Below are positions 1 to 64,000 of a stretch of DNA of 64,000 bases, in pieces. Origin of the DNA: Cymodocea nodosa (Eukaryota > Streptophyta > Magnoliopsida > Alismatales > Cymodoceaceae); contig JAZBRI010000003.1 in NCBI GenBank assembly GCA_036874045.1, positions 5,902,501 to 5,966,500 on the forward strand. The letters run 5' to 3'. The position numbers and the translations under genes were made by a program. The notes under the pieces were generated by a model, which ran no database searches, was not told where the DNA came from, and saw nothing but the letters and a program-made list of their open reading frames with translations. Every line of letters begins with the position of its first letter. Within the stretch, counting starts at the first letter, position 1.

Positions 1-18
1 CATTAGGCTCTTTACAAA

Positions 19-104
19 ACTCAACAGTTATCCATTATCTATATATAAAACTCAAACAGTTATCCATTATTTATATATAAAACTCAAACAGTTATTATAA
101 CTCT
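19..104. repeat. Short tandem repeat, about 34-bp unit
   Basis: The phrase CAGTTATCCATTATNTATAT followed by AAAACTC occurs twice and a third, partial unit follows. The sequence is AT-rich and lies outside any recognised element border. Confidence 0.7.
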
Positions 105-695
105 TTTAATTTTTCAAAGTTGTACATGAAAAACACGTGAAAACTTATAACTTTTAAATAGACGTACATAAATCATAACTATACAAGTTTTTTAACAACT
201 CTTCAACTTTTTATACACTTAATCTTAACTATACAACCTTTTACTTAATTCTTCTCGTCTTTCTTCCTTTTTGAACTCTACTTTAAGAATGAAATTTGCA
301 ATGCCTTCATTTCTTCTTATAAAATCATATAAGATATTTTTATGTGAAGTATATTTTATATAATAACTATCATAAATCAATTTATGTATTATTTAACCAT
401 TTAAAACATGTAAAACCTTAAAATCACAATTATCATACATTCTTCATTAAATCACATATAATTGCAATTATAATCTATAAAATGCATAAATTAACATATA
501 AAAAATGTAAACTTTGAAATTTGAATATTATTTGTAAAATTATCATATTCTTTCATCTAACCTTTCTTTATGACTCATTGAACTTAAATTAGATAATTCA
601 TCATAGTCATTAAAATTGTTTAATTGTTTAACATTATCCTTCATGGATATAATATTTTCTAATATATTATTTTCAAGATAATTTTGATTTTCATT
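105..695. other. AT-rich intergenic sequence, no gene seen
   Basis: I see no ORF, RNA gene or element border here. Motifs such as AACTCTT and ATAACTATA echo the LTR-type repeats found later in the window, so this may be decayed retrotransposon sequence. Confidence 0.4.
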
Positions 696-956
696 TCAAC
701 TATTTAAATCAGATAATTTTGCATTAATTTCAGAATGTCTTAACCTTTGATTTTCTTCAATTTGTAGTACTACCTTATTTACTTCATTTGCCAATCTTTC
801 TATTTGCAAAGATGTTTCTTTAAGATTGCTATAATTATTTTTCATATCTGAAATAATATTTCCTTTTAAACAGCATGTACCCATATTATCATGATAATTC
901 CATGTATTATGATTGTTATTCCAATTATAATTATAATGAGAATTAACATTAATCAC
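696..956 (-). pseudogene. Gypsy gag-like fragment (asparagine-rich C-terminal part)
   Basis: The 86-codon minus-strand frame begins with an Asn/Tyr/Trp-rich stretch (YNYNWNNNHNTW). A heptad-like helical segment follows, with repeated Leu, Ile and Glu (QIERLANEVNKVVLQIEE). This order resembles the part of Athila gag after the capsid domain, where an Asn/Trp-rich NPxWRNHPNxSW motif is followed by a coiled coil. Athila-1 has such a segment at 36898-37134. There is no zinc knuckle and no capsid core, and the flanking frames are closed. I read it as a small, old gag remnant of a gypsy family different from the two full elements. Low-complexity composition makes a chance ORF possible. Confidence 0.35.
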
Positions 957-1014
957 ACCTAAATTCTGCTATGAAGGATTTCCATTAAGATCAGCAAGAT
1001 ATATAAAATTAAGT

Positions 1015-2480
1015 TTATAGTGAATTTAACAACGACATGCAAAGTAAAGAGATAAAACAGAGCAAGAACAAAGAAAATTTTTAAGTAGTTCACTACTAAT
1101 GACTACTCCACCCTCAAAGCACAACTTAGATTTCACTATCCAATTTACTTACAACATTTACTTTAAGGTTTAAATAAGAACTAATACATCCATCGAATTT
1201 TTAGGTTGAAGCTCAAACCTTAGCCCTATAGCACTTGAAGTTTTCAGGTCCAAACTTCAAAACCAACCAACTTCTTCTTTGATTAGAGTGTATGCACAGG
1301 AAGAGCTTGCAACACTTGATCTTTTCTTTCACTGAATTCTACACTATCTTTTTCAAGTTTCTTGTGAATTCCTATGTATATGATTTATATATAACTACTT
1401 GTGAAATAATGTTCTCTCTACATATATTGTCTTTCTTTGAATATCCTAAATTTCTTATTATATGAAGGAGTGCAACAATCAAATTTTCTTTAACGTTATA
1501 GAAATTGTTATACTTATTGATCTACCAATACTAAAAATAGAAAGTTACCATCTAACTATTAAAGATTTTGACTATATCTCGATAGGTAACTCCACTGTGT
1601 TCACCAAACTCAGATAGTTATCAAAATAAGTTGTTGAGTTCCTTCGGTAGTTTATTTTTCTCTTGTACTTTGGATGGATAATTATTAAATAACTATTTGA
1701 ATATCCAAGTGATATTCAGTTACTTCTAGTATAACTCATTGAAGTTCTTTCAAATAAGATAACTATCAACCTTCTTCCAAGTCGTAAAGTTATTGTTAAC
1801 TTTATGAGTTTTTCTACTCATACTCTTGTAAAAACGCATAGAGTTATCTTAACTCTAAGAGTTTTTCTTCTTTTATTCTTTTCTTATTTGTCATATGATA
1901 TCTTAAGTTGACTACACGTGAAGCTTTAAAATGTTGTAGAGTTTCAATAACTCTACAAGTTTCTCTTCTAGCTTTCAGTAAAACTTGTAAAGTTATCTTA
2001 ACTCTTCGAGTTTTTCTATAATTCATTCACATGGTAACTTAACTTCCTACATGTGAAATATTTGAAAAGTCAACAAAAATTCGGAAAGTTATCACATATC
2101 TTGTCTAGATTTTTGTTTTAACTTTCAAATAACTCTTCAAGTTTTCCCTTCTATCTATTGTGATTCTTCAGATGGTTATTAGTTAAGTTGCTGAGTATTT
2201 GCCACTTCTTAGTCACTTATCTACATGACTCTTTGTCGTGCATCTTTAGATGAAATGAATTACTAGCTTTATGTACTTCAATTGTGCCTAATTTGAACTT
2301 GTGAAATACATCATAATTCTTCATATAGATTATTGCATTATCAAAATACAGAGGCTCTTTTAAATATCATCTAACATGTAAATAATATATTTAATAACCC
2401 CTAAGTCTAAAACAAATTGTTAACTCCATATTTTTGATTAACTCTATGAGTTTTGCCTAGCAAAAACTAATAAAATTATG
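1015..2480 (-). repeat. Probable copia-type LTR debris, reverse orientation
   Basis: Positions 1070-1120 (AAGTAGTTCACTACTAATGACTA and following) match 63630-63670 (AAGTGGTTCACCACTAATGACTA), which lies just inside a copia LTR end at 63460. The rest carries many AACTCT/GAGTTAT and AACTATC motifs like those in the other LTRs of the window. The borders are not resolved. Confidence 0.4.
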
Positions 2481-3032
2481 ACTACACTTTGATTTAGGGT
2501 GAAAAAAAAGATTCTTTGATATAAGTTAATTGCAATTAACATATTTTTAAAAAATAGGTTCAGCTTTTTATAGTTGTAAATCTTAGGGCAAAAAATAAAA
2601 ATTACTTTCAATAGGTTTGTGATAATTTGTAAGGAATCTAAGTATTGATATCAACATTACAAATTTTCAATAGTTTTTGATAACCAATTCTATTTCAATA
2701 CTTGGATTTTTTTAAGATAACAACCATTACTTTGGGAGGCTTGTCCCATTCATAATATTTCATAGACAAGGGCAAATGTTAATACTTTACCCATTTAGAA
2801 TTTGGTATTGTATGTAAAATTTAAAGTTTACACCAAGTAAGCTCCAAATAGTTCAAGATGCAAAACTGCCCATACTCTCAACTTAAACAATTTGTAACTT
2901 CCAAATAACAAATCTGTAAATAATAAATAAATACTATAAGAGAAAAATAATTTTAAGTAATTCCATAGTTGAGAGTAGGTACTAAAATAATCTGTTGTAG
3001 ATAGAAAGTAGATTGCAATCTATCTTTACTCT
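2481..3032. other. AT-rich sequence, no gene seen
   Basis: No ORF, structured RNA or element terminus was recognised between the LTR-like debris and the Athila LTR that starts at 3033. Confidence 0.4.
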
Positions 3033-5183
3033 TGTTTAGAATGAAAAAGTACATAATATTAATGTTTAAGTAGTGGTTAATTACATAATATTTAGCTTAT
3101 CATATGAGAACTAAGTCATTATGTTACAATTGCACGATTATATGCCTTAATTACAAAATATGCATAATTTCAAGGAATTAACATTAATTAAATATTATTT
3201 TTGGAATATTGAAAATCTGATTTAAGTGTGGTTTTATAGTATTAAGCATGATATGTTTTATTTGCAAATATTAATCATGTACAGGTTCACGATAACAACT
3301 CATTGAGTTACAGTTAACTCAATGAGGTAAGTTCGTTGAGTTACAAGTTGAAGCTATAAAAACTCGTTAAGTTAGGAGTATGCACGTGTTGAATTTAAAT
3401 GTGATATTTATTTCCAATAGTACATATGTTGTGACCTTAAAACATGACTTAAGTTATCCTTCGAAAGGTTAGATGCTAACTATCTGAAATACGTCTAAAC
3501 ATTAGATAGTTATGTTTTCAAAGTATCTAAAATACCATTTTTCCATTGGTCAGTTGTTTTAATATTATAAATTATTTCTTTACGACATGTGGCATAGATA
3601 TTATATCACATGAGTTGCACATGTTTAACTTGTTAAGTTAGTAAACTATATGCATTGAGTTACTTGATTATACACTAAGATAACACGTTGTGTTAGTGTT
3701 ATAAGCTTATAAGCTATTTCTTTATTTCACGTGATACATATATTATTATTTATATCAAGTCTGTTGAGTTAAGCTTTACTCAACGAGGGAAGTTCGTTAA
3801 GTTAACAGTTAAGTCAATGGTGTAAGTCCATTGGGTTACACTAACTCCACGAACCAGCTATTTTCTAATATTTAATGTGAAGCAATTGCATAAACAAGAA
3901 ATTCGAAGGAAAACCATGATTGCACGTATCACGTAGGATTTGAATCGTGGAATGAAGAAGAAATCATCATCGTTGATATGAATGAAGTAAATCCAACTGA
4001 TCATTCAGATGGAAGCAATTACTACTGAAAGAAATATAAGAGGAGAAAAAACAAAGTGTATGGAGGGTGGTGGAGAACCATGCTAACTATAGGAAACATC
4101 GGAAGTTCCCTAAAGCTCTAAACATCACCACCAATCACCAATCATTAGAGGTTTGTGAGAATACTTTTCAGATGTCAAGTTGATTCCGAGTCAAGCACGG
4201 TGACTGACAACCACTGTGAAGAGTGATCACATCACAAGAAAGGAAGCTATTTTCACCAAGCACTAACTCATATCTTAGGAGATCATAAAACTTCTAGCCT
4301 TAGTTTTAGGTTGATGCCAATATACTAAAGAGGAGATCAACTTATAAGTCTCGATTCATGATTCTATAGGGAGAGGAGGCTAGACTGTAAGTTATTAAGT
4401 TTTCAGTAGTGTAATCACGTCACATGTAATGATAGAAGTTTTTACTATTAATAGAGAATTTCTACATTTCACCTTTCGTTCATCTTCAAGAACATATCAA
4501 AACAAAAATTCCAAAAACAAAACTAATTATCTGTGTTTATAGTTAGCATTTATGTGTTGTATTATTTGTTTTGTATTGTGATTAATGTTATCATTGTTAG
4601 TATTGTGAATGTTTCGTATTTATTTGATTCAGAACATAGGAAATAGTTTTATTTAATTACTAGAGTTGACTTGCACAAATTACCTAGAAAATCTTAATAG
4701 TTACTATTTAAAATAACTGAATGTTAGTGTTGATTAATGATAAATATCAGATGAATTAACATTAAAAAGCTTAAATGATGTTATTTACATTTTGTGGAAC
4801 CACCTAATGGTTGGTCGAATTCCTCTATGAATAGCAAAATTTAATTAGAAATTACTAGTTAGGCTCGTGGAGTTAACTTAAATTCACGAGAATAGTCCGT
4901 TGAGTTAACTATAACTCCATAAACTAAGTCTATTGAGTTAGTAGTAAGTCAACGGAGTGCGTAATTTAAAACACATGAAACTCTAGTTATAGAAATCAAA
5001 ATGGTATGCAATTTTTACTCAATCTCTATGGAATCAACCTGTACTTACACACAAATACAATAGACATTGTTCACTTGTAGTTAAAAATAAATTAGATTTA
5101 ATATCTAATTTGTGAAAATTATTTGTTTACTTCTAAAAGAAATTATCAATATATATTTAAAGCAAACGAAAATCACCCAAACA
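3033..5183 (+). mobile_element. Athila-type LTR, old copy (solo LTR or remnant)
   Basis: It starts with TGTTTAGAATGAAAAAGT, the same terminus as five other LTRs here, and ends with CCCAAACA. Inside it the order of landmarks follows the Athila LTRs: TTAACATTAATTAA, then CACGTG/CGTTAAGTTAG modules, a leader containing CTGACAACCACTGTGA, CTATAGGGAGAGGAGG, then GTGGAACCACCTAATGGTTGG and the CTCCACGAG hairpins. Compared with those copies it is clearly more diverged. The five bases on each side (ACTCT and AAGTT) do not match, and no PBS or internal region follows, so it is an old solo LTR or a truncated copy. Confidence 0.8.
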
Positions 5184-6063
5184 AAGTTTTTAAGTAAATA
5201 TACATATATAAGTAAACAAAACAAAATCAAACAACTCTCAACTTCTAAAATTTGAAACATATAATCTAGAACACTAAAAATTATGTTTTAACTATCCTTG
5301 GAAAGCTCTTAATGTTCTTTAACTTAGAAAAATATCAAACACAAAATTCAATGGGTGATTTTGTAATGAAATTTTACTCTTGAAGGTAGTTGCATTCAAG
5401 ATGAACTATGGCATAGAATGTACTCCTAAACTTAAAAGTCTATATCTCCTTTGTTTCAAATCAAAATTCGATGAAATCAATGTTTATAAAAATTAAAAGG
5501 AAATCTTTCCAAGAAGCATAAGCACAAATAGATTAAAATTCCATATTAGGTATGGTTTGCTACTAAAAATTATAGACATACAATTCAGACTGAAAATTTG
5601 CTTGATTACAATAGTGAAAACACTTCGGTAAAAATTTAGAAATCAACTAGAATTGGTTCAGTCACTTCCTCACACCTCTATACTTAATCGACTATAAAAA
5701 CAAAAGGCTAAAATACCAAAACTAAGTCAAAATGGTGAAGCCAAAACAGACAATAAAATACAACTAATAGACATCCAATAAAATCTTAAAAATGTTTTAT
5801 ATTGGTGGTCCCAATCAACCCTACTTGATAGCATGGAAGTTGATTTTGTTGAGATAACTCACATCAATAATGCCTTTAAAGTATCTACACTTATATGTTA
5901 AAACTCATCCTTGGAAATTCATGTAGCATTGGTAACCAAAAATACATCTACTAATGAAGATAAGTATGAGATATGTCCTTTTAATGTCATAAGAACAAAA
6001 TATGGCAGTGCAACAATTGAGACCTTGCATTGATCCGATGTTACTGAGGCAAAACATTGCCCT
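5184..6063. other. AT-rich flank of Harb-2, no gene seen
   Basis: Only short closed frames. This appears to be the pre-existing locus to the left of the outermost transposon, because the TTA duplication of Harb-2 follows directly at 6064-6066. Confidence 0.4.
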
Positions 6064-6309
6064 TTAGGGGGGGTTTGTGCACTTAGAATCTAACGGAATT
6101 GAAAATTTTTTTCATCAAATTCTGATAGAGGAGGTGTTTGTGCACCTTGGAATTCAAAGAAATTGAATTCCCAAACATGTAAAAGTTGGGAAAATGAATT
6201 CTCAACCCAAAAGGTGTGAATTCATTTTCCCCAACTCTTACTACAAGAGGGAAATGTCGCTCAACGCTTGACGCTCCCATCTTTCGTTTGCAAATGTCGC
6301 CTGATGAAG

Positions 6310-6790
6310 CTTCTGCTCGTCGTCACAGTCCCTTGACAAAGCTTCCACTCACCATCACAGCTGCCTGATGCTCCCATCTTCTGCATTCGCAAGCTGACAA
6401 GAGATAGTTCATAGGTCTACTACAGTCGTCTCCTCGTAGTCCACAATGCTTGTCTCCTCGCCATCCACGATGCTCGTCTATATGTAGTCCGCGATGGTAG
6501 TCTCCTCGCAATGCCTGACAGTCGTCTCCTCATAGTGCTTGACGCTCGTCTCCTTGCCATCTGCGACGCTCATCTCCTCGCCATCTGTGATGCTCGTCTC
6601 CTCGTAGTCTGCAACGCTTGTCTTTGCACAGTCCACGATGGTCATCTCCTCGCAGTGCCTAACACTCGTCTCCTCACCATCCGCAACGCTTGTCTCTGTG
6701 CAATCCGTAATGATCGTCTCCCCGTAGTACTCGATGGTTGTCTCCTCGCAGTGCCCAACACTCATAGTGTTCGACGGTGGAAGGTACATT
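6310..6790. repeat. GC-richer 33-bp minisatellite inside Harb-2
   Basis: Variants of CTCGTCTCCTCGCCATCCGC and of a CGCAGTGCCTGACACT type alternate with a spacing of about 33 bp. Because 33 is a multiple of three, frames stay open on both strands and give 11-residue repeats (for example EETSVADG units on the minus strand). These frames look like a by-product of the repeat, not a gene. Base composition differs sharply from the AT-rich surroundings. Confidence 0.8.
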
Positions 6791-6849
6791 CCTTCACAAG
6801 TCCTATGAAGGTCATCTTCCATTTTTATGAACAATGCAACTAAAATTTT

Positions 6850-7118
6850 GCAGTTAATCTACATTTGCTTTAAGCCTTAATAAATGAAGAAGAAACTAAG
6901 TTTATTATGTTCACCTATAATTACCAATATATTACTTACAGAAACGCATGTACATCTCAAAGTACATCATTCAAGCATAGAGAATTTCTACTATTAAAAT
7001 CATGCTTCATATGTTTAGTTTATTGATGATTAAAAATTTTTGAATTCTAATTAAAATCATGATAAACATATTTAAGTAAAGATTCTTAAAATTACTAATT
7101 TGTCCTTATTAGTCATAG
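6850..7118. other. Harb-2 interior, no gene seen
   Basis: AT-rich sequence between the minisatellite and the GTTAT duplication (7119-7123) of the copia complex. It continues after that complex at 45638. Confidence 0.5.
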
Positions 7119-7123
7119 GTTAT

Positions 7124-8000
7124 TGTAGGATCAAATGGCTACATAAGAGGGGGGTGAATTGTGTTTTTCAATATATTTGACTTTTAATTGAAACTTCAAA
7201 ATTAAAAATAAGTCAAGATACTGTTTTAATCAAATCATTTTATTCAAGGTTTCAATTACAATATACAATTCAATTCTCCTAAAAAATTGTAGATGCAATT
7301 ATATAACGATACCATATTTCATCTAACCAATTTCATAACTACAAACAAAGAAAACTAATTTGCAGAATTTAAAACATTTCTCCTTGTTTGAGATTTTCCT
7401 TCTTCTTCTACAATTCTTCAATGACAAATATCTGACTTTTTTTGCTTCACCGAATTTGCTTTCTTCTTCTTCAAATCTTTAGTGACATATATCTAACTTT
7501 CTCTGCTTCACTAAATTTGCTTTCTTATTCTTCAAATCTTCAGTGACATATATCTAACTTTCTCTAATTCACTGAATTTCCTTCTATTTAAGAGCTTTTC
7601 CTCGAAGAGGTGTTTTCATCCTTGAAAATATATTTCATTTGGTGTGCAAGGATACTTAATCAACGAGAATTCTATACCTTTTACACTATATATTCACTTC
7701 ATGCATATCCTCTACGTTTAATCACTATCAGTTTTCCACTCTTCACGTCTTTTGTTTTTCCTTCATCGAAATACACACATTCTGACCCATGTTTTTCCTT
7801 TCGAATTTTCTTTAATCATTAATCTTGGATCTCTGAAAAATTTCTTGCAAAATAAACTTTCTCTTCCAAAATTTTTCATCAAGTGTAATAACAAGTCATT
7901 GTGTTAAAGTTAACTAAACGAGTAAAACAAGTATATTTATAACTTAATGTATCAAACTCAATGAGTTCATCATGTGCCAAATCACGTGACAAGTATCTTA
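7124..8000 (-). mobile_element. Copia LTR, 3' half, of the outer element's 3' LTR
   Basis: It is the reverse complement of the plus-strand LTR from about 10050 back to 9190, sharing the CACCCCCCTCTT end, the TTCACTGAATTT repeats and CTCATGTGCCATTTCACGTG. It breaks off after CACGTGACAAGTAT, where plus-strand copia sequence starts. The rest of this LTR resumes at 17561, with about 480 bp missing. Confidence 0.8.
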
Positions 8001-8277
8001 ATTGCATATATATATATAAAAGGAGATGCTATTTAAATGGTTATTGTAATCTGACAGATGATAATTAGAAAACTGATACTTATATAATTATTAACATCTG
8101 AGAGTTTTAGTTCTGAGAGGTAAAATTTACACAAACAATAGAAATAAGCTTAAGTGAACTTAAGTCAACAAACAAGTTTGTTGAATTAAAAGTTAACCCA
8201 ACGAAGGTGCTTTATTGAGTTAAACATATTTCATAATTGATTTAATATGGTTTTGTCATCATCAAAAAGAGGGAGAT
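8001..8277 (+). mobile_element. Copia 3' untranslated end with polypurine tract
   Basis: This stretch matches, in reverse complement, 18020-18210 next to the other copia LTR (shared AAACATATTTCATAATTGAT and TCAACAAACAAGTTTGTTGA). It ends in AAAAAGAGGGAGAT directly before the LTR start TGTTAAGTA at 8278, which is a polypurine tract in its normal place upstream of a 3' LTR. Confidence 0.75.
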
Positions 8278-10053
8278 TGTTAAGTATTTTTGTTTTGATG
8301 ATGTGTGCTAAATGAAAATAATCATATTTGCTCAATTACTATTGCTTGTGAAAAGAAATTAAAATCATCAATTAATACAGAAAAAGCTTACTGATATAAA
8401 TATTTGTCTGTATTGGATTTGAAGTTAATAACTAGTCGTTTCGTTGCATTAATTTCTCATTTAGCTAAACGTTAAGTTAACGTGTGGTTTTATTGAAAAA
8501 CATGATAAGTTTTAAAGTTATATCTTCTGTATCATGAACAGTGTACGTTTAGACAACTTGTTAAGTTAGAGTTTTGTTTCTATAGAGGTCATGTGAGAAC
8601 TCGTTAAGTTAGAGGCTTAAAGGTTAAAATAGGTCACGTGATAACTCGTTAAGTTAGTGAGTAAAAGAAGAGAGGAACTCGTTAAGTTAGTGTTATACAC
8701 GTGGTGAAATTATAAGTTACAAATGTTGTATTATATCACGTGAGATGCACATGTTTAACTCGTTAAGTTAACATAACTAAACACGTTGAGTTGCTATATT
8801 GAACACTAAGGCAACGCGTTAGGTTAGCGTTATATACTTAAGTTGTTATTTTTGCACGTGGTAAAATTCTTATTATAAAAACATTTGTTTATTACTGAAT
8901 CAGTGAGTTAAAGTTTTTCGGAGACTTACAGTCATAACTATCCGAAAGGTAACTTAAGTCATGTTTTCAGGTCTTGACACGTGTCTCACTAGTTTTATAA
9001 TATAAAGAGTTTTTCGATGACTTACATCTATAAATATCCGAAACTTAAACTGTTTTCGGTGAGTTATCGTTTAACCTTCCGAAAGAAAGGTTAAGCTGGT
9101 TCGTTGAGTTATCATAACACAACGGAGATGGTTCGTTGAGATAGCATAACACTACGGACTTAGTTCGTTGAGTTAGCTACAGTACTTGTCACGTGAAATG
9201 GCACATGAGGAACTCGTTAAGTTAGAAACGTTAAGTTATATATATATACTTGTGTTACTCGTTTAGTTAACATTAAAGTAACGATTTCTTATTACACTGA
9301 TGAAAGATTTTTGGATGAGAAAGTTTATTTTGCAGGAAATTTTTCAAAGATCTAGGACTGATGATTAAAGGAAATTCAAAATATAAACGTGGGTTGGAAC
9401 ATGTGTGTTTCGATGAAGGAAAAAGAAAAGACGTGGGGAAGTGGAAAACTGGTAGTGATTAAACGTAGAGGATATGCATGAAATGAATATACAATATAAA
9501 AGGCATAAAGTTCTTGTTGATTAAACCATCCTTGCACACAAAAAGAAAAATCTTTTCAAGGATCAAACCATCCCTGCACACCAAAAGAAAAATCTTTTTC
9601 AAGGATCAAAAACACCTCTTCGAGGAAAATCTCTCAAGTGAAAGAAAATTCAGTGAAGCAGAAAAGGTCAGATTTATGTCGTTGAAGATTTGAAGTATCA
9701 GAAGAAAGCAAATTCGGTGAAGTAGAGAAAGATAAGATATTCGTCATTGAAGAATTGCTGAAGAAGAAAGAAGAAGAAGAAAGATCTCAAACAGGGAGAA
9801 ATGTTTTAAATTCCGTAAATTAGTTTTCTCTGTTTGTAGTTATGAAATTATTTAGATGATACATGGTATCAAGTTATATTTGCATCTACAAAAATGAGGA
9901 GAATTGAATTGTATATTGTAATTGAAACCTTGAATAAAAATGATTTTATGAAAACAATGTCTCGACTTGTTTTTGAGTTTTAAAGTTTCAATTATATTTT
10001 AGAAAATATTAAAGATACACATTTCACCCCCCTCTTGTGTAGTCATAAGATCC
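8278..10053 (+). mobile_element. Complete copia LTR, plus strand
   Basis: It starts with TGTTAAGTATTTTTG after a polypurine tract and ends near CCCCCTCTTGTGTAGTCATA with the primer-binding site just after it. Its U3 carries many G-box cores (CACGTG) and repeated CGTTAAGTTAG, TTCGTTGAGTTA and CTATCCGAAA motifs. Because a PPT precedes it and a PBS follows it, it works as the 3' LTR of a lost upstream unit and the 5' LTR of the unit downstream. The terminal CA seen at 17559-17560 has been lost here. Confidence 0.85.
9495..9503 (+). promoter_or_regulatory. Likely TATA box of the copia LTR
   Basis: TATAAAAGG lies about two thirds into the LTR. The same element recurs at the matching place (about 16985-17000) in the second plus-strand LTR. 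Transcription would begin some 30 bp downstream and define R. Confidence 0.6.
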
Positions 10054-10065
10054 TAGTATCAGAGC
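10054..10065 (+). other. Copia primer-binding site (initiator tRNA-Met type)
   Basis: TAGTATCAGAGC differs by one base from TGGTATCAGAGC, the standard complement of the initiator Met tRNA 3' end used by Ty1/copia elements. It sits directly after the LTR. Confidence 0.8.
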
Positions 10066-10251
10066 TTGAATTAATAATCTTTGATATAAAATCGATACCA
10101 ACTTTTTTAATATCATTGCTTATTCTACCTTCTTTGTTTTTAAACAAAAATTAATATCTGAGCATACGTTTAACTTTCTTGATTTAAGGCTTAAGTTGTT
10201 TTAAAGTTTTAGACTGTTTAAAATCAAATAGGTTGAAAAATCTATGGTAAG

Positions 10252-11320
10252 ATGGCTACTGGAAATGGTAATTTTTCTTTATATGAATGCCAAAATCTTA
10301 ATCGTCCTCCTTTATTTGATGGAATACATTTTGAATATCGGAAATATAGGATGACTGTTTTTCTTCAAAGTATAGATCATAAGTTATGGTTCATGATTTC
10401 TAAACCATATACTCCGTTAAATACTCCTTATAATACTTGGACAATTACTGAAAAAGAAAATGAAACTCTTAATGCTAAGGGCTTAAATATTTTATTTTGT
10501 GCATTGAGTTATGAACAGTTCAGTAAAGTGTCGACTTATAAATCTGCTTATGAGGTGTGGCATGCATTAGAAGTTTCACATGAAGGTACTTCTCAAGTTA
10601 AAGAGACTAAAATAAACATGTTGATTCATAATTATGAACTCTTTAAGATGCATGAAGACGAAAATATTTCTAAGATGTTTTCCAGATTTCTTGATATCAT
10701 AAACTCTTTAAAATGTTTAGGAAAGAATTTTGAACAGAAGGATTTGGTGAGGAAAATTCTCAGATTCCTAAGTTCTAAATGGTCTCAAAAAGTAACATCA
10801 ATTGAGGAATCACGTGATTTAAATGTTTATACTATGAATGAACTTATAGGAAATTTAACAGCTTATGAAGTTCAATTGAATGAATCACTGAGTCACAACA
10901 AACTAAAAATGAAGAAAGAAATAGCCTTCGAAATTAATTCAGATTCTGATATATCTACTAATTCTAACGAGTATTTGATTTTGCTGACTAGGAAATTCAA
11001 GAAAGCATGGAAAGCTAGGAAGCAGCAAAGGAACAAAATGATAAACCCTCAACGTCAAAATCACTGAATGACAAGAATTCTTCATCCAGAAAGTATGTAT
11101 GTTACAATTGTAAGAAACCTGGACATCTTTCTCCAGATTGTCCTATGAGGAAAAATGAAAAGCATAGTAGGACAAATCAGAAGAAAACGGCTCAGAAAAC
11201 TCAGAAAAAGTTTTACAAGAAAAAGGCTTTGAAGGTCACTTGGGATGACACGTCTGAAGAGTCTGAATCTGAGGAATCAGCATCAAATCTTCACATTCAG
11301 AAGGAGAACAAGAGTTAGAA
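10252..11320 (+). pseudogene. Copia Gag: capsid domain and zinc knuckle, frameshifted
   Basis: The ATG at 10252 opens a 271-codon frame of the copia gag (UBN2/retrotran_gag_2) type. Recognisable parts are FDGIHFEYRKYRMTVFL, the central SYEQFSKVSTYKSAYEVWHAL, and SRFLDIINSLKCLGKNF. A one-base shift near 11035-11065 moves the continuation to another frame. That frame contains a CX2CX4HX4C zinc knuckle (11100-11141, CYNCKKPGHLSPDC) followed by a basic then acidic Ser/Glu segment. Gag forms the virus-like particle in the cytoplasm and its knuckle binds the element RNA. The LTR and PBS lie immediately upstream, so this is the normal 5' gene. The frameshift and the downstream loss of pol make it non-functional as it stands. 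Confidence 0.9.
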
Positions 11321-11332
11321 GACGTTGCTCAT

Positions 11333-12508
11333 GTGTGCTTCATGGCAGATGAGTCTAAGGTAATATCTGATCTTGAAAGTCATTCAGATTTCAACTTTAA
11401 TGAATTATTATGTGCTTATCATGCATTATTACAAAAACTTAAAGTATGTAAACTAGAAAATAAGAATATTAGAAAATCTTCATCCATTATGGAAGAAGAA
11501 AATTGTTTCCTTTCTACTACTTTAGAAAAGTTTAAATGTGATAATGAAAATCATGCTAGAGATTTGCAAAAATTTAGATTTAATGAATGTATCTTGCATG
11601 AACAAATACAGAGTATAAATGCGGAAAAATTAAAGATAGAATCTGAAAATGAAATGTTGAGAAACAATATAAATGAACTTGAATTAGAGATAGATAAATT
11701 AAAACTGAGAGAACAAGATTTAAATTCTACCATTGAGAAATGGAATTTTAGTCAAACCAAGTTAGACAAACTAACTAGTACCCCTACAGTGTCTTATAAA
11801 TTTGGCTTAGGATTTGATTATCCTAAATATCCTGAATCTCAAGCCAATAAAGGATTTATTAGTTGCAGTTCAAGTAAATCTAAGACTAAAATTCCTTTTA
11901 TTATGAAACAATGTAATAAATATGTAGAAGTAGGTACTTCAAGGGATGAATCATGTAGTAATAATAAAAATCAATGTGATTTGTCAAATTGTACTTCTAA
12001 CATCACTATAAATGTTTCTAAAAATCTTGTTTCTTGTTCTGGAAATTCAGTTTCTAATGTTTCTAAAATTTCAGACAATTGTAGTAAACTGAAAATTCAA
12101 AAACCTGAGCATGTAATTCAATACACTAGTATTAGACCAATTACTTATTCTGCATGTGATAAAACTAAAAATTCTTGTGCAGAAAAAGATTTTGTATGTA
12201 CAGAAAATGTTAATACAAGTACAAAATCTTGGTATGAACTTACTGAAATGTATGAGCATGACCGAAATAAATTAACATCTGATAAAAATTGGTTTGGACT
12301 TGATTATACTACATCTGAAAACAAAAAGAATGATTGTAAAAGCAATAATGCTATATGTGAGTATGAAGCTAATGATAAATCAATAGTACTTACAACTAAT
12401 AAGAATATAAATAATAATGTTAAACTATTTTTAAACAAAAAGAAGAAATATGCATTTAATGAACTTAGTCCTCAACAACATTGGGTACCAAGAAAAAGTT
12501 TTTCTTAA
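11333..12508 (+). pseudogene. Copia Gag-Pol linker with long coiled coil
   Basis: This open frame of about 390 codons continues the polyprotein after the zinc knuckle; upstream in the same frame it reads EQELEDVAHVCFMADE. No ATG is needed because it would be translated as part of Gag-Pol. Residues 30-135 have heptad repeats rich in Leu, Glu and Lys (for example NINELELEIDKLKLREQDL), predicting a coiled coil. The second half is Ser/Asn/Lys-rich. A long coiled-coil extension of Gag before protease is a Sirevirus trait. It ends with a Gln/His/Trp-containing tail (SPQQHWVPRKSF), similar to the spacer that precedes protease in many plant copia polyproteins. The ORF is uninterrupted, in contrast to its neighbours. 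Confidence 0.75.
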
Positions 12509-12514
12509 TTTGTT

Positions 12515-12766
12515 TTGCAGGAGGAAACAACATCAAAATGGATCTTGGACAGTGGAGTGTCATGTCACATGACCGGACAGAAAAGTCTATTACAAAATTT
12601 TACAAATACCATGAAAGGAAGTGTAACATTTGGAAACAAAAGCAAAGATAAAATCATAGGTATGGGCAATGTTCAAATAACTCCTACTTGTGTTATTTCG
12701 AATGTACTATATGTAGAAAACCTAGGATTTAATTTCCTGAGTATCATAAAACTAACTGAAGCTTAA
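12515..12766 (+). pseudogene. Copia aspartic protease, cut off by a deletion
   Basis: The frame reads WILDSGVSCHMTGQ, the copia protease active site (DSG with downstream HMTG), and continues through VTFGNKSKDKIIGMGNVQI and VLYVENLGFNFLSI, all typical of the retropepsin that processes Gag-Pol. It then stops at LTEA. The next recognisable sequence is the C-terminal end of RT, so the integrase and most of RT were removed by an internal deletion whose junction lies at about 12755-12775 in CTGAAGCTTAAGAAATT. Its neighbours are the coiled-coil linker upstream and RNase H downstream. Confidence 0.85.
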
Positions 12767-12770
12767 GAAA

Positions 12771-13532
12771 TTTAATTTTAATGATACAAGGATTTGGGGA
12801 ACTCCTATGAGTACTACTTTAAAGTTAGATATTGATGACATAGAAAAATCTATAGATTAAAGAAAATACAGAAGTATGATTGGTTCTTTACTTTATTTGA
12901 TTGCTAGTAGACTTGATATTATGTTTGCTATGTGTGTTTGTGCTAGATTTCAATCTAATCCTAAGGTATCACACTTAAGTGTAGTTAAAAGAATATTTAG
13001 ATATATACAAGAAACTAAAAATTTCGGACTGTATTATTCTAAGGATAGTTCAATAGATCTTATAGGATATACTGATGCTGATTATGAAGGATCTAAATCT
13101 AATAGAAAGAGTACCAGTGGCACATGTCAATTATTGGGAAATAATTTGGTGTCATGGTTTAGTAAAAAGTAAAACTGTGTAGCACTTTCTACTACAGAAG
13201 CTGAATATGTTGCTGCTGCACTGTGTTGTACTCAGATTCTGTGGATAAGGCAAACTTTAGAAGATTTTGGATTATCTTATGATACAACTGACATTTATTG
13301 TGATAGTAGTTCTACAAAATATCTTTCCAAAAATCCTGTATTACATTCAAGGGCAAAGCATATAGAGGTCAGACATCATTTTCTAAGAGATAACGTAATT
13401 AAAGGAAAAATTAAATTAGAATTTGGGTCTAGTAAAAATCAATTAGCTGATATATTTACAAAACCTCTAGACGAAAATACATTCTGCAACATTAGATTAA
13501 ATTTAGGTATTTGTAGGCTATGTGATGTGTAA
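12771..13532 (+). pseudogene. Copia RT C-terminus and RNase H with in-frame stops
   Basis: The translated order is KKFNFNDTRIWGTPM, RSMIGSLLYLIASRLDIMF, KRIFRYIQETKNFGLYY, YTDADYEGSKSNRKSTSGT and, after a stop, CVALSTTEAEYVAA and LHSRAKHIEVRHHF. This is the end of RT followed by copia RNase H with its D (TDADY), E (TEAEY) and D (YCDSS) acidic residues. RNase H removes RNA from the RNA:DNA hybrid in the particle. Stops occur at 12858 (SID*RKY) and at FSKK*NCV (about 13171). The second stop is present at the same codon in the minus-strand copia copy. The N-terminal part of RT and its YVDD motif are missing. Confidence 0.9.
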
Positions 13533-13799
13533 AATGCTTAAACTCCACATAAAAAGATAAATATTATTGATGATGTTGTTCACCTCATGGATATTATATA
13601 CTTATTATAAATATCTAAAGTAATATCTAAACTGCTACTTAAGATATTATGTATTTATTGTAAAATCATAGTAGTATCTTATTGATTTTAAGTAGTTTAT
13701 CAATTTTAATGGTTTTTAAAATTTTAAGTGGAAATGTAAATGAAAAATATTAAATACTTCTGACATTCTGAAATTTTGATTAATTGTTTTTTTTGAATC

Positions 13800-14600
13800 A
13801 AGGAAAATGCATATGATCATGCATAAATTTGACTTAATTGATTAAACTTGTAGAATAAGTTATATGTAACTCACCTTAAACTATTAATCAAAAGTATAAG
13901 CTTATTGAAACTGATTCATATTCTCAATACAATCATAGAAGTAAAAATTGTATGAGATTTGTGTTTTATTACATCTGTATTAATGGAATACATATATACT
14001 ATGCTTAAAATGAAAAGTGCTTACAAAGTGAAAATCTTTGAGAGTTTATTGATCAGTTTGATCACGAGCCTTTTGTACTTGAGCAGATAGGTTTGTAAGG
14101 ATTGTTGTCCTGAAAAAGGATTCTTTAAATCTGGCAACCTAAGGTCTTGATCAGATATGGGATTGTTGACTGAAAGCTCATTACACAGGTACATTAGAAA
14201 GCTCTTGTATGATTCAAGCTTTTCAAACTAACTTTTAAAGAAAATTATCAATATTTACTGTTTTGAAAAGAAAAAGTTGTTTCATTAATTATAGATATCT
14301 TTGAATCGCATATAGTTTCTACCAATATGACTACTGATTTATTGAATCAACATTAGTACTTTTGAAAACGTTTATTTGAGATACATTCTTTTATTCTCCT
14401 TGAATTAATCACATTGAGTTCAAAGTTTATGTTTTGATTCATATACAGTAGGAATTGATTCTGGAAATCATTTTTGATGATGTCAGGATAACGGAAGTCT
14501 TTGAAAAGAAAATTTAAAAGTATAGTTATACTTAACATCTATTGTTACTACAAGTATATTTTGTATGTTGATTAAATATATTTGAAGTATATTTGTAGGA
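13800..14600 (+). repeat. 3' block shared between copia and Athila elements (copia copy 1)
   Basis: This non-coding-sense region aligns along most of its length with 39390-40210 of Athila-1. Shared runs include TTTGATCACGAGCCTTTTGT, TGACTGAAAGCTC and GGTACATTAGAAAGCTCTTG. The reverse complements are at 18880-19480 (copia minus copy) and about 47840-48660 (Athila-2). In both families it lies between the coding region and the 3' LTR. It holds a conserved antisense ORF. Confidence 0.8.
14021..14194 (-). CDS. Conserved 57-codon antisense ORF (copia copy 1)
   Basis: On the strand opposite to the element, an ATG at 14194 opens 57 codons ending in TAA. The protein contains CNELSVNN, SDQDLRLPDL and TYLLKYKRLVIK. 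The copia minus copy (19061-19234) has an ORF of exactly the same length and stop position, and both Athila copies have the same frame open from the same ATG. It is small, basic near its C-terminus and has no domain I can name. No promoter is obvious. It may be a real antisense gene, an exon of one, or an open frame preserved by chance in a sequence conserved for other reasons. All sense ORFs around it are broken, which makes the intact frame notable. Confidence 0.4.
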   Translation of the reverse strand: MYLCNELSVNNPISDQDLRLPDLKNPFSGQQSLQTYLLKYKRLVIKLINKLSKIFTL

Positions 14601-15031
14601 GGAGGATTAACAATATCGAAAACAGATTAATATAATTAAGAATACAAATCTTAGTTAATCTGAATTAATGTCCTCTTAAAATCTTGATGAAATAATTTAA
14701 AAAGACAAATAAACTATTTTAGATTCAAAAGACAAAATGTTCAAATAGTTTACAATGTTCTCAAGATAATGTTAAGTTTAGCATATGTGTGGTTTTCGAA
14801 ACTTTTCAATTGGAAGCATCCGAAAATTGTTTTAAGTGTACTAACTAGATGTTATGTTAGATAAGGTAACGTGTAAAACTGCCTTTATACAGCGTTTTAC
14901 TCGTTAGGTTAGTTAACTTAACGAGTTATACTTGAATATTTCGGGTACCTTGATTGAATAAACTTTATTCAATAATTATTTAATTTCTAAACCCGACTTC
15001 TCATCACGTTGAGTTATACGCCTAAAAACCC

Positions 15032-15039
15032 TATTTAAA
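15032..15039 (+). promoter_or_regulatory. Possible internal TATA box upstream of the copia accessory ORF
   Basis: TATTTAAA lies 83 bp before the ATG at 15122, in the context CGCCTAAAAACCCTATTTAA. Athila-1 has CGCCTAAGCTTAGGGCTTAT then TTAAAC at the matching place before its own accessory ORF (32649). Confidence 0.4.
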
Positions 15040-15121
15040 CACTTATTACACGGGCACTTAGGTTACTTGTAAACTTTGTCAAGAAAATCTTTCCCGCTTA
15101 TTACTGTTACAACCTGCGACG

Positions 15122-16546
15122 ATGGTCTCCAAGTTCTACAAAGGTCGTGGCAGAGGAAAAGGCAAAAGCAGAAGAGATGCAAAAGGAAAAGAAATAGAGA
15201 ATGATGAAGTTCCACGTACTTAGTTCAAGAAAATACTTCGTGTGGATAGAAGGTTAGCTGAAATTTATAAAGATTATTTCTTTCCTAAAGGTATACTAAA
15301 TGAAGTTGGACAAGAACTCCAAAATAATGATGCTAGTATTACATACATGGGTATTCATAGTAAATTTGATAGAGAAAACAGAATGAAATGTGCTTAGATT
15401 GCATTTTTGGAACAGTATGCAAAATATTTGGAAAAAGGTGTAGGTTCATCAAATAGAACTCCTCAAACTCCTATAGACGGTATAAGACTACATGCATTTG
15501 AGGAAGAGTATGAATCAGCTATCCCTACTCCTTTATATTCAAAACAAGTAGAATCAAATATTGTTGTAGACAAAACGAATGATGAAGTTCCACGTACTTA
15601 GTTCAAGAAAATACTTCGAGTGGATAGAAGGTTAGCTGAAATTTATAAAGATTATTTCTTTCCTAAAGGTATACTAAATGAAGTTGGACAAGAACTCCAA
15701 AATAATGATGCTAGTATTACATACATGGGTATTCGTAGTAAATTTGATAGAGAAAACAGAATGAAATGTGCTGAGATTGCATTTTTGGAACTGTATGCAA
15801 AATATTTGGAAAAAGGTGTAGGTTCATCAAATAGAACTCCTCAAACTCTTATAAACGGTATAAGACTACATGCATTTGAGGAAGAGTATGAATCAACTAT
15901 CTCTACTCCTTTATATTCAAAACAAGTAGAATCAGATATTGTTGTAGACAAAACAAAAGTTGACAGTCTTCAAAAGGCTGTTGCAATAGAAAGTGCTTTA
16001 GAAGAATTAAAGCAGAAAACTTTTATAGAGCAATTTGAAAAGAAAACAGTAATACTTGAAAAAGAGAAACAGAAATGTTATAGAAGAAGGAAAGTCAGAA
16101 AAATTATGTCTAAGGAAACAAAGTCTATTGAAAAAGGAAAATCAGATGAAAATTTATTTCCAAAGGACAATGTATGTCTAGACATTGTACCTTATTGTGC
16201 ATCTGATAAACTCATCAATTCCGAGCATACTGAAACTGATGAAGATAACGAGACTTTATTTTCTCAAGCTAGAAAACTTGAGAAGAAATCCAAGTCAAAT
16301 ATGAGCTCAAGTTTTTCTATTAGTACAAGTCCTGATGATGCAAAAATTAACAAATCAGAGCATCAGATACCTGACATTGAACAAGTTATTACAGATATAA
16401 TTGACAATGTTGAAGTAGTAACTAGTTCAAAGGCTGAATTGTCTAGAGTAGCAGATATTGAAAATGTTAAGACTCCAAAAGAGTTAAAAGTTAACCAACC
16501 TTCTACAGAATCTATAGAAGCAAAGTTTGAGAATTCACAGCATGAA
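15122..16546 (+). pseudogene. Copia 3' accessory (env-position) ORF, N-terminal part
   Basis: The ATG at 15122 starts a basic N-terminus (KFYKGRGRGKGKSRRD), followed in the same frame by FKKILRVDRRLAEIYKDYFF and a charged Lys/Glu-rich region with heptads (residues LEELKQKTFIEQFEKKTVILE). In-frame TAG codons interrupt it near 15220, 15397 and 15598. A 126-codon segment is duplicated in tandem. The frame runs out where the sequence jumps into a truncated LTR at 16547. No signal peptide or membrane helix is seen, so an envelope role is not supported. The matching C-terminus survives in the minus copy (18464-18893), and there it is homologous to the Athila accessory ORF. Sireviruses are known to carry an extra ORF in this place. 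Function unknown. Confidence 0.6.
15199..15955 (+). repeat. Tandem duplication of about 378 bp in the accessory ORF
   Basis: The segment starting AATGATGAAGTTCCACGTAC at 15199 recurs at 15578 and runs to GTTGTAGACAAAAC. Both units carry the same TAG after CGTACT, so that stop predates the duplication. The first unit has an additional TAG where the second has GAG. The unit length preserves the reading frame (126 codons). Confidence 0.85.
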
Positions 16547-17560
16547 CTTAAACTGTTTTTGGTGAGTTATCGTTTAACCTTCCGAAAGAAAGGTTAAGCT
16601 GGTTCGTTGAGTTATCATAACACAATAGAGATGGTTCGTTGAGATAGCATAACACCACGAACTTAGTTCGTTGAGTTAGCTACAATACTTGTCACGTGAA
16701 ATGGCACATGAGGAACTCGTTAAGTTAGAAACGTTAAGTTATATATATATATTTGTGTTACTCATTTAATTAACATTAAAGTAACGACTTCTTATTACAC
16801 TGATGAAAGATTTTTGGACGAGAAAGTTTATTTTGCAGGAAATTTTTCAGAGATCCAGGACTAATGATTAAAGGAAATTCGAAATATAAACATGGGTTGG
16901 AACATGTGTGTTTCGATGAAGGAAAAAGAAAAAACGTGGAGAAGTGGAAAACTGGTAGTGATTAAATGTGGAGGATATGCATGAAATGAAGATACAGTAT
17001 AAAAGGCATAGAGTTCTTGTTGATCAAACCATCCTTGCACACAAAAAGAAAAATCTTTTCAAGGATCAAACCATCCCTGCACACCAAAAGAAAAATCTTT
17101 TTCAGGGATCAAAAACACCTCTTCGGGGAAAATCTCTCAAGTGGAAGAAAATTCAGTGAAGCAAAAAAGGTCAGATTTATGTCGCTGAAGATTTGAAGTA
17201 TTAGAAGAAAGCAAATTCGGTGAAGCAGAGAAAGACAAGATATTCGTCACTGAAGAATTGCTAAAAAAGAAAGAAGAAGAAGAAAGATCTCAAACAGTGA
17301 AAAATGTTTTAAATTCCGCAAATTAGTTTTCTCTGTTTGTAGTTATGAAATTGTTTAGATGATACATGGTATCGAGTTATATTTGCATCTACAAAAATGA
17401 GGAGAATTGAATTATATATTGTAATTGAAACCTTGAATAAAAATGATTTTATGAAAACAATGCCTCGACTTGTTTTTGAGTTTTAAAGTTTCAATTATAT
17501 TTCAGAAAATAATAAGGATACATAATTCACCCCCCTCTTGTGTAGCCATACGATCCTACA
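16547..17560 (+). mobile_element. Copia LTR, 5'-truncated, plus strand
   Basis: From AACTTAAACTGTTTT onward it matches 9043-10050 almost base for base and ends properly in GATCCTACA. The first 765 bp of the LTR and the PPT are missing, because the LTR is fused directly to the accessory ORF. It is the 3' LTR partner of 8278-10053. Confidence 0.9.
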
Positions 17561-18014
17561 AATTTCACCACGTGTACAATACTAACTTAACGAGTTCGTC
17601 TCTTCCTATTGCTCTTTTACTCACTAACTTAACGAGTTCTCACGTGACTTATTTTAAACTTTAAGCCTATAACTCAACGAGTTCTCGCATGACCTTTATA
17701 CAAATAACTCACTAACTTAACGAGTTGTCTTTAACATGCACTATACATGATAAAGAAAATATAACTTTAAAATATATCATGCTTTACAATAAAAACACAC
17801 ATTAACTTAATATTTAGTTAAATGAAAAATTGGTGTAACTTAACGACTAGTTATTCAACTTAGCATAATCTCATATCCATTACAGACAAATATTCATATT
17901 AGTAAACTTTTTCTGTATTAATTGATGTTCTTAATTTACTTTGACAAACAACATTAATTGAGTAAATATGATTATATCCGTTTATCACATATCATCAAAA
18001 CAAAATACTCAACA
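17561..18014 (-). mobile_element. Copia LTR, 5' part, of the outer element's 3' LTR
   Basis: Reverse complement of LTR positions equivalent to 8278-8708, ending in CAAAATACTCAACA directly next to a polypurine tract. It is the second half of the LTR begun at 7124, separated from it by the plus-strand copia. Confidence 0.85.
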
Positions 18015-18275
18015 ATCTCCCCATTTTTAATAATGACAAAAATCATATTAAATCAATTATGAAATATGTTTAACTCAACGAAGTACCTCCGTTGGGTTAA
18101 GTTTTAATTCAACAAACAAGTTTGTTGACTTAAGTTCACTTAAGATTATATCTATTGTTTGAGTGAAAAACATCTCTCAGGAATAAAACTTCTTAGACAA
18201 AATGTTTCAACATAATCATCTCCCCCTTTTTTTAATATATATGTAATTTAAACACATAATCATCTCCCCCTTTTT
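18015..18275 (-). other. Multiple polypurine tracts of the copia 3' end
   Basis: Three purine tracts read on the minus strand as AAAAATGGGGAGAT (18015-18028, at the LTR), AAAAAAAGGGGGAGATGATT (about 18214-18233) and AAAAAGGGGGAGATGATTAT (about 18256-18275). Repeated PPTs upstream of the 3' LTR are a known hallmark of Sireviruses. The outer two share the extension GATGATTATG. Confidence 0.7.
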
Positions 18276-18463
18276 GGCATTAATCAAAAAGATGATTACA
18301 TAGTATAAAAATCGAGAGACAAGTATGTACAACTCAACTTTCTGTAAACATTAATAAGAACGAAATCATTTATAGTAAAATGTATTATTCAAATAATCAA
18401 ACAATAAATACAAACATTACATTTTGTATTCAGACACAAGCAAACAAACAACTGACAATACAT

Positions 18464-18893
18464 TTATCTATTCCTCCTAATGATATCTGTAATAGTAGAA
18501 CAAATTTTATTGCCTAGATGCCTAAAATCATTTCTAATGACATTCAACATTGCATCTAAGTCAGGAGGTAGATCGTGTTGCTGTTGTACTTGATCTGAAG
18601 AGTCGTGCTATTGTAGTTGGTGTTGGGTAATGTTAGGTTGTTGTTGTTACTGTTGTTGATGCATAGACTAGTATTTTTTTGAAATTTTTAATACTAAAAG
18701 CTCTCATGCCTTTAGTTTCAGAAGACCAGTCGGATAAAGTTAATTAGTTTGCAAGAATTCTACATACAGCATCACCAAAAAATAACTTTGAACTCATATG
18801 CTGTAGTTGAGAAATGAAAACATTAAACCAATTGATTTGAATTCTGTTCAAGAGGCCAAATAAAGGAATGTACCTCAAATAAACATTTTCAAA
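18464..18893 (-). pseudogene. Copia 3' accessory ORF, C-terminal part, homologous to the Athila accessory ORF
   Basis: The minus-strand translation contains NRIQINWFNVFISQL followed 6 residues later by KLFFGD. Athila-1 at about 34667-34745 reads NKIQINWFVVFISKL with the same spacing to KLFYGD: 17 of 26 residues agree with no gap. Downstream are Gln/Thr-rich sequence, then SSDQVQQQHDLPPDLDAML and IRNDFRHLGNKI before the stop at 18464-18466. At least two in-frame stops interrupt it. It is joined to a deleted version of the shared 3' block at about 18880 (GTACATTCCTTTATT), and the N-terminal part found in the plus copy (15122-16546) is missing. No domain of known activity is visible in this part. 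Confidence 0.65.
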
Positions 18894-19709
18894 AGTACTT
18901 GTTTAGATTCAACAAATCAACAATCATATTGGTAGAAACTATATTCGATTCAAAAATATTTGTATTTAATGAAACAACTTTTATCTTTTCAACACAATAA
19001 ATATTGATCTTTTTCTTGAAAAGTTAGTTTGAAAAGCTTGAATCATACAAGAGCTTTCTAATGTACTCGTGTAATGAGCTTTCAGTCAACAATCTCAAGT
19101 CTGATCAGGACCTTAGGTTGTCAGATTTAAAGAATCCTTTTTTAGAACAACAATCCTTCCATACCTATCTGCTCAAGTACAAGAGGCTCGTGATCAAACT
19201 GATCAATAAACTCTCAAAGATTTTCTCATTGTAAACACTTGTTATTTTAAGCACAGTACATATGTATTTCATTAATACAGATGAAATAAAGTACAAATCT
19301 CATACAATTTTTACTTCTATGATTCTATTGAAACTATGAATCATCTTCAATAAGCTCATAGTTTTGATCAGTAGTTTAATATGATTTACATATAAATTAT
19401 TCTACAAGTTTAATCAAACAAGTCAAACTCATGCATGATCATATGCACTCTCATTGATCTAAAGAAAATATTTAATCAAAATTTCAGGATTTCAGAGGAA
19501 TTTAATGTTTTTCATTGACATTTCCACTTAAAATTTTAAAAATATTAAACTTGGAAAGATAAGTAAAATTAATAAGATACTACAATAATGTTATTGTAAA
19601 TACAAAGTATCTTATGTAGTGGTTTAGATATTACTCAAATATATATGATAAGTATATAATATCTATGAGGTAAACAACATCATCAACAATGTTTATCTTT
19701 TATGGAGAT
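18880..19709 (-). repeat. 3' shared block, copia copy 2
   Basis: Reverse complement of the block at 13540-14390, including GATCAGTTTGATCACGAGCC and AAGCTTGAATCATACAAGAG. Everything beyond the equivalent of 14390 was deleted up to the accessory ORF. Harb-1 inserted at its 3' edge (TAA at 19710-19712). Confidence 0.8.
19061..19234 (+). CDS. Conserved 57-codon antisense ORF (copia copy 2)
   Basis: ATG at 19061, stop TAA at 19232-19234, 57 codons, antisense to the copia element around it. It matches the ORF at 14194-14021 in length, start and stop, with SCNELSVNN, SDQDLRLSDLKNPF and TYLLKYKRLVIKLINKLSK. Differences from copy 1 are scattered substitutions without an indel. Function unknown; the same caution applies as for copy 1. 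Confidence 0.4.
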   Translation: MYSCNELSVNNLKSDQDLRLSDLKNPFLEQQSFHTYLLKYKRLVIKLINKLSKIFSL

Positions 19710-20639
19710 TAAGGCTACGTTTGGTAGCATCAGTTCCAGCTCCTTAGGAGTTGGAGCTACTTAACTTTGGAAGACGTGTTGGCTCCAACTCTAGCTCTTG
19801 AGGAGCTCCCAATAGTCATTTGTTGGGACTACTAATGTCACAACTCTTATTTTTATTTTTTTTTAACTAATGTTATATCTTTTGATGATTATACCCTTAC
19901 TATTTGTACTTAAATAAATATGGTGTATCAAAACATCAAAATAATGTGTAAATAACTTTTTTGAGGTAGCCTGGCCCGACCCGAAATTTGACTTTGGTCT
20001 AAAAGTGTCAATTGGGCTGGGCCATTACAGGCTAGCCTGGTCCAACCCAATTTTTTAATACACAGTGATCATTATTTATAAAATTATGGTAATGTAGCAC
20101 ATAATAAGATTAAGGTTTCAATATGTAAGTTTAAATCTACGATACATACTAATAAAAATTCATAATTTATTATATAAACATTTAATCAATAATACATTAT
20201 TTATTTATAATACGTTAACATTAAATAAATAAATAATATAGTATAATTTTAAGTTGTATCAATGTTAACAGTAATAAATGCATTATAAGTTAACATTATA
20301 ATAACATAACAAATAATCATAATGTATAATAAATATAATTATTAATAAATATAAATGCGTTAAAGTCTTCTAATAAATAATAACGTATTATAATCATAGA
20401 AGAATGAAAATAATTAATGTAATAGAATGACAAGAATCAATAATCATAATGTTAAATAAATAATAGTGAAAGAAAGAATCTGAATGAGAATGACAACTGT
20501 GTTTGTAAAATTACATCAAATGTATTTAGATAAAACATATTTGAAGATTTGTGAGAGTTGAAAAAGCTAATTTTTAATTTTTTACTTTAATTTAAAATCA
20601 AAAAATAAATATAAAAAATAATAAACTTCAATTAGAAAA

Positions 20640-21500
20640 AATAAAGAAAATAAAACACTTCAGTTGGATCAAAGATTATCTTCGATCAAACCAAAGAAAA
20701 ATAATAATAATATATTTTAAAAAATCATAAACTTCTATTGGATCGAAGTTGAGCTTCAGTTAGACCGAGAAAGAAATAAATTAATTAAAATTTCAGTTGG
20801 ACTAAAGTAAAGATATGATCATACCATTAAAAAAATAAAAAACTAAAAACAATTCGGTCGGATCGAAGTTGGGCTTTGGTCTGACTGAAGTTTTTGATTT
20901 TTTTAAACATTTTATTAATATTTTTCTTCGGTCTGACCCAACTTTGGTCCGACTAAAGCCCAACTTTGGTCGGACCGAAGTTTTTGATTTTTTTAAACAT
21001 TTTATTTTTCTTTTCTTCGGTCTGACCCAACTTTGGTCCGACTAAAGCCCAACTTTGGTCGGACCGAAGTTTTTGATTTTTTTAAACATTTTATTTTTCT
21101 TTTCTTCGGTCTTATCGAAGTTTATTATTTTTTATTTTATTCGTTTGTATAACCATATCGCAGCTTCAGTCATATCGAAGTTTTTTTTTTTTTATTGGTC
21201 TAATCGAATCTCACCTTTGGTCAAATTGATATTTTTTATTCTTGGTATTTTTTCCTTCGGTTTCACCAAAGCTTAAATTCAATTGGACTGACATTTTTTA
21301 TTTTTTATTTTATTTGTCGGTCTAATCGTATCTCAACTCTAGTTAGACATGACCGAAGTTTTTTTTAATTTTTTATTATGTCATTGGTCTGATCGAAAAT
21401 ATAGGCTTTAGTTAGAGTGATGTTTTTTATTTTTGGTATTTTTTCCTTTGATTTGATCAAAGCTTAAATTCGGTTAAATTGACATTTTTTATTTTTTAAA
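20640..21500. repeat. Array of palindromic CTTCGGTCTGACCGAAG-type repeats in Harb-1
   Basis: Variants of TTCGGTC(T/G)GACCGAAG recur roughly every 35-45 bp, separated by TTTTTGATTTTTTTAAACAT runs. One 79-bp unit is repeated almost exactly (about 20930-21008 and 21009-21087). The motif is self-complementary, so single strands could form many short hairpins. Short ORFs through it are by-products. Confidence 0.8.
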
Positions 21501-21981
21501 TTTTCTATTTTAAATTAAAATATAAAAAAATTACAACGTTATTCAATAATCAATTCATCATTCAAACACATTAATAAATTTATAAATATATGAACATCAA
21601 ACTTAAGTCTTCATTCATGAATTATTCAAACACAAGTAATAAAGTTAAAATAATTAAAGTTAAAACATTAAAGTCTTCTAATAGTAGAAATTTCTTGAAA
21701 ATATTAAAGTCTTCTAATTTTTAGATGTTCATGCATGTAACTAAAAGTCTACATATCATCCTCATTCTCTTCCAATTCATGAAGTCCATTTCTAGCCATT
21801 AGACCTTCACTAAATCTGATTCTACCTTTAGAAAGCTTTCTCGAGTGACTTGTTTCTCAAACTTCAACATGGCATACACCCATATTTCTGTGTCTTCCAT
21901 AAATCCAATCTCTTTAAGCTTCTTGATGCATTGAGGATAATCATACATCTATTTATGTTCTTCAAATTTCAATATGATTGA

Positions 21982-22771
21982 CTATAATGAATCAATCCGA
22001 TCATTTAGGCTTACAACATGTTGGCATCTTCTACCTGTAGAAGATGTAGTGGATGTCGACGTTGGTGTACTTCCAACAATGGGTGTGTCGATGTCTGCTT
22101 CCACGTTCAAATCCTCTATAGATATCTGCTCACTACTTTGGGATGGATTTACTTCGGAGCTTGGGATATAAACATACTCACCTACTACAACAGTGCCATC
22201 AAAAAGTCTCTCCAACTTGCCAGCAAATTTTATGCCTCGATAGCGAAATTTCTCACAATTTGGTTCAATCTACATGTATCAAATAAAATTATCAAATAAG
22301 TTGGTGAATAATGAAATGAAATAAAATTATCAAACAAAATTATTACAGAACAATTACATACCTTTTGAAAATTTTCCCATCATGTGTCATCTGCACCTTC
22401 CCAAGTCTTGGTTGTAGGATTTCATCTGATACCTGTTTGGGAGCCAATTGTTTTCCACAATTGCCATCCTTCCTCAATTTTTCTAATTTATTCTTTAAGT
22501 GCGATCTTGTTCGCCTCGTTCCTATCCTCTCCAATAATTTTTGTTCGCATAAGTCATATCCTTTTGCATCTAAGTGCGTGTCAGGTTTGTGTCCCAAGTC
22601 AGTAAGCTCTATGCAAATATCTAGTAATGTAGAAACTAGATCATCTTCCCATGCTACTTTAGGAGCGCTCGTCTTTGGGACACGTTTCAATACTTGCTCT
22701 CCCCTTAAAAGATTCACGTACATTCTGTTAGCAAACATTAGAGAAGTCCAACAATAACAAATAACATTCAA
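21982..22771 (-). pseudogene. Myb/SANT-like ORF of Harb-1
   Basis: The first frame (22771-22343) contains VAWEDDLVSTLLDICIEL, KGYDLCEQKL and SHLKNKLEKLRKDG. This is the tryptophan/helix pattern of the plant Myb/SANT-like domain (Myb_DNA-bind_3) found in PIF ORF1. ORF1 acts with the transposase in the nucleus by binding the terminal repeats. A second frame (22215-21982) continues with LFDGTVVVGEYVYIPSSE and a Ser/Thr-rich acidic tail, typical of the segment after the domain. The two lie either side of a short non-coding stretch (22216-22342) that may be an intron or a frameshifted part. It lies just downstream of the transposase in the same orientation. Confidence 0.75.
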
Positions 22772-23100
22772 ACACTAGAAATATTTAAGCAATAGAAATG
22801 ACATTCAATAATGGAATAATAACAATACAGACCAATTTATACTACAAATCATATTTGAATAATAAAGATAACATTTAAATAATAGAAATAACAAAACAAT
22901 GGAATAAAATGTTTGAAATTTGAGTTATCAAATAAATCATTCATTTTTCATTATTAAATCCCTAATGTTGTCATGCATAGTACCCATGTCCAACTCATCT
23001 AACATAATAGGAACTTCATAGTTGGTACTTGTTAACATTTCTTGATCATGAATTTCAACAAGTTCTTCGTCTTGATTGATCAATAATGCTTCTTGATCCA

Positions 23101-24229
23101 TTATAGACTTCGATCAATTATGAAGTTGTGTAAGACCATGCAAGTGACCACTAACTTTACTTGAGTAGTATATGGAAATGGCAGCATATGATTCAAAATG
23201 TGCCACCTCCTCTTCAATACTCCAAATGCATGCTCAACAACATTCCTCAAAGAAGAATGTAAATAATTGAAATGCTCCTCTGCACCGTGTGGTTGTGAGG
23301 ATTGGAATTCTGGTAAGAGATATCTAGTGGTCTTGTATGGTGCAAGAAAACCAACTGCATTTGGATAGCTAGAGTCAACCAAGTAATACTTACTTATAAA
23401 TTTGACAACAATATTAGTTCAAAAATATGTTCAAGGTAGACTTACAATGTTCTTAATAAATTGAAAATATAGTACCTACAAGTGGATTAGGAAATTTGTG
23501 ACGTGGATCAGACATTGTAAGCATAAGTACTCAACAATCATGTGCAATGCCCTCCCACTCGGCTAATGCAAAAATGAATCGCATGTTAAAGTCACATACG
23601 CCCAATACATTTTGAGTTGTCTACTTGCCATGTCTACCACATCTAAATGAGATTTGTTTATTTTTGCAAACAACACAATGAACATGTGTACCATCAAGCG
23701 CTCCTATTGCATCTTCGAAACATGGCATAAATCTAGGGTTGTCCTTAAGAAATTGTGGTGTTTCATTGAAAGATTCCTTAGGCTGAATAACCTCAGGTGC
23801 CCATAATAGTAACGCATCTAAAACTTTATGAACATATTTACTAATTGTTTCCCTAGAATGTTGTTGATAGTTCTATAGTACTCTATTTTTATGTCCATGC
23901 CCAACTGTTTGCAAAAAAATCTTCACTTGCTCCTCAACAGTAACTCACCTCCCATTCTCCAAAAGGTTTTTCCCCCTCAATATTTGACACAAAGTGATAA
24001 AAGTGGATGGGATCATACGACACATGTCAAAACAAATCCTCTAATGTCCTCCTAACATGTTGTCAATAACATATTTTCCAAAATAGGGCATGCTATGCAC
24101 TCGTTGCCTTTTGGTTGAATTATAAGTTTGCAACAATTGTATTATGTATGTATAAAACAATAGAAGTAACTCAAAAATTTCCTCAACTTCAAGATCCATC
24201 AAATCACCAATTTCTAAAAATTTCTCCAT
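23101..24229 (-). pseudogene. PIF/Harbinger DDE transposase of Harb-1
   Basis: The reading starts at MEKFLEIGDLMDLEVEEIFE and continues, with stops and frame changes, through RICFDMCRMIPSTF and VEEQVKIFLQTVGHG (helical N-terminal part). The DDE_4 catalytic core follows: D1 in GALDGTHVHC (Asp codon near 23693), D2 in YYLVDSSYPN (near 23368) and E in VVEHAFGVLKRRW (near 23233). It ends with MVLHNFIID. All three catalytic acids are still recognisable. Such enzymes cut and paste the element at TWA targets. At least four stops disrupt it (the first near 24041), and a likely intron before YYLVD has lost its acceptor. It is therefore inactive, although it could in principle have been mobilised in trans. 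Confidence 0.9.
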
Positions 24230-25139
24230 TGTTCTGAACAAATGCGAAAATAGGATAGTGTAAGTTTAGATATAATTGCATGAAACAAACACAAAATGAT
24301 TTCAATTAAAAACTATTCAAATAAACTAGTGATTTAAAACATTCAAATAAAAATAAGCATGATTCATATGACTCCCATCAATAAAAATATAGTTTCCATA
24401 TTCATTTAATAAAAATAAGAAAATAACATAACACAAAATTTTACAAGTTGCAGAGATTTCTTATCCAGTCCATAGACTTTTTTTTCTACTACTACTATAT
24501 CTTCTTCTTATTCTCTAAAATATTTCTCCTCTCAAGCAAAGGAGAAAGAGCTAAAACAAAAAAGCTCAAGGCTACACAGAAGACAAAAGAAATCACTAAA
24601 ATTAACAGGAATCATATATGATGGTTGCATATCATATTAGGAGAAAGTCCTCTAACTAGGAAAAATATTTTCTAAGTAAATCACTTAATCATTCACAAGC
24701 GTTAGCACAAATATTAGAGGGTGGCAACATGGTTGTTCCAATAAAAACATTAAAACACCTCTAACTTGACATCTTCATAACTCCCTCGATATTAAGTGAA
24801 ATCCAACAAAACTAACAACTACTAATAGATATTTGGTTGATCTTTCGAGAAAATTTCATAAATTGAAAATCATAATTCGATTTTGTACCATTTTTAGATA
24901 CTTTTACGATAGTAAATGAATCTTTACATTTGCTAATAAATATGCTACTGAAAACATTGAAGAAATCACTAAAATTAACAGCAATCATATACGATCAACT
25001 GTAGATTAAATCCTCTACTAACCCCTACAAAGAAAACATATGAAAACAATGCACTAAAATTGATTCTAATCATGAACCATTATTGCAGGAAAAAATAGAA
25101 AAATAACAACAACGATAAAACTACATGAACTCACTTAAT

Positions 25140-25335
25140 AGGAGAAAGCTAAAATATATGATGGTCGTAGCGATAAAAGAAGCTTAAAATATACGATGGT
25201 CACAGATCGACAAAAGAAGCTTCAAATATACGATGGTCGTAAATCGACAAAAGAAGCTTAAAATATACGATTGTCGTAGATCGACAAAAGAAGCTTCAAA
25301 TATACGATAATTGCAGATCAACAAAAGAAAAAACC
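25140..25335. repeat. About 42-bp tandem repeat near the 5' end of Harb-1
   Basis: Four to five units of the type AAATATACGATGGTCGTAGA, then TCGACAAAAGAAGCTT. This subterminal array lies in the position where transposase-binding repeats are often found. Confidence 0.85.
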
Positions 25336-25648
25336 AGATTGATGGAGATCGACGAAGGTGAAAGAGGAGTTTACTCCATTGCAGATCGATGAAGGCACTG
25401 TCTAAGGTGAAAGTCGTGGAGGTGTTGTTTAGGGCTGTGGAGGTGACGAGGGTATTTTAGACTTTCGATCGGTGACGCCTTGCTAGAGTTGGGAAAATAC
25501 AACGCCCAAAAATATGCTTTGTTGGCTGTCGCTACAGCTCCAGCACTTCTAGCGTCGATGAAGAGCTCGACTATTTGTTTAAAGCACGCTCCTAACACAC
25601 GTTCCATTGTAGAGGCGTGCTCCAGCTCCTCTACCAAATGCAGCCTAA

Positions 25649-26721
25649 GCATTTTATACATCACATATCCTACAAATACCTAAATTTAACCTTATGTTAC
25701 AGAATGTATTTTCATCTAGAGGTTTTGAAAATATATTAGCTAATTGATTTTTACTAGACACAAATCCTAATTTAATTTTTCCTTTAATTACATTTTCTTA
25801 GAAAATGATGTTTAACCTCTATATGTTTAGCTCTAGAATGTAATACAAGATTTTTGGAAAGATTTATTGTAGAACTACTATCATAATAAATCTTAGTTGT
25901 ATCATAAGATATTCCAAAGTCTTCTAAAGTTTGCCATATCCACAGAATCTGAGTGCAACACAATGCAGCAGCAACATATTCAGCTTCAATGGTTGAAAGT
26001 GCTACACAGTTTTACTTTTTACTAAACCATGATACCAAATTATTTTCCAATAATTGACATGTGCCACTGGTACTTTTTCTATCAGATTTAGATCTTACGT
26101 AATCAGCATCAGTATATCCTATAAGATCTATTGAACTATCCTTAGAATAATACAGACCAAAATTTTTAGTTCCTTGTATATATCTAAATATTCTTTTAAC
26201 AGCCATTAAGTGTGATTCTTTAGGATTAGATTGAAATCTAGCACAAGCACACACAACAAACATGATATCAGGTCTACTAGCTGTCAAATAAAGTAAAGAA
26301 CCAATCATACTTCTGTATTTTCTTTGATCTATTGATTTTCCTATGTCATCAATATCTAACTTTAAAGAAGTACTCATAGGAGTTCCTAGAATCCTTATAT
26401 CATTAAAATTAAATTTCTTAAGCATTTCAACTACATATTTTTCTTGATTTAAAAATATACCTTTATCCATTTGCTTAATTTGAAGTCCTAGAATATATGA
26501 AAGTTCTCCCATCATACTCATCTCAAACTAACTAGCCATCTCTCTTCAGAAAATATTTTTATTAGTTTTTCAAAAGTTACTCCAAATATTATATCATCTA
26601 CATATATTTTAACAACAATCTGATCTTTATCACCCTTTTTGATAAAAAGAGTATGGTCTACTTTTCCCATGATATAACTTTGTTCTATTAGAAAAGTAGA
26701 ATTGTTCAAGTGTAATAACAA
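25649..26721 (-). pseudogene. Copia RT C-terminal half and RNase H (outer element)
   Basis: On the minus strand 26721-26518 reads VDHTLFIKKG and KIYVDDIIFGV, the RT catalytic YVDD. A frame change leads to MGELSYILGLQIKQ, QRKYRSMIGSLLYLTASRPDIMF and the RNase H sequence YTDADYVRSKSDRKSTSGT (26521-26012). After a TAA at FSKK*NCV the rest runs to about 25665 (STIEAEYVAA, LHSRAKHIEVKHHF). The stop is at the same codon as in the plus copy. Upstream, at 26706-26721, coding sequence is fused directly to the middle of the 5' LTR, so gag, protease, integrase and the first half of RT are deleted. Harb-1 lies just beyond the 3' end (TAA at 25646). Confidence 0.9.
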
Positions 26722-26770
26722 GTCATTGTGTCAAAGTTAACTAAACAAGTATATTTATAACTTAATGTAT
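26706..26770 (-). mobile_element. Copia 5' LTR fragment a
   Basis: TTCAAGTGTAATAACAAGTC onward matches 7876-7946 of the other LTR. It is interrupted at TGTAT by Athila-1 and resumes at 42598. Confidence 0.85.
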
Positions 26771-27391
26771 TGTTTAGAATGAAAAAGTGCATATTATTAA
26801 CGGTTAAATGATGGTTAATTGCATAATATTTATCTTATCATATAAGAATTAAGCCATTATGTTATAATTGCACTGTTATATACTTTAATTGAAGAATTTG
26901 CTATAATATTTTCCCAATGTTAACTAACATTAAAGAGCTTAATTGATGTTATTTACAATCTGTGGTATCGCCCAATGGTTGTCTGAATTCCTCTGTAAAT
27001 AGCAGTATTAAAAAGAAAAGATAGGCTCGTGGAGTTAACTTAAGTCCACGAGGTTAGTCCGTTGAGTTATCCATAACTCAACGAACTTAGTCCGTTGAGT
27101 TAGCTGTAATTCAACGGACAGCTTATTGAATATATAAATTTGATTTTTAACAAGCAAACAGTTCTCAAGTTCGTCAGCAATTCCCTATGGGATCGACCTA
27201 TACTTGCACACTGATACAATAGACACTATACACTTGCAGTTAAAGTACAAATTGGAATTAATATGTAAATTATATTAAAGGTTGTTTGTTTACTTCTAAA
27301 AGAAAGAATAGGCATAAAGATAAATTAACTAAGTAAAAACAGAAGTAACAAATCCAAGTTTTTCTAGTGTAGTGTTGGGAAAACCCAAACA
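26771..27391 (+). mobile_element. Athila-1 5' LTR with a 1.6-kb internal deletion
   Basis: The first 115 bases match the start of the 3' LTR and the last 480 match its end. Sequence equivalent to about 40488-42113 is missing and replaced by the short filler ATAATATTTT. The lost part contains the TATA box and all U3 modules. The differences from the 3' LTR in the retained part are few and mostly G/A changes. Confidence 0.92.
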
Positions 27392-27398
27392 AGTTTTA

Positions 27399-27417
27399 TG
27401 GCGACGTTGCTGGGGAA
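27399..27417 (+). other. Athila-1 primer-binding site (tRNA-Asp type)
   Basis: TGGCGACGTTGCTGGGGAA differs at two positions from the Athila-2 copy, which reads TGGCGCCGTTGCCGGGGAA, the usual Athila PBS complementary to the 3' end of tRNA-Asp. It begins 7 bp after the LTR. Confidence 0.9.
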
Positions 27418-27450
27418 TTGAATTGAATTGAATTGAATTGAATTGAATTG
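27415..27450 (+). repeat. (AATTG)n microsatellite after the PBS
   Basis: About seven AATTG units directly after the PBS. Athila-2 has only about three at the same place, so the array has expanded or contracted since the copies separated. Confidence 0.9.
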
Positions 27451-27469
27451 ATATAAGCAACTATTAAAG

Positions 27470-28700
27470 ATGTTTCGTTTTAATAGCCAGAGTTGTGTGT
27501 TTTCTTCTATAATTGAGAATATGGCATATGCTTATGCTCAAAGATTTCTGAAACCTGTAATTAGCATATGTGAATTCTGCAATTCTAAAGGACACGACAT
27601 TTCTGATTGTTTGAAATTGAGACATTTACAAATGGTTAGATCCCATGAACAACAAATGAATTATCCTCAATATAATAGAGCCAAGTATGAGAATCCTATA
27701 GTTTACCCAATTGATGGTCAGTATAGAATGTGTAATATGATGAGAGACACTAAAGTTTGGGATAGCTATGACAGACTGGAGCATAGTATAGAGCAAAATC
27801 TGGACAAACTGGAATACTTTATGTATCAACAACAAGAAGTCAACCAAGTAAACTATAAGGAAGCATATTCAGAACCTAAACAGGATATAATTTACGAAAC
27901 TGAAAAAACCATAATGAAAATTGATCAACAAGTGAATGCAATGAAATTAGATGATCTGGAAAGAAAATTAAAAGCATTAAACGAAAATGCAATGAAAATA
28001 CAAGTTATGCAATAGGAAAATGAAAATTATAATGTTATAAACCTGCATAATTTGCAAAATATACACCAAACAGAAAATACCAATGCAAGAGAATTTAAAG
28101 AATGCACTTTAAAATTAAAAATAATTGAAGATCATAATCACGAAAATGATATGCAAAAACATCATAAAAGTAACGAAAATCTGGAAGATGTATGTGTAAC
28201 ATTAAGATCTGAAACTGATATACCACCAAGAACTCAAAATGAAAATGATATGAAGGTGGATAAGAGTAAAAATCAAAATGATAATGAAAATGTAATAGTT
28301 AAAAATCTAGAAATCACTGAAGAACAATTTGAATCTGCGAATGAAGCTAAAAATGATCAAACAAATCAACTGAAAGAAAAAGAGTCTTTGAAATCAAAAT
28401 CTTTAGCACCCTATCCTGAAAGATTACAACAAACAATTCCTGAAAAACAAGAAAAAATCAGAGAAATTTTTGAAAAAGTACAAGTTAACATTCCTTTGTT
28501 AGATCTATTGCAGAAAATATCACCTTGTGCTAAATTTCTAAAGGATTGGTGTACTAAGAAAAGAGAGCGAAAAGTTCTTAGAAATTTCTTTTTAGATGAG
28601 CAAAGTAGTTCCCTATTTCTGCCACAAATTCCTAAAAAGTTATCTGATCCTAGAATCCCTGTTATATCATGCACCATAGGAAATACCATTTTAGAAAGAA
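27470..28700 (+). pseudogene. Athila-1 zinc-knuckle ORF (gag C-terminal type)
   Basis: The first ATG after the PBS (27470) opens a frame with MAYAYAQRFLKP and a CX2CX4HX4C zinc knuckle (CEFCNSKGHDISDC, residues 34-47). A Tyr/Asn-rich stretch, a heptad-rich coiled coil and a long acidic Asn/Glu/Lys linker follow, running into the protease. There is one in-frame TAG at 28013. No capsid domain precedes the knuckle, although in ordinary Athila elements it would. The capsid-type domain is instead found at 35974, downstream of integrase. Athila-2 has the same arrangement (55728-54931), with CEFCNSEGHAISDC. The expected role is RNA binding and particle assembly. How a knuckle-only Gag would assemble is unclear. 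Confidence 0.8.
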
Positions 28701-29322
28701 CATAAATAGACTTAGGTGCAGGTATAAATGTTATGCCAAGTGATATATTTGCATCCTTAGGATTAGAAGGCTTAACTCCTATTAGTACGGTTATTCAATT
28801 AGCTGATAGAGGTATAAGATACCCTAGAGGAAAAATAGAGGATGTCTTAATTAAAATCAAAAATTTTATATATCCTATTGATATTGTAATTTTGGATTCC
28901 CAACAAATTAAGCATAAAAATAGTGATACATCTTTAATTTTGGGAAGGCCATTTTTAGCAACATCAGGGGCTGTTATAAATTGTAAAACTGGAGTAATGA
29001 AGTTAGCATATGGTAATGAGGATAATCAATTAAATATTTTCAAACCAGAAAGGTTTGAGGAGTTAGAAATGTCCTTACATACCATAGAATTTTAGAGGAT
29101 GAAGGAGATATGTTAGATGATGTGATTCAAGAAGAATTAAATAGGCAAATCAATTCTGAAATTTTAAAAGAAAGTGAAAGCATAAATATAGAAGGAGATC
29201 GGGAAGAAACTAATTTAAAAAATGATGATGTTCAATTAGGAGCTCTAGCTTCTTATGGGCAGCATTTAGAATTAAAACATTTACCTCCTGAATTAACTTA
29301 TATATTTCTGGAAGATAAATGA
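28520..29322 (+). pseudogene. Athila-1 aspartic protease and linker
   Basis: After a conserved lead-in (LPQIPKKLSDPRIPVISCTIG) comes the active site IDLGAGINVMPSDIF, then GLEGLTPISTVIQLADR, DIVILDS and LILGRPFLATSGAVINC. This is the Athila-type retropepsin, in which DLGAG takes the place of DTGA. It cleaves the polyprotein during particle maturation. A TAA lies just before the active site (28703), and a frameshift near 29093 separates the acidic linker (29110-29322) that leads into RT. Athila-2 lacks the stop before DLGAG. The gene is contiguous with the zinc-knuckle ORF upstream in one frame. Confidence 0.9.
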
Positions 29323-30175
29323 ACCTGTCCAATCATTATTGCTTCAGATTTAAAAGAGGATCAAATAGCTAAATTAAAAGATGTAGTAAAAAGTTATAAA
29401 GAAGCAATAGGATGGACTATGACTGATATAAAAGGGTTAAGTTCAACTTTATGCTGTCACCACATATATTTAGAAGAGAATGTTAAACCTGTTAGAATTC
29501 CTAAGAGGAGATTAAATCTAAACCTTAAAGAAGTAGTCCGGAAGGAAATAGCTAAATGGTTAGATAATGATATAATTTATCTGATTTCTGATTGCTCGTG
29601 GGTTAGTCCAATCCATGTAGTCCCCAAGAAATTAGGATTAACAGTTATTAGGAATGAAAGTCAAGACTTGATACCTACTAGAATTCAATCAAGCTGGAGA
29701 GTATGTATAGACTATAGAAAGTTGAATGTTGTGACTAGGAAAGATCATTTTCCCTTACCTTTTATAGATCAAATGCTGGAAAGATTAGCAAGGTAAGAAT
29801 ATTTTTGTTTCCTAAACGGGTATTCAGGGTATAATCAAATTCCAGTAGCATTAAAGGATCAAGAGAAAACAACTTTCACCTGTCCTAATGGAACTTATGC
29901 TTTTAAAAGAATGCCATTCGGATTATGTAATGCACCAGCTACCTTTCAAAGGTGTGTGGAGGGCATATTTACTAGAATGACTGAAGATTTTTTAGAAATA
30001 TTTATGGATGATTTTACTGTATATGGCAACTCATATGAAGTGTGTTTAAGCAATTTAGACCAAATATTAAAACGCTGTGTGGAAAAAAATCTGATTTTAA
30101 ATTGGAAAAAATGTCACTTCATGGTTAAACAAGGAATAGTCTTAGGGCATGTTGTTTCTAAAAAAGGGTTGAAGT
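29323..30175 (+). pseudogene. Athila-1 reverse transcriptase
   Basis: Recognisable RT blocks in order are [49 protein letters not shown] and the catalytic [11 protein letters not shown] (about 29995-30027). [19 protein letters not shown] follows. The MDD variant of YxDD is usual in the Athila lineage. RT copies element RNA into cDNA inside the particle. Stops occur near 29320 and 29795 (LAR*EYFCFL), and the frame shifts at about 30175. Compared with Athila-2, the core motifs around the active site are better kept here but the frame is more broken. Confidence 0.93.
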
Positions 30176-30866
30176 AGATAAAGCTAAAACAGAAGTAATA
30201 TCTAATCTACCAAAACCTAAATCAGTAAAAGATATTAGATCATTTCTAGCACATGCTGGTTTTTATAGAAGATTTATTAAAGACTTTAGCAAGATAGCTA
30301 GACCTTTAACTAGTCTATTGAAAGATGTTCTATTTAACTTTGAAAAAAATTGCAAGGAAGCAATTTTCAGACTTAAGATTAGCTTAATTTTAACTCCTAT
30401 AATTCAAGCACCTGATTGGAACCATCCATTTGAGTTAATGTGCGATGCTTCTGATTTTGCTGTAGGAGCAGTTTTAGGATAGAAGATAGAAAAATCTCTT
30501 AGAGTGATTCATTATGCAAGAAAAACCTTAAATGATGCTCAAGTTAATTACACAACTACTGAAAAGGAATTATTAACTATTGTGTTTGCTTTAGAAAAGT
30601 TTAGATCATATCTGATTGGAGCTAAAGTAATAGTATACACGGATCATTCAGCTCTAAAACATCTAATAAAGAAAAAAGAAACTAAACCTAGATTGATCCG
30701 ATGGATATTATTATTGCAAGAATTTGATCTAGAAATTAAAGATAAAAAAGGTTGTGAGAATGTAGTAGCAGATCATTTATCAATATTACAAATAGAAAAA
30801 TCAAATATTGAAATTAAGGATAATTTTCCTAATGAACAATTAATGACCATCAACACAATGCCTTGA
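30176..30866 (+). pseudogene. Athila-1 RNase H and RT connection
   Basis: The frame continues with the connection [20 protein letters not shown] and enters RNase H with [14 protein letters not shown] (first Asp), [20 protein letters not shown] (Glu) and [14 protein letters not shown] (Asp). It ends with ENVVADHLS. All acidic residues of the active site are visible. A stop (GAVLG*KIE, about 30480) and a frame change at about 30860 inactivate it. RNase H degrades the RNA template during reverse transcription. Confidence 0.92.
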
Positions 30867-32163
30867 ATGCAGACATAGTTAATTACTTAGTTACTGTTTT
30901 AACACCTAAGGATTGGAATAGACAGGATAAGAAATTATTTTTCTCAAGAGTAAAATATTACTATTGGGAAGACCCATACTTATTTAAGAAATGTCCTGAT
31001 CTGGTTTTAAGGAGGTGTGTTCCAGAAACTGAATATTCGAGCATATTGTCTTTCTGTCATGACCAAGCTTGTGGAGGGCATTTTGGTTCAGGGAAAACTG
31101 CTACAAAAATTCTACAATGTGGGTTTTATTGGCCAACACTATTCAAAGATGCTCATAAATATTGCTTAAGGTGTTTAAGATGTCAACAAATAGGAAGAAT
31201 ATCAAAGAGGAATATATGCCTCTTAATCCTATTGTTGAGGTTGAAATCTTTGATGTGTGGGGAATAGATTTTATGGGTCCATTTCCTATGTCTAATCAAT
31301 TTAATTACATATTGTTGGGGGTGGATTATGTATCAAAATGGATAGAAGTTATTCCTACAAAAACTAATGACAACAAAGTGGTAATTCAATTTATAAGAAC
31401 AAATATATTTGCCAGATTTGGAATACCTAAAGCTATTATCAGTGATAGAGGAACTCATTTCTGTAATAGAAGTTTTGAAACCTTAATGAAAAAATATGGA
31501 GTAAACCACAAAATTGCAGCATCATATCATCCGCAAACAAGTGGACAAGTAGAAAGTGCAAACAAACAGATTAAATTAATCTTGGAAAAAGTAGTAAATC
31601 CTACTAGAACAGATTAGGCTAATAGATTAATAGATGCACTTTGGGCTTATAGAACTGCTTATAAAACAAGCTTAGGTATGTCACCTTTTAGGCTAGTATA
31701 TGAAAAAAGTTGTCATTTACCTATTGAAATAGAACATAAAGCTTATTGGGCATTAAAAACTCTGAACACTAATTTAAATCAAGCTGTTGAAAGTAGAAAA
31801 ATGTAATTAATTGAATTAGAAGAATTTAGAAATGAAGTTTATTCGAAGACTGTAAGAGAAAAAGAAAAAATTAAATTTTGGCATGATAGAAAAATTATTC
31901 CAAAAAGCTTTGAAATAGGACAAGAAGTATATCTTTATATGGCTAGACTCCATAACCATCTAGGAAAATTGAAATCTAGATGGGTAAGGCCTTACATAGT
32001 TCGAAATGTTTATCCTTATGGAGCTATTGAAATTGAAAATCCTAAAAATCAGAATATATTTAAAGTAAATGGACAAAGACTTAAACCTATTCTGAAAACA
32101 CCAAAAAGCTCCTTTGGAATTATAGAAGAAGTCAGAGTACAGAACTATTCGAGCTTTACTTAG
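30867..32163 (+). pseudogene. Athila-1 integrase
   Basis: The N-terminal zinc-binding HHCC region is visible ([24 protein letters not shown]). The catalytic core follows: [12 protein letters not shown] (Asp 1), [15 protein letters not shown] (Asp 2) and [17 protein letters not shown] (Glu). The C-terminal part [26 protein letters not shown] and a short tail end at SFT. Integrase inserts the cDNA and produces the 5-bp TSD seen here (TGTAT). There are frame changes near 31200 and stops at 31617 and 31804. No chromodomain is present, as expected for Athila. Confidence 0.93.
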
Positions 32164-32220
32164 TGAGAAATCAGTTTTTATGTTTATTTATATACATTAA
32201 AAAAACATTAAAAATATATA

Positions 32221-32580
32221 TATAACATAAAAATCGTTGCGGTTCAACCGACTGGATCCATTGGTATGACCGGAACATAAAAAAATGTATATTAATTTTC
32301 AGAAAAAATGTTGGTTTTACCGAAACATAGTATCGGTTCAACCAAAAGAAAAATAAAAAAAATAAATAATAAAAAATATTTATGTCTGATCGAAACATAG
32401 TATCGGTTAAATTGGTAAAAAAATAGAAAAACTATTCTTTGTAATATTTTATTATTATATTTGCTTGTACAGGGAGTCCATTGAGTTACGCTTAACTCGA
32501 CGAGCTTACTCCGTTGAGTCTTGAGTTAGTCAACGAGCTTATTCCGTTGAGTTAAAGTTAACTCAACGGAGTACTGTAGC
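32221..32580. repeat. Hairpin-rich spacer downstream of integrase
   Basis: The first part repeats (A/C)GAAACATAGTATCGGTT and GGTTCAACCGA-type motifs that resemble the palindromes of Harb-1. The second part (32470-32575) has alternating CCGTTGAGTTA and TAACTCAACG words that can pair with each other. The same spacer is at 50640-51050 in Athila-2. Confidence 0.7.
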
Positions 32581-32648
32581 TAAGACCTCAAACAAAATAG
32601 TAATAGTTGGTTCGGGAAATGACCCGTTTACCCGCCTAAGCTTAGGGC

Positions 32649-32657
32649 TTATTTAAA
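32649..32657 (+). promoter_or_regulatory. Possible internal TATA box before the Athila accessory ORF
   Basis: TTATTTAAA lies about 97 bp before the ATG at 32754. It is followed by AAAACCTAGGGTTTTGGG, which contains a telo-box-like CTAGGGTTT as in many plant housekeeping promoters. The CGCCTAA...TTTAAAC context matches that before the copia accessory ORF. Confidence 0.4.
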
Positions 32658-32753
32658 CTAAAACCTAGGGTTTTGGGGGCATTATCCGGCAAATCATTTA
32701 GAATCTAGAATAGTAGAAATCAGAGTGATTCCGTGCTGTTGTGTAACTCCACA

Positions 32754-34960
32754 ATGAGGAAGATGATGCCTGAATTCTGGGAAGAGGCAGTGGACACCGC
32801 ACAGTTTCTGAAGGAATCTGAAGAATGGCACACGAGGCAGAAGATCAGAAATACAACGAGAGAAAAAGAGTTACAAAAGGTAGAATCTGAACTTTTTAGA
32901 TTAAGAAAAATATTAGTAGATTGTGGTAAACAAATACCCCATATAATGGAGACACGAATCAGAGTAGCAACTAAAATTGCAGTTAGCAAAGAAAGAAAAA
33001 TCTGGCCAAACAATGAAGTAGCCCTAGAGCTAATTCAACGTAAAGCCAGATTGTGGTTTAAGAAACACAGTGCTGGTCGAGGAAGTTGGGAAATATGGCG
33101 GCAGGAACAACAAGAGGCAACTAAAGAACAGAAGTAGTCGACCACTGAAAGACTTGTTCCTGAGGAACAGCAGCCAGGACCTTCAGTTCCACCATTTAAG
33201 CTGTTGGCACGAGCAGAAATGATAGGGCCTTCGATTGAAGAAGAGAAAAGAGAATTTGCAGAACTAGTTCAAGTTGGGAAGAACCAAGGAGAATCAGAAG
33301 ATTTGGTAGTGGCCAAACCACACCTAGTGTTTGATGCACTTTACAAAAAGAGGGCTGTAGAAAAGTTGAAAGCCCAATATAAAATCAAAGTGGAAATGCA
33401 TCACGCAGTTACTGTTAGAACTACTGCCAAACCTACTGCAAAAGGAGATGAAGCTAGTCCTTCGAGACTAGTAGTTATAAAAAAAGTTAAACAGTAAGAG
33501 CTAGTACTTGTGGCTCGAAGGCCTGTAGAGCCTATTTTTGTAGATTTAATTTCAGAAGATGAAGAGGAAGAACAGGCACAACTAATCAAAAAAAAGAAAG
33601 GAAAACAAAAAGTGCCTGAATATAAGGAAATTAAATCTGAAGTACCAATTTTTACAAGGCCTGTGGAGCAGATTTTTATTAACCTGCTATTCGAATCTGA
33701 GGAGGAGTAGGAGGAGCAAAGAAAAAAAAAAAATCAGGCTGAAATTAGTTTGCAGCCTGTACAAGAAGAAATAGAAATTAGGGTAGAAACTGAATTGCCC
33801 GTGACTCCATCCCAATCTATTACAGAATCAGAAAGAACAGTAACAGAACAGATTGGTAGTTAGGAGGAAAAAGAAAGAGCAGAAAATGAAGAGGCTAAAA
33901 GAAGCCATTTGGACAAAAATAATTTCACAGATTCCACTGAAGAACAAGAAACTCTTCAGCAATTTATGGAGAGAATTCAACACAAAGTGGAGAGTTCTGC
34001 CGGCTCACCACCACAAACAGAAATAGAAATTTAGGAATCTGTAGAAAACATTCAAATGAAGCCTATAGAAGAGGAAGAGCAAGAGTAAACCCCTCTGGAG
34101 CAACAAAGTCACCTTCCTAACTCGACTGAAACAACAATTTTGAATGAAGTACATTTTTGTAGTCAGGAAGCTTATACCAAATATCAAGAAATAAGGGGTT
34201 ACAACATTATTTACAGTAGACTAGTAAATTGTGATGGAATGCAAGAAATCAAAGAATTATTTGAATTCCAATGTCTACTGCAATTTATATCTCAAGAAAG
34301 AGGGCATGCAGTATATGAGAATTTAGTGCCCTATTTCTATGCAAATTTGAGAGAAAGAGAAGGAGGATTAATTTCAAACGTGGAGGAAGCTGATGTACAG
34401 ATAACACCAAAGCTTCTCCACAACATTTTTGGTTTAAAGAATGAAGGAACAAAAATTTTGGAAGATACAACTATAGTTGAATGGACTGAACAGCAAGTTA
34501 AGGATTGTTTAGCTATCAATCCTAGTGTGCCATTATTAAACAGATTGAAGCATTTAAATGGTAAAGCATACATGGTAGCTAACATTCTGATTAAGAATCT
34601 CTATCAACGATAGGGCCATGACATAGAATTAAGTCAATTTGTCAAATGGGCCACATATGCAGTTGTAAATAAGATCCAAATAAATTGGTTTGTAGTTTTT
34701 ATCTCCAAGCTGAAAACAGTGAAGAAGAAATTATTTTATGGAGATTTGATTCCACTGCTGATGGTGAACTGTATCGATTTCACTAAATGGACATGAAAAA
34801 GGATCAGATCAAGAACCATTTCAGTGAAAGAATATAGAAATTAGAACTAGCTGTACCTTTTGGAGGGATTACAAGAGCAATAGAGAGGATTAATCAATTA
34901 GAGCTTCAATTAGAAAAACTCCAGAAGGAAGTAGATGAACTTAGGCATAGAGATTAAATT
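32754..34960 (+). pseudogene. Athila-1 accessory ORF (env position), about 730 codons with in-frame stops
   Basis: From the ATG at 32754 one frame runs to about 34800, interrupted by stops near 33135, 33495, 33708, 33861, 34032, 34086 and 34611 but with no frameshift until the last part. The N-terminal third is helical and charged (EKELQKVESELFRLRKIL). The middle is a Glu/Lys/Gln-rich acidic linker containing repeats of RPVEPIFVDLISEDE type. The C-terminal third has HFCSQEAYTKYQEIRGYNII, PYFYANLRE and IFGLKNEGTKIL, resembling the plant retrotransposon-associated domain catalogued as putative plant transposon protein. NKIQINWFVVFISKL is shared with the copia accessory ORF. It ends in a short coiled coil (QLEKLQKEVDELRHRD). 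No membrane helix is seen. Deleted in Athila-2 except its last codons. Confidence 0.7.
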
Positions 34961-35663
34961 GTGTTGTTCGTCTACTTGTGTAAAATTGTATGAAATTGTA
35001 TGATGTACTTTTAATGTAATTGATTCATATTAATGAATGTAAATTTTTAAGATGCAATTTTCATACGTGTTTTGGATGTGAAATGAATGAAATTTATTGA
35101 ATATTATGTTATTGTGAAACTTTATGAATGAATATGTAACAGATTTACAATTTGCTGAATGACAGGATAACTACTTAAAAATTTATGCATGTTATAAGGT
35201 AAAATGTAAATTCTGCATAACATAAAATGACCTGCAAGTTAAATCTTTATATAATGCTCAGATTTAAACGTATTTTAATTAGAATGATGCATTAATGACA
35301 TGGATTTAACTTTATTACAGTTAGCAGAATAAAAAAATAAAAAAAAAAGAACAGAGAGGAACTTACGAGAGTAAAACTTAGATGTTGTTAAGTGTTAACT
35401 CAACGAAGTAAGACCGTTGAGTTAACTGTAACTCCACGAGTTCAATAATATAATATAAAGTCACTCCGTTGAGTTATCTGTAACTCAACGAAGTTAGTCC
35501 GTGGAGTTAGCAACAGTAACCGACTGTATACAGTTGAGTTTTCTGTAACTTAATGAGGTTAGTTCGTGGATTAAGCAGAACGGTTATTCTTTTAACCACG
35601 AACGAAACTTTGTTGGTTTAGCGGTTACCAAAATTTGAAATTAGTAGTGGTACACGTACCCAT
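34961..35663. other. Spacer with strong hairpin words before the displaced gag
   Basis: The first 430 bp are AT-rich with no ORF. Between 35397 and 35640, words such as AACTCAACGAAGTAAGACCG, GTTGAGTTAACTGTAACTCC and GTTGAGTTATCTGTAACTC alternate and can form stacked hairpins. Athila-2 keeps this region (about 49960-50600). Confidence 0.6.
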
Positions 35664-35671
35664 ATAAATAG
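35664..35671 (+). promoter_or_regulatory. Strong TATA-box candidate before the displaced gag
   Basis: TATAAATA in the context CACGTACCCATATAAATAGG is a near-consensus plant TATA box with a CACGT core upstream. The gag ATG at 36064 lies 400 bp downstream, leaving room for a leader or intron. Confidence 0.5.
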
Positions 35672-35973
35672 GAACCACGATGCATGTTGCAAGCCACGTT
35701 CTTGCAACGAGATTTATTCACTTTATGGATGCACAGTATATATATAAAACAGAATATTATTTACGAGTTACCAGCACTTTTAAAAGAAAGGAGAATGCTT
35801 TGGAGGAACTCGAAGGAGAAGCAGCTGATTCAACTTCATCCGACAACAAATATTTATAGAATGGAAAGCTTCAAACTAGTATGTAATTAATCTTCTGCTA
35901 TTTATTTATGAGCACATGGACTCATTCTCTAAGCACTAAACGATTAGTAAGAACACATACCTAGGAATTTTCA

Positions 35974-37247
35974 TTGCAAAGGAGTACTGAAAAATTTTCT
36001 GAACTGAACTTTAACGAAATTCTTTGGGGTGTAGTTAACCTTTCTTTTAAAGAGAACGTAGAGATGGCTGCTCCAATAGAAAAACCATTAGGAGAGATTC
36101 TGTATCCTGAATTAATTGATGAACCTTCATGTATTCGATTGCCAAACTTTGAGGGAGATAGGTTTGAACTGAAATCTAATTGTATTAGTCAATTACCACA
36201 TTTTCATGGATTAGAAAGAGAGGATGCCTATTATTTCCTTAGAGAATTTAACGAAGTTTGTCAAATGTTGAAAATGTCGAACATGAGTATAGATGCTATT
36301 AAACTTAGATATATCCCTTTTTCTTTAAAAGACAGCTAAGAGATGGTTATATACTCTATCGCATGATTCAATTCTACATGGACTTAATTTTGCTCTGTTT
36401 TTTTGGAAAAATATTATCCAACACATCAAACGATTAAAAAGAAGAAAGAAATATTAATGTGTAGCCAAAAATAGGGTGAATCATTCTAGAAATATTTTGA
36501 AAGATTTAAAGATTTACTGACTCAATGTCCACATCATGCAATGAGTAGAGCACAATTAATAGGTATAATTTATGAAGGCATAGATGTTTCAATGAAATCT
36601 TTATTAGAATCTACTTGTTAAAATGGATTTTTAAAATTATGTAGTGAAGAAGCATGGGCATATTTAGAGAATTTTGCAAAAAGAACTGCACAGTGGGAAA
36701 ATTCGGCTAAAGCTATTGTAAATAAAAGAATATTGCCAAGAGGAATGCATGAAATAGATTCCAATACTATGCTTGAGGTGAAATTAAATGAATTAACAAA
36801 GAAAATAGAAGAGTTATCATTAAATCAAAAGCTAGCAGAAAAGAATGCAAACATAAATGACTTAGATATTATTTATGCTAGAAACTAGAGAGATAACTTG
36901 GGAAATTCTTATCATCCTAATTGGAGAAATCACCCGAATTTATCTTGGAGAAACAACAATTTCCAGGGAGGAGAAAATATAAATGAGAAGAACATAAGTT
37001 ATGAAGTATTAATTGAACAAGGAGCTAGAATAGAGAAATTAGAAAAGATAATCCAACAAGTAAACAATCGTCTAGAATTTATATTTGGAAATGCTGCAAT
37101 TCAAAATCAGAATAGAAATATATCACTTAGATAGAAGGAACCAATGGAAGTTAGACCTATTGGAGGATTGCCAATACAAGCTATACCTAATCCTATCAAT
37201 AGAATGGTTAATGAAATTGATACCTCTTCTAGGAGGGCAGTTGAATG
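35974..37247 (+). pseudogene. Retrotransposon gag (capsid) ORF located downstream of pol in Athila-1
   Basis: The likely start is the ATG at 36064. The translation shows the gag signature of Athila-type elements in order: IRLPNFEGDRFELKSNCI, LPHFHGLEREDAYYFLREF, AIKLRYIPFSLKDS then, after a frame change, KRWLYTLSHDS, RFKDLLTQCPHHAMSRAQL and EEAWAYLENFAKRTAQWE. A coiled coil follows, then NSYHPNWRNHPNLSW (36898 on) and a second coiled coil. This is the particle-forming capsid protein. No zinc knuckle is present between these parts; the element's knuckle is at its 5' end. Several stops and at least one frameshift break the frame. It is deleted in Athila-2. Placement after integrase and an accessory ORF is the reverse of normal gypsy order. 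Confidence 0.85.
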
Positions 37248-37430
37248 AAGCAGCATATCTGAAGCAACTATCTGTATGTATATATATTTTTTTTTATATA
37301 TATGTTTTTTTTATTTTATTTATAGTATCGTAGAGTTAATTTTTAACTCAACGAACTTAGTCCATTGAGTTATGCCTTAACTCCACGAGGGTGTGCAGTA
37401 GTATGTTAATTTTTGCCTCTGCTAAATTTT

Positions 37431-37446
37431 TGTTTGTGTTTTACAG
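37431..37446 (+). promoter_or_regulatory. Candidate 3' splice site just before the F-box ATG
   Basis: TTGTTTGTGTTTTACAG is a pyrimidine-rich plant-type acceptor ending 9 bp before the ATG at 37456. It suggests that the F-box gene is expressed from a spliced transcript or kept the acceptor of a captured host gene. Confidence 0.5.
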
Positions 37447-37455
37447 AATCAACAA

Positions 37456-38594
37456 ATGGAATTGATGCAATTACCGTTGGATGCACTAAGGGAAGTACTA
37501 AGTAACTTGTCAGCTAAAGATTTGTGCAGGCTGTGTTGTGTATCAAAGGAAATTAAAGACTGTATTGAAGAAAACTATTTTCAGAGACTACAAGCTGCAA
37601 AAATGACTAAGATTAGAGATAGATTCATATGGAGGTCATTTAATCGTAGTTCAAATACCCATGAATATCTGGCTATGGAAGAAACTACTGGAATTCCACC
37701 CAATGCATTAGAAGGAATAAATCATATTATGGAGATAGATGAAGGATTAATCATATACAAGACGAGACCAAGGTATGCAAGTTTATTATTACCTGATATT
37801 TTGATAAGACATCCTACAATAGGAGAAGAATGGAATATAGGAAGACCTAATAGATTTGAAGCACCAACTGTAAATTGTGGGTCAGCTTTAATATTTTATA
37901 ATAAAAATTCTGCAATTCCTGAAAAATTATATTATTGGAGACCTACAGGAAATTGGGGTGAAGATTTATGCTTAAGTGTGTATAATTTTCTGAACAGATC
38001 TTGGAATGAAAATATTATGATATATCTAGGACAGAAATCATTAATTAACCAAACACATGTCATACTTGATGGATATATATATCTAGTCACTGAGATATCA
38101 TTAGCATATGGATCTGATTTATACATAGTGAGCATAGACAGTTATAATGAATATATAGAATTTTACCTATACCAAGTGAAATAGCTAAACCACCATCTGC
38201 AGAATTTAATGAAATTCAAATAGGAATGTGGTATAATGAAGAAGATGATCCTACTTTATGTCTGATAAGATGGTGGGATGAACTGATGAAATTTCAAATA
38301 TGGATTATGGAAGACATAAATGAATGGAAGTGGGAAGAGGAGTATATTGAAATAGATGTAGAAATAGAAACTGCTACATTACCTTGGAACCAAAAAGGAT
38401 CCCTTTCTGCATTACATATCATTAATGGTAATACACTCGTATTTGGAATTTATTATATATTACATGTTTACAAATTAAGAAGGAACAAGAACTGCATTAA
38501 AACAGAATTAATAGCAAGAAGAACTATGCCTAAAAAGTTTGCTTAGACTGATACATTTATTCCATTTGTTTCTACTTTTCAATCATGTTCTTAA
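37456..38594 (+). pseudogene. F-box protein gene carried by Athila-1
   Basis: The ATG at 37456 is followed by LPLDALREVLSNLSAKDLCR and LCCVSKEIKDCIEENYF, a clear F-box (residues 5-45), which binds SKP1 in SCF ubiquitin ligases. The remaining 330 or so residues are Trp/Tyr-rich beta-type sequence with repeated blocks (LYYWRPTGNWGEDLCLSVYN, LIRWWDELMKFQIWIMED, GSLSALHIINGNTLVFGIY), as in the substrate-binding half of plant F-box/FBA or kelch-like proteins. One missing base near 38155 shifts the frame and a TAG at 38544 shortens it. Both defects are absent from the surviving C-terminal part in Athila-2. It lies between the displaced gag and the 3' block, in sense orientation. Substrate unknown. 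Host origin is inferred. Confidence 0.85.
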
Positions 38595-38704
38595 GCTGTG
38601 ATTTTGTGTGTTTAATGTTGTGTGTATTCTGCATTTAATGTTAAAAATAAAAATAAAAAAAATTATAGTTTTCATTTTTATTTTATAAAAGAAAAAAAAA
38701 TATC

Positions 38705-38800
38705 AATCCAGTTTGTTGGTATTTGTTCTCGGAATCCAACTGACTTGCTTGTCAGCCACCAAAGGCATAAGAGTCTGGGTTCCACACAAGACACTGATTT
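38705..38800 (+). ncRNA. Candidate structured RNA region after the F-box ORF
   Basis: Three short stems follow one another: GTTGG/CCAAC, CTGAC/GTCAG and a weaker GGC/GCC type. Athila-2 (49250-49345, minus strand) keeps the region, with stems GTTGGT/ACCAAC and TGGCT/AGCCA. ORFs here are closed. The pattern could also be chance in a conserved UTR. Confidence 0.3.
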
Positions 38801-39000
38801 ATTAATATCTGTTAAATATTATTTTGTTTTATATTTTGCTTTTATCTGTGAATGAAAAGTTTTTTAGAATCAAAAAATTGGAATATACAGAAGGAGATAC
38901 AAATGAAACAAGGTATGTAACTAATTACTCATCCTGAATTTTAAATCAAGCAAAACTGTATTCATGCCTACTACAATTACTATACGTATTGTCAAATCTT

Positions 39001-39042
39001 TTACATTGAAGACAATGTAAAATGTTGGTATTGGGGGGAGAT
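39001..39042 (+). other. Hairpin plus purine tract: likely ancestral or second PPT
   Basis: A perfect stem TTACATTG/CAATGTAA is followed by TTGGTATTGGGGGGAGATAA. Athila elements usually show a CATTGAGGACAATG hairpin and a GGGGGAG tract downstream of the last gene. Athila-2 has the same pair at about 49003-49046. A second G-rich tract lies 1.3 kb further on at the 3' LTR. Confidence 0.55.
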
Positions 39043-39389
39043 AATTCAAGTAACAGCCGTGTAAGTTTGTTAGAAATTAAAATGGTACTCAAAGTTTTGA
39101 GAAAATTGAAAATTTTTATGAACTTTCTATAACTATCTGATAAATGAGACTGTAAAATTTTTATAAATTGCTTGACTGTTATATTTAGAAGGCTATACAA
39201 GATGCTATTGAATTTACTATTTATGCAAATCTAGATATAGTATCTTATGTTTTTCTGAATTTCATGAGTTTAACAGTTTCATGATTTTAAAATGAAATCA
39301 GAATGCTTAATGAAAAATTAGTAAATTATCTGAAGTCCTGAAAGAGCTGAGATGTGAATTCTAGATTAAATGAAACACATATGATTAAA

Positions 39390-40210
39390 GATATATTTAA
39401 TTTGACTGATTGAACTTGTAGAATGATTTATGTGTAGATCTTATTAAACTACAGAAAAAGTATGAGCTTATTATTATGGATTCATATTTTCAGTAATTGA
39501 TAGAAGCAGGACTATATGAGATTGGCGTTTTACTGCATCTGTATTAATGAAATACATACATATATAGTATGTGATTAATGTTTTGTTTTGTGTTTGTAGT
39601 TTTGATTGAGAAAAAAAACAAAACAAAACAAAAAGAAAAAATAAGGGAAAATTTGAGAGTTATTGACTTGTTTGATCACGAGCCTTTTGTACTTGAGCAA
39701 ATAGGTATATAAGAATTGATGACCTAAAGAAGGACTCTTAAAATCTAGCAACCTAAGATCCTGATCAGATCTGGGATTGTTGACTGAAAGCTCGTTACAT
39801 GGGTACATTAGAAAGCTCTTGTATGATTCAAGCTTGTCAAATTAACTTTTAAAGTACAAAAAAAAAAAATATACATATAATGTTCTGAAAAGATACAAGT
39901 GTTTTGTGAAATACAGATATCTTATGAATCGAGTATATTTTCTGTTATCTAGAATTGCTGAAATATGAATTTGGAATTGACTTTTGAAGTTGTTTAATGG
40001 AGATACAATTCTTTATTCTACTTGTCTTAATCAAATTGAATTGGATTATACTCTGATTCGTATGTTGTTGAAATTTCTTCTAGAAATCTTATTGGAAAAT
40101 TCAGGATTACAGATGATGAAAAGAAGAACAAATGATAATATAATTAACACCTATATGATGATGATATACTTGATATGTAATTTACATATATTCTAAGTAT
40201 ATTTGCAGGT
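39390..40210 (+). repeat. 3' shared block, Athila-1 copy
   Basis: Aligns with the copia block at 13800-14600 over most of its length, including TTTGATCACGAGCCTTTTGT and AGAAAGCTCTTGTATGATTC. It ends at AAGTATATTTGCAGG, matched by AAGTATATTTGTAGG in copia. It lies between the two purine tracts of the element. Confidence 0.85.
39575..39808 (-). CDS. Conserved antisense ORF, Athila-1 copy
   Basis: Starts at the same ATG as the copia antisense ORFs and shares CNELSVNN, SDQDLRL and TYLLKYKRLVIK. The shared part is about 50 codons. After it the Athila frame runs on into a Phe/Lys-rich low-complexity tail to 77 codons. Function unknown. Confidence 0.4.
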   Translation of the reverse strand: MYPCNELSVNNPRSDQDLRLLDFKSPSLGHQFLYTYLLKYKRLVIKQVNNSQIFPYFFFLFCFVFFLNQNYKHKTKH

Positions 40211-40334
40211 TGATTACTGAAACATACATAATATATTTTTATGTAAAACAGAAGAAAAACAAAAGGGGAATAATTAATTCTAGAACTTTTAAATACCAAT
40301 TAATTAGATCTTAGTTTGCTAAGGGACTAGCAAA

Positions 40335-40352
40335 ATTTAGGTATGGGGGAAG
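40335..40352 (+). other. Athila-1 polypurine tract at the 3' LTR
   Basis: TTTAGGTATGGGGGAAG immediately precedes the TGTTTAGA start of the 3' LTR. It is the expected primer site for plus-strand DNA synthesis. Identical in Athila-2. Confidence 0.9.
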
Positions 40353-42592
40353 TGTTTAGAATGAAAAAGTGCATATTCTTTACGGTTAAATGATGGTTAA
40401 TTGCATAATATTTAGCTTATCATATAAGAATTAAGCCATTATGTTATAATTGCACTGTTATATGCTTTAATTGAAGAATTTGCTTAATGTGGGGGAATTA
40501 ATGTTAATTTAGTACATTTATGAATTGTCGGTAAGTTGCAAGCTGTGAAATTCTTAAGTATCCGAATTTTCTGATATTTCGGACAGTTATGTTTAACATA
40601 CCAAACATATTCGGACAGTTATGTTTAACAGACCAAACGTGTATCGGATAGTTATGTTTAAATTGCCGAGCAGTTATGTTTTGAGAGAATATTTTATTAT
40701 TTCCTGAAGTACACATGTTGAAACCATAATGAATGACTTAAGTGAACTTTCGTTGAGTTATCTACAACTATCCGAAATTGCAGTTGGGCATCAGATAGTT
40801 ATTCCTATAACTCTTCAAAATCTCTTTTTATTTAGAAAATAGCTGAGGGCAAGTGTCATGTTCTAGGAAAGTGACTTAAGTGGATTTTCGGTGAGTTAGC
40901 TGTAATTATCCGAAATGCATCTGAACATCGGATAGTTAGACCTGTAACTCTCCGAAATGTTATTTTATAATTAAACTACGGCTGACACGTGTCGAGATCT
41001 GGTAAATTTACTTAAGTTATGCATCGGATAGTTAAGTTTATAAGTATCCGAAATGCACCTGAGCATTGGATAGTTAAATTTATGCACGTGTTGAATTTAA
41101 ATGCTTTAGAATATCACGTGAGATGTACATGTTTAACTCGTTAAGTTAGCATAACTATACGCGTTGAGTTACATGAATATTACACTAAGGTAACGTGTTA
41201 TGTTAGCAGCTTATTTCTTTATATTTTCTAATATGCCACTGTAGCGGTTGTAGAAATAGATAGTTGGAAGAGAAAAATCACGTTTGCACGTATCACGTAG
41301 GAATTCAATTGTGTAGGGAGAAGAAAGCATCGCCGTTGATATGAATGAAGGAAATCCAACCGACCATTCAAGCAGAAGCAGTTACTACTGAAGAAATATA
41401 AAAGAAAAGAAGAAAAAAAGAAGAGGGTGTGTGATCGATGGACGGACAGTGTGTGCAGAGGAGGATCGACGTCGCAATTCTCTGAAGTACCACACCAACC
41501 ATCATCATCACCATCACCACACCATAATAACCAACCATCGGAGGTCTGTGAGGATACTTACCTGATGTCGGGTCGATTCCGAGCCAAACACAGTGTCTGA
41601 CAACCACTATGAGGAGTGATCGCGTCACGGGAAGGGAAGTCATTTTCACCAAGCGCCGACTCATATTTCAGGAGATCGTAAAGCTTTTAGCATTAGCTTC
41701 GGGTTGATACCTATATGTTGAGGAGGAGATCATCTTGCAATTCTAGACTCGCGATTCTATAGGGAGAGGAGACAGAATTGTAAGTGGCTTAATTTTCAAT
41801 GGTGTAATTGCATTGCAAGTAGTGTCAGAAGTATTTACTGTCAAGTGAGATTACTTTACATTTCACCTATCGCCCATTTCCATGTTCATATTAAAACAAA
41901 AATACCAAAAACAATTTTTCTATGTTTGTATGTTGTATTTGAGTGTTGTATTGTTTGTGTTGTATCGTGATTAATGTTATCTTTGTCAGTGTTGTGATTG
42001 TTTTATGTTTATTTTAGTATTATAGTTTACTGAAATTGGTTCGTTCAAAAGACTTAAAGATTTTAATAGTTACTGTTTGAATTATCTGAATGTTAGTATT
42101 ACTCAATGATAAATCCAATGTTAACTAACATTAAAAAGCTTAATTGTTGTTATTTACAATCTGTGGAATCGCCCAATGGTTGTCCGAATTCCTCTGTAAA
42201 TAGCAGTATTAAAAAGAAAAGACAGGCTCGTGGAGTTAACTTAAGTCCACGAGGTTAGTCCGTTGAGTTATCCATAACTCAATGAACTTAGTCCGTTGAG
42301 TTAGCAGTAATTCAACGGAGAGCTTATTGAATATATAAATTTGATTTTTAACAAGCAAACAGTTCTCAAGTTCGTCAGCAATTCCCTATGGGATCGACCT
42401 GTACTTGCACACTGATACAATAGACACTGTGCACTTGCAGTTAAAGTACAAATTGGAATTAATATCTAAATTGTATTAAAGGTTGTTTGTTTACTTCTAA
42501 AAGAAAGAATAGGCATAAAGATAAATTAACTAAGTAAAAATAGAAGTAACAAATCCAAGTTTTTCTAGTGTAGTGTTGGGAAAACCCAAACA
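40353..42592 (+). mobile_element. Athila-1 3' LTR, full length (2240 bp)
   Basis: It begins with TGTTTAGAATG and ends with CCCAAACA, followed by the TSD TGTAT. U3 carries repeated ATCGGATAGTTA, CACGTGTC and CGTTAAGTTAG modules; the module at 41107-41215 is closely similar to 8745-8850 in the copia LTR. A TATA box (TATAAAAG, 41397-41404) lies near the middle. Downstream of it are a GC-richer leader and CTCCACGAG/CCGTTGAG hairpins. Confidence 0.95.
41368..41664 (-). other. Antisense open frame within the Athila LTR leader
   Basis: A frame beginning MSRRLVKMTSLP and containing VVRHCVWLGIDPTSGKYPHR is open antisense to the LTR. Versions occur at 43921-44118 (solo LTR), 46614-46799 and 56732-57034 (Athila-2 LTRs). 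In Athila-1 the codons near GIDPTSG overlap CAGGTAAGTAT, a perfect plant 5' splice donor, which is altered in the other copies. Coding value is uncertain. Confidence 0.3.
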
Positions 42593-42597
42593 TGTAT

Positions 42598-42844
42598 CTA
42601 ACTCAACAAGTTCATCATATGTCAAATCACGTGACAAGTATTGTAGCTAACTCAACGAACAAAGTCTGTGGTGTTACACTAACTCAACGAACCAACTTTA
42701 TGGTGTTACACTAACTCAACGAACTACCCCTATTGTGTCACTAATAACTCAACGAACCAATAATAAATAAATGTTTTTATAATAAGAATTTTACCATGTG
42801 CAATAATACTAACTTTAAGTTTATAACACTAACGTAACGCATTG
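42598..42844 (-). mobile_element. Copia 5' LTR fragment b
   Basis: Continues fragment a across Athila-1, with CACGTGACAAGTATTGTAGC and three tandem ACACTAACTCAACGAAC units. It is interrupted at CATTG by the solo Athila LTR. Confidence 0.88.
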
Positions 42845-45074
42845 TGTTTAGAATGAAAAAGTGCATATTATTAACGGTTAAATGATGGTTAATTGCATAA
42901 TATTTAGCTTATCATATGAGAATTAAGCCATTATGTTATAATTGCATTATTATAAGCTTTAATTAAAGAATCTGCTTAATTTTGGGGAATTAATGTTAAT
43001 TTAGTATATTTCTGAATTGTCGGTAAGTTGCAGGCTGTGAAATTCTTAAGTATCCGAATTTTCTGATATTTCGGACAATTATGTTTAACATATCGAACAT
43101 GTATCAAATAGTTATGTTTAATATACTGAACATGTATCGGATAGTTATGTTTAAATTGCCGAATAGTTATGTTTCAAAAGAATATTTTATTATTTCCTGA
43201 AGTACACGTGTCGAAACCATAATGCATGACTTAAGTGAACTTTCGGTGAGTTATCTATAACTATCTGAAATTGCGGCATCGGATAGTTATATGTGTAACT
43301 CTTCGAAATCTCCTTTTATTTATAAAATAGCTGTGGACACGTGTCATGTTCTGGGAAAGTGACTTAAGTGGATTTTCGGTGAGTTATCTCTAACTATCTG
43401 AAATGCATCTGAGCATCGGATAGTTAGACCTGTAACTCTCCGAAATGTTTCTTTTATTATTAAACTGCTGCTGACACGTGTTGAGATCTGGAAGATTTAC
43501 TTAAGTTATATAGCGGTGAGTTAACTGTAAGTATCTGAAATGCATTTGAGCATCGAATAGTTAAGTTTGTAAGTATCCGAAATGCACCTGAGCATCGGAT
43601 AGTTAAATTTATGCACGTGTTTTATAGTTAAATCAACGAAGCAAGTCTGTTGAGTTATCTGTAACTCCACAGACTATTTATTTTCTAATATGCCACTATA
43701 GCAGTTGCAGAAACAGGACAGTTGGAAGGAAAAACCAAGATTGCATGTATCACGTAGGGAGAAGAAATCATCGTCATTGATATAAATGAAGGAAATCCAA
43801 CCGATCATTCAAGCAGAAGTAGTTACCACTGAAGAAATATAAAAGAAAAGAAGAAAAAAAGCAGCGGTGTGGTGACCGATGGGTGTGGCCAGTGTGTGTA
43901 GAGGAGGATCACCGAGCTTTCTACAGGTAACGTCGGCAATTCTCTGAAGTACCACACCAACCATCATTACCACCACCATAATCACCAACCATCAAAGGTC
44001 TGTGAGGATACTTTCCTGATGTCAAGTCGATTCTGAGCCAAACACAATGCCTGACAACCACTGTGAGGAGTGATCGTATTGCGAGAAGGGAAGCCATTTT
44101 CACCAAGCGCCGACTCATATTTTAGGAGATTGTAAGGCTTCTAGCCTTGGCTTCGGGTTGATGCCTGTATGCTGAAGAGGAGATTATCTTGCAATTCTGG
44201 ACTCATGATTCTATAGGGAGAGGAGACAGAATTGTAAGTGGTTTAATTTTTAGTGGTGTAATCGCGTCGCATGTAGTGACGGAAGTATTTACTGTCGACT
44301 GAGATTACTTTGCATTTCACCTTTCGCCCATTTCCATGTTCATATTTAAACAAAAATACCAAAAACAACTTATCTGTGTTTATATTTTGTATTTGAGTGT
44401 TGTATTGTTTGTGTTGTATCGTGATTAATGTTATCTTTGTTAGTGTTGTGATTGTTTTATGTTTGTTTTAGTTTTATAGTTTACTGAAATTGGTTTGTTT
44501 AAAAGACTTAAAGATTTTAATGGTTACTATTTGAATTATCTGAATGTTAGTATGCTTAATGATAAATCCAATGTTTAGTAACATTAAAGAGCTTAATTAA
44601 GGTTATTTGCAATTTGTGGAACCGCCCAATGGTTGGCCGAATTCCTCTGTAAATAGCAGTATTAAAAAGGAAAGACACACTTGTGGAGTTAACTTAAGTC
44701 CACGAGGTTAGTCCGTTGAGTTAGCCATAACTCAACAAACTTTGTCCATTGAGTTAACTGTAACTCAACAGAAGGCTTATTGAAAATATAAATTTGATTG
44801 TTAAAAACAGAACAGTTCTCAATTCTTAAACAATTCTCTATGGGATCGACCTATACTTGCACACTAATGCAATAGACATTGTGCACTTGTAGTTAAAATA
44901 CAAATTGGAATTAATATCTAATTTATGTGAAAGGTTGTTTGTTTACTTCTAAAAAAGGAATAGGCATAAAGATAAATTAACTAAGTAAAAACAGAAGTTA
45001 ACAAATCTAAGTTTTTCTGGTGCGTTGTTGGAGATCCAAACTAGTTTTCTAGTGTCGTGCTGGGTAACTAAAGA
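42845..45074 (+). mobile_element. Solo Athila LTR inside the copia LTR
   Basis: Begins TGTTTAGAATGAAAAAGTGC. Flanking bases are CATTG (42840-42844) and CGTTG (45075-45079), and removing it restores the copia sequence around AACGCGTTGCCTTA. Its end is peculiar: the terminal AAGTTTTTCTNGTG...CCAAAC segment appears twice in tandem (about 45008-45041 and 45042-45074), with the last copy degenerate. No internal region is present. Confidence 0.88.
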
Positions 45075-45079
45075 CGTTG

Positions 45080-45632
45080 CCTTAATGTTCAATATAGCAA
45101 CTCATCGCATGTAGTTATGTTAACTTAACGAGTTAAACATGTGCAACTCACGTGAAACAATATAACATTCGTAACCTTTAATTTCGCCATGTATACAATA
45201 CTAACTTAACGAGTTCGTCTCTTCCTATTGCTCTTTTACTCACTAACTTAACGAGTTCTCACATGAACTATTTTAAACTTTAAGCCTATAACTCAACAAA
45301 TTCTCACGTGATCTTTATACAAATAACTCACTAACTTAACGAGTTGTCTTTAACGTGCACTATACATGATACAGAAAATATAACTTTAAAACATATCATG
45401 CTTTACAATAAAAACACAAGTTAACTTAATATTTAGTTAAATGAAAAATTAGTATAACTTAATGACTAGTTATTCAACTTAGCATAATCTCAAACCATTA
45501 CAGACAATTATTTATATCAGTAAACTTTTTCTCTATTAATTGATGTTCTTAATTTACTTTCACAAACAATAGTAGTTGAGTAAATATGATTATATCCGTT
45601 TATCACATATCATCAAAACAAAATATTCAATA
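45080..45632 (-). mobile_element. Copia 5' LTR fragment c (5' start of the LTR)
   Basis: Matches in reverse complement 8278-8830 and ends CAAAATATTCAATA followed by the TSD GTTAT. It completes the right border of the outer copia element. Confidence 0.9.
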
Positions 45633-45685
45633 GTTATCATGCTTCATATTTTACACAATTTTTCATTCCATTTTCCCTAGTATAT

Positions 45686-47697
45686 TGTTTGGGTTTTCCC
45701 AACACTACACTAGAAAAACTTGGATTTGTTACTTCTATTTTTACTTAGTTAATTTATCTTTATGCCTATTCTTTTTTTTAGAAGTAAACAAACAACCTTT
45801 AATACAATTTAGATATTAATTCCAATTTGTACTTTAACTGCAAGTGCACAATGTCTATTGTATCAGTGTGCAAGTACAGGTCGATCCCATAGGGAATTGT
45901 TGACGAATTTAAGAAATGTTTGATTGTGAACAATTCAAATTTATATTCAATAAGCACTCTGTTGAGTTATAGTTAACTCAACGGACTAATTTCGTTGAGT
46001 TATGGCTAACTCAACGGACTATCCTCGTGGACTTAAGTTAACTCCACGAGCCTATCTCTTCTTTATAATACTGCTATTTACAAAGGAATTCGGTCAACCA
46101 TTGGGCGATTCCACAAATTGTAAATAACATCAATTAAACTTTTTAATGCTAGTTAACATTGGATTTATCATTAAGCAATACTAACATTCAGATGATTCAA
46201 ACAGTCACCAATAAAATCTTTAAATTTTTTTGTACGAACCAATTGCAGTAAACTGTAAAATTAAAACTAACATAAAATAATTATAAAACTGATACAGATA
46301 ACATTAACCACGATACAACACAAACAATACAACACTCAAATACAACATACAAACAAAGATAAATTGTTTTTGGTATTTTTGTTTTGATGTGAACATGGAA
46401 ATGGGCGAAAGGTGAAATGTAAAGTAATCTCACTTGATAGTAAATACTTCCGACACTACTTGCAACGCAATTACACCACTGAAAATTAAACCACTTACAA
46501 TTATGTCTCCTCTCCCTATAGAATCGCGAGTCCAGAATTGCAAGATGATCTCCTCTTCAGCATACAGGCATCAACCCGAAGCCAAGGCTAAAAGCTTTAC
46601 GATCTCTTGAAATATGAGTCGGCGCTTGGTGAAAATGTCTTCCCTTCCCGTGACGCAATCACTCCTCACAGTGGTTGTCAGGCACTGTGTTTGGCTCGGA
46701 ATCGACCCGACATCAGGCAAGTATCCTCACAGACCTCCGATGATTGGTGATTATGGTGGTGATAACAATGGTTGGTGTGATACTTCGGAGAATCGCTGAT
46801 ACTGTCTGCAGAAAGCTCGGTGCTCCTCCTCTGTATACACTGGTCGTCCATCGATCGCACCTTCTTTTTTTCTTTTTCTTTTTTTATATTTCTTCAGTAG
46901 TAACTGCTTTTGCTTGAATGATCGGTTGGATTTCCTTCCTTCAGATCAATGATGATGCTTCCTTCTCCATGCGCGATTGAATTCCTGTATGATACATGCA
47001 AACGTGGTTTTTCCTTTCAACTGTCTGTTCCTGCAACCGCTATAGTGGCATTTTAGAAAATAACTATAAAATACATGCAATAAAGAAATAAGCCGCTAAC
47101 CTAACGCGTTACCTTAGTGTATATTCATGTAATTCAACGCGTACAGTTATGCTAACTTAATGAGTTATAACTTAAGTAAATCTACCAGCTCTCGACACGT
47201 GTCAGCAGCAGTTTAAACATAAAATAATATTTCGGAGAGTTACAGGTATAACTATCCGATGCTTAGATGCATTTTCGGATAGTTACAACTAACTCATCGA
47301 AAATTCACTTAAGACATTCATTTTGGTTTTGACACGTGTACATCTGGAAATAATAAAATATTCTCTCTAAACATAACTGTTCGGCAATTTAAACATAACT
47401 ATCTAATACATAGTCGGTATGTTAAACATAACTGTCCGAATTTGTTCGGTATGTTAAACATAACTGTCTGAAATATCAGAAAATTCGAATACTTAAGAAT
47501 TTCACAGCCTGCAACTTACCGACAGTCCATAAATGTACTAAATTAACATTAATTCCCCAAAATTAAGCAGATTCTTCAATTAAAGCATATAACAGTGCAA
47601 TTATAACATAATGGCTTAATTCTCATATGATTAGCTAAATATTATGCAATTAACCATCATTTAACCGTTAATAATATGCACTTTTTCATTCTAAACA
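45686..47697 (-). mobile_element. Athila-2 3' LTR (2012 bp)
   Basis: Left edge TGTTTGGGTTTTCCCAACAC is the LTR end in reverse. Right edge TTCTAAACA is its start. Nearly identical to 55819-57799, so the insertion is comparatively young. Confidence 0.95.
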
Positions 47698-47716
47698 CTT
47701 CCCCCATACCTAAATT
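47698..47716 (-). other. Athila-2 polypurine tract
   Basis: Read on the minus strand as AATTTAGGTATGGGGGAAG directly before the 3' LTR, the same as in Athila-1. Confidence 0.9.
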
Positions 47717-47839
47717 TTGCTAGTCCCTTAGCAAACTGAGATCTAATTAATTGGTCTTTCAAAAGTGATAGAATTAATTCGTCCCCTTTTGTTTTTTTTC
47801 TTCTGTTTAGCATAAACATATATTCTATATGTTTCAGTA

Positions 47840-48660
47840 ATCAACCTGCAAAGATATTTAGAATATATGTAAATTACATACAAAGTATATCATCTTCATA
47901 TAGGTGTTAATTATATTATCATTTGTTCTTCTTTTCATCATCTGTAATCCTGAATTTTCCAATAAGATTTCTAGAAGAAATTTCAACAACATACGAATCA
48001 AAATACAATCTAATTCAATATGATTAAGACAAGCAAAATAAAGAATTGTATCTCCATTAAACAACATCAAAAGTCAATTCCAGATTCATATTTCAGCAAT
48101 TCTAGATAACAGAAAATATACTCGATTCATAAGATATCTGTATTTCACTAAACACTTGTATCTTTTCAGAACAGTATATGTTTTTTCCTTTTTTTCTTTT
48201 TTTTTCTTTTTTTGTGTACTTTAAAAGTTAATCATACAAGAGCTTTCTAATGTACCCATGTAACGAGCTTTCAGTCAACAATCCCATATCTGATCAAGAT
48301 CTTAGGTTGCCAGATTTTCAAAGTCCTTTTTCAGGTCAACAATCCTTACATACCTATCTGCTCAAGTACAAAAGGCTCGTGATCAAACAAGTCAATAAAC
48401 TCTCAAAATTTTCCTTTTTTTTTTCTTTTTTTTTTAAATACATACAAAACAAAACATTAATCACATACTACATGTGTACATATTTCATTAATACAGATGC
48501 AGTAAAACACCAATCTCATATAATCCTGCTTCTATCATTTACTAAAAATATGAATCCATAACAATAAGCTCATACTTTATCTATAGTTTAATAAGATCTA
48601 CACATAAATCATTCTACAAGTTCAATCAGTCAAAGTAAATGTATCTTTCATCATATGTGT
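47840..48660 (-). repeat. 3' shared block, Athila-2 copy
   Basis: Reverse complement of 39390-40210, with GGCTCGTGATCAAACAAGTC and CAAGAGCTTTCTAATGTACC. Poly(T)-rich insertions at about 48180-48220 and 48415-48435 distinguish it. Confidence 0.85.
48250..48561 (+). CDS. Conserved antisense ORF, Athila-2 copy
   Basis: Reads from the same ATG as the other three copies, with CNELSVNN, SDQDLRLPDF, GQQSLHTYLLKYKRLVIK and VNKLSK, then a frame extension to 103 codons that is unique to this copy. The shared 50-codon part is antisense to the element. Function unknown. Confidence 0.4.
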   Translation: MYPCNELSVNNPISDQDLRLPDFQSPFSGQQSLHTYLLKYKRLVIKQVNKLSKFSFFFSFFFKYIQNKTLITYYMCTYFINTDAVKHQSHIILLLSFTKNMNP

Positions 48661-49002
48661 TTCATTTAATCTAGAATTCACATCTCAGCTCCTTCAGAAC
48701 TTCAGATAATTTTCTGATTAAGCATTAAATATTCTGATTTCATTTTAAAATCATGAAACTGTTAAACTCATGAAATTCAGAAAAATCATAAGATACTATA
48801 TCTAGATTTACATAAATAATAAATTCTATAGCATCTTCTATAGCCTTCTAAATATAACATTCAAGCAGTTTATAAAAATTTTACAATCTCAATTATCGGA
48901 TAGTTACAGCAAGTTCATAAAAATTTTCAATTTCCTCAAAACTTTGCAGTACCATTTTAATTCCTTTAATTAACAAACTTACATGGCTGTTACTTTAATT
49001 AC

Positions 49003-49046
49003 CTCCCCCCCATACCTACATTTTGCATTGTCCTCAATGTAAAAGA
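49003..49046 (-). other. Athila-2 hairpin plus second purine tract
   Basis: On the minus strand TTACATTGAGGACAATGCAA is followed within a few bases by GTAGGTATGGGGGGGAGG. It is equivalent to 39001-39042 in Athila-1. Confidence 0.55.
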
Positions 49047-49456
49047 TTTGACAATAAGTACAGTAATTGTAGCAGGCATGAATAAAGTTTTGTTTGATTT
49101 AAAATTCAGGATAAGTAATTGGTTACATACATTGTTCCATTTGGATCTCTTTCTGCATATTCTGATTTTTGATTCTGAAAAACTTTTCATTCCTAGATAA
49201 ATACAGAATATAAAACAAAATAACATTTAACAGATATTAATAAATCAGTGTCTTGTGTGGAATGCAGGCTCCTATGCCTTTGGTGGCTCACAAGTAAGCC
49301 AGTTGGTTTCCCAAAACAGATACCAACAAACTGGATTGATATTTTGTTTTGTTTGTTTTTTTTTATAAAATGAACATGAAAAACTTCAAAATTCCTTCTT
49401 CTTTTTTTTCTAAAAATAAATGCAGAATACACACGTTAAACACACAAAATCATAGC

Positions 49457-49905
49457 TTAAGAATATGATTGAAAAGTAGAAACAAATGGAATAAATGTAT
49501 CAGTCCAAGCAAACTTTTTAGGCATAGTTCTTCTTGCTATTAATTCTGTTTTAATGCAGTTCTTGTTCCTTTTTAATTTGTAAACATGCAATATATTATA
49601 AATTCCAAATACGAGTGTATTACCATTAATGATATGTAATGCAGAAAGGGATCCTTTTTGGTTCCAGGGTAATGTAGCAGTTTCTATTTCTACATCTATT
49701 TCAATATACTCCTCTTCCCACTTCCATTCATTCATGTCTTCCATAATCCATATTTGAAATTTCATCAGTTCATCCCACCATCTTATCAGACATAAAGTAG
49801 GACCATCTTCTTCATTATACCACATTCCTATTTGAATTTCATTAAATTATGCAGATGGTGGTTTAGCTATTTCACTCGATATAGGTAAAATTTCTATATA
49901 ATTAT
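49457..49905 (-). pseudogene. F-box gene remnant, C-terminal part, in Athila-2
   Basis: The 122-codon frame from 49825 reads MWYNEEDGPTLCLIRWWDEL, GSLSALHIINGNTLVFGIY and RRTMPKKFAWTDTFIPFVS. It corresponds to the last third of the Athila-1 F-box protein with only a few substitutions, and is open to its natural stop. Upstream to about 49905 the homologous reading continues but has a TAA at the AEFNEI position. The F-box itself and the middle of the protein are deleted. Because the retained part lacks both the frameshift and the TAG seen in Athila-1, it shows that the F-box gene was longer in the common ancestor. Confidence 0.85.
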
Positions 49906-49924
49906 ATATAGGCAAATTTTGGTA

Positions 49925-51055
49925 ACTGCTAAATCGACGAAGTTTCATTTGTGGTTAAAAGAATAACCGCTCTGCTTAATCCATGAACTAACCTCGTTGA
50001 GTTACAGATTACTCAACAGAACACAGTCGGTTACTATTGCTAACTCCACGGACTAACTTCGTTGAGTTACAGATAACTCAACGGAGTGACCTTATATTAT
50101 ATTACTGACCTCGTGGAGTTACGGTTAACTCAACAGACTTACTTTGTTGAGTTAACACTTGGCAACTTCTAAGTTTCACTCTCGTAAGTTTTCTATTCTG
50201 TTCTTTTTTCTTTGTTTTTCATTCTGCTAACTGTAATAAAGTTAAATCTATGTCATTAATGCCTCATTTTGATTAAAATACATTTAAATTTGAACATTAT
50301 ATAAAGATTTAACTTGCAGGTCATTTTACATTATGCAGAATTTACATTTTACCTTATAACATGCAGAAATTTTTAAACAGTTATCCTGTCATTCAGCAAA
50401 TTGTAAATCTGTTACATATTCATAAAGTTCCACAAATTACATAATATTCAATAAATTCCATTCATTTCACATCCAAATACGTATGAAAATTGCATTTGAA
50501 AAATTATATTCATTAATATGCATCAATTACATTACAAGTACACCATACAATTTCATACAATTTTACACAAGTAGACGACCAATACAATTTAATCTCTATG
50601 CCTAAATTCATCTACTTCCTTCTGGAGTTTTTCTAATTTTAGGTCTTAGCTACAATACTCCGTTGAGTTATAGTTAACTCAACGGAATAAGCTCATTGAC
50701 TAACTCAAGACTTAACGGAGTACGCTCGTTGAGTTAAGCGTAACTTAACGGACTCCCCGTACAAGCAAATATAATAATAAAAATATTACAGAGAATAGTT
50801 TTTCTGGTTTTTTACCGATTTAACCGATACTATGCTTCGGTCAGACCTAAATATTTTTTTTATTTTTCTTTCTCTTAGACCGATACTATGTTTCGATAAA
50901 ACCAATATTTTTTTCTGAAAATTAATATACAATTTTTTTTAATGTTCCGGTCATATCGATGGATCTAGTCGGTTGAACCGCAACTATTTTTATGTTTTAT
51001 ATATATTTTTAATGTTTTTTTTTTTTAAACATATATATATAAACATAAAAACTGA
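49925..51055 (-). other. Athila-2 spacer with hairpin words and the first deletion junction
   Basis: Contains the equivalents of 34919-35640 (to about 50640) and 32221-32590 (50640-51055). The junction near 50640 joins GTAGCTAAGACCT to AGAAAAACTCCAGAAGG. CCGTTGAGTTA/TAACTCAACG pairs and CGGTTNAACCG words are conserved here despite the deletions. Confidence 0.75.
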
Positions 51056-52330
51056 TTTCTTACTAAGTAAAGCTCGAGTAGTCCTCTACTCTGACTTCTT
51101 CTATAATTCCAAAGGAGCTTTTTGGTGTTTTCAGAATAGGTTTAAGTCTTTGTCCATTTACTTTAAATATATTCTGATTTTTAGGATTTTCAATTTCAAT
51201 AGCTCCATAAGGATAAACATTTCAAACTATGTAAGGTCATGCCTATCTAGATCTTAATTTTCCTGGATGATTATGGAGTCTAGCCATATAAAGATATACT
51301 TCTTGTCCTATTTCAAAGCTTTTAGGAATAATTTTTCTATCATGCCAGAATTTAATTTTCTCTTTTTCTCTTACAGTCTTCGAATAAGCTTCATTTCTAA
51401 ATTCTTCTAATTCAATTAGTTGCATTTTCCTATTTTCAGTAGCTTGATTTAAATTAGTGTTCAGAGTTTTTAATGCCCAATAAGCTTTATGTTCTATTTC
51501 AGCAAGTAAATGACAACTTTTTCCATATACTAGCCTAAAAGGTGACATACCTAAGCTCGTTTTATAAGCAGTTCTATAAGCCCAAAGTGCATCTATCAAT
51601 CTATTAGCCCAATCTGTTCTAGTAGGATTTACTACTTTTTCCAAGATTAATTTAATTTGTTTGTTTGCGCTTTCTACTTGTCCACTTGTTTGCGGATGAT
51701 ATGATGTTGCAATTCTGTGGTTTACTCTATATTTCTTCATTAAGGCTTCAAAACTTCTATTGCAGAAATGAGTTCCTCTATCACTGATAATAGCTTTAGG
51801 TATTCCAAATCTGGCAAATATATTTGTTCTTATAAATTGAATTACCACTTTGTTCTCATTAGTTTTTGTAGGAATAGCTTCTGTCCATTTAGATACATAA
51901 TCCACCCCCAACAATATGTAATTAAATTGATTAGACATAGGAAATGGACCCATAAAATCTATTCCCCACACATCAAAGATTTCAACCTTAACAATAGGAT
52001 TAAGAGGCATCATATTCCTCTTTGATATTCTTCCTATTTGTTGACATCTTAAACAACTTAAGCAATATTTATGAGCATCTTTGAATAGTGTTGGCCAATA
52101 AAACCCACATTGCAGAATTTTTGCACCAGTTTTCCCTGAACTAAAATGTCCTCCACAAGCTTGGTCATGACAGAAAGACAATATGCTTGAATATTCAGTT
52201 TTTGGAACACACCTCCTTAAAACCATATCAGGACATTTCTTAAATAAGTAAGGGTATTCCCAATAGTAATATTTTACTCTTGAGAAAAACAATTTCTTAT
52301 CTTATCTATTCCAATCCTTAGGTGTTAAAC
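51056..52330 (-). CDS. Athila-2 integrase
   Basis: A 349-codon open frame (52292-51243) covers the zinc-binding region ([23 protein letters not shown]) and the DDE core: [27 protein letters not shown] and [17 protein letters not shown]. It also covers [20 protein letters not shown] and the C-terminal [20 protein letters not shown]. The last 60 codons, to about 51060, continue after a stop at 51243. All zinc ligands and catalytic acids are present. Integrase joins cDNA ends to target DNA with 5-bp spacing, consistent with the TATAT duplication. It is preceded by RNase H with a short frame break at about 52300. Confidence 0.92.
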
Positions 52331-52391
52331 CAGTAACTAAGTAATTAACTATGTCTGCATACCAAGGCATTGTGTTGATAGTCATTAATTG

Positions 52392-53810
52392 TTAATCAGG
52401 AAAATTATCCTTAATTTCAATATTTGATTTTCCTATTTGTAATCTTGATAAATGATCTGCTACTACATTCTCACAACCTTTTTTATCTTTAATTTCTACA
52501 TCAAATTCTTGCAATAATAATATCCATCGGATCAATCTAGGTTTAGTTTCTTTTTTCTTTATTAGATATTTTAGAGCTGAATGATCCGTGTATACTATTA
52601 CTTTAGCTCCAATCAGATATGATCTAAACTTTTCTAAAGCAAACACAACAGCTAATAATTCTTTTTTAGTAGTTGTGTAATTAACTTGAGCATCATTTAA
52701 GGTTTTGCTTACATAATGAATCACTCTAGGAGATTTTTCTATCTTCTGTCCTAACACTGCTCCTATAGCAAAATCAGAAGCATCGCACATTAATTCAAAT
52801 GGATAGTTCCAATTAGGTACTTGAATTATAGGAGTTGAAATTATGCTAGTCTGAAGTCTGAAAAATGCTTCCTTGCAATTTTTATCAAAGTTAAATGGAA
52901 CATCTTTTAATAGATTAGTTAAAGGTCTAGCTATCTTACTAAAGTCTTTAATAAATCTTCTATAAAAACCAGCATGTCCTAGAAATGATCTAATATCTTT
53001 TACTAATTTAGGTTCTAGTAGATTAGAAATTACTTCTATTTTAGCTTTATCTACTTCCAACCCTTTTTTAGAAACAACATGCCCTAAGACTATTCCTTGT
53101 TTAACCCTGAAGTGACATTTTTCCCAATTTAAAACCAGATTTTTTTCCACACAGCGTTTTAATATTTGGTCTAAATTGCTTAAACACACTTCATATGAGT
53201 TGCCATATATAGTAAAATCATCCATAAATATTTCTAAAAATTCTTCAATCATTCTAGTAAATATGCCCTGCACACACCTTTGAAAGGTAGTTAGCGCATT
53301 GCATAATCTGAATGACATTCTTTTAAAAGCATAAGTTCCATTAGGACAGGTGAAAGTTGTTTTCTCTTGATCCTCTAATGCTATTGGAATTTGATTATAC
53401 CTTGAATACCCGTCTAAGAAACAAAAATATTTTTGCCCTGCTAATCTTTCCAGCATTTGATCTATAAAAGGTAAGGGAAAATGATCTTTCCTAGTCATAG
53501 CATTCAATTTTCTATAGTCTATACATACTCTCCAGCCTGATTGAATTCTAGTAAGGATGAAGTCTTGACTTTCGTTCCTAATAACTGTTAATCCTGATTT
53601 CTTGGGAACTACATGGATTGGACTAACCCACGAGCTATCAGAAATCAGATAAATTATATCATTATCTAACCATTTAACTATTTCCTTCCTGACTACTTCT
53701 TTAAGGTTTGGATTTAATCTCCTCTCAGGAATTCTAATAGGTTTAGCATTCTCTTCTAAATATATGTGGTGACAGCATAAAGTTGAACTTAACCATTTTA
53801 TATCAGTCAT
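52392..53810 (-). CDS. Athila-2 reverse transcriptase and RNase H, open frame
   Basis: A 472-codon frame without a stop spans RT ([43 protein letters not shown]), connection ([20 protein letters not shown]) and RNase H ([46 protein letters not shown]). The motif before the active site reads [15 protein letters not shown] where the family and Athila-1 have MPFGLCNAPATFQRC. These are three changes at normally invariant positions, so activity is doubtful although the frame is open. It is part of the pol polyprotein, with the protease linker directly upstream. Confidence 0.93.
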
Positions 53811-54760
53811 AGTCCATCATATTTCTTCTTTATAACTTTTTACTACATCTTTTAATTTAGCTATTTGATCCTCTTTTAAATCTGAAGCAATAATGATTGG
53901 ACAGGTTCGTTTATCTTCCAGAAATATATAGGTTAATTCAGGAGGTAAATGTTTTAATTCTAAATGCTGCCCATCAGAAGCTAGAGCTCCTAATTGAACA
54001 TCATCATTTTTTAAATTAATTTCTTCCTGATCTCCTTCTATATTTATGCTTTCACTTTCTTCTAAAGTTTCAGAATTGATTTGCCTATTTAATTCTTCTT
54101 GAATCACATCATCTAACATATCTCCTTCATCCTCTAAAAAGTTTATGGTATGTAAGGACATTTCTAACTCCTCAAACATTTCTAGTTTGAAAATATTTTA
54201 TTAAGTATCCTCATTACCATATGCTAACTTCATTACTCCAGTTTTACAATTTATAACAGCCCCTGATGTTGCTAAAAATGGCCTTCCCAAAATTAAAGAT
54301 GTATCACTATTTTTATGCTTAATTTGTTAGGAATCCAAAATTACAATATCAATAGGATATATATAATTCTTGATTTTAATTAAGACATCCTCTATTTTTC
54401 CTCTAGGGTATCTTATACTTCTATCAGCTAATTGAATAACCGTACTAGTAGGAGTTAAGCCTTCTAATCCTAAGGATGCAAATATATCACTTGGCATAAC
54501 ATTTATACCTGCACCTAAGTCTATTAAAGTTCTTTCTAAAATGGTATTTCCTATGGTGCATGATATAACAGGGATTCCAGGATCAGATAACTTTTTAGGA
54601 ATTTGTGGCAGAAATAGGGAACTACTTTGCTCAGCTAAAAAGATCTTTCTAAGAACTTTTCGCTCTCTTTTCTTAGTACACCAATCCTTCAAAAATTTAG
54701 CACAAGGTGGCATATTCTGCAAAAGATCTAACAAGGAATGTTAACTTGTACTTTCTCAAA
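53811..54760 (-). pseudogene. Athila-2 aspartic protease and linker
   Basis: 54734-54327 reads LPQIPKKLSDPGIPVISC, LIDLGAGINVMPSDIF and DIVILDS. After a stop, 54310-54190 continues with LILGRPFLATSGAVINC, and 54179-53817 is the acidic linker (LEDEGDMLDDVIQEEL). The DLGAG active site is uninterrupted here, unlike Athila-1. Stops near 54328 and 54200 break the polyprotein. Confidence 0.9.
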
Positions 54761-55728
54761 AATTTCTCTGATTTTTTCTTGTTTTCTAGGAATTGTTTGT
54801 TGTAATCTTTCAGGATAGGGTGCTAAAGATTTTGATTTCAAAGACTCTTTTTCTTTCAATTGATTTGTTTGATCATTTTTAGCTTCATTCGCATATTCAG
54901 ATTGTTCTTCAGTGATTTCTAGATTTTCAACTATATTTTCATTATCATTTTGATTTTACTCTTGTCGACCTTCATATCATTTTCATTTTGAGTTCTTGGT
55001 GGTATATTAGTTCCAGATCTTAATGTTACACATATATCTTCCATATTTTCGTTACTTTCATGATGTTTTTGTATTTCATTTTCGTGATTATGATCTTCAA
55101 TTATTTTTAGTTTTAAAGTGCATTCTTTAAATTCTCTTACATTAGTGTTTTCTGTTTGTTGTATATTTTGCAAGTTGTGTAGGTTTATAACATTATAATT
55201 TTCATTGTCCTGTTGCAAAACTTGTATTTTCATTGCATTTTTGTCTAATGCTTTTAATTTTGTTTCCAGATCATCTAATTTCATTGCATTCAATTTTTGA
55301 TCAATTTTCTTTATGGCTTTTTCAGTTTCGTAAATTATATCCTGTTTAGGTTCTGAATATGCCTCCTTATAGTTTAACTGGTTGACTTCTTGTTGTTGAC
55401 ATACAAAGTATTCCAGTTTGTCCAGATTTTGCTCTATCCTATGCTCCAGTCTGTCATAGCTATCCCAAACTTCAGTGTCTCTCATCATATTACACATTCT
55501 ATACTGACCATCAGTTGGGTAAACTATAGGATTCTCATACTCGGCTCTATTATATTGAGGATAATTCATTTGTTGTTCATGGGATCTAACAATTTGTAAA
55601 TGTCTCAATTTCAAACAATCAGAAATGGCGTGTCCTTCAGAATTGCAGAATTCACATATGTGAATTAAAGGTTTCAGAAATCTTTGAGCATAAGCATATA
55701 CCATATTCTCAATTACAGAAGAAAACAC
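54761..55728 (-). pseudogene. Athila-2 zinc-knuckle ORF
   Basis: Frame 55728-54931 starts MFSSVIENMVYAYAQRFLKP and carries the knuckle CEFCNSEGHAISDC, then the same Tyr/Asn stretch, coiled coil and acidic linker as Athila-1. A one-base change near 54950 shifts the frame before the conserved AKNDQTNQLKEKESLKSKSL region. No capsid domain lies upstream, and none is found anywhere in this element, so it depended on Gag supplied in trans. Confidence 0.85.
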
Positions 55729-55792
55729 ACAACTCTAGCTATTAAAACGAAACAGCTCTAACAATTACTTATATTAATTCAATTCAATTCAA

Positions 55793-55811
55793 TTCCCCGG
55801 CAACGGCGCCA
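55793..55811 (-). other. Athila-2 primer-binding site (tRNA-Asp type)
   Basis: Read on the minus strand as TGGCGCCGTTGCCGGGGAA, the standard Athila PBS, 7 bp inside the 5' LTR. Confidence 0.95.
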
Positions 55812-55818
55812 TAAAACT

Positions 55819-57799
55819 TGTTTGAATTTTCCCAGCACTACACTAGAAAAACTTGGATTTGTTACTTCTATTTTTACTTAGTTAATTTATCTTTATGCCT
55901 ATTCTTTCTTTTAGAAGTAAACAAACAACCTTTAATACAATTTAGATATTAATTCCAATTTGTACTTTAACTGCAAGTGCACAGTGTCTATTGTATCAAT
56001 GTGCAAGTACAGGTCGATCCCACAGGGAATTGCTAACGAATTTAAGAAATGTTTGATTGTGAACAATTCAAATTTATATTCAATAAGCACTCCGTTGAGT
56101 TACAGTTAACTCAACGAACTTGGCTAACTCAACGGACTATCCTTATGGACTTAAGTTAACTCTACGAGCCTGTCTCTTCTTTATAATACTGCTATTTACA
56201 AAGGAATTCGGCCAACCATTGGGCGATTCCACAGATTGTAAATAACATCAATTAAGTTTTTTAATGCTAGTTAACATTGGATTTATCATTAAGCAATACT
56301 AACATTTAGATGATTCAAACAGTCACCATTAAAATCTTTAAATTTTTTTGTACGAACCAATTGTAGTAAACTGTAAAATTAAAACTAACATAAAACAATC
56401 ATAAAACTGATACAGATAACATTAATCACGATACAACACAAACAATACAACACTCAAATACAACATACAAACAAAGATAAATTGTTTTTGGTATTTTTGT
56501 TTTGATGTGAACATGGAAATGGGCGAAGGGTGAAATGTAAAGTAATCTCACTTGATAGTAAATACTTCCAACACTACTTGCAACGCAATTACACCACTGA
56601 AAATTAAACCACTTACAATTATGTCTCCTCTCCCTATAGAATCGCGAGTCCAGAATTGCAAGATGATCTCCTCTTTAGCATACAGGCATCAACCCGAAGC
56701 CAAGGCTAAAAGCTTTACGATCTCTTGAAATATGAGTCGGCGCTTGGTGAAAATGTCTTCCCTTCCCGCGACACAATCACTCCTCACAGTGGTTGTCAGG
56801 CACTATGTTTGGCTCGGAATCGACCCGACATCAGGCAAGTATCCTCACAGACCTCCAATGATTGGTGATTATGGTGGTGATAACGATGGTTGGTGTGATA
56901 CTTCGGAGAATCGCCGATATTGTCTGCAGAAAGCTCGGTGCTCCTCCTCTGTATACACTGGCCGTCCATCGATCACACCTTCTTTTTTTCTTCTTTTCTT
57001 TTATATTTCTTCAGTAGTAACTGCTTTTGCTTGAATGATCGGTTGGATTTCCTTCCTTCAGATCAACGGTGATGTTTCCTTCTCCATGCGCGATTGAATT
57101 CCTACATGATACATGCAAACGTGATTTTTCCTTCCAACTGTCTGTTCCTACAACCACTATAGTGGCATTTTAGAAAATAACTATAAAATACATGCAATAA
57201 AGAAATAAGCCGCTAACCTAACGCGTTACCTTAGTGTATATTCATGTAACTCAACGCGTACAGTTATGCTAACTTAATGAGTTATAACTTAAGTAAATCT
57301 ACCAGCTCTCGACACGTGTCAGCAGCAGTTTAAACATAAAATAACAAGTATAACTATCTGATGCTCAGATGCATTTTCGGATAGTTACAGCTAACTCACC
57401 GAAAATTCACTTAAGACATTCATTCTGGTTTTGACACGTGTACATCTGGAAATAATAAAATATTCTCTCTAAACATAAATGTTCGGCAATTTAAACATAA
57501 CTATCTGATACATATTCGGTCTGTTAAACATAACTGTCCGAATTTGTTCGGTATGTTAAACATAACTGTTCGAAATATCAAAAAATTCGGATACTTAAGA
57601 ATTTCACAGCCTGCAACTTACCGACAGTTCATAAATGTACTAAATTAACATTAATTCCCCAAAATTAAGTAGATTCTTCAATTAAAGTATATAACAGTGC
57701 AATTATGACATAATGGCTTAATTCTCATATGATAAGTTAAATATTATGCAATTAACCATCATTTAACCGTTAATAATATGCACTTTTTCATTCTAAACA
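55819..57799 (-). mobile_element. Athila-2 5' LTR (1981 bp)
   Basis: Full-length LTR with the same termini and landmarks as 45686-47697; the TATA box is at 56998-57005 (CTTTTATA on the plus strand). A missing segment of about 30 bp near 57342 and a few substitutions separate the two LTRs. Unlike Athila-1, the promoter-bearing U3 is intact. Confidence 0.95.
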
Positions 57800-57906
57800 T
57801 ATATCCAAATAGTTAGGTTTTATTTTATACGTCAATCTAATGTTATGGTAATGTCCATTTCTATGTTATGGTGCATTTTATATTATGTTGATATGTGCAT
57901 TCTTAG

Positions 57907-58944
57907 GAAATGGAAAACTAGAAAGGTAGTAGAAGATCCTATTTTAGTTGGAGTGTTCAAGTAGATGAGATGATATTAATAAGGGTGTGTGATGCTATTA
58001 AGGAGGGTAATGGTAAAACTTCTGATGGAAAGATATGAGTTGATATTTGGCTGAAAGTAATCGATGATTACAGTAAAGAAACAAGAGGTAACATCCAAAA
58101 AGAAAAATATCGATAGTCGAATGAAAACATGGCAACAAATGTACAAGATTTATACCAAGATTGGTGCACAAAGTGGTTAGAGATGGAACTACATTCATGG
58201 ACATACTGATATCGCAAAAGAAGTTTGGGATGATTTTGATATGGTTAGTTGAATTTTTTCAAATTTAAATTGAACATTTGTTTAGCTTATAATTTGTACT
58301 AATATATTTTTTTTCTAACAGATTCATCTAGAGTGTGCACAGTACAAGGGTAAGGCATGTCCCATATATGACCAACTTCAAATAATATTCAAAGAAAATC
58401 TTGCAACAAGCTCAACTAAAATGAAACAACAACTCTAGGAATAGCTGTGAACTTGAACGAAGATACAAATGACCTTGATAATGTACCTTTTACACAAAAT
58501 GCTATTGAATTTAAGGTTGAAACTCAAAATAATTCTCCTACTCAAGCTCCTTCTCCTAGTTTGAATGATGTAGACTCATGTAGGAAAGGAAAACGTCTAC
58601 ATCCACATGTTGAATCACAACTTATGACAACTACAATGAACAATGTTGGTGTATCACTTATGAATTATTTTAGTGAGGATATAGAAGAAAATACAAGGAA
58701 AATGGCATACACTAAGCGTGTCATACAACTACAAGAGAACATGATATCAATCCAAAAGGAAAAGATGACATTTACACAACGTATTGAAGAAAGAAAATTA
58801 ACATACATGGAGAGGAAGATGGAATTGTTAGAGAAAAAAGACCATGAAAAAGATGATGTTCTCACTATTTTATTTTCACTTATAGATCTTACAGAAGAAG
58901 AGAAATACAAGGCAATGCAATTATTGGAGATAGAATCAATTTAG
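57907..58944 (+). pseudogene. Myb/SANT-like ORF of Harb-2
   Basis: The first exon reads, across frame changes, VDEMILIRVCDAIKEGNGK and WLKVIDDYSKETRGN, then LYQDWCTK/KIYTKIG-type sequence. This is the Myb_DNA-bind_3 pattern with its spaced Trp and aromatic residues. A GT-AG intron of 78 bp fits at 58244-58321 (pyrimidine tract TTTTTTTCTAACAG). The following exon has the conserved HLECAQYKGKACPIYDQL. A second open frame (58447-58944, 165 codons) supplies the C-terminal part with a long coiled coil (KMTFTQRIEERKLTYMERKM) that probably mediates dimerisation. Several stops in the first exon inactivate it. The transposase follows in the same direction. Confidence 0.75.
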
Positions 58945-59275
58945 ACATCTACCACCAAACATGAGAACTTCATGGCTGAAGTTTAATTTGAAATGATGTG
59001 CTTCTTTCATATGAACTTTGTCACTTTTATTGAACATGTTTGAATTTTATTGAACTTATGTTATCCTTTAAATGTTATGGAACATATTGTAAACATTTTG
59101 TTGATGTATGCATTGGTAGTTTTTTTTATTTAATTGTATGTTATTATTATGTTTTCTTTATTAAATCATAATTGGTATAATGGGTATAGAGATTGGAATT
59201 TATGAAGACATCTATGTCCATTATTAATGAAGACAAAGAACAAAGGAAGAAAAAAAGAAAAGTTATATTGGGAAC

Positions 59276-60590
59276 ATGGCAATGTCTATGTGGAATTGGT
59301 GTAAATCGGATTCAAACATTCAATGCTCGCATATACAAGATGGAAGGAGGGAATATGTACAAAGATTGTTAGATCCATCATCACCATATCAAGCATACAA
59401 CTACAAGAAAATTTATCGAATGAGTCAAAATGTTTTTTCACAATTTTGTGGATTATTAAGAAATATGAAAGTAATATTAGATAATAGAAATATGAGTGTA
59501 GAGGAGAAACTTGCTATTTTTTTAGTGATAGTTGGACAAAATCAGAGGTATGGAGTAACTAGAGAGCGTTTTCATTGCTCAACATGGACTGTCAATACAT
59601 ATTTCAATGAAATGATAAATTCTATATTAAAAATAAGTAATACACTTTTAGCTAAACATGAAGTTGCTACACATAATCGAATTTAGAATGATGTTAATGT
59701 TTATCCATGCTTCAAGGTACACACTTCAATATTTACTAAAATTTTGATATTTCATGTTATTCATTTATATATTAATTAAATTTGTTTTTGGTATGAGTAG
59801 GATTGTATAGGTGTTATTGATGGTACACACATTAAAGCCCCAATTTATGAAAAGGAGAATGCCTAATTTAGGAATAGAAAATGTGAATTGTCACAAAACG
59901 TATTGACTACATGCAATTTTGATATGGAATTTACCTATATTCTTAGTGGGTGGGAAGGTTTAGCTACTAATGCTCAACTCCTTTAAGAAGCGACAAGTCA
60001 ATGCAATGGTTTGCAAGTGCCACAAGGTATACAACTTATGATCTACCTTTATTTCACTTATCAATCAAAATTGAACTTATTTCAAATGATGTTCAAATAC
60101 ATGCAAGTAAATTTTACTTAGTTGATGTTGGATTTCCAAATAGGCCTGAGTTTATATGTACATTTCGAGGTATTCGATATTACTTATCAAAATATGAAGG
60201 AAATCGATAACCAACAAATGTAGTGGAAAACTTCAACTATAGACATTCACAGTTGAGGATAGTAATTGAACGTACATTTAGAGTAGTCAAACATCGTTTT
60301 GCAATATTACGAGGATATATGTCATTTCCTTTCACAACTCAAGCAAAAATAGTGTTAGCATGTTTTTTAGTTCACAACTTCATTCGTAAAGCAGATAAAA
60401 TAGACTTATGTCAATATCTTAAGATGAAATACAACAAGATGAATGTGATATATAAGTTGAAGACTCTACAAATGTAGAAGGACAATATGAAATAGTTAAC
60501 ATTATTAGGAACAACACATAAGAGCGAAGGAAAGAAATTGTAGATAAATTTCGTGAAAATATCATGAATGCAATGTGGGATGGTTGTGAA
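59276..60590 (+). pseudogene. PIF/Harbinger DDE transposase of Harb-2
   Basis: The first part (59276-59716) contains YKKIYRMSQNVFSQFCGLLR, MSVEEKLAIFLVIVGQNQR and FHCSTWTVNTYFNEMIN, the usual N-terminal helical region. A GT-AG intron fits at 59717-59800. The core has D1 in GVIDGTHIKAP (Asp near 59819), D2 in FYLVDVGFPN (near 60124) and E in IVIERTFRVVKHRF (near 60268). It ends with FTTQAKIVLACFLVHNFI. A further intron-like segment lies between VPQG (60018-60029) and FYLVD. Stops near 59863, 59985 and 60208 disrupt it. The right TIR lies 470 bp downstream. Confidence 0.9.
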
Positions 60591-61018
60591 TGAGAGTATT
60601 ATAAACATCATAATGAGCAAATTTATTGTAATATACCTTTTTTTATACATCACGAGGAATATAGAATTTATAATTAACATTTTATTATTTTAAACATGTA
60701 ATATAACTAAGATGTGTCAATTTCTATAATTTTTGATTTATTTTATATAATAATATACTTAATTAATTGATAAATGATATATAAAGATTTAATTTAATAA
60801 TATGTTCATTTATTAATGTAAGTAATTCATTCCTTGATTAATTACATTTTTACTAATTACTTTAATTCGTTACTTAACTTCATTAAAAATTAATTCTGTT
60901 CAATTCTCTTCAATTTTATCATGTGCACAAACAACTAAATTTTAATTTTCATCAAATTCTTGAATATGTACAAATATCTAGATTTTGAATTCTTTTCATC
61001 AAATTTTGTAAAATTCAA

Positions 61019-61058
61019 ATTCCGTTAGAATTCAAATTCTAAATGCACAAACATACCC
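61019..61058 (-). repeat. Right terminal inverted repeat of Harb-2
   Basis: Read inward on the minus strand: GGGTATGTTTGTGCATTTAG, then AATTTGAATTCTAACGGA. It pairs with 6067-6105 and is followed by the TSD TTA at 61059-61061. Confidence 0.8.
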
Positions 61059-61518
61059 TTAAACTCATCCTCGAGATAAAAGACATCGTTGAGGCAACAA
61101 TATTATGAGACATGAAATACAAACAAATAAAGACAATATTGATGAGGGGAGTTATAACACTGTCATTGGAGATCAGCAAGGAATTAAATCACCTACTTGC
61201 ATTGTAATCTTGGAGTTGAAAATATAAACGTCTCTTTGTTGATTGTTAGTGTCTAAATATTTATGAAATTTTATTTTTCCTTCTTAAAAATTGTTGTGAG
61301 ATATTGCACGATGATTTTTTCTTTTATATTTTCTCCTCTCAATAAACTTAAATTTTTGTTTGTTGAGTTTCATTTGGTATTTTCTTTTATTCTTGCCTCT
61401 CTTTTTTTCCTTTGGGTTATTTAGCTCAGCAGAAATGATATTATTTTTAGTTGTAATGTAAGAGTATATGTTTCCTAGATATTTAATAAATTTTTAACGT
61501 TACCTTTTTTTTAAAGAA

Positions 61519-61686
61519 AAATTTGTCTTCTAGTGTAGATGCAGACTTCATTAATGATATTCATTTAAAAAGGGATTAGCAGATTGCAAGAATATTTGGT
61601 AAAAATTTATCTTCTAGTGTAGATGCAGACTTCATTAATGATATTCATTTAAAAAGGGATTAGCAGATTGCAAGAATATTTGGTAA
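61519..61686 (+). repeat. Near-perfect 84-bp tandem duplication
   Basis: The segment containing CTTCTAGTGTAGATGCAGAC at 61527 recurs at 61611, and the two units differ by only one or two bases through AAGAATATTTGGTAA. It appears to be recent. Confidence 0.95.
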
Positions 61687-63459
61687 TACAATTCCGAAGA
61701 AAAGATGCTAACATTTACCCCTCTTATTAAAGGAGAAGTGCAAACAAAACTGTAAAGGAAAGAAATAATTAATTGTAGAATATTCTATTTCGGCTTCGAC
61801 CATTCTATCTTTACTGGACTATTTTTGCCCTGTGAGCGTTGTTTATTTCTTTGGATGTTTGTTTGTCGCATTTGATTGTGGTTATACTACTTGTTTGAAG
61901 TACTCTTTAGTAATAATTTACCTCTACCTTTAATTAGAAAAATAATTTAATAGAATTCAACTTCTTATATTAAAGTAAATCATAAATTTTAAAGCATTAG
62001 ACGAAATCATTGGTTCGATTTAATATAATGGATATTTAAAAAGATTTTTTCGTCTTTTAATTTGTTTTATGTACTTTTACTAGAGATGTAAGTAAATCGA
62101 GTCAGGTCGACCCAGCCCACAAAGTAAAAGTTCTTATGCGTTGCGGGCTATTAGCTTGGGCCAGCCCATTGGTTAGTGACTTGCAGGCTAATTCTTTTAA
62201 TAAAATATATATATTTAATAAATATATTAAATTAAATCTAAGTATTATTAAATCATAACATTTGAACGTAAACACAAAAGAAATAAATTATTTTATTTAT
62301 AAATATATTAATGCATAAAGTCATCAATATATTCAAATATAAGTCATAAAGTTAAATAAATTATTTTATTTATAAATTGAAATTAAAATTATATTGTAAC
62401 TTGTTATGACATAAATATTACATTAGATATTTTTATATTTTATTTATATAATTACATTGAAATATTTAAATTTTTAAATTCATTTGTAAAATCATCATAC
62501 TATTGTTATTAAGGAACGTGAATATACTTCTAATCTTTAACACATATTAAAGTTTTTAGAATATTATCTTTTAACTTTATTTTTCTATCAATCTAATATA
62601 TTACCATTAATACTAAATATTTGTTCACATATTACAGAAGAAGAAGTTGAAATTATCAATAAACTCATAGTCATTAATGATAAAATAGAAAATGTATCTT
62701 TTGTTTTTACTACTAATTAATTATATCAAAATCTAGAAAATTAAGATTTTTTCTCACTAAATAGTTATGATTAGTATTATTAAAATTAATTAATTTTTAC
62801 TTATTTTTTGAACTAAAATCATTATAATCATTAACAAATGCAATAAAATTATAAACAAATGATGATGATAGTTACTATAGTATATAAGATGTATTATGTA
62901 TTTGTTGTGTTTCATATATTGTAGCATTTTTAATTATCATTTAAATATTTTTTTATTACAATTATTAAATTTCTAACAACTTTTATTTTAACCTCAGGAT
63001 TTAGATAAACACTTAATGTATTTAAAAAAGATATATTATTACAATACTTTAAAAAATTTTCATTCCCTTTTAGAATTATAAGTGTAAAAAATGGATAGTT
63101 ATTGTAATTATTAAAAACTCTTGCAATATTATATAAATAGTATATTACAAAAATAGAGGTACAATAATATATTTCAAATAAATGTTTAATTGTATTATAA
63201 AATTATTTTTAAAATTTAACAAAATAATTAATTATTATAAAATTGTTTTCATCTAATAGTATTATACTATCATTAATTCTACCATTATAATAAGTTTTTA
63301 TAACTTCTTTATAGGATAAACAATCGTTTAACATTAAATATAAAGAATTCTATCTATGAGAAACATTTATTGTAAATGTTTTATGTAGTAAAAAAAAAAA
63401 TCACATTTATTCTTATTGATGTCTACTACTTGTTAAAATATAAGTTAATGAATATTTTC
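61687..63459. other. AT-rich flank, no gene recognised
   Basis: 62075-62200 is GC-richer, with TAGAGATGTAAGTAAATCGA and GGGCTATTAGCTTGGGCCAG. This recalls the termini of hAT-type elements and resembles 19970-20050 inside Harb-1. No hAT transposase could be read in the AT-rich sequence that follows. Confidence 0.35.
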
Positions 63460-63679
63460 TGTTAGGACCTAATGGCTTACTAGAGGGGGGCTGAATGGTA
63501 AAATTTAATGTTTTATAAATAATTTCAGGATTTAACAATGTATGACTTGTTAGTTTAATTCAACACGCATAAACTGATTTTTCTTAGTGCAAACACAAAA
63601 TAAATGGAGATAATGCACACAGGGATTTTAAGTGGTTCACCACTAATGACTAGTTCACTCCCAAGGGATACTTAAGCTT
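63460..63679 (-). mobile_element. Copia LTR 3' end, reverse orientation
   Basis: TGTTAGGACCTAATGGCTTA, then CTAGAGGGGGGCTGAATGG, is the reverse complement of a Sirevirus-type LTR end (compare TGTAGGATCAAATGGCTACA at 7124). Sequence up to 63679 matches 1040-1120. It is cut by an Athila LTR. Confidence 0.65.
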
Positions 63680-64000
63680 TGTTTAGAATGAAAAAGTGCA
63701 TAATATGAAGGGCTAAATGATGGTTAATTGCATAATATTTAACTTATCATATGAGAATTAAGCCATTATATTATAATTGCACTGTTATATGCTTTAATGA
63801 AAGAATCTAAATAATTTCAACGAATTAACATTAATTAAGTATATTTCTGAACTGTTAGTAAGTTACAGGCTTTTTAATTCCTAAATATTCAAATTGTTTG
63901 TTATTTCGGAGAGTTACATTTCATGTATCGGATAGTTATGTTTTAAACGTTAAAAGAATATTTTATTATTTTCTAAAGTATACGTGTTGAAACCTTAATG
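63680..64000 (+). mobile_element. Athila-type LTR start, runs off the window
   Basis: Begins TGTTTAGAATGAAAAAGTGC and continues through the conserved TTAATTGCATAATATTTA and CGGATAGTTATG segments. Whether a full element or a solo LTR follows cannot be seen. Confidence 0.9.

What the first reader, a model, noticed from the sequence alone, without database searches (positions are those of the whole stretch)
37456..38594. F-box gene carried as cargo by an Athila-type LTR retrotransposon family
A clear F-box with a beta-rich C-terminal half lies in sense orientation between the displaced gag and the 3' LTR of Athila-1. Athila-2, an independent insertion with its own TSD, keeps the C-terminal third at the same place. 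The cargo was therefore replicated with the element. An F-box protein could couple the element to SCF-dependent protein turnover, for example of a silencing factor. That role is speculation; the capture itself is directly supported.
Basis: partly seen in the sequence, partly recalled or inferred. Interest (0 to 1): 0.9.

Follow-up and report, generated by a model that had tools for sequence, protein, structure and literature searches.

The report
Spliced F-box gene in a retrotransposon
A plant jumping gene present in well over a thousand copies carries its own F-box gene, the kind of protein that marks other proteins for destruction, and old copies made from spliced RNA suggest that splicing decides whether its RNA can make the capsid protein or the F-box protein.

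Summary
The F-box at 37456-38594 is a resident gene of one Athila-like Ty3/gypsy family: 108 of 108 scored places in the host genome match over (nearly) all 379 residues at 91-100% identity, 33 of them without an internal stop (hand count). Pattern counts give 1572 intron-bearing F-box starts and 200 spliced junctions. The main new point is splicing. In 6 of 20 long copies (5 separate insertions) exactly 35879-37446 is missing. This is a GT-AG intron, and it contains the whole gag capsid ORF. Two spliced copies checked are complete elements with target-site duplications, and the spliced copies are not one clade (AU p 1e-6). So unspliced RNA can encode gag, and spliced RNA loses gag and joins an upstream exon in frame to the F-box. 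F-box pN/pS (0.54) is like that of gag (0.51) and below a simple neutral simulation (mean 0.82), which suggests purifying selection. None of ten literature searches listed a report of an F-box gene in an LTR retrotransposon. What the protein degrades is unknown. A host silencing factor is my leading guess, and it is unproved. Donor gene, RNA and protein evidence are missing.

The parts
26771..27391 (+). 5' LTR of Athila-1, internally deleted; TSD TGTAT at 26766-26770
27399..27416 (+). primer binding site, 7 nt after the LTR; tRNA-Asp type (type recalled)
27470..32163 (+). pol region: CxxC..H..C knuckle-like start (by eye; Pfam E 0.22), then protease-, RT-, RNase H- and integrase-like sequence; broken by stops in this copy, domains scanned in Athila-2 and L051
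32478..32569 (+). palindromic GTTGAGTTA/TAACTCAAC module upstream of ORF2; also in the LTR next to its TATA
32733..34957 (+). ORF2 in the env-like position, weakly Transposase_32-like (PF20167, below cut-off); broken by stops in this copy
35396..35541 (+). second internal copy of the palindromic module, followed by TATAAA at 35663
35684..35878 (+). exon 1: open stretch in frame with the F-box after splicing; donor at 35878/35879
35879..37446 (+). GT-AG intron, precisely absent from spliced copies
36064..37248 (+). gag capsid ORF inside the intron (PF03732, 76 bits in copy L018); broken by stops in this copy
37328..37388 (+). third internal copy of the palindromic module, in the intron before the F-box exon
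37447..38594 (+). exon 2: F-box gene, ATG at 37456; frameshifted near 38160 in this copy
40339..40352 (+). polypurine tract
40353..42592 (+). 3' LTR of Athila-1; TSD TGTAT at 42593-42597
49460..49900 (-). remnant of the same F-box gene (residues 233-379) in Athila-2
45686..57799 (-). Athila-2, independent insertion with TSD ATATA and internal deletions

Best explanation
This is a multicopy Athila-like retrotransposon family that owns an F-box gene. SHOWN from genomic sequence: the order is LTR, PR-RT-RH-IN, ORF2, gag capsid, F-box, LTR. A GT-AG intron of about 1.57 kb holds the whole gag ORF. Spliced RNA was reverse transcribed and integrated, in all likelihood several times. INFERRED: unspliced RNA makes gag. 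Spliced RNA makes the F-box protein, read from its own ATG or with an in-frame N-terminal extension of up to about 68 residues. The protein joins SKP1-CUL1 through its F-box, and its FBA-like half chooses a target for ubiquitination. GUESSED: the target is a host factor that limits the element, most likely in RNA silencing.
For: Copy number. Intron missing at the same bases in 6 of 20 long copies and in 6 of 39 fetched copies in all. 200 spliced junctions genome-wide against 0 for the reversed control, 2307 retained donors, 1572 retained acceptors. The two spliced elements whose ends were checked have both LTRs and TSDs CATTG and GCATA. The spliced copies are not one clade: AU p 1.1e-6, at least 3 changes forced. 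The join is in frame; two spliced copies have open frames of 432 (L009) and 447 (L023) codons. Gag identity: PF03732 76 bits. Constraint: pN/pS 0.54 (95% 0.40-0.77; 30 of 40 rows), gag 0.51, F-box in 12 of the gag copies 0.46, neutral simulation mean 0.82, minimum 0.58 of 60. Variants of the non-deamination kind are fewer in codons than in the 3' UTR.
Against: No RNA or protein data. The exon-1 frame shows no codon signature: its third positions vary least. Gag shows no third-position excess in the same test, so per-position counts are weak. The bootstrap ranges of pN/pS overlap the range of the simulation. Most differences are private to one copy, as expected of neutral change after insertion, and only 33 of 108 listed copies lack an internal stop. 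FBA matches are below cut-offs, and the structure model failed at pLDDT 33. No homologue was found and no target is known.
Confidence: 0.6

Rival explanations
1. The F-box is a passenger with no benefit: it was caught once in the master element and amplified with it.
For: The star-like tree with long tips means that one burst could explain the copies sampled. Many copies are broken. The donor and any function are unknown.
Against: pN/pS equals that of gag and lies below the neutral simulation. Variants carried by two or more copies have a lower N to S ratio (104:48) than private ones (185:62) and than the neutral expectation of about 3.7.
Confidence: 0.25
2. The F-box protein acts on the element itself, for example by turning over gag or integrase, as copy control or as a timing switch tied to splicing.
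For: Gag and F-box would be alternative products of one precursor.
Against: No direct evidence; self-limitation does not obviously favour an element with over 1,500 intron-bearing F-box starts.
Confidence: 0.15
3. The missing 35879-37446 is a recurrent DNA deletion or was spread by gene conversion, not splicing.
For: Recombination among Athila elements is described in Arabidopsis (PMC2410132, passages seen). Conversion could spread one spliced copy.
Against: Breakpoints are the exact GT and AG boundaries in 6 of 6 such long copies. Five other internal deletion junctions looked at show no GT-AG at their mapped ends. Two spliced elements carry their own TSDs.
Confidence: 0.04

Closest known systems
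Plant LTR retrotransposons with a sense additional ORF between pol and the 3' LTR (aORF-3S; review PMC7264820, part 1 of 3 read)
   Same: Sense ORF in that position in many copies; the review describes splicing for barley Bagy2.
   Different: The ORF encodes an F-box protein, not an env-like one, and gag lies in its intron.
Orchid Gypsy elements with an AlkB m6A demethylase (PMC9289625, abstract and section 12 read)
   Same: A host-type regulatory domain fixed in a plant Gypsy family; that screen covered 121 angiosperm genomes.
   Different: Section 12 names no F-box among its extra domains, and the term does not occur in the text (count); no gag-containing intron is reported in the parts read.
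Retrotransposon cytosine methyltransferases (PMC5890265, abstract and headings read)
   Same: DNA-methylation gene carried by retrotransposons.
   Different: Other enzyme, other hosts.
Polerovirus P0 F-box silencing suppressors (PMC6593998, start of abstract in a listing)
   Same: A plant parasite's F-box-like protein that interacts with SKP1; some P0 proteins target AGO1.
   Different: P0 is a viral protein with an F-box-like motif; target and activity are unknown here.
Ty1/Copia shGAG in EVADE (PMC8892269, abstract and headings read)
   Same: Alternative RNA forms of a plant retrotransposon set which protein is made.
   Different: There a short RNA makes gag; here splicing removes gag.

Membership tests
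LTR retrotransposon, Ty3/gypsy | LTRs with TG..CA ends, PBS, PPT and 5-bp TSD | tested here: met
LTR retrotransposon, Ty3/gypsy | Gag, protease, RT, RNase H and integrase domains | tested here: met
   PF03732, RVT_1, RT_RNaseH and rve above cut-off; protease below cut-off. Scanned in different copies of the family
LTR retrotransposon, Ty3/gypsy | zinc knuckle (NC) | tested here: inconclusive
   motif by eye near 27575; Pfam E 0.22 in one copy, none in another
Athila lineage | RT phylogeny places it among Athila | not tested
   No RT tree was built; the assignment rests on gag resemblance, PF20167-like ORF2 and recall
Athila lineage | gag first, then pol | tested here: not met
   gag lies after pol and ORF2; 5' LTR followed by pol in 4 of 5 other copies, the fifth not reaching the end
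aORF-3S elements | sense extra ORF between pol and the 3' LTR in many copies | tested here: met
F-box proteins | F-box domain above the curated cut-off | tested here: met
   PF00646, 34.4 bits against 20.5; 6 of 6 proteins match
F-box proteins | F-box-associated (FBA) C-terminal domain | tested here: inconclusive
   TIGR01640 best E 9e-7 but below cut-off; FBA_1 best E 0.017
F-box proteins | binds SKP1 in an SCF ligase | not testable with these tools
   needs bench work
Viral F-box silencing suppressors | removes a silencing protein such as AGO1 | not testable with these tools
   needs bench work
Retroviral-type spliced downstream gene | downstream ORF made accessible by splicing out upstream coding sequence | tested here: met
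   from genomic copies of spliced RNA; no RNA seen

The most novel reading that the evidence does not exclude
A plant retrotransposon encodes its own SCF substrate receptor to destroy a host silencing factor, and uses one retained-or-removed intron as a switch between making capsid (gag inside the intron) and making this counter-defence protein.
Probability: 0.3. Interest if true: 0.93.

Novelty: new variant of a known kind. Interest (0 to 1): 0.8.

Why it matters
The function of most additional ORFs of plant LTR retrotransposons is unknown or debated. Here one is a recognisable F-box gene, so SKP1 binding and substrate can be tested directly. About 200 integrated spliced junctions record an RNA-processing choice in the genome. 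The arrangement, with gag inside the intron of another element gene, is one that I found in none of the papers or passages seen.

Tried and rejected
Separate insertion or gene conversion between two copies only: rejected by over 100 scored copies. A short intron from 37273, my first thought: not supported; spliced copies show the donor at 35878. Splice sites at other internal deletions (L012, L020, L026, and two in Athila-2): no GT-AG at the mapped ends. Structure prediction of the F-box protein: pLDDT 33, so no fold search was run. Solved structures: none by single sequence at E 1 or by profile at E 10. Homologous proteins: none at E 0.01 and 0.1; a gag query found 5, two of them named plants, so plant holdings can be hit but may be thin. 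Donor gene: not found, since the 108 places scored were element copies and the other first-look candidates (7019 in all) were not scored. A second group of Athila-like gag matches was read in one copy; no F-box lies in the 4 kb fetched. Rows dropped: L025 from the trees (no donor motif found); upstream parts of L026 and L020 trimmed; from the main pN/pS 10 of 40 rows (window copy, 8 frameshifted copies, duplicate L016), and stop codons were skipped in the rest. The 39 copies are the best matches to the window copy, not a random sample. LTR divergence (K 0.037, 0.054, 0.071) is mostly transitions, so ages are uncertain.

Full report
Both statements hold. Athila-1 has TSD TGTAT and Athila-2 has ATATA. 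The F-box is above the Pfam cut-off, and the second half resembles the F-box-associated domain below cut-off. The window copy is broken by a missing base and a late stop.

The gene belongs to the whole family. A DNA search gave 40 of 40 scored places full length at 94-100% identity, the window copy included, from 3860 first-look candidates. A protein search gave 108 of 108 scored places spanning residues 1-379 or within two residues of it, at 91-100% identity (the query's own place included), from 7019 candidates; by my hand count 33 have no internal stop. Of 39 copies fetched, 9 keep the full 379-codon frame. These copies are the best matches, not a random sample.

Anatomy. Four other elements whose 5' side was fetched run from the LTR directly into the pol region, colinear with the window and with no gag there; a fifth (L048) did not reach the 5' end. 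The gag capsid ORF (PF03732, 76 bits in L018) lies after pol and after ORF2. RT, RNase H and integrase are above Pfam cut-offs in family members; protease is below cut-off and the zinc knuckle is seen by eye only. In 6 of 20 long copies (L009, L013, L016, L017, L023, L028) the sequence jumps from window base 35878 to 37447. Nine of the 14 intron-bearing rows printed read CTTCAGACTG/GTATGT at the donor; the others differ by one or two bases, and one (L022) has lost the GT. Acceptors mostly read TTTTACAG/AATC. Spliced copies read CTTCAGACTG/AATC or a close variant. The removed piece is an intron with the whole gag ORF inside. L009 and L016 are one insertion duplicated with its flank (482 flank bases compared, 10 differences), so there are 5 separate spliced insertions, on five contigs.

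Genome-wide, with up to 3 mismatches in 33 bases, there are 200 spliced junctions, 2307 retained donors and 1572 retained acceptors with the F-box start. The reversed control gave 0 each time. The two spliced copies whose ends I checked are proper integrations with TSDs CATTG (L050/L009) and GCATA (L051/L028). A tree of 20 rows over 4250 columns rejects a single spliced clade (AU p 1.1e-6), and starred branches force at least 3 changes. Template switching or conversion could add changes, and three changes may be one gain and two losses, so this is not a firm count of splicing events; either way spliced RNA was reverse transcribed.

After splicing the upstream exon is in frame with the F-box, giving open frames from ATG of 432 codons in L009 and 447 in L023. 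The extension has no codon signature, so it may be untranslated.

Selection. Over 30 of 40 rows, pN/pS of the F-box is 0.54 (0.40-0.77). Gag in 13 copies is 0.51 (0.37-0.78), and the F-box in 12 of those copies is 0.46 (0.33-0.71). A neutral simulation with the 3' UTR spectrum gives mean 0.82, sd 0.10, range 0.58-1.04 in 60 runs. The bootstrap ranges overlap that range, and the simulation uses a star tree and an arbitrary scale, so this supports constraint but does not measure it well. Variants carried by two or more of 40 rows have N:S 104:48, private ones 185:62; the neutral expectation is about 3.7 to 1. Non-deamination variants per site in 21 rows are 0.087, 0.071 and 0.124 at codon positions 1 to 3 and 0.222 in the 3' UTR, where misalignment may add some. 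Positions 1+2 against 3 differ at p 0.018. Against this, gag shows no third-position excess.

Regulation. A palindromic GTTGAGTTA/TAACTCAAC module lies just upstream of the LTR TATA at 42332, and again before ORF2, before exon 1 (with TATAAA at 35663) and in the intron before the F-box. There are 129 hits in the window, in these and in other repeats, against a mean of 14 in 20 mononucleotide shuffles (pairwise matches). Internal promoters are a plausible reading, untested.

Mechanism. I think unspliced RNA serves gag and spliced RNA serves the F-box protein, which would act as an SCF substrate receptor. Some plant viruses use F-box-like proteins as silencing suppressors (PMC6593998, PMC6784205; starts of abstracts in a listing), and a plant F-box protein, FBW2, regulates AGO1 (PMC2914764, same listing). 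That makes a silencing factor the leading guess, at about 0.3. Passenger status (0.25) and self-regulation (0.15) remain open.

Novelty. Ten searches of an open-access library listed no title or abstract start that reports an F-box gene inside an LTR retrotransposon; I did not read every listed paper. The nearest listed are F-box genes that took up a transposase domain (PMC12062965) and F-box retrogenes in Thlaspi (PMC8764390, passages), which are not element genes. The section read of a screen of 121 angiosperm genomes names no F-box (PMC9289625). Additional ORFs, spliced env-like ORFs and captured regulatory domains are known, so this is a new variant of a known kind: a new domain, and a new arrangement with gag in the intron. 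Subscription papers were not searched.

Noticed in passing
window 32478-32569, 35396-35541, 37328-37388, 42228-42318: A palindromic module (GTTGAGTTA/TAACTCAAC, about 33-bp spacing) recurs before ORF2, exon 1, the F-box exon and the LTR TATA; other LTR-related and repeat stretches in the window carry it too.
   Followed up: partly
window 32640-32690: TTATTTAAACTAAAACCTAGGGTTTT, a TATA-like and telo-box-like stretch (names recalled), just upstream of ORF2.
   Followed up: no
window 42844-45067: A second, diverged LTR of the same kind (84% identical) follows the 3' LTR of Athila-1, apparently solo.
   Followed up: no
L054 (C11:10187850-10191849): A second group of Athila-like gag matches in the genome. 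The one copy read has an open frame of at least 444 codons with a zinc-knuckle-like motif (by eye) inside gag, and no F-box in the 4 kb read.
   Followed up: partly
L009 and L016 (C3, about 73 kb apart): Segmental duplication carrying the same spliced insertion and its flank.
   Followed up: yes
window 3033-5142: An older related LTR, about 72% identical to the Athila-1 LTR.
   Followed up: no
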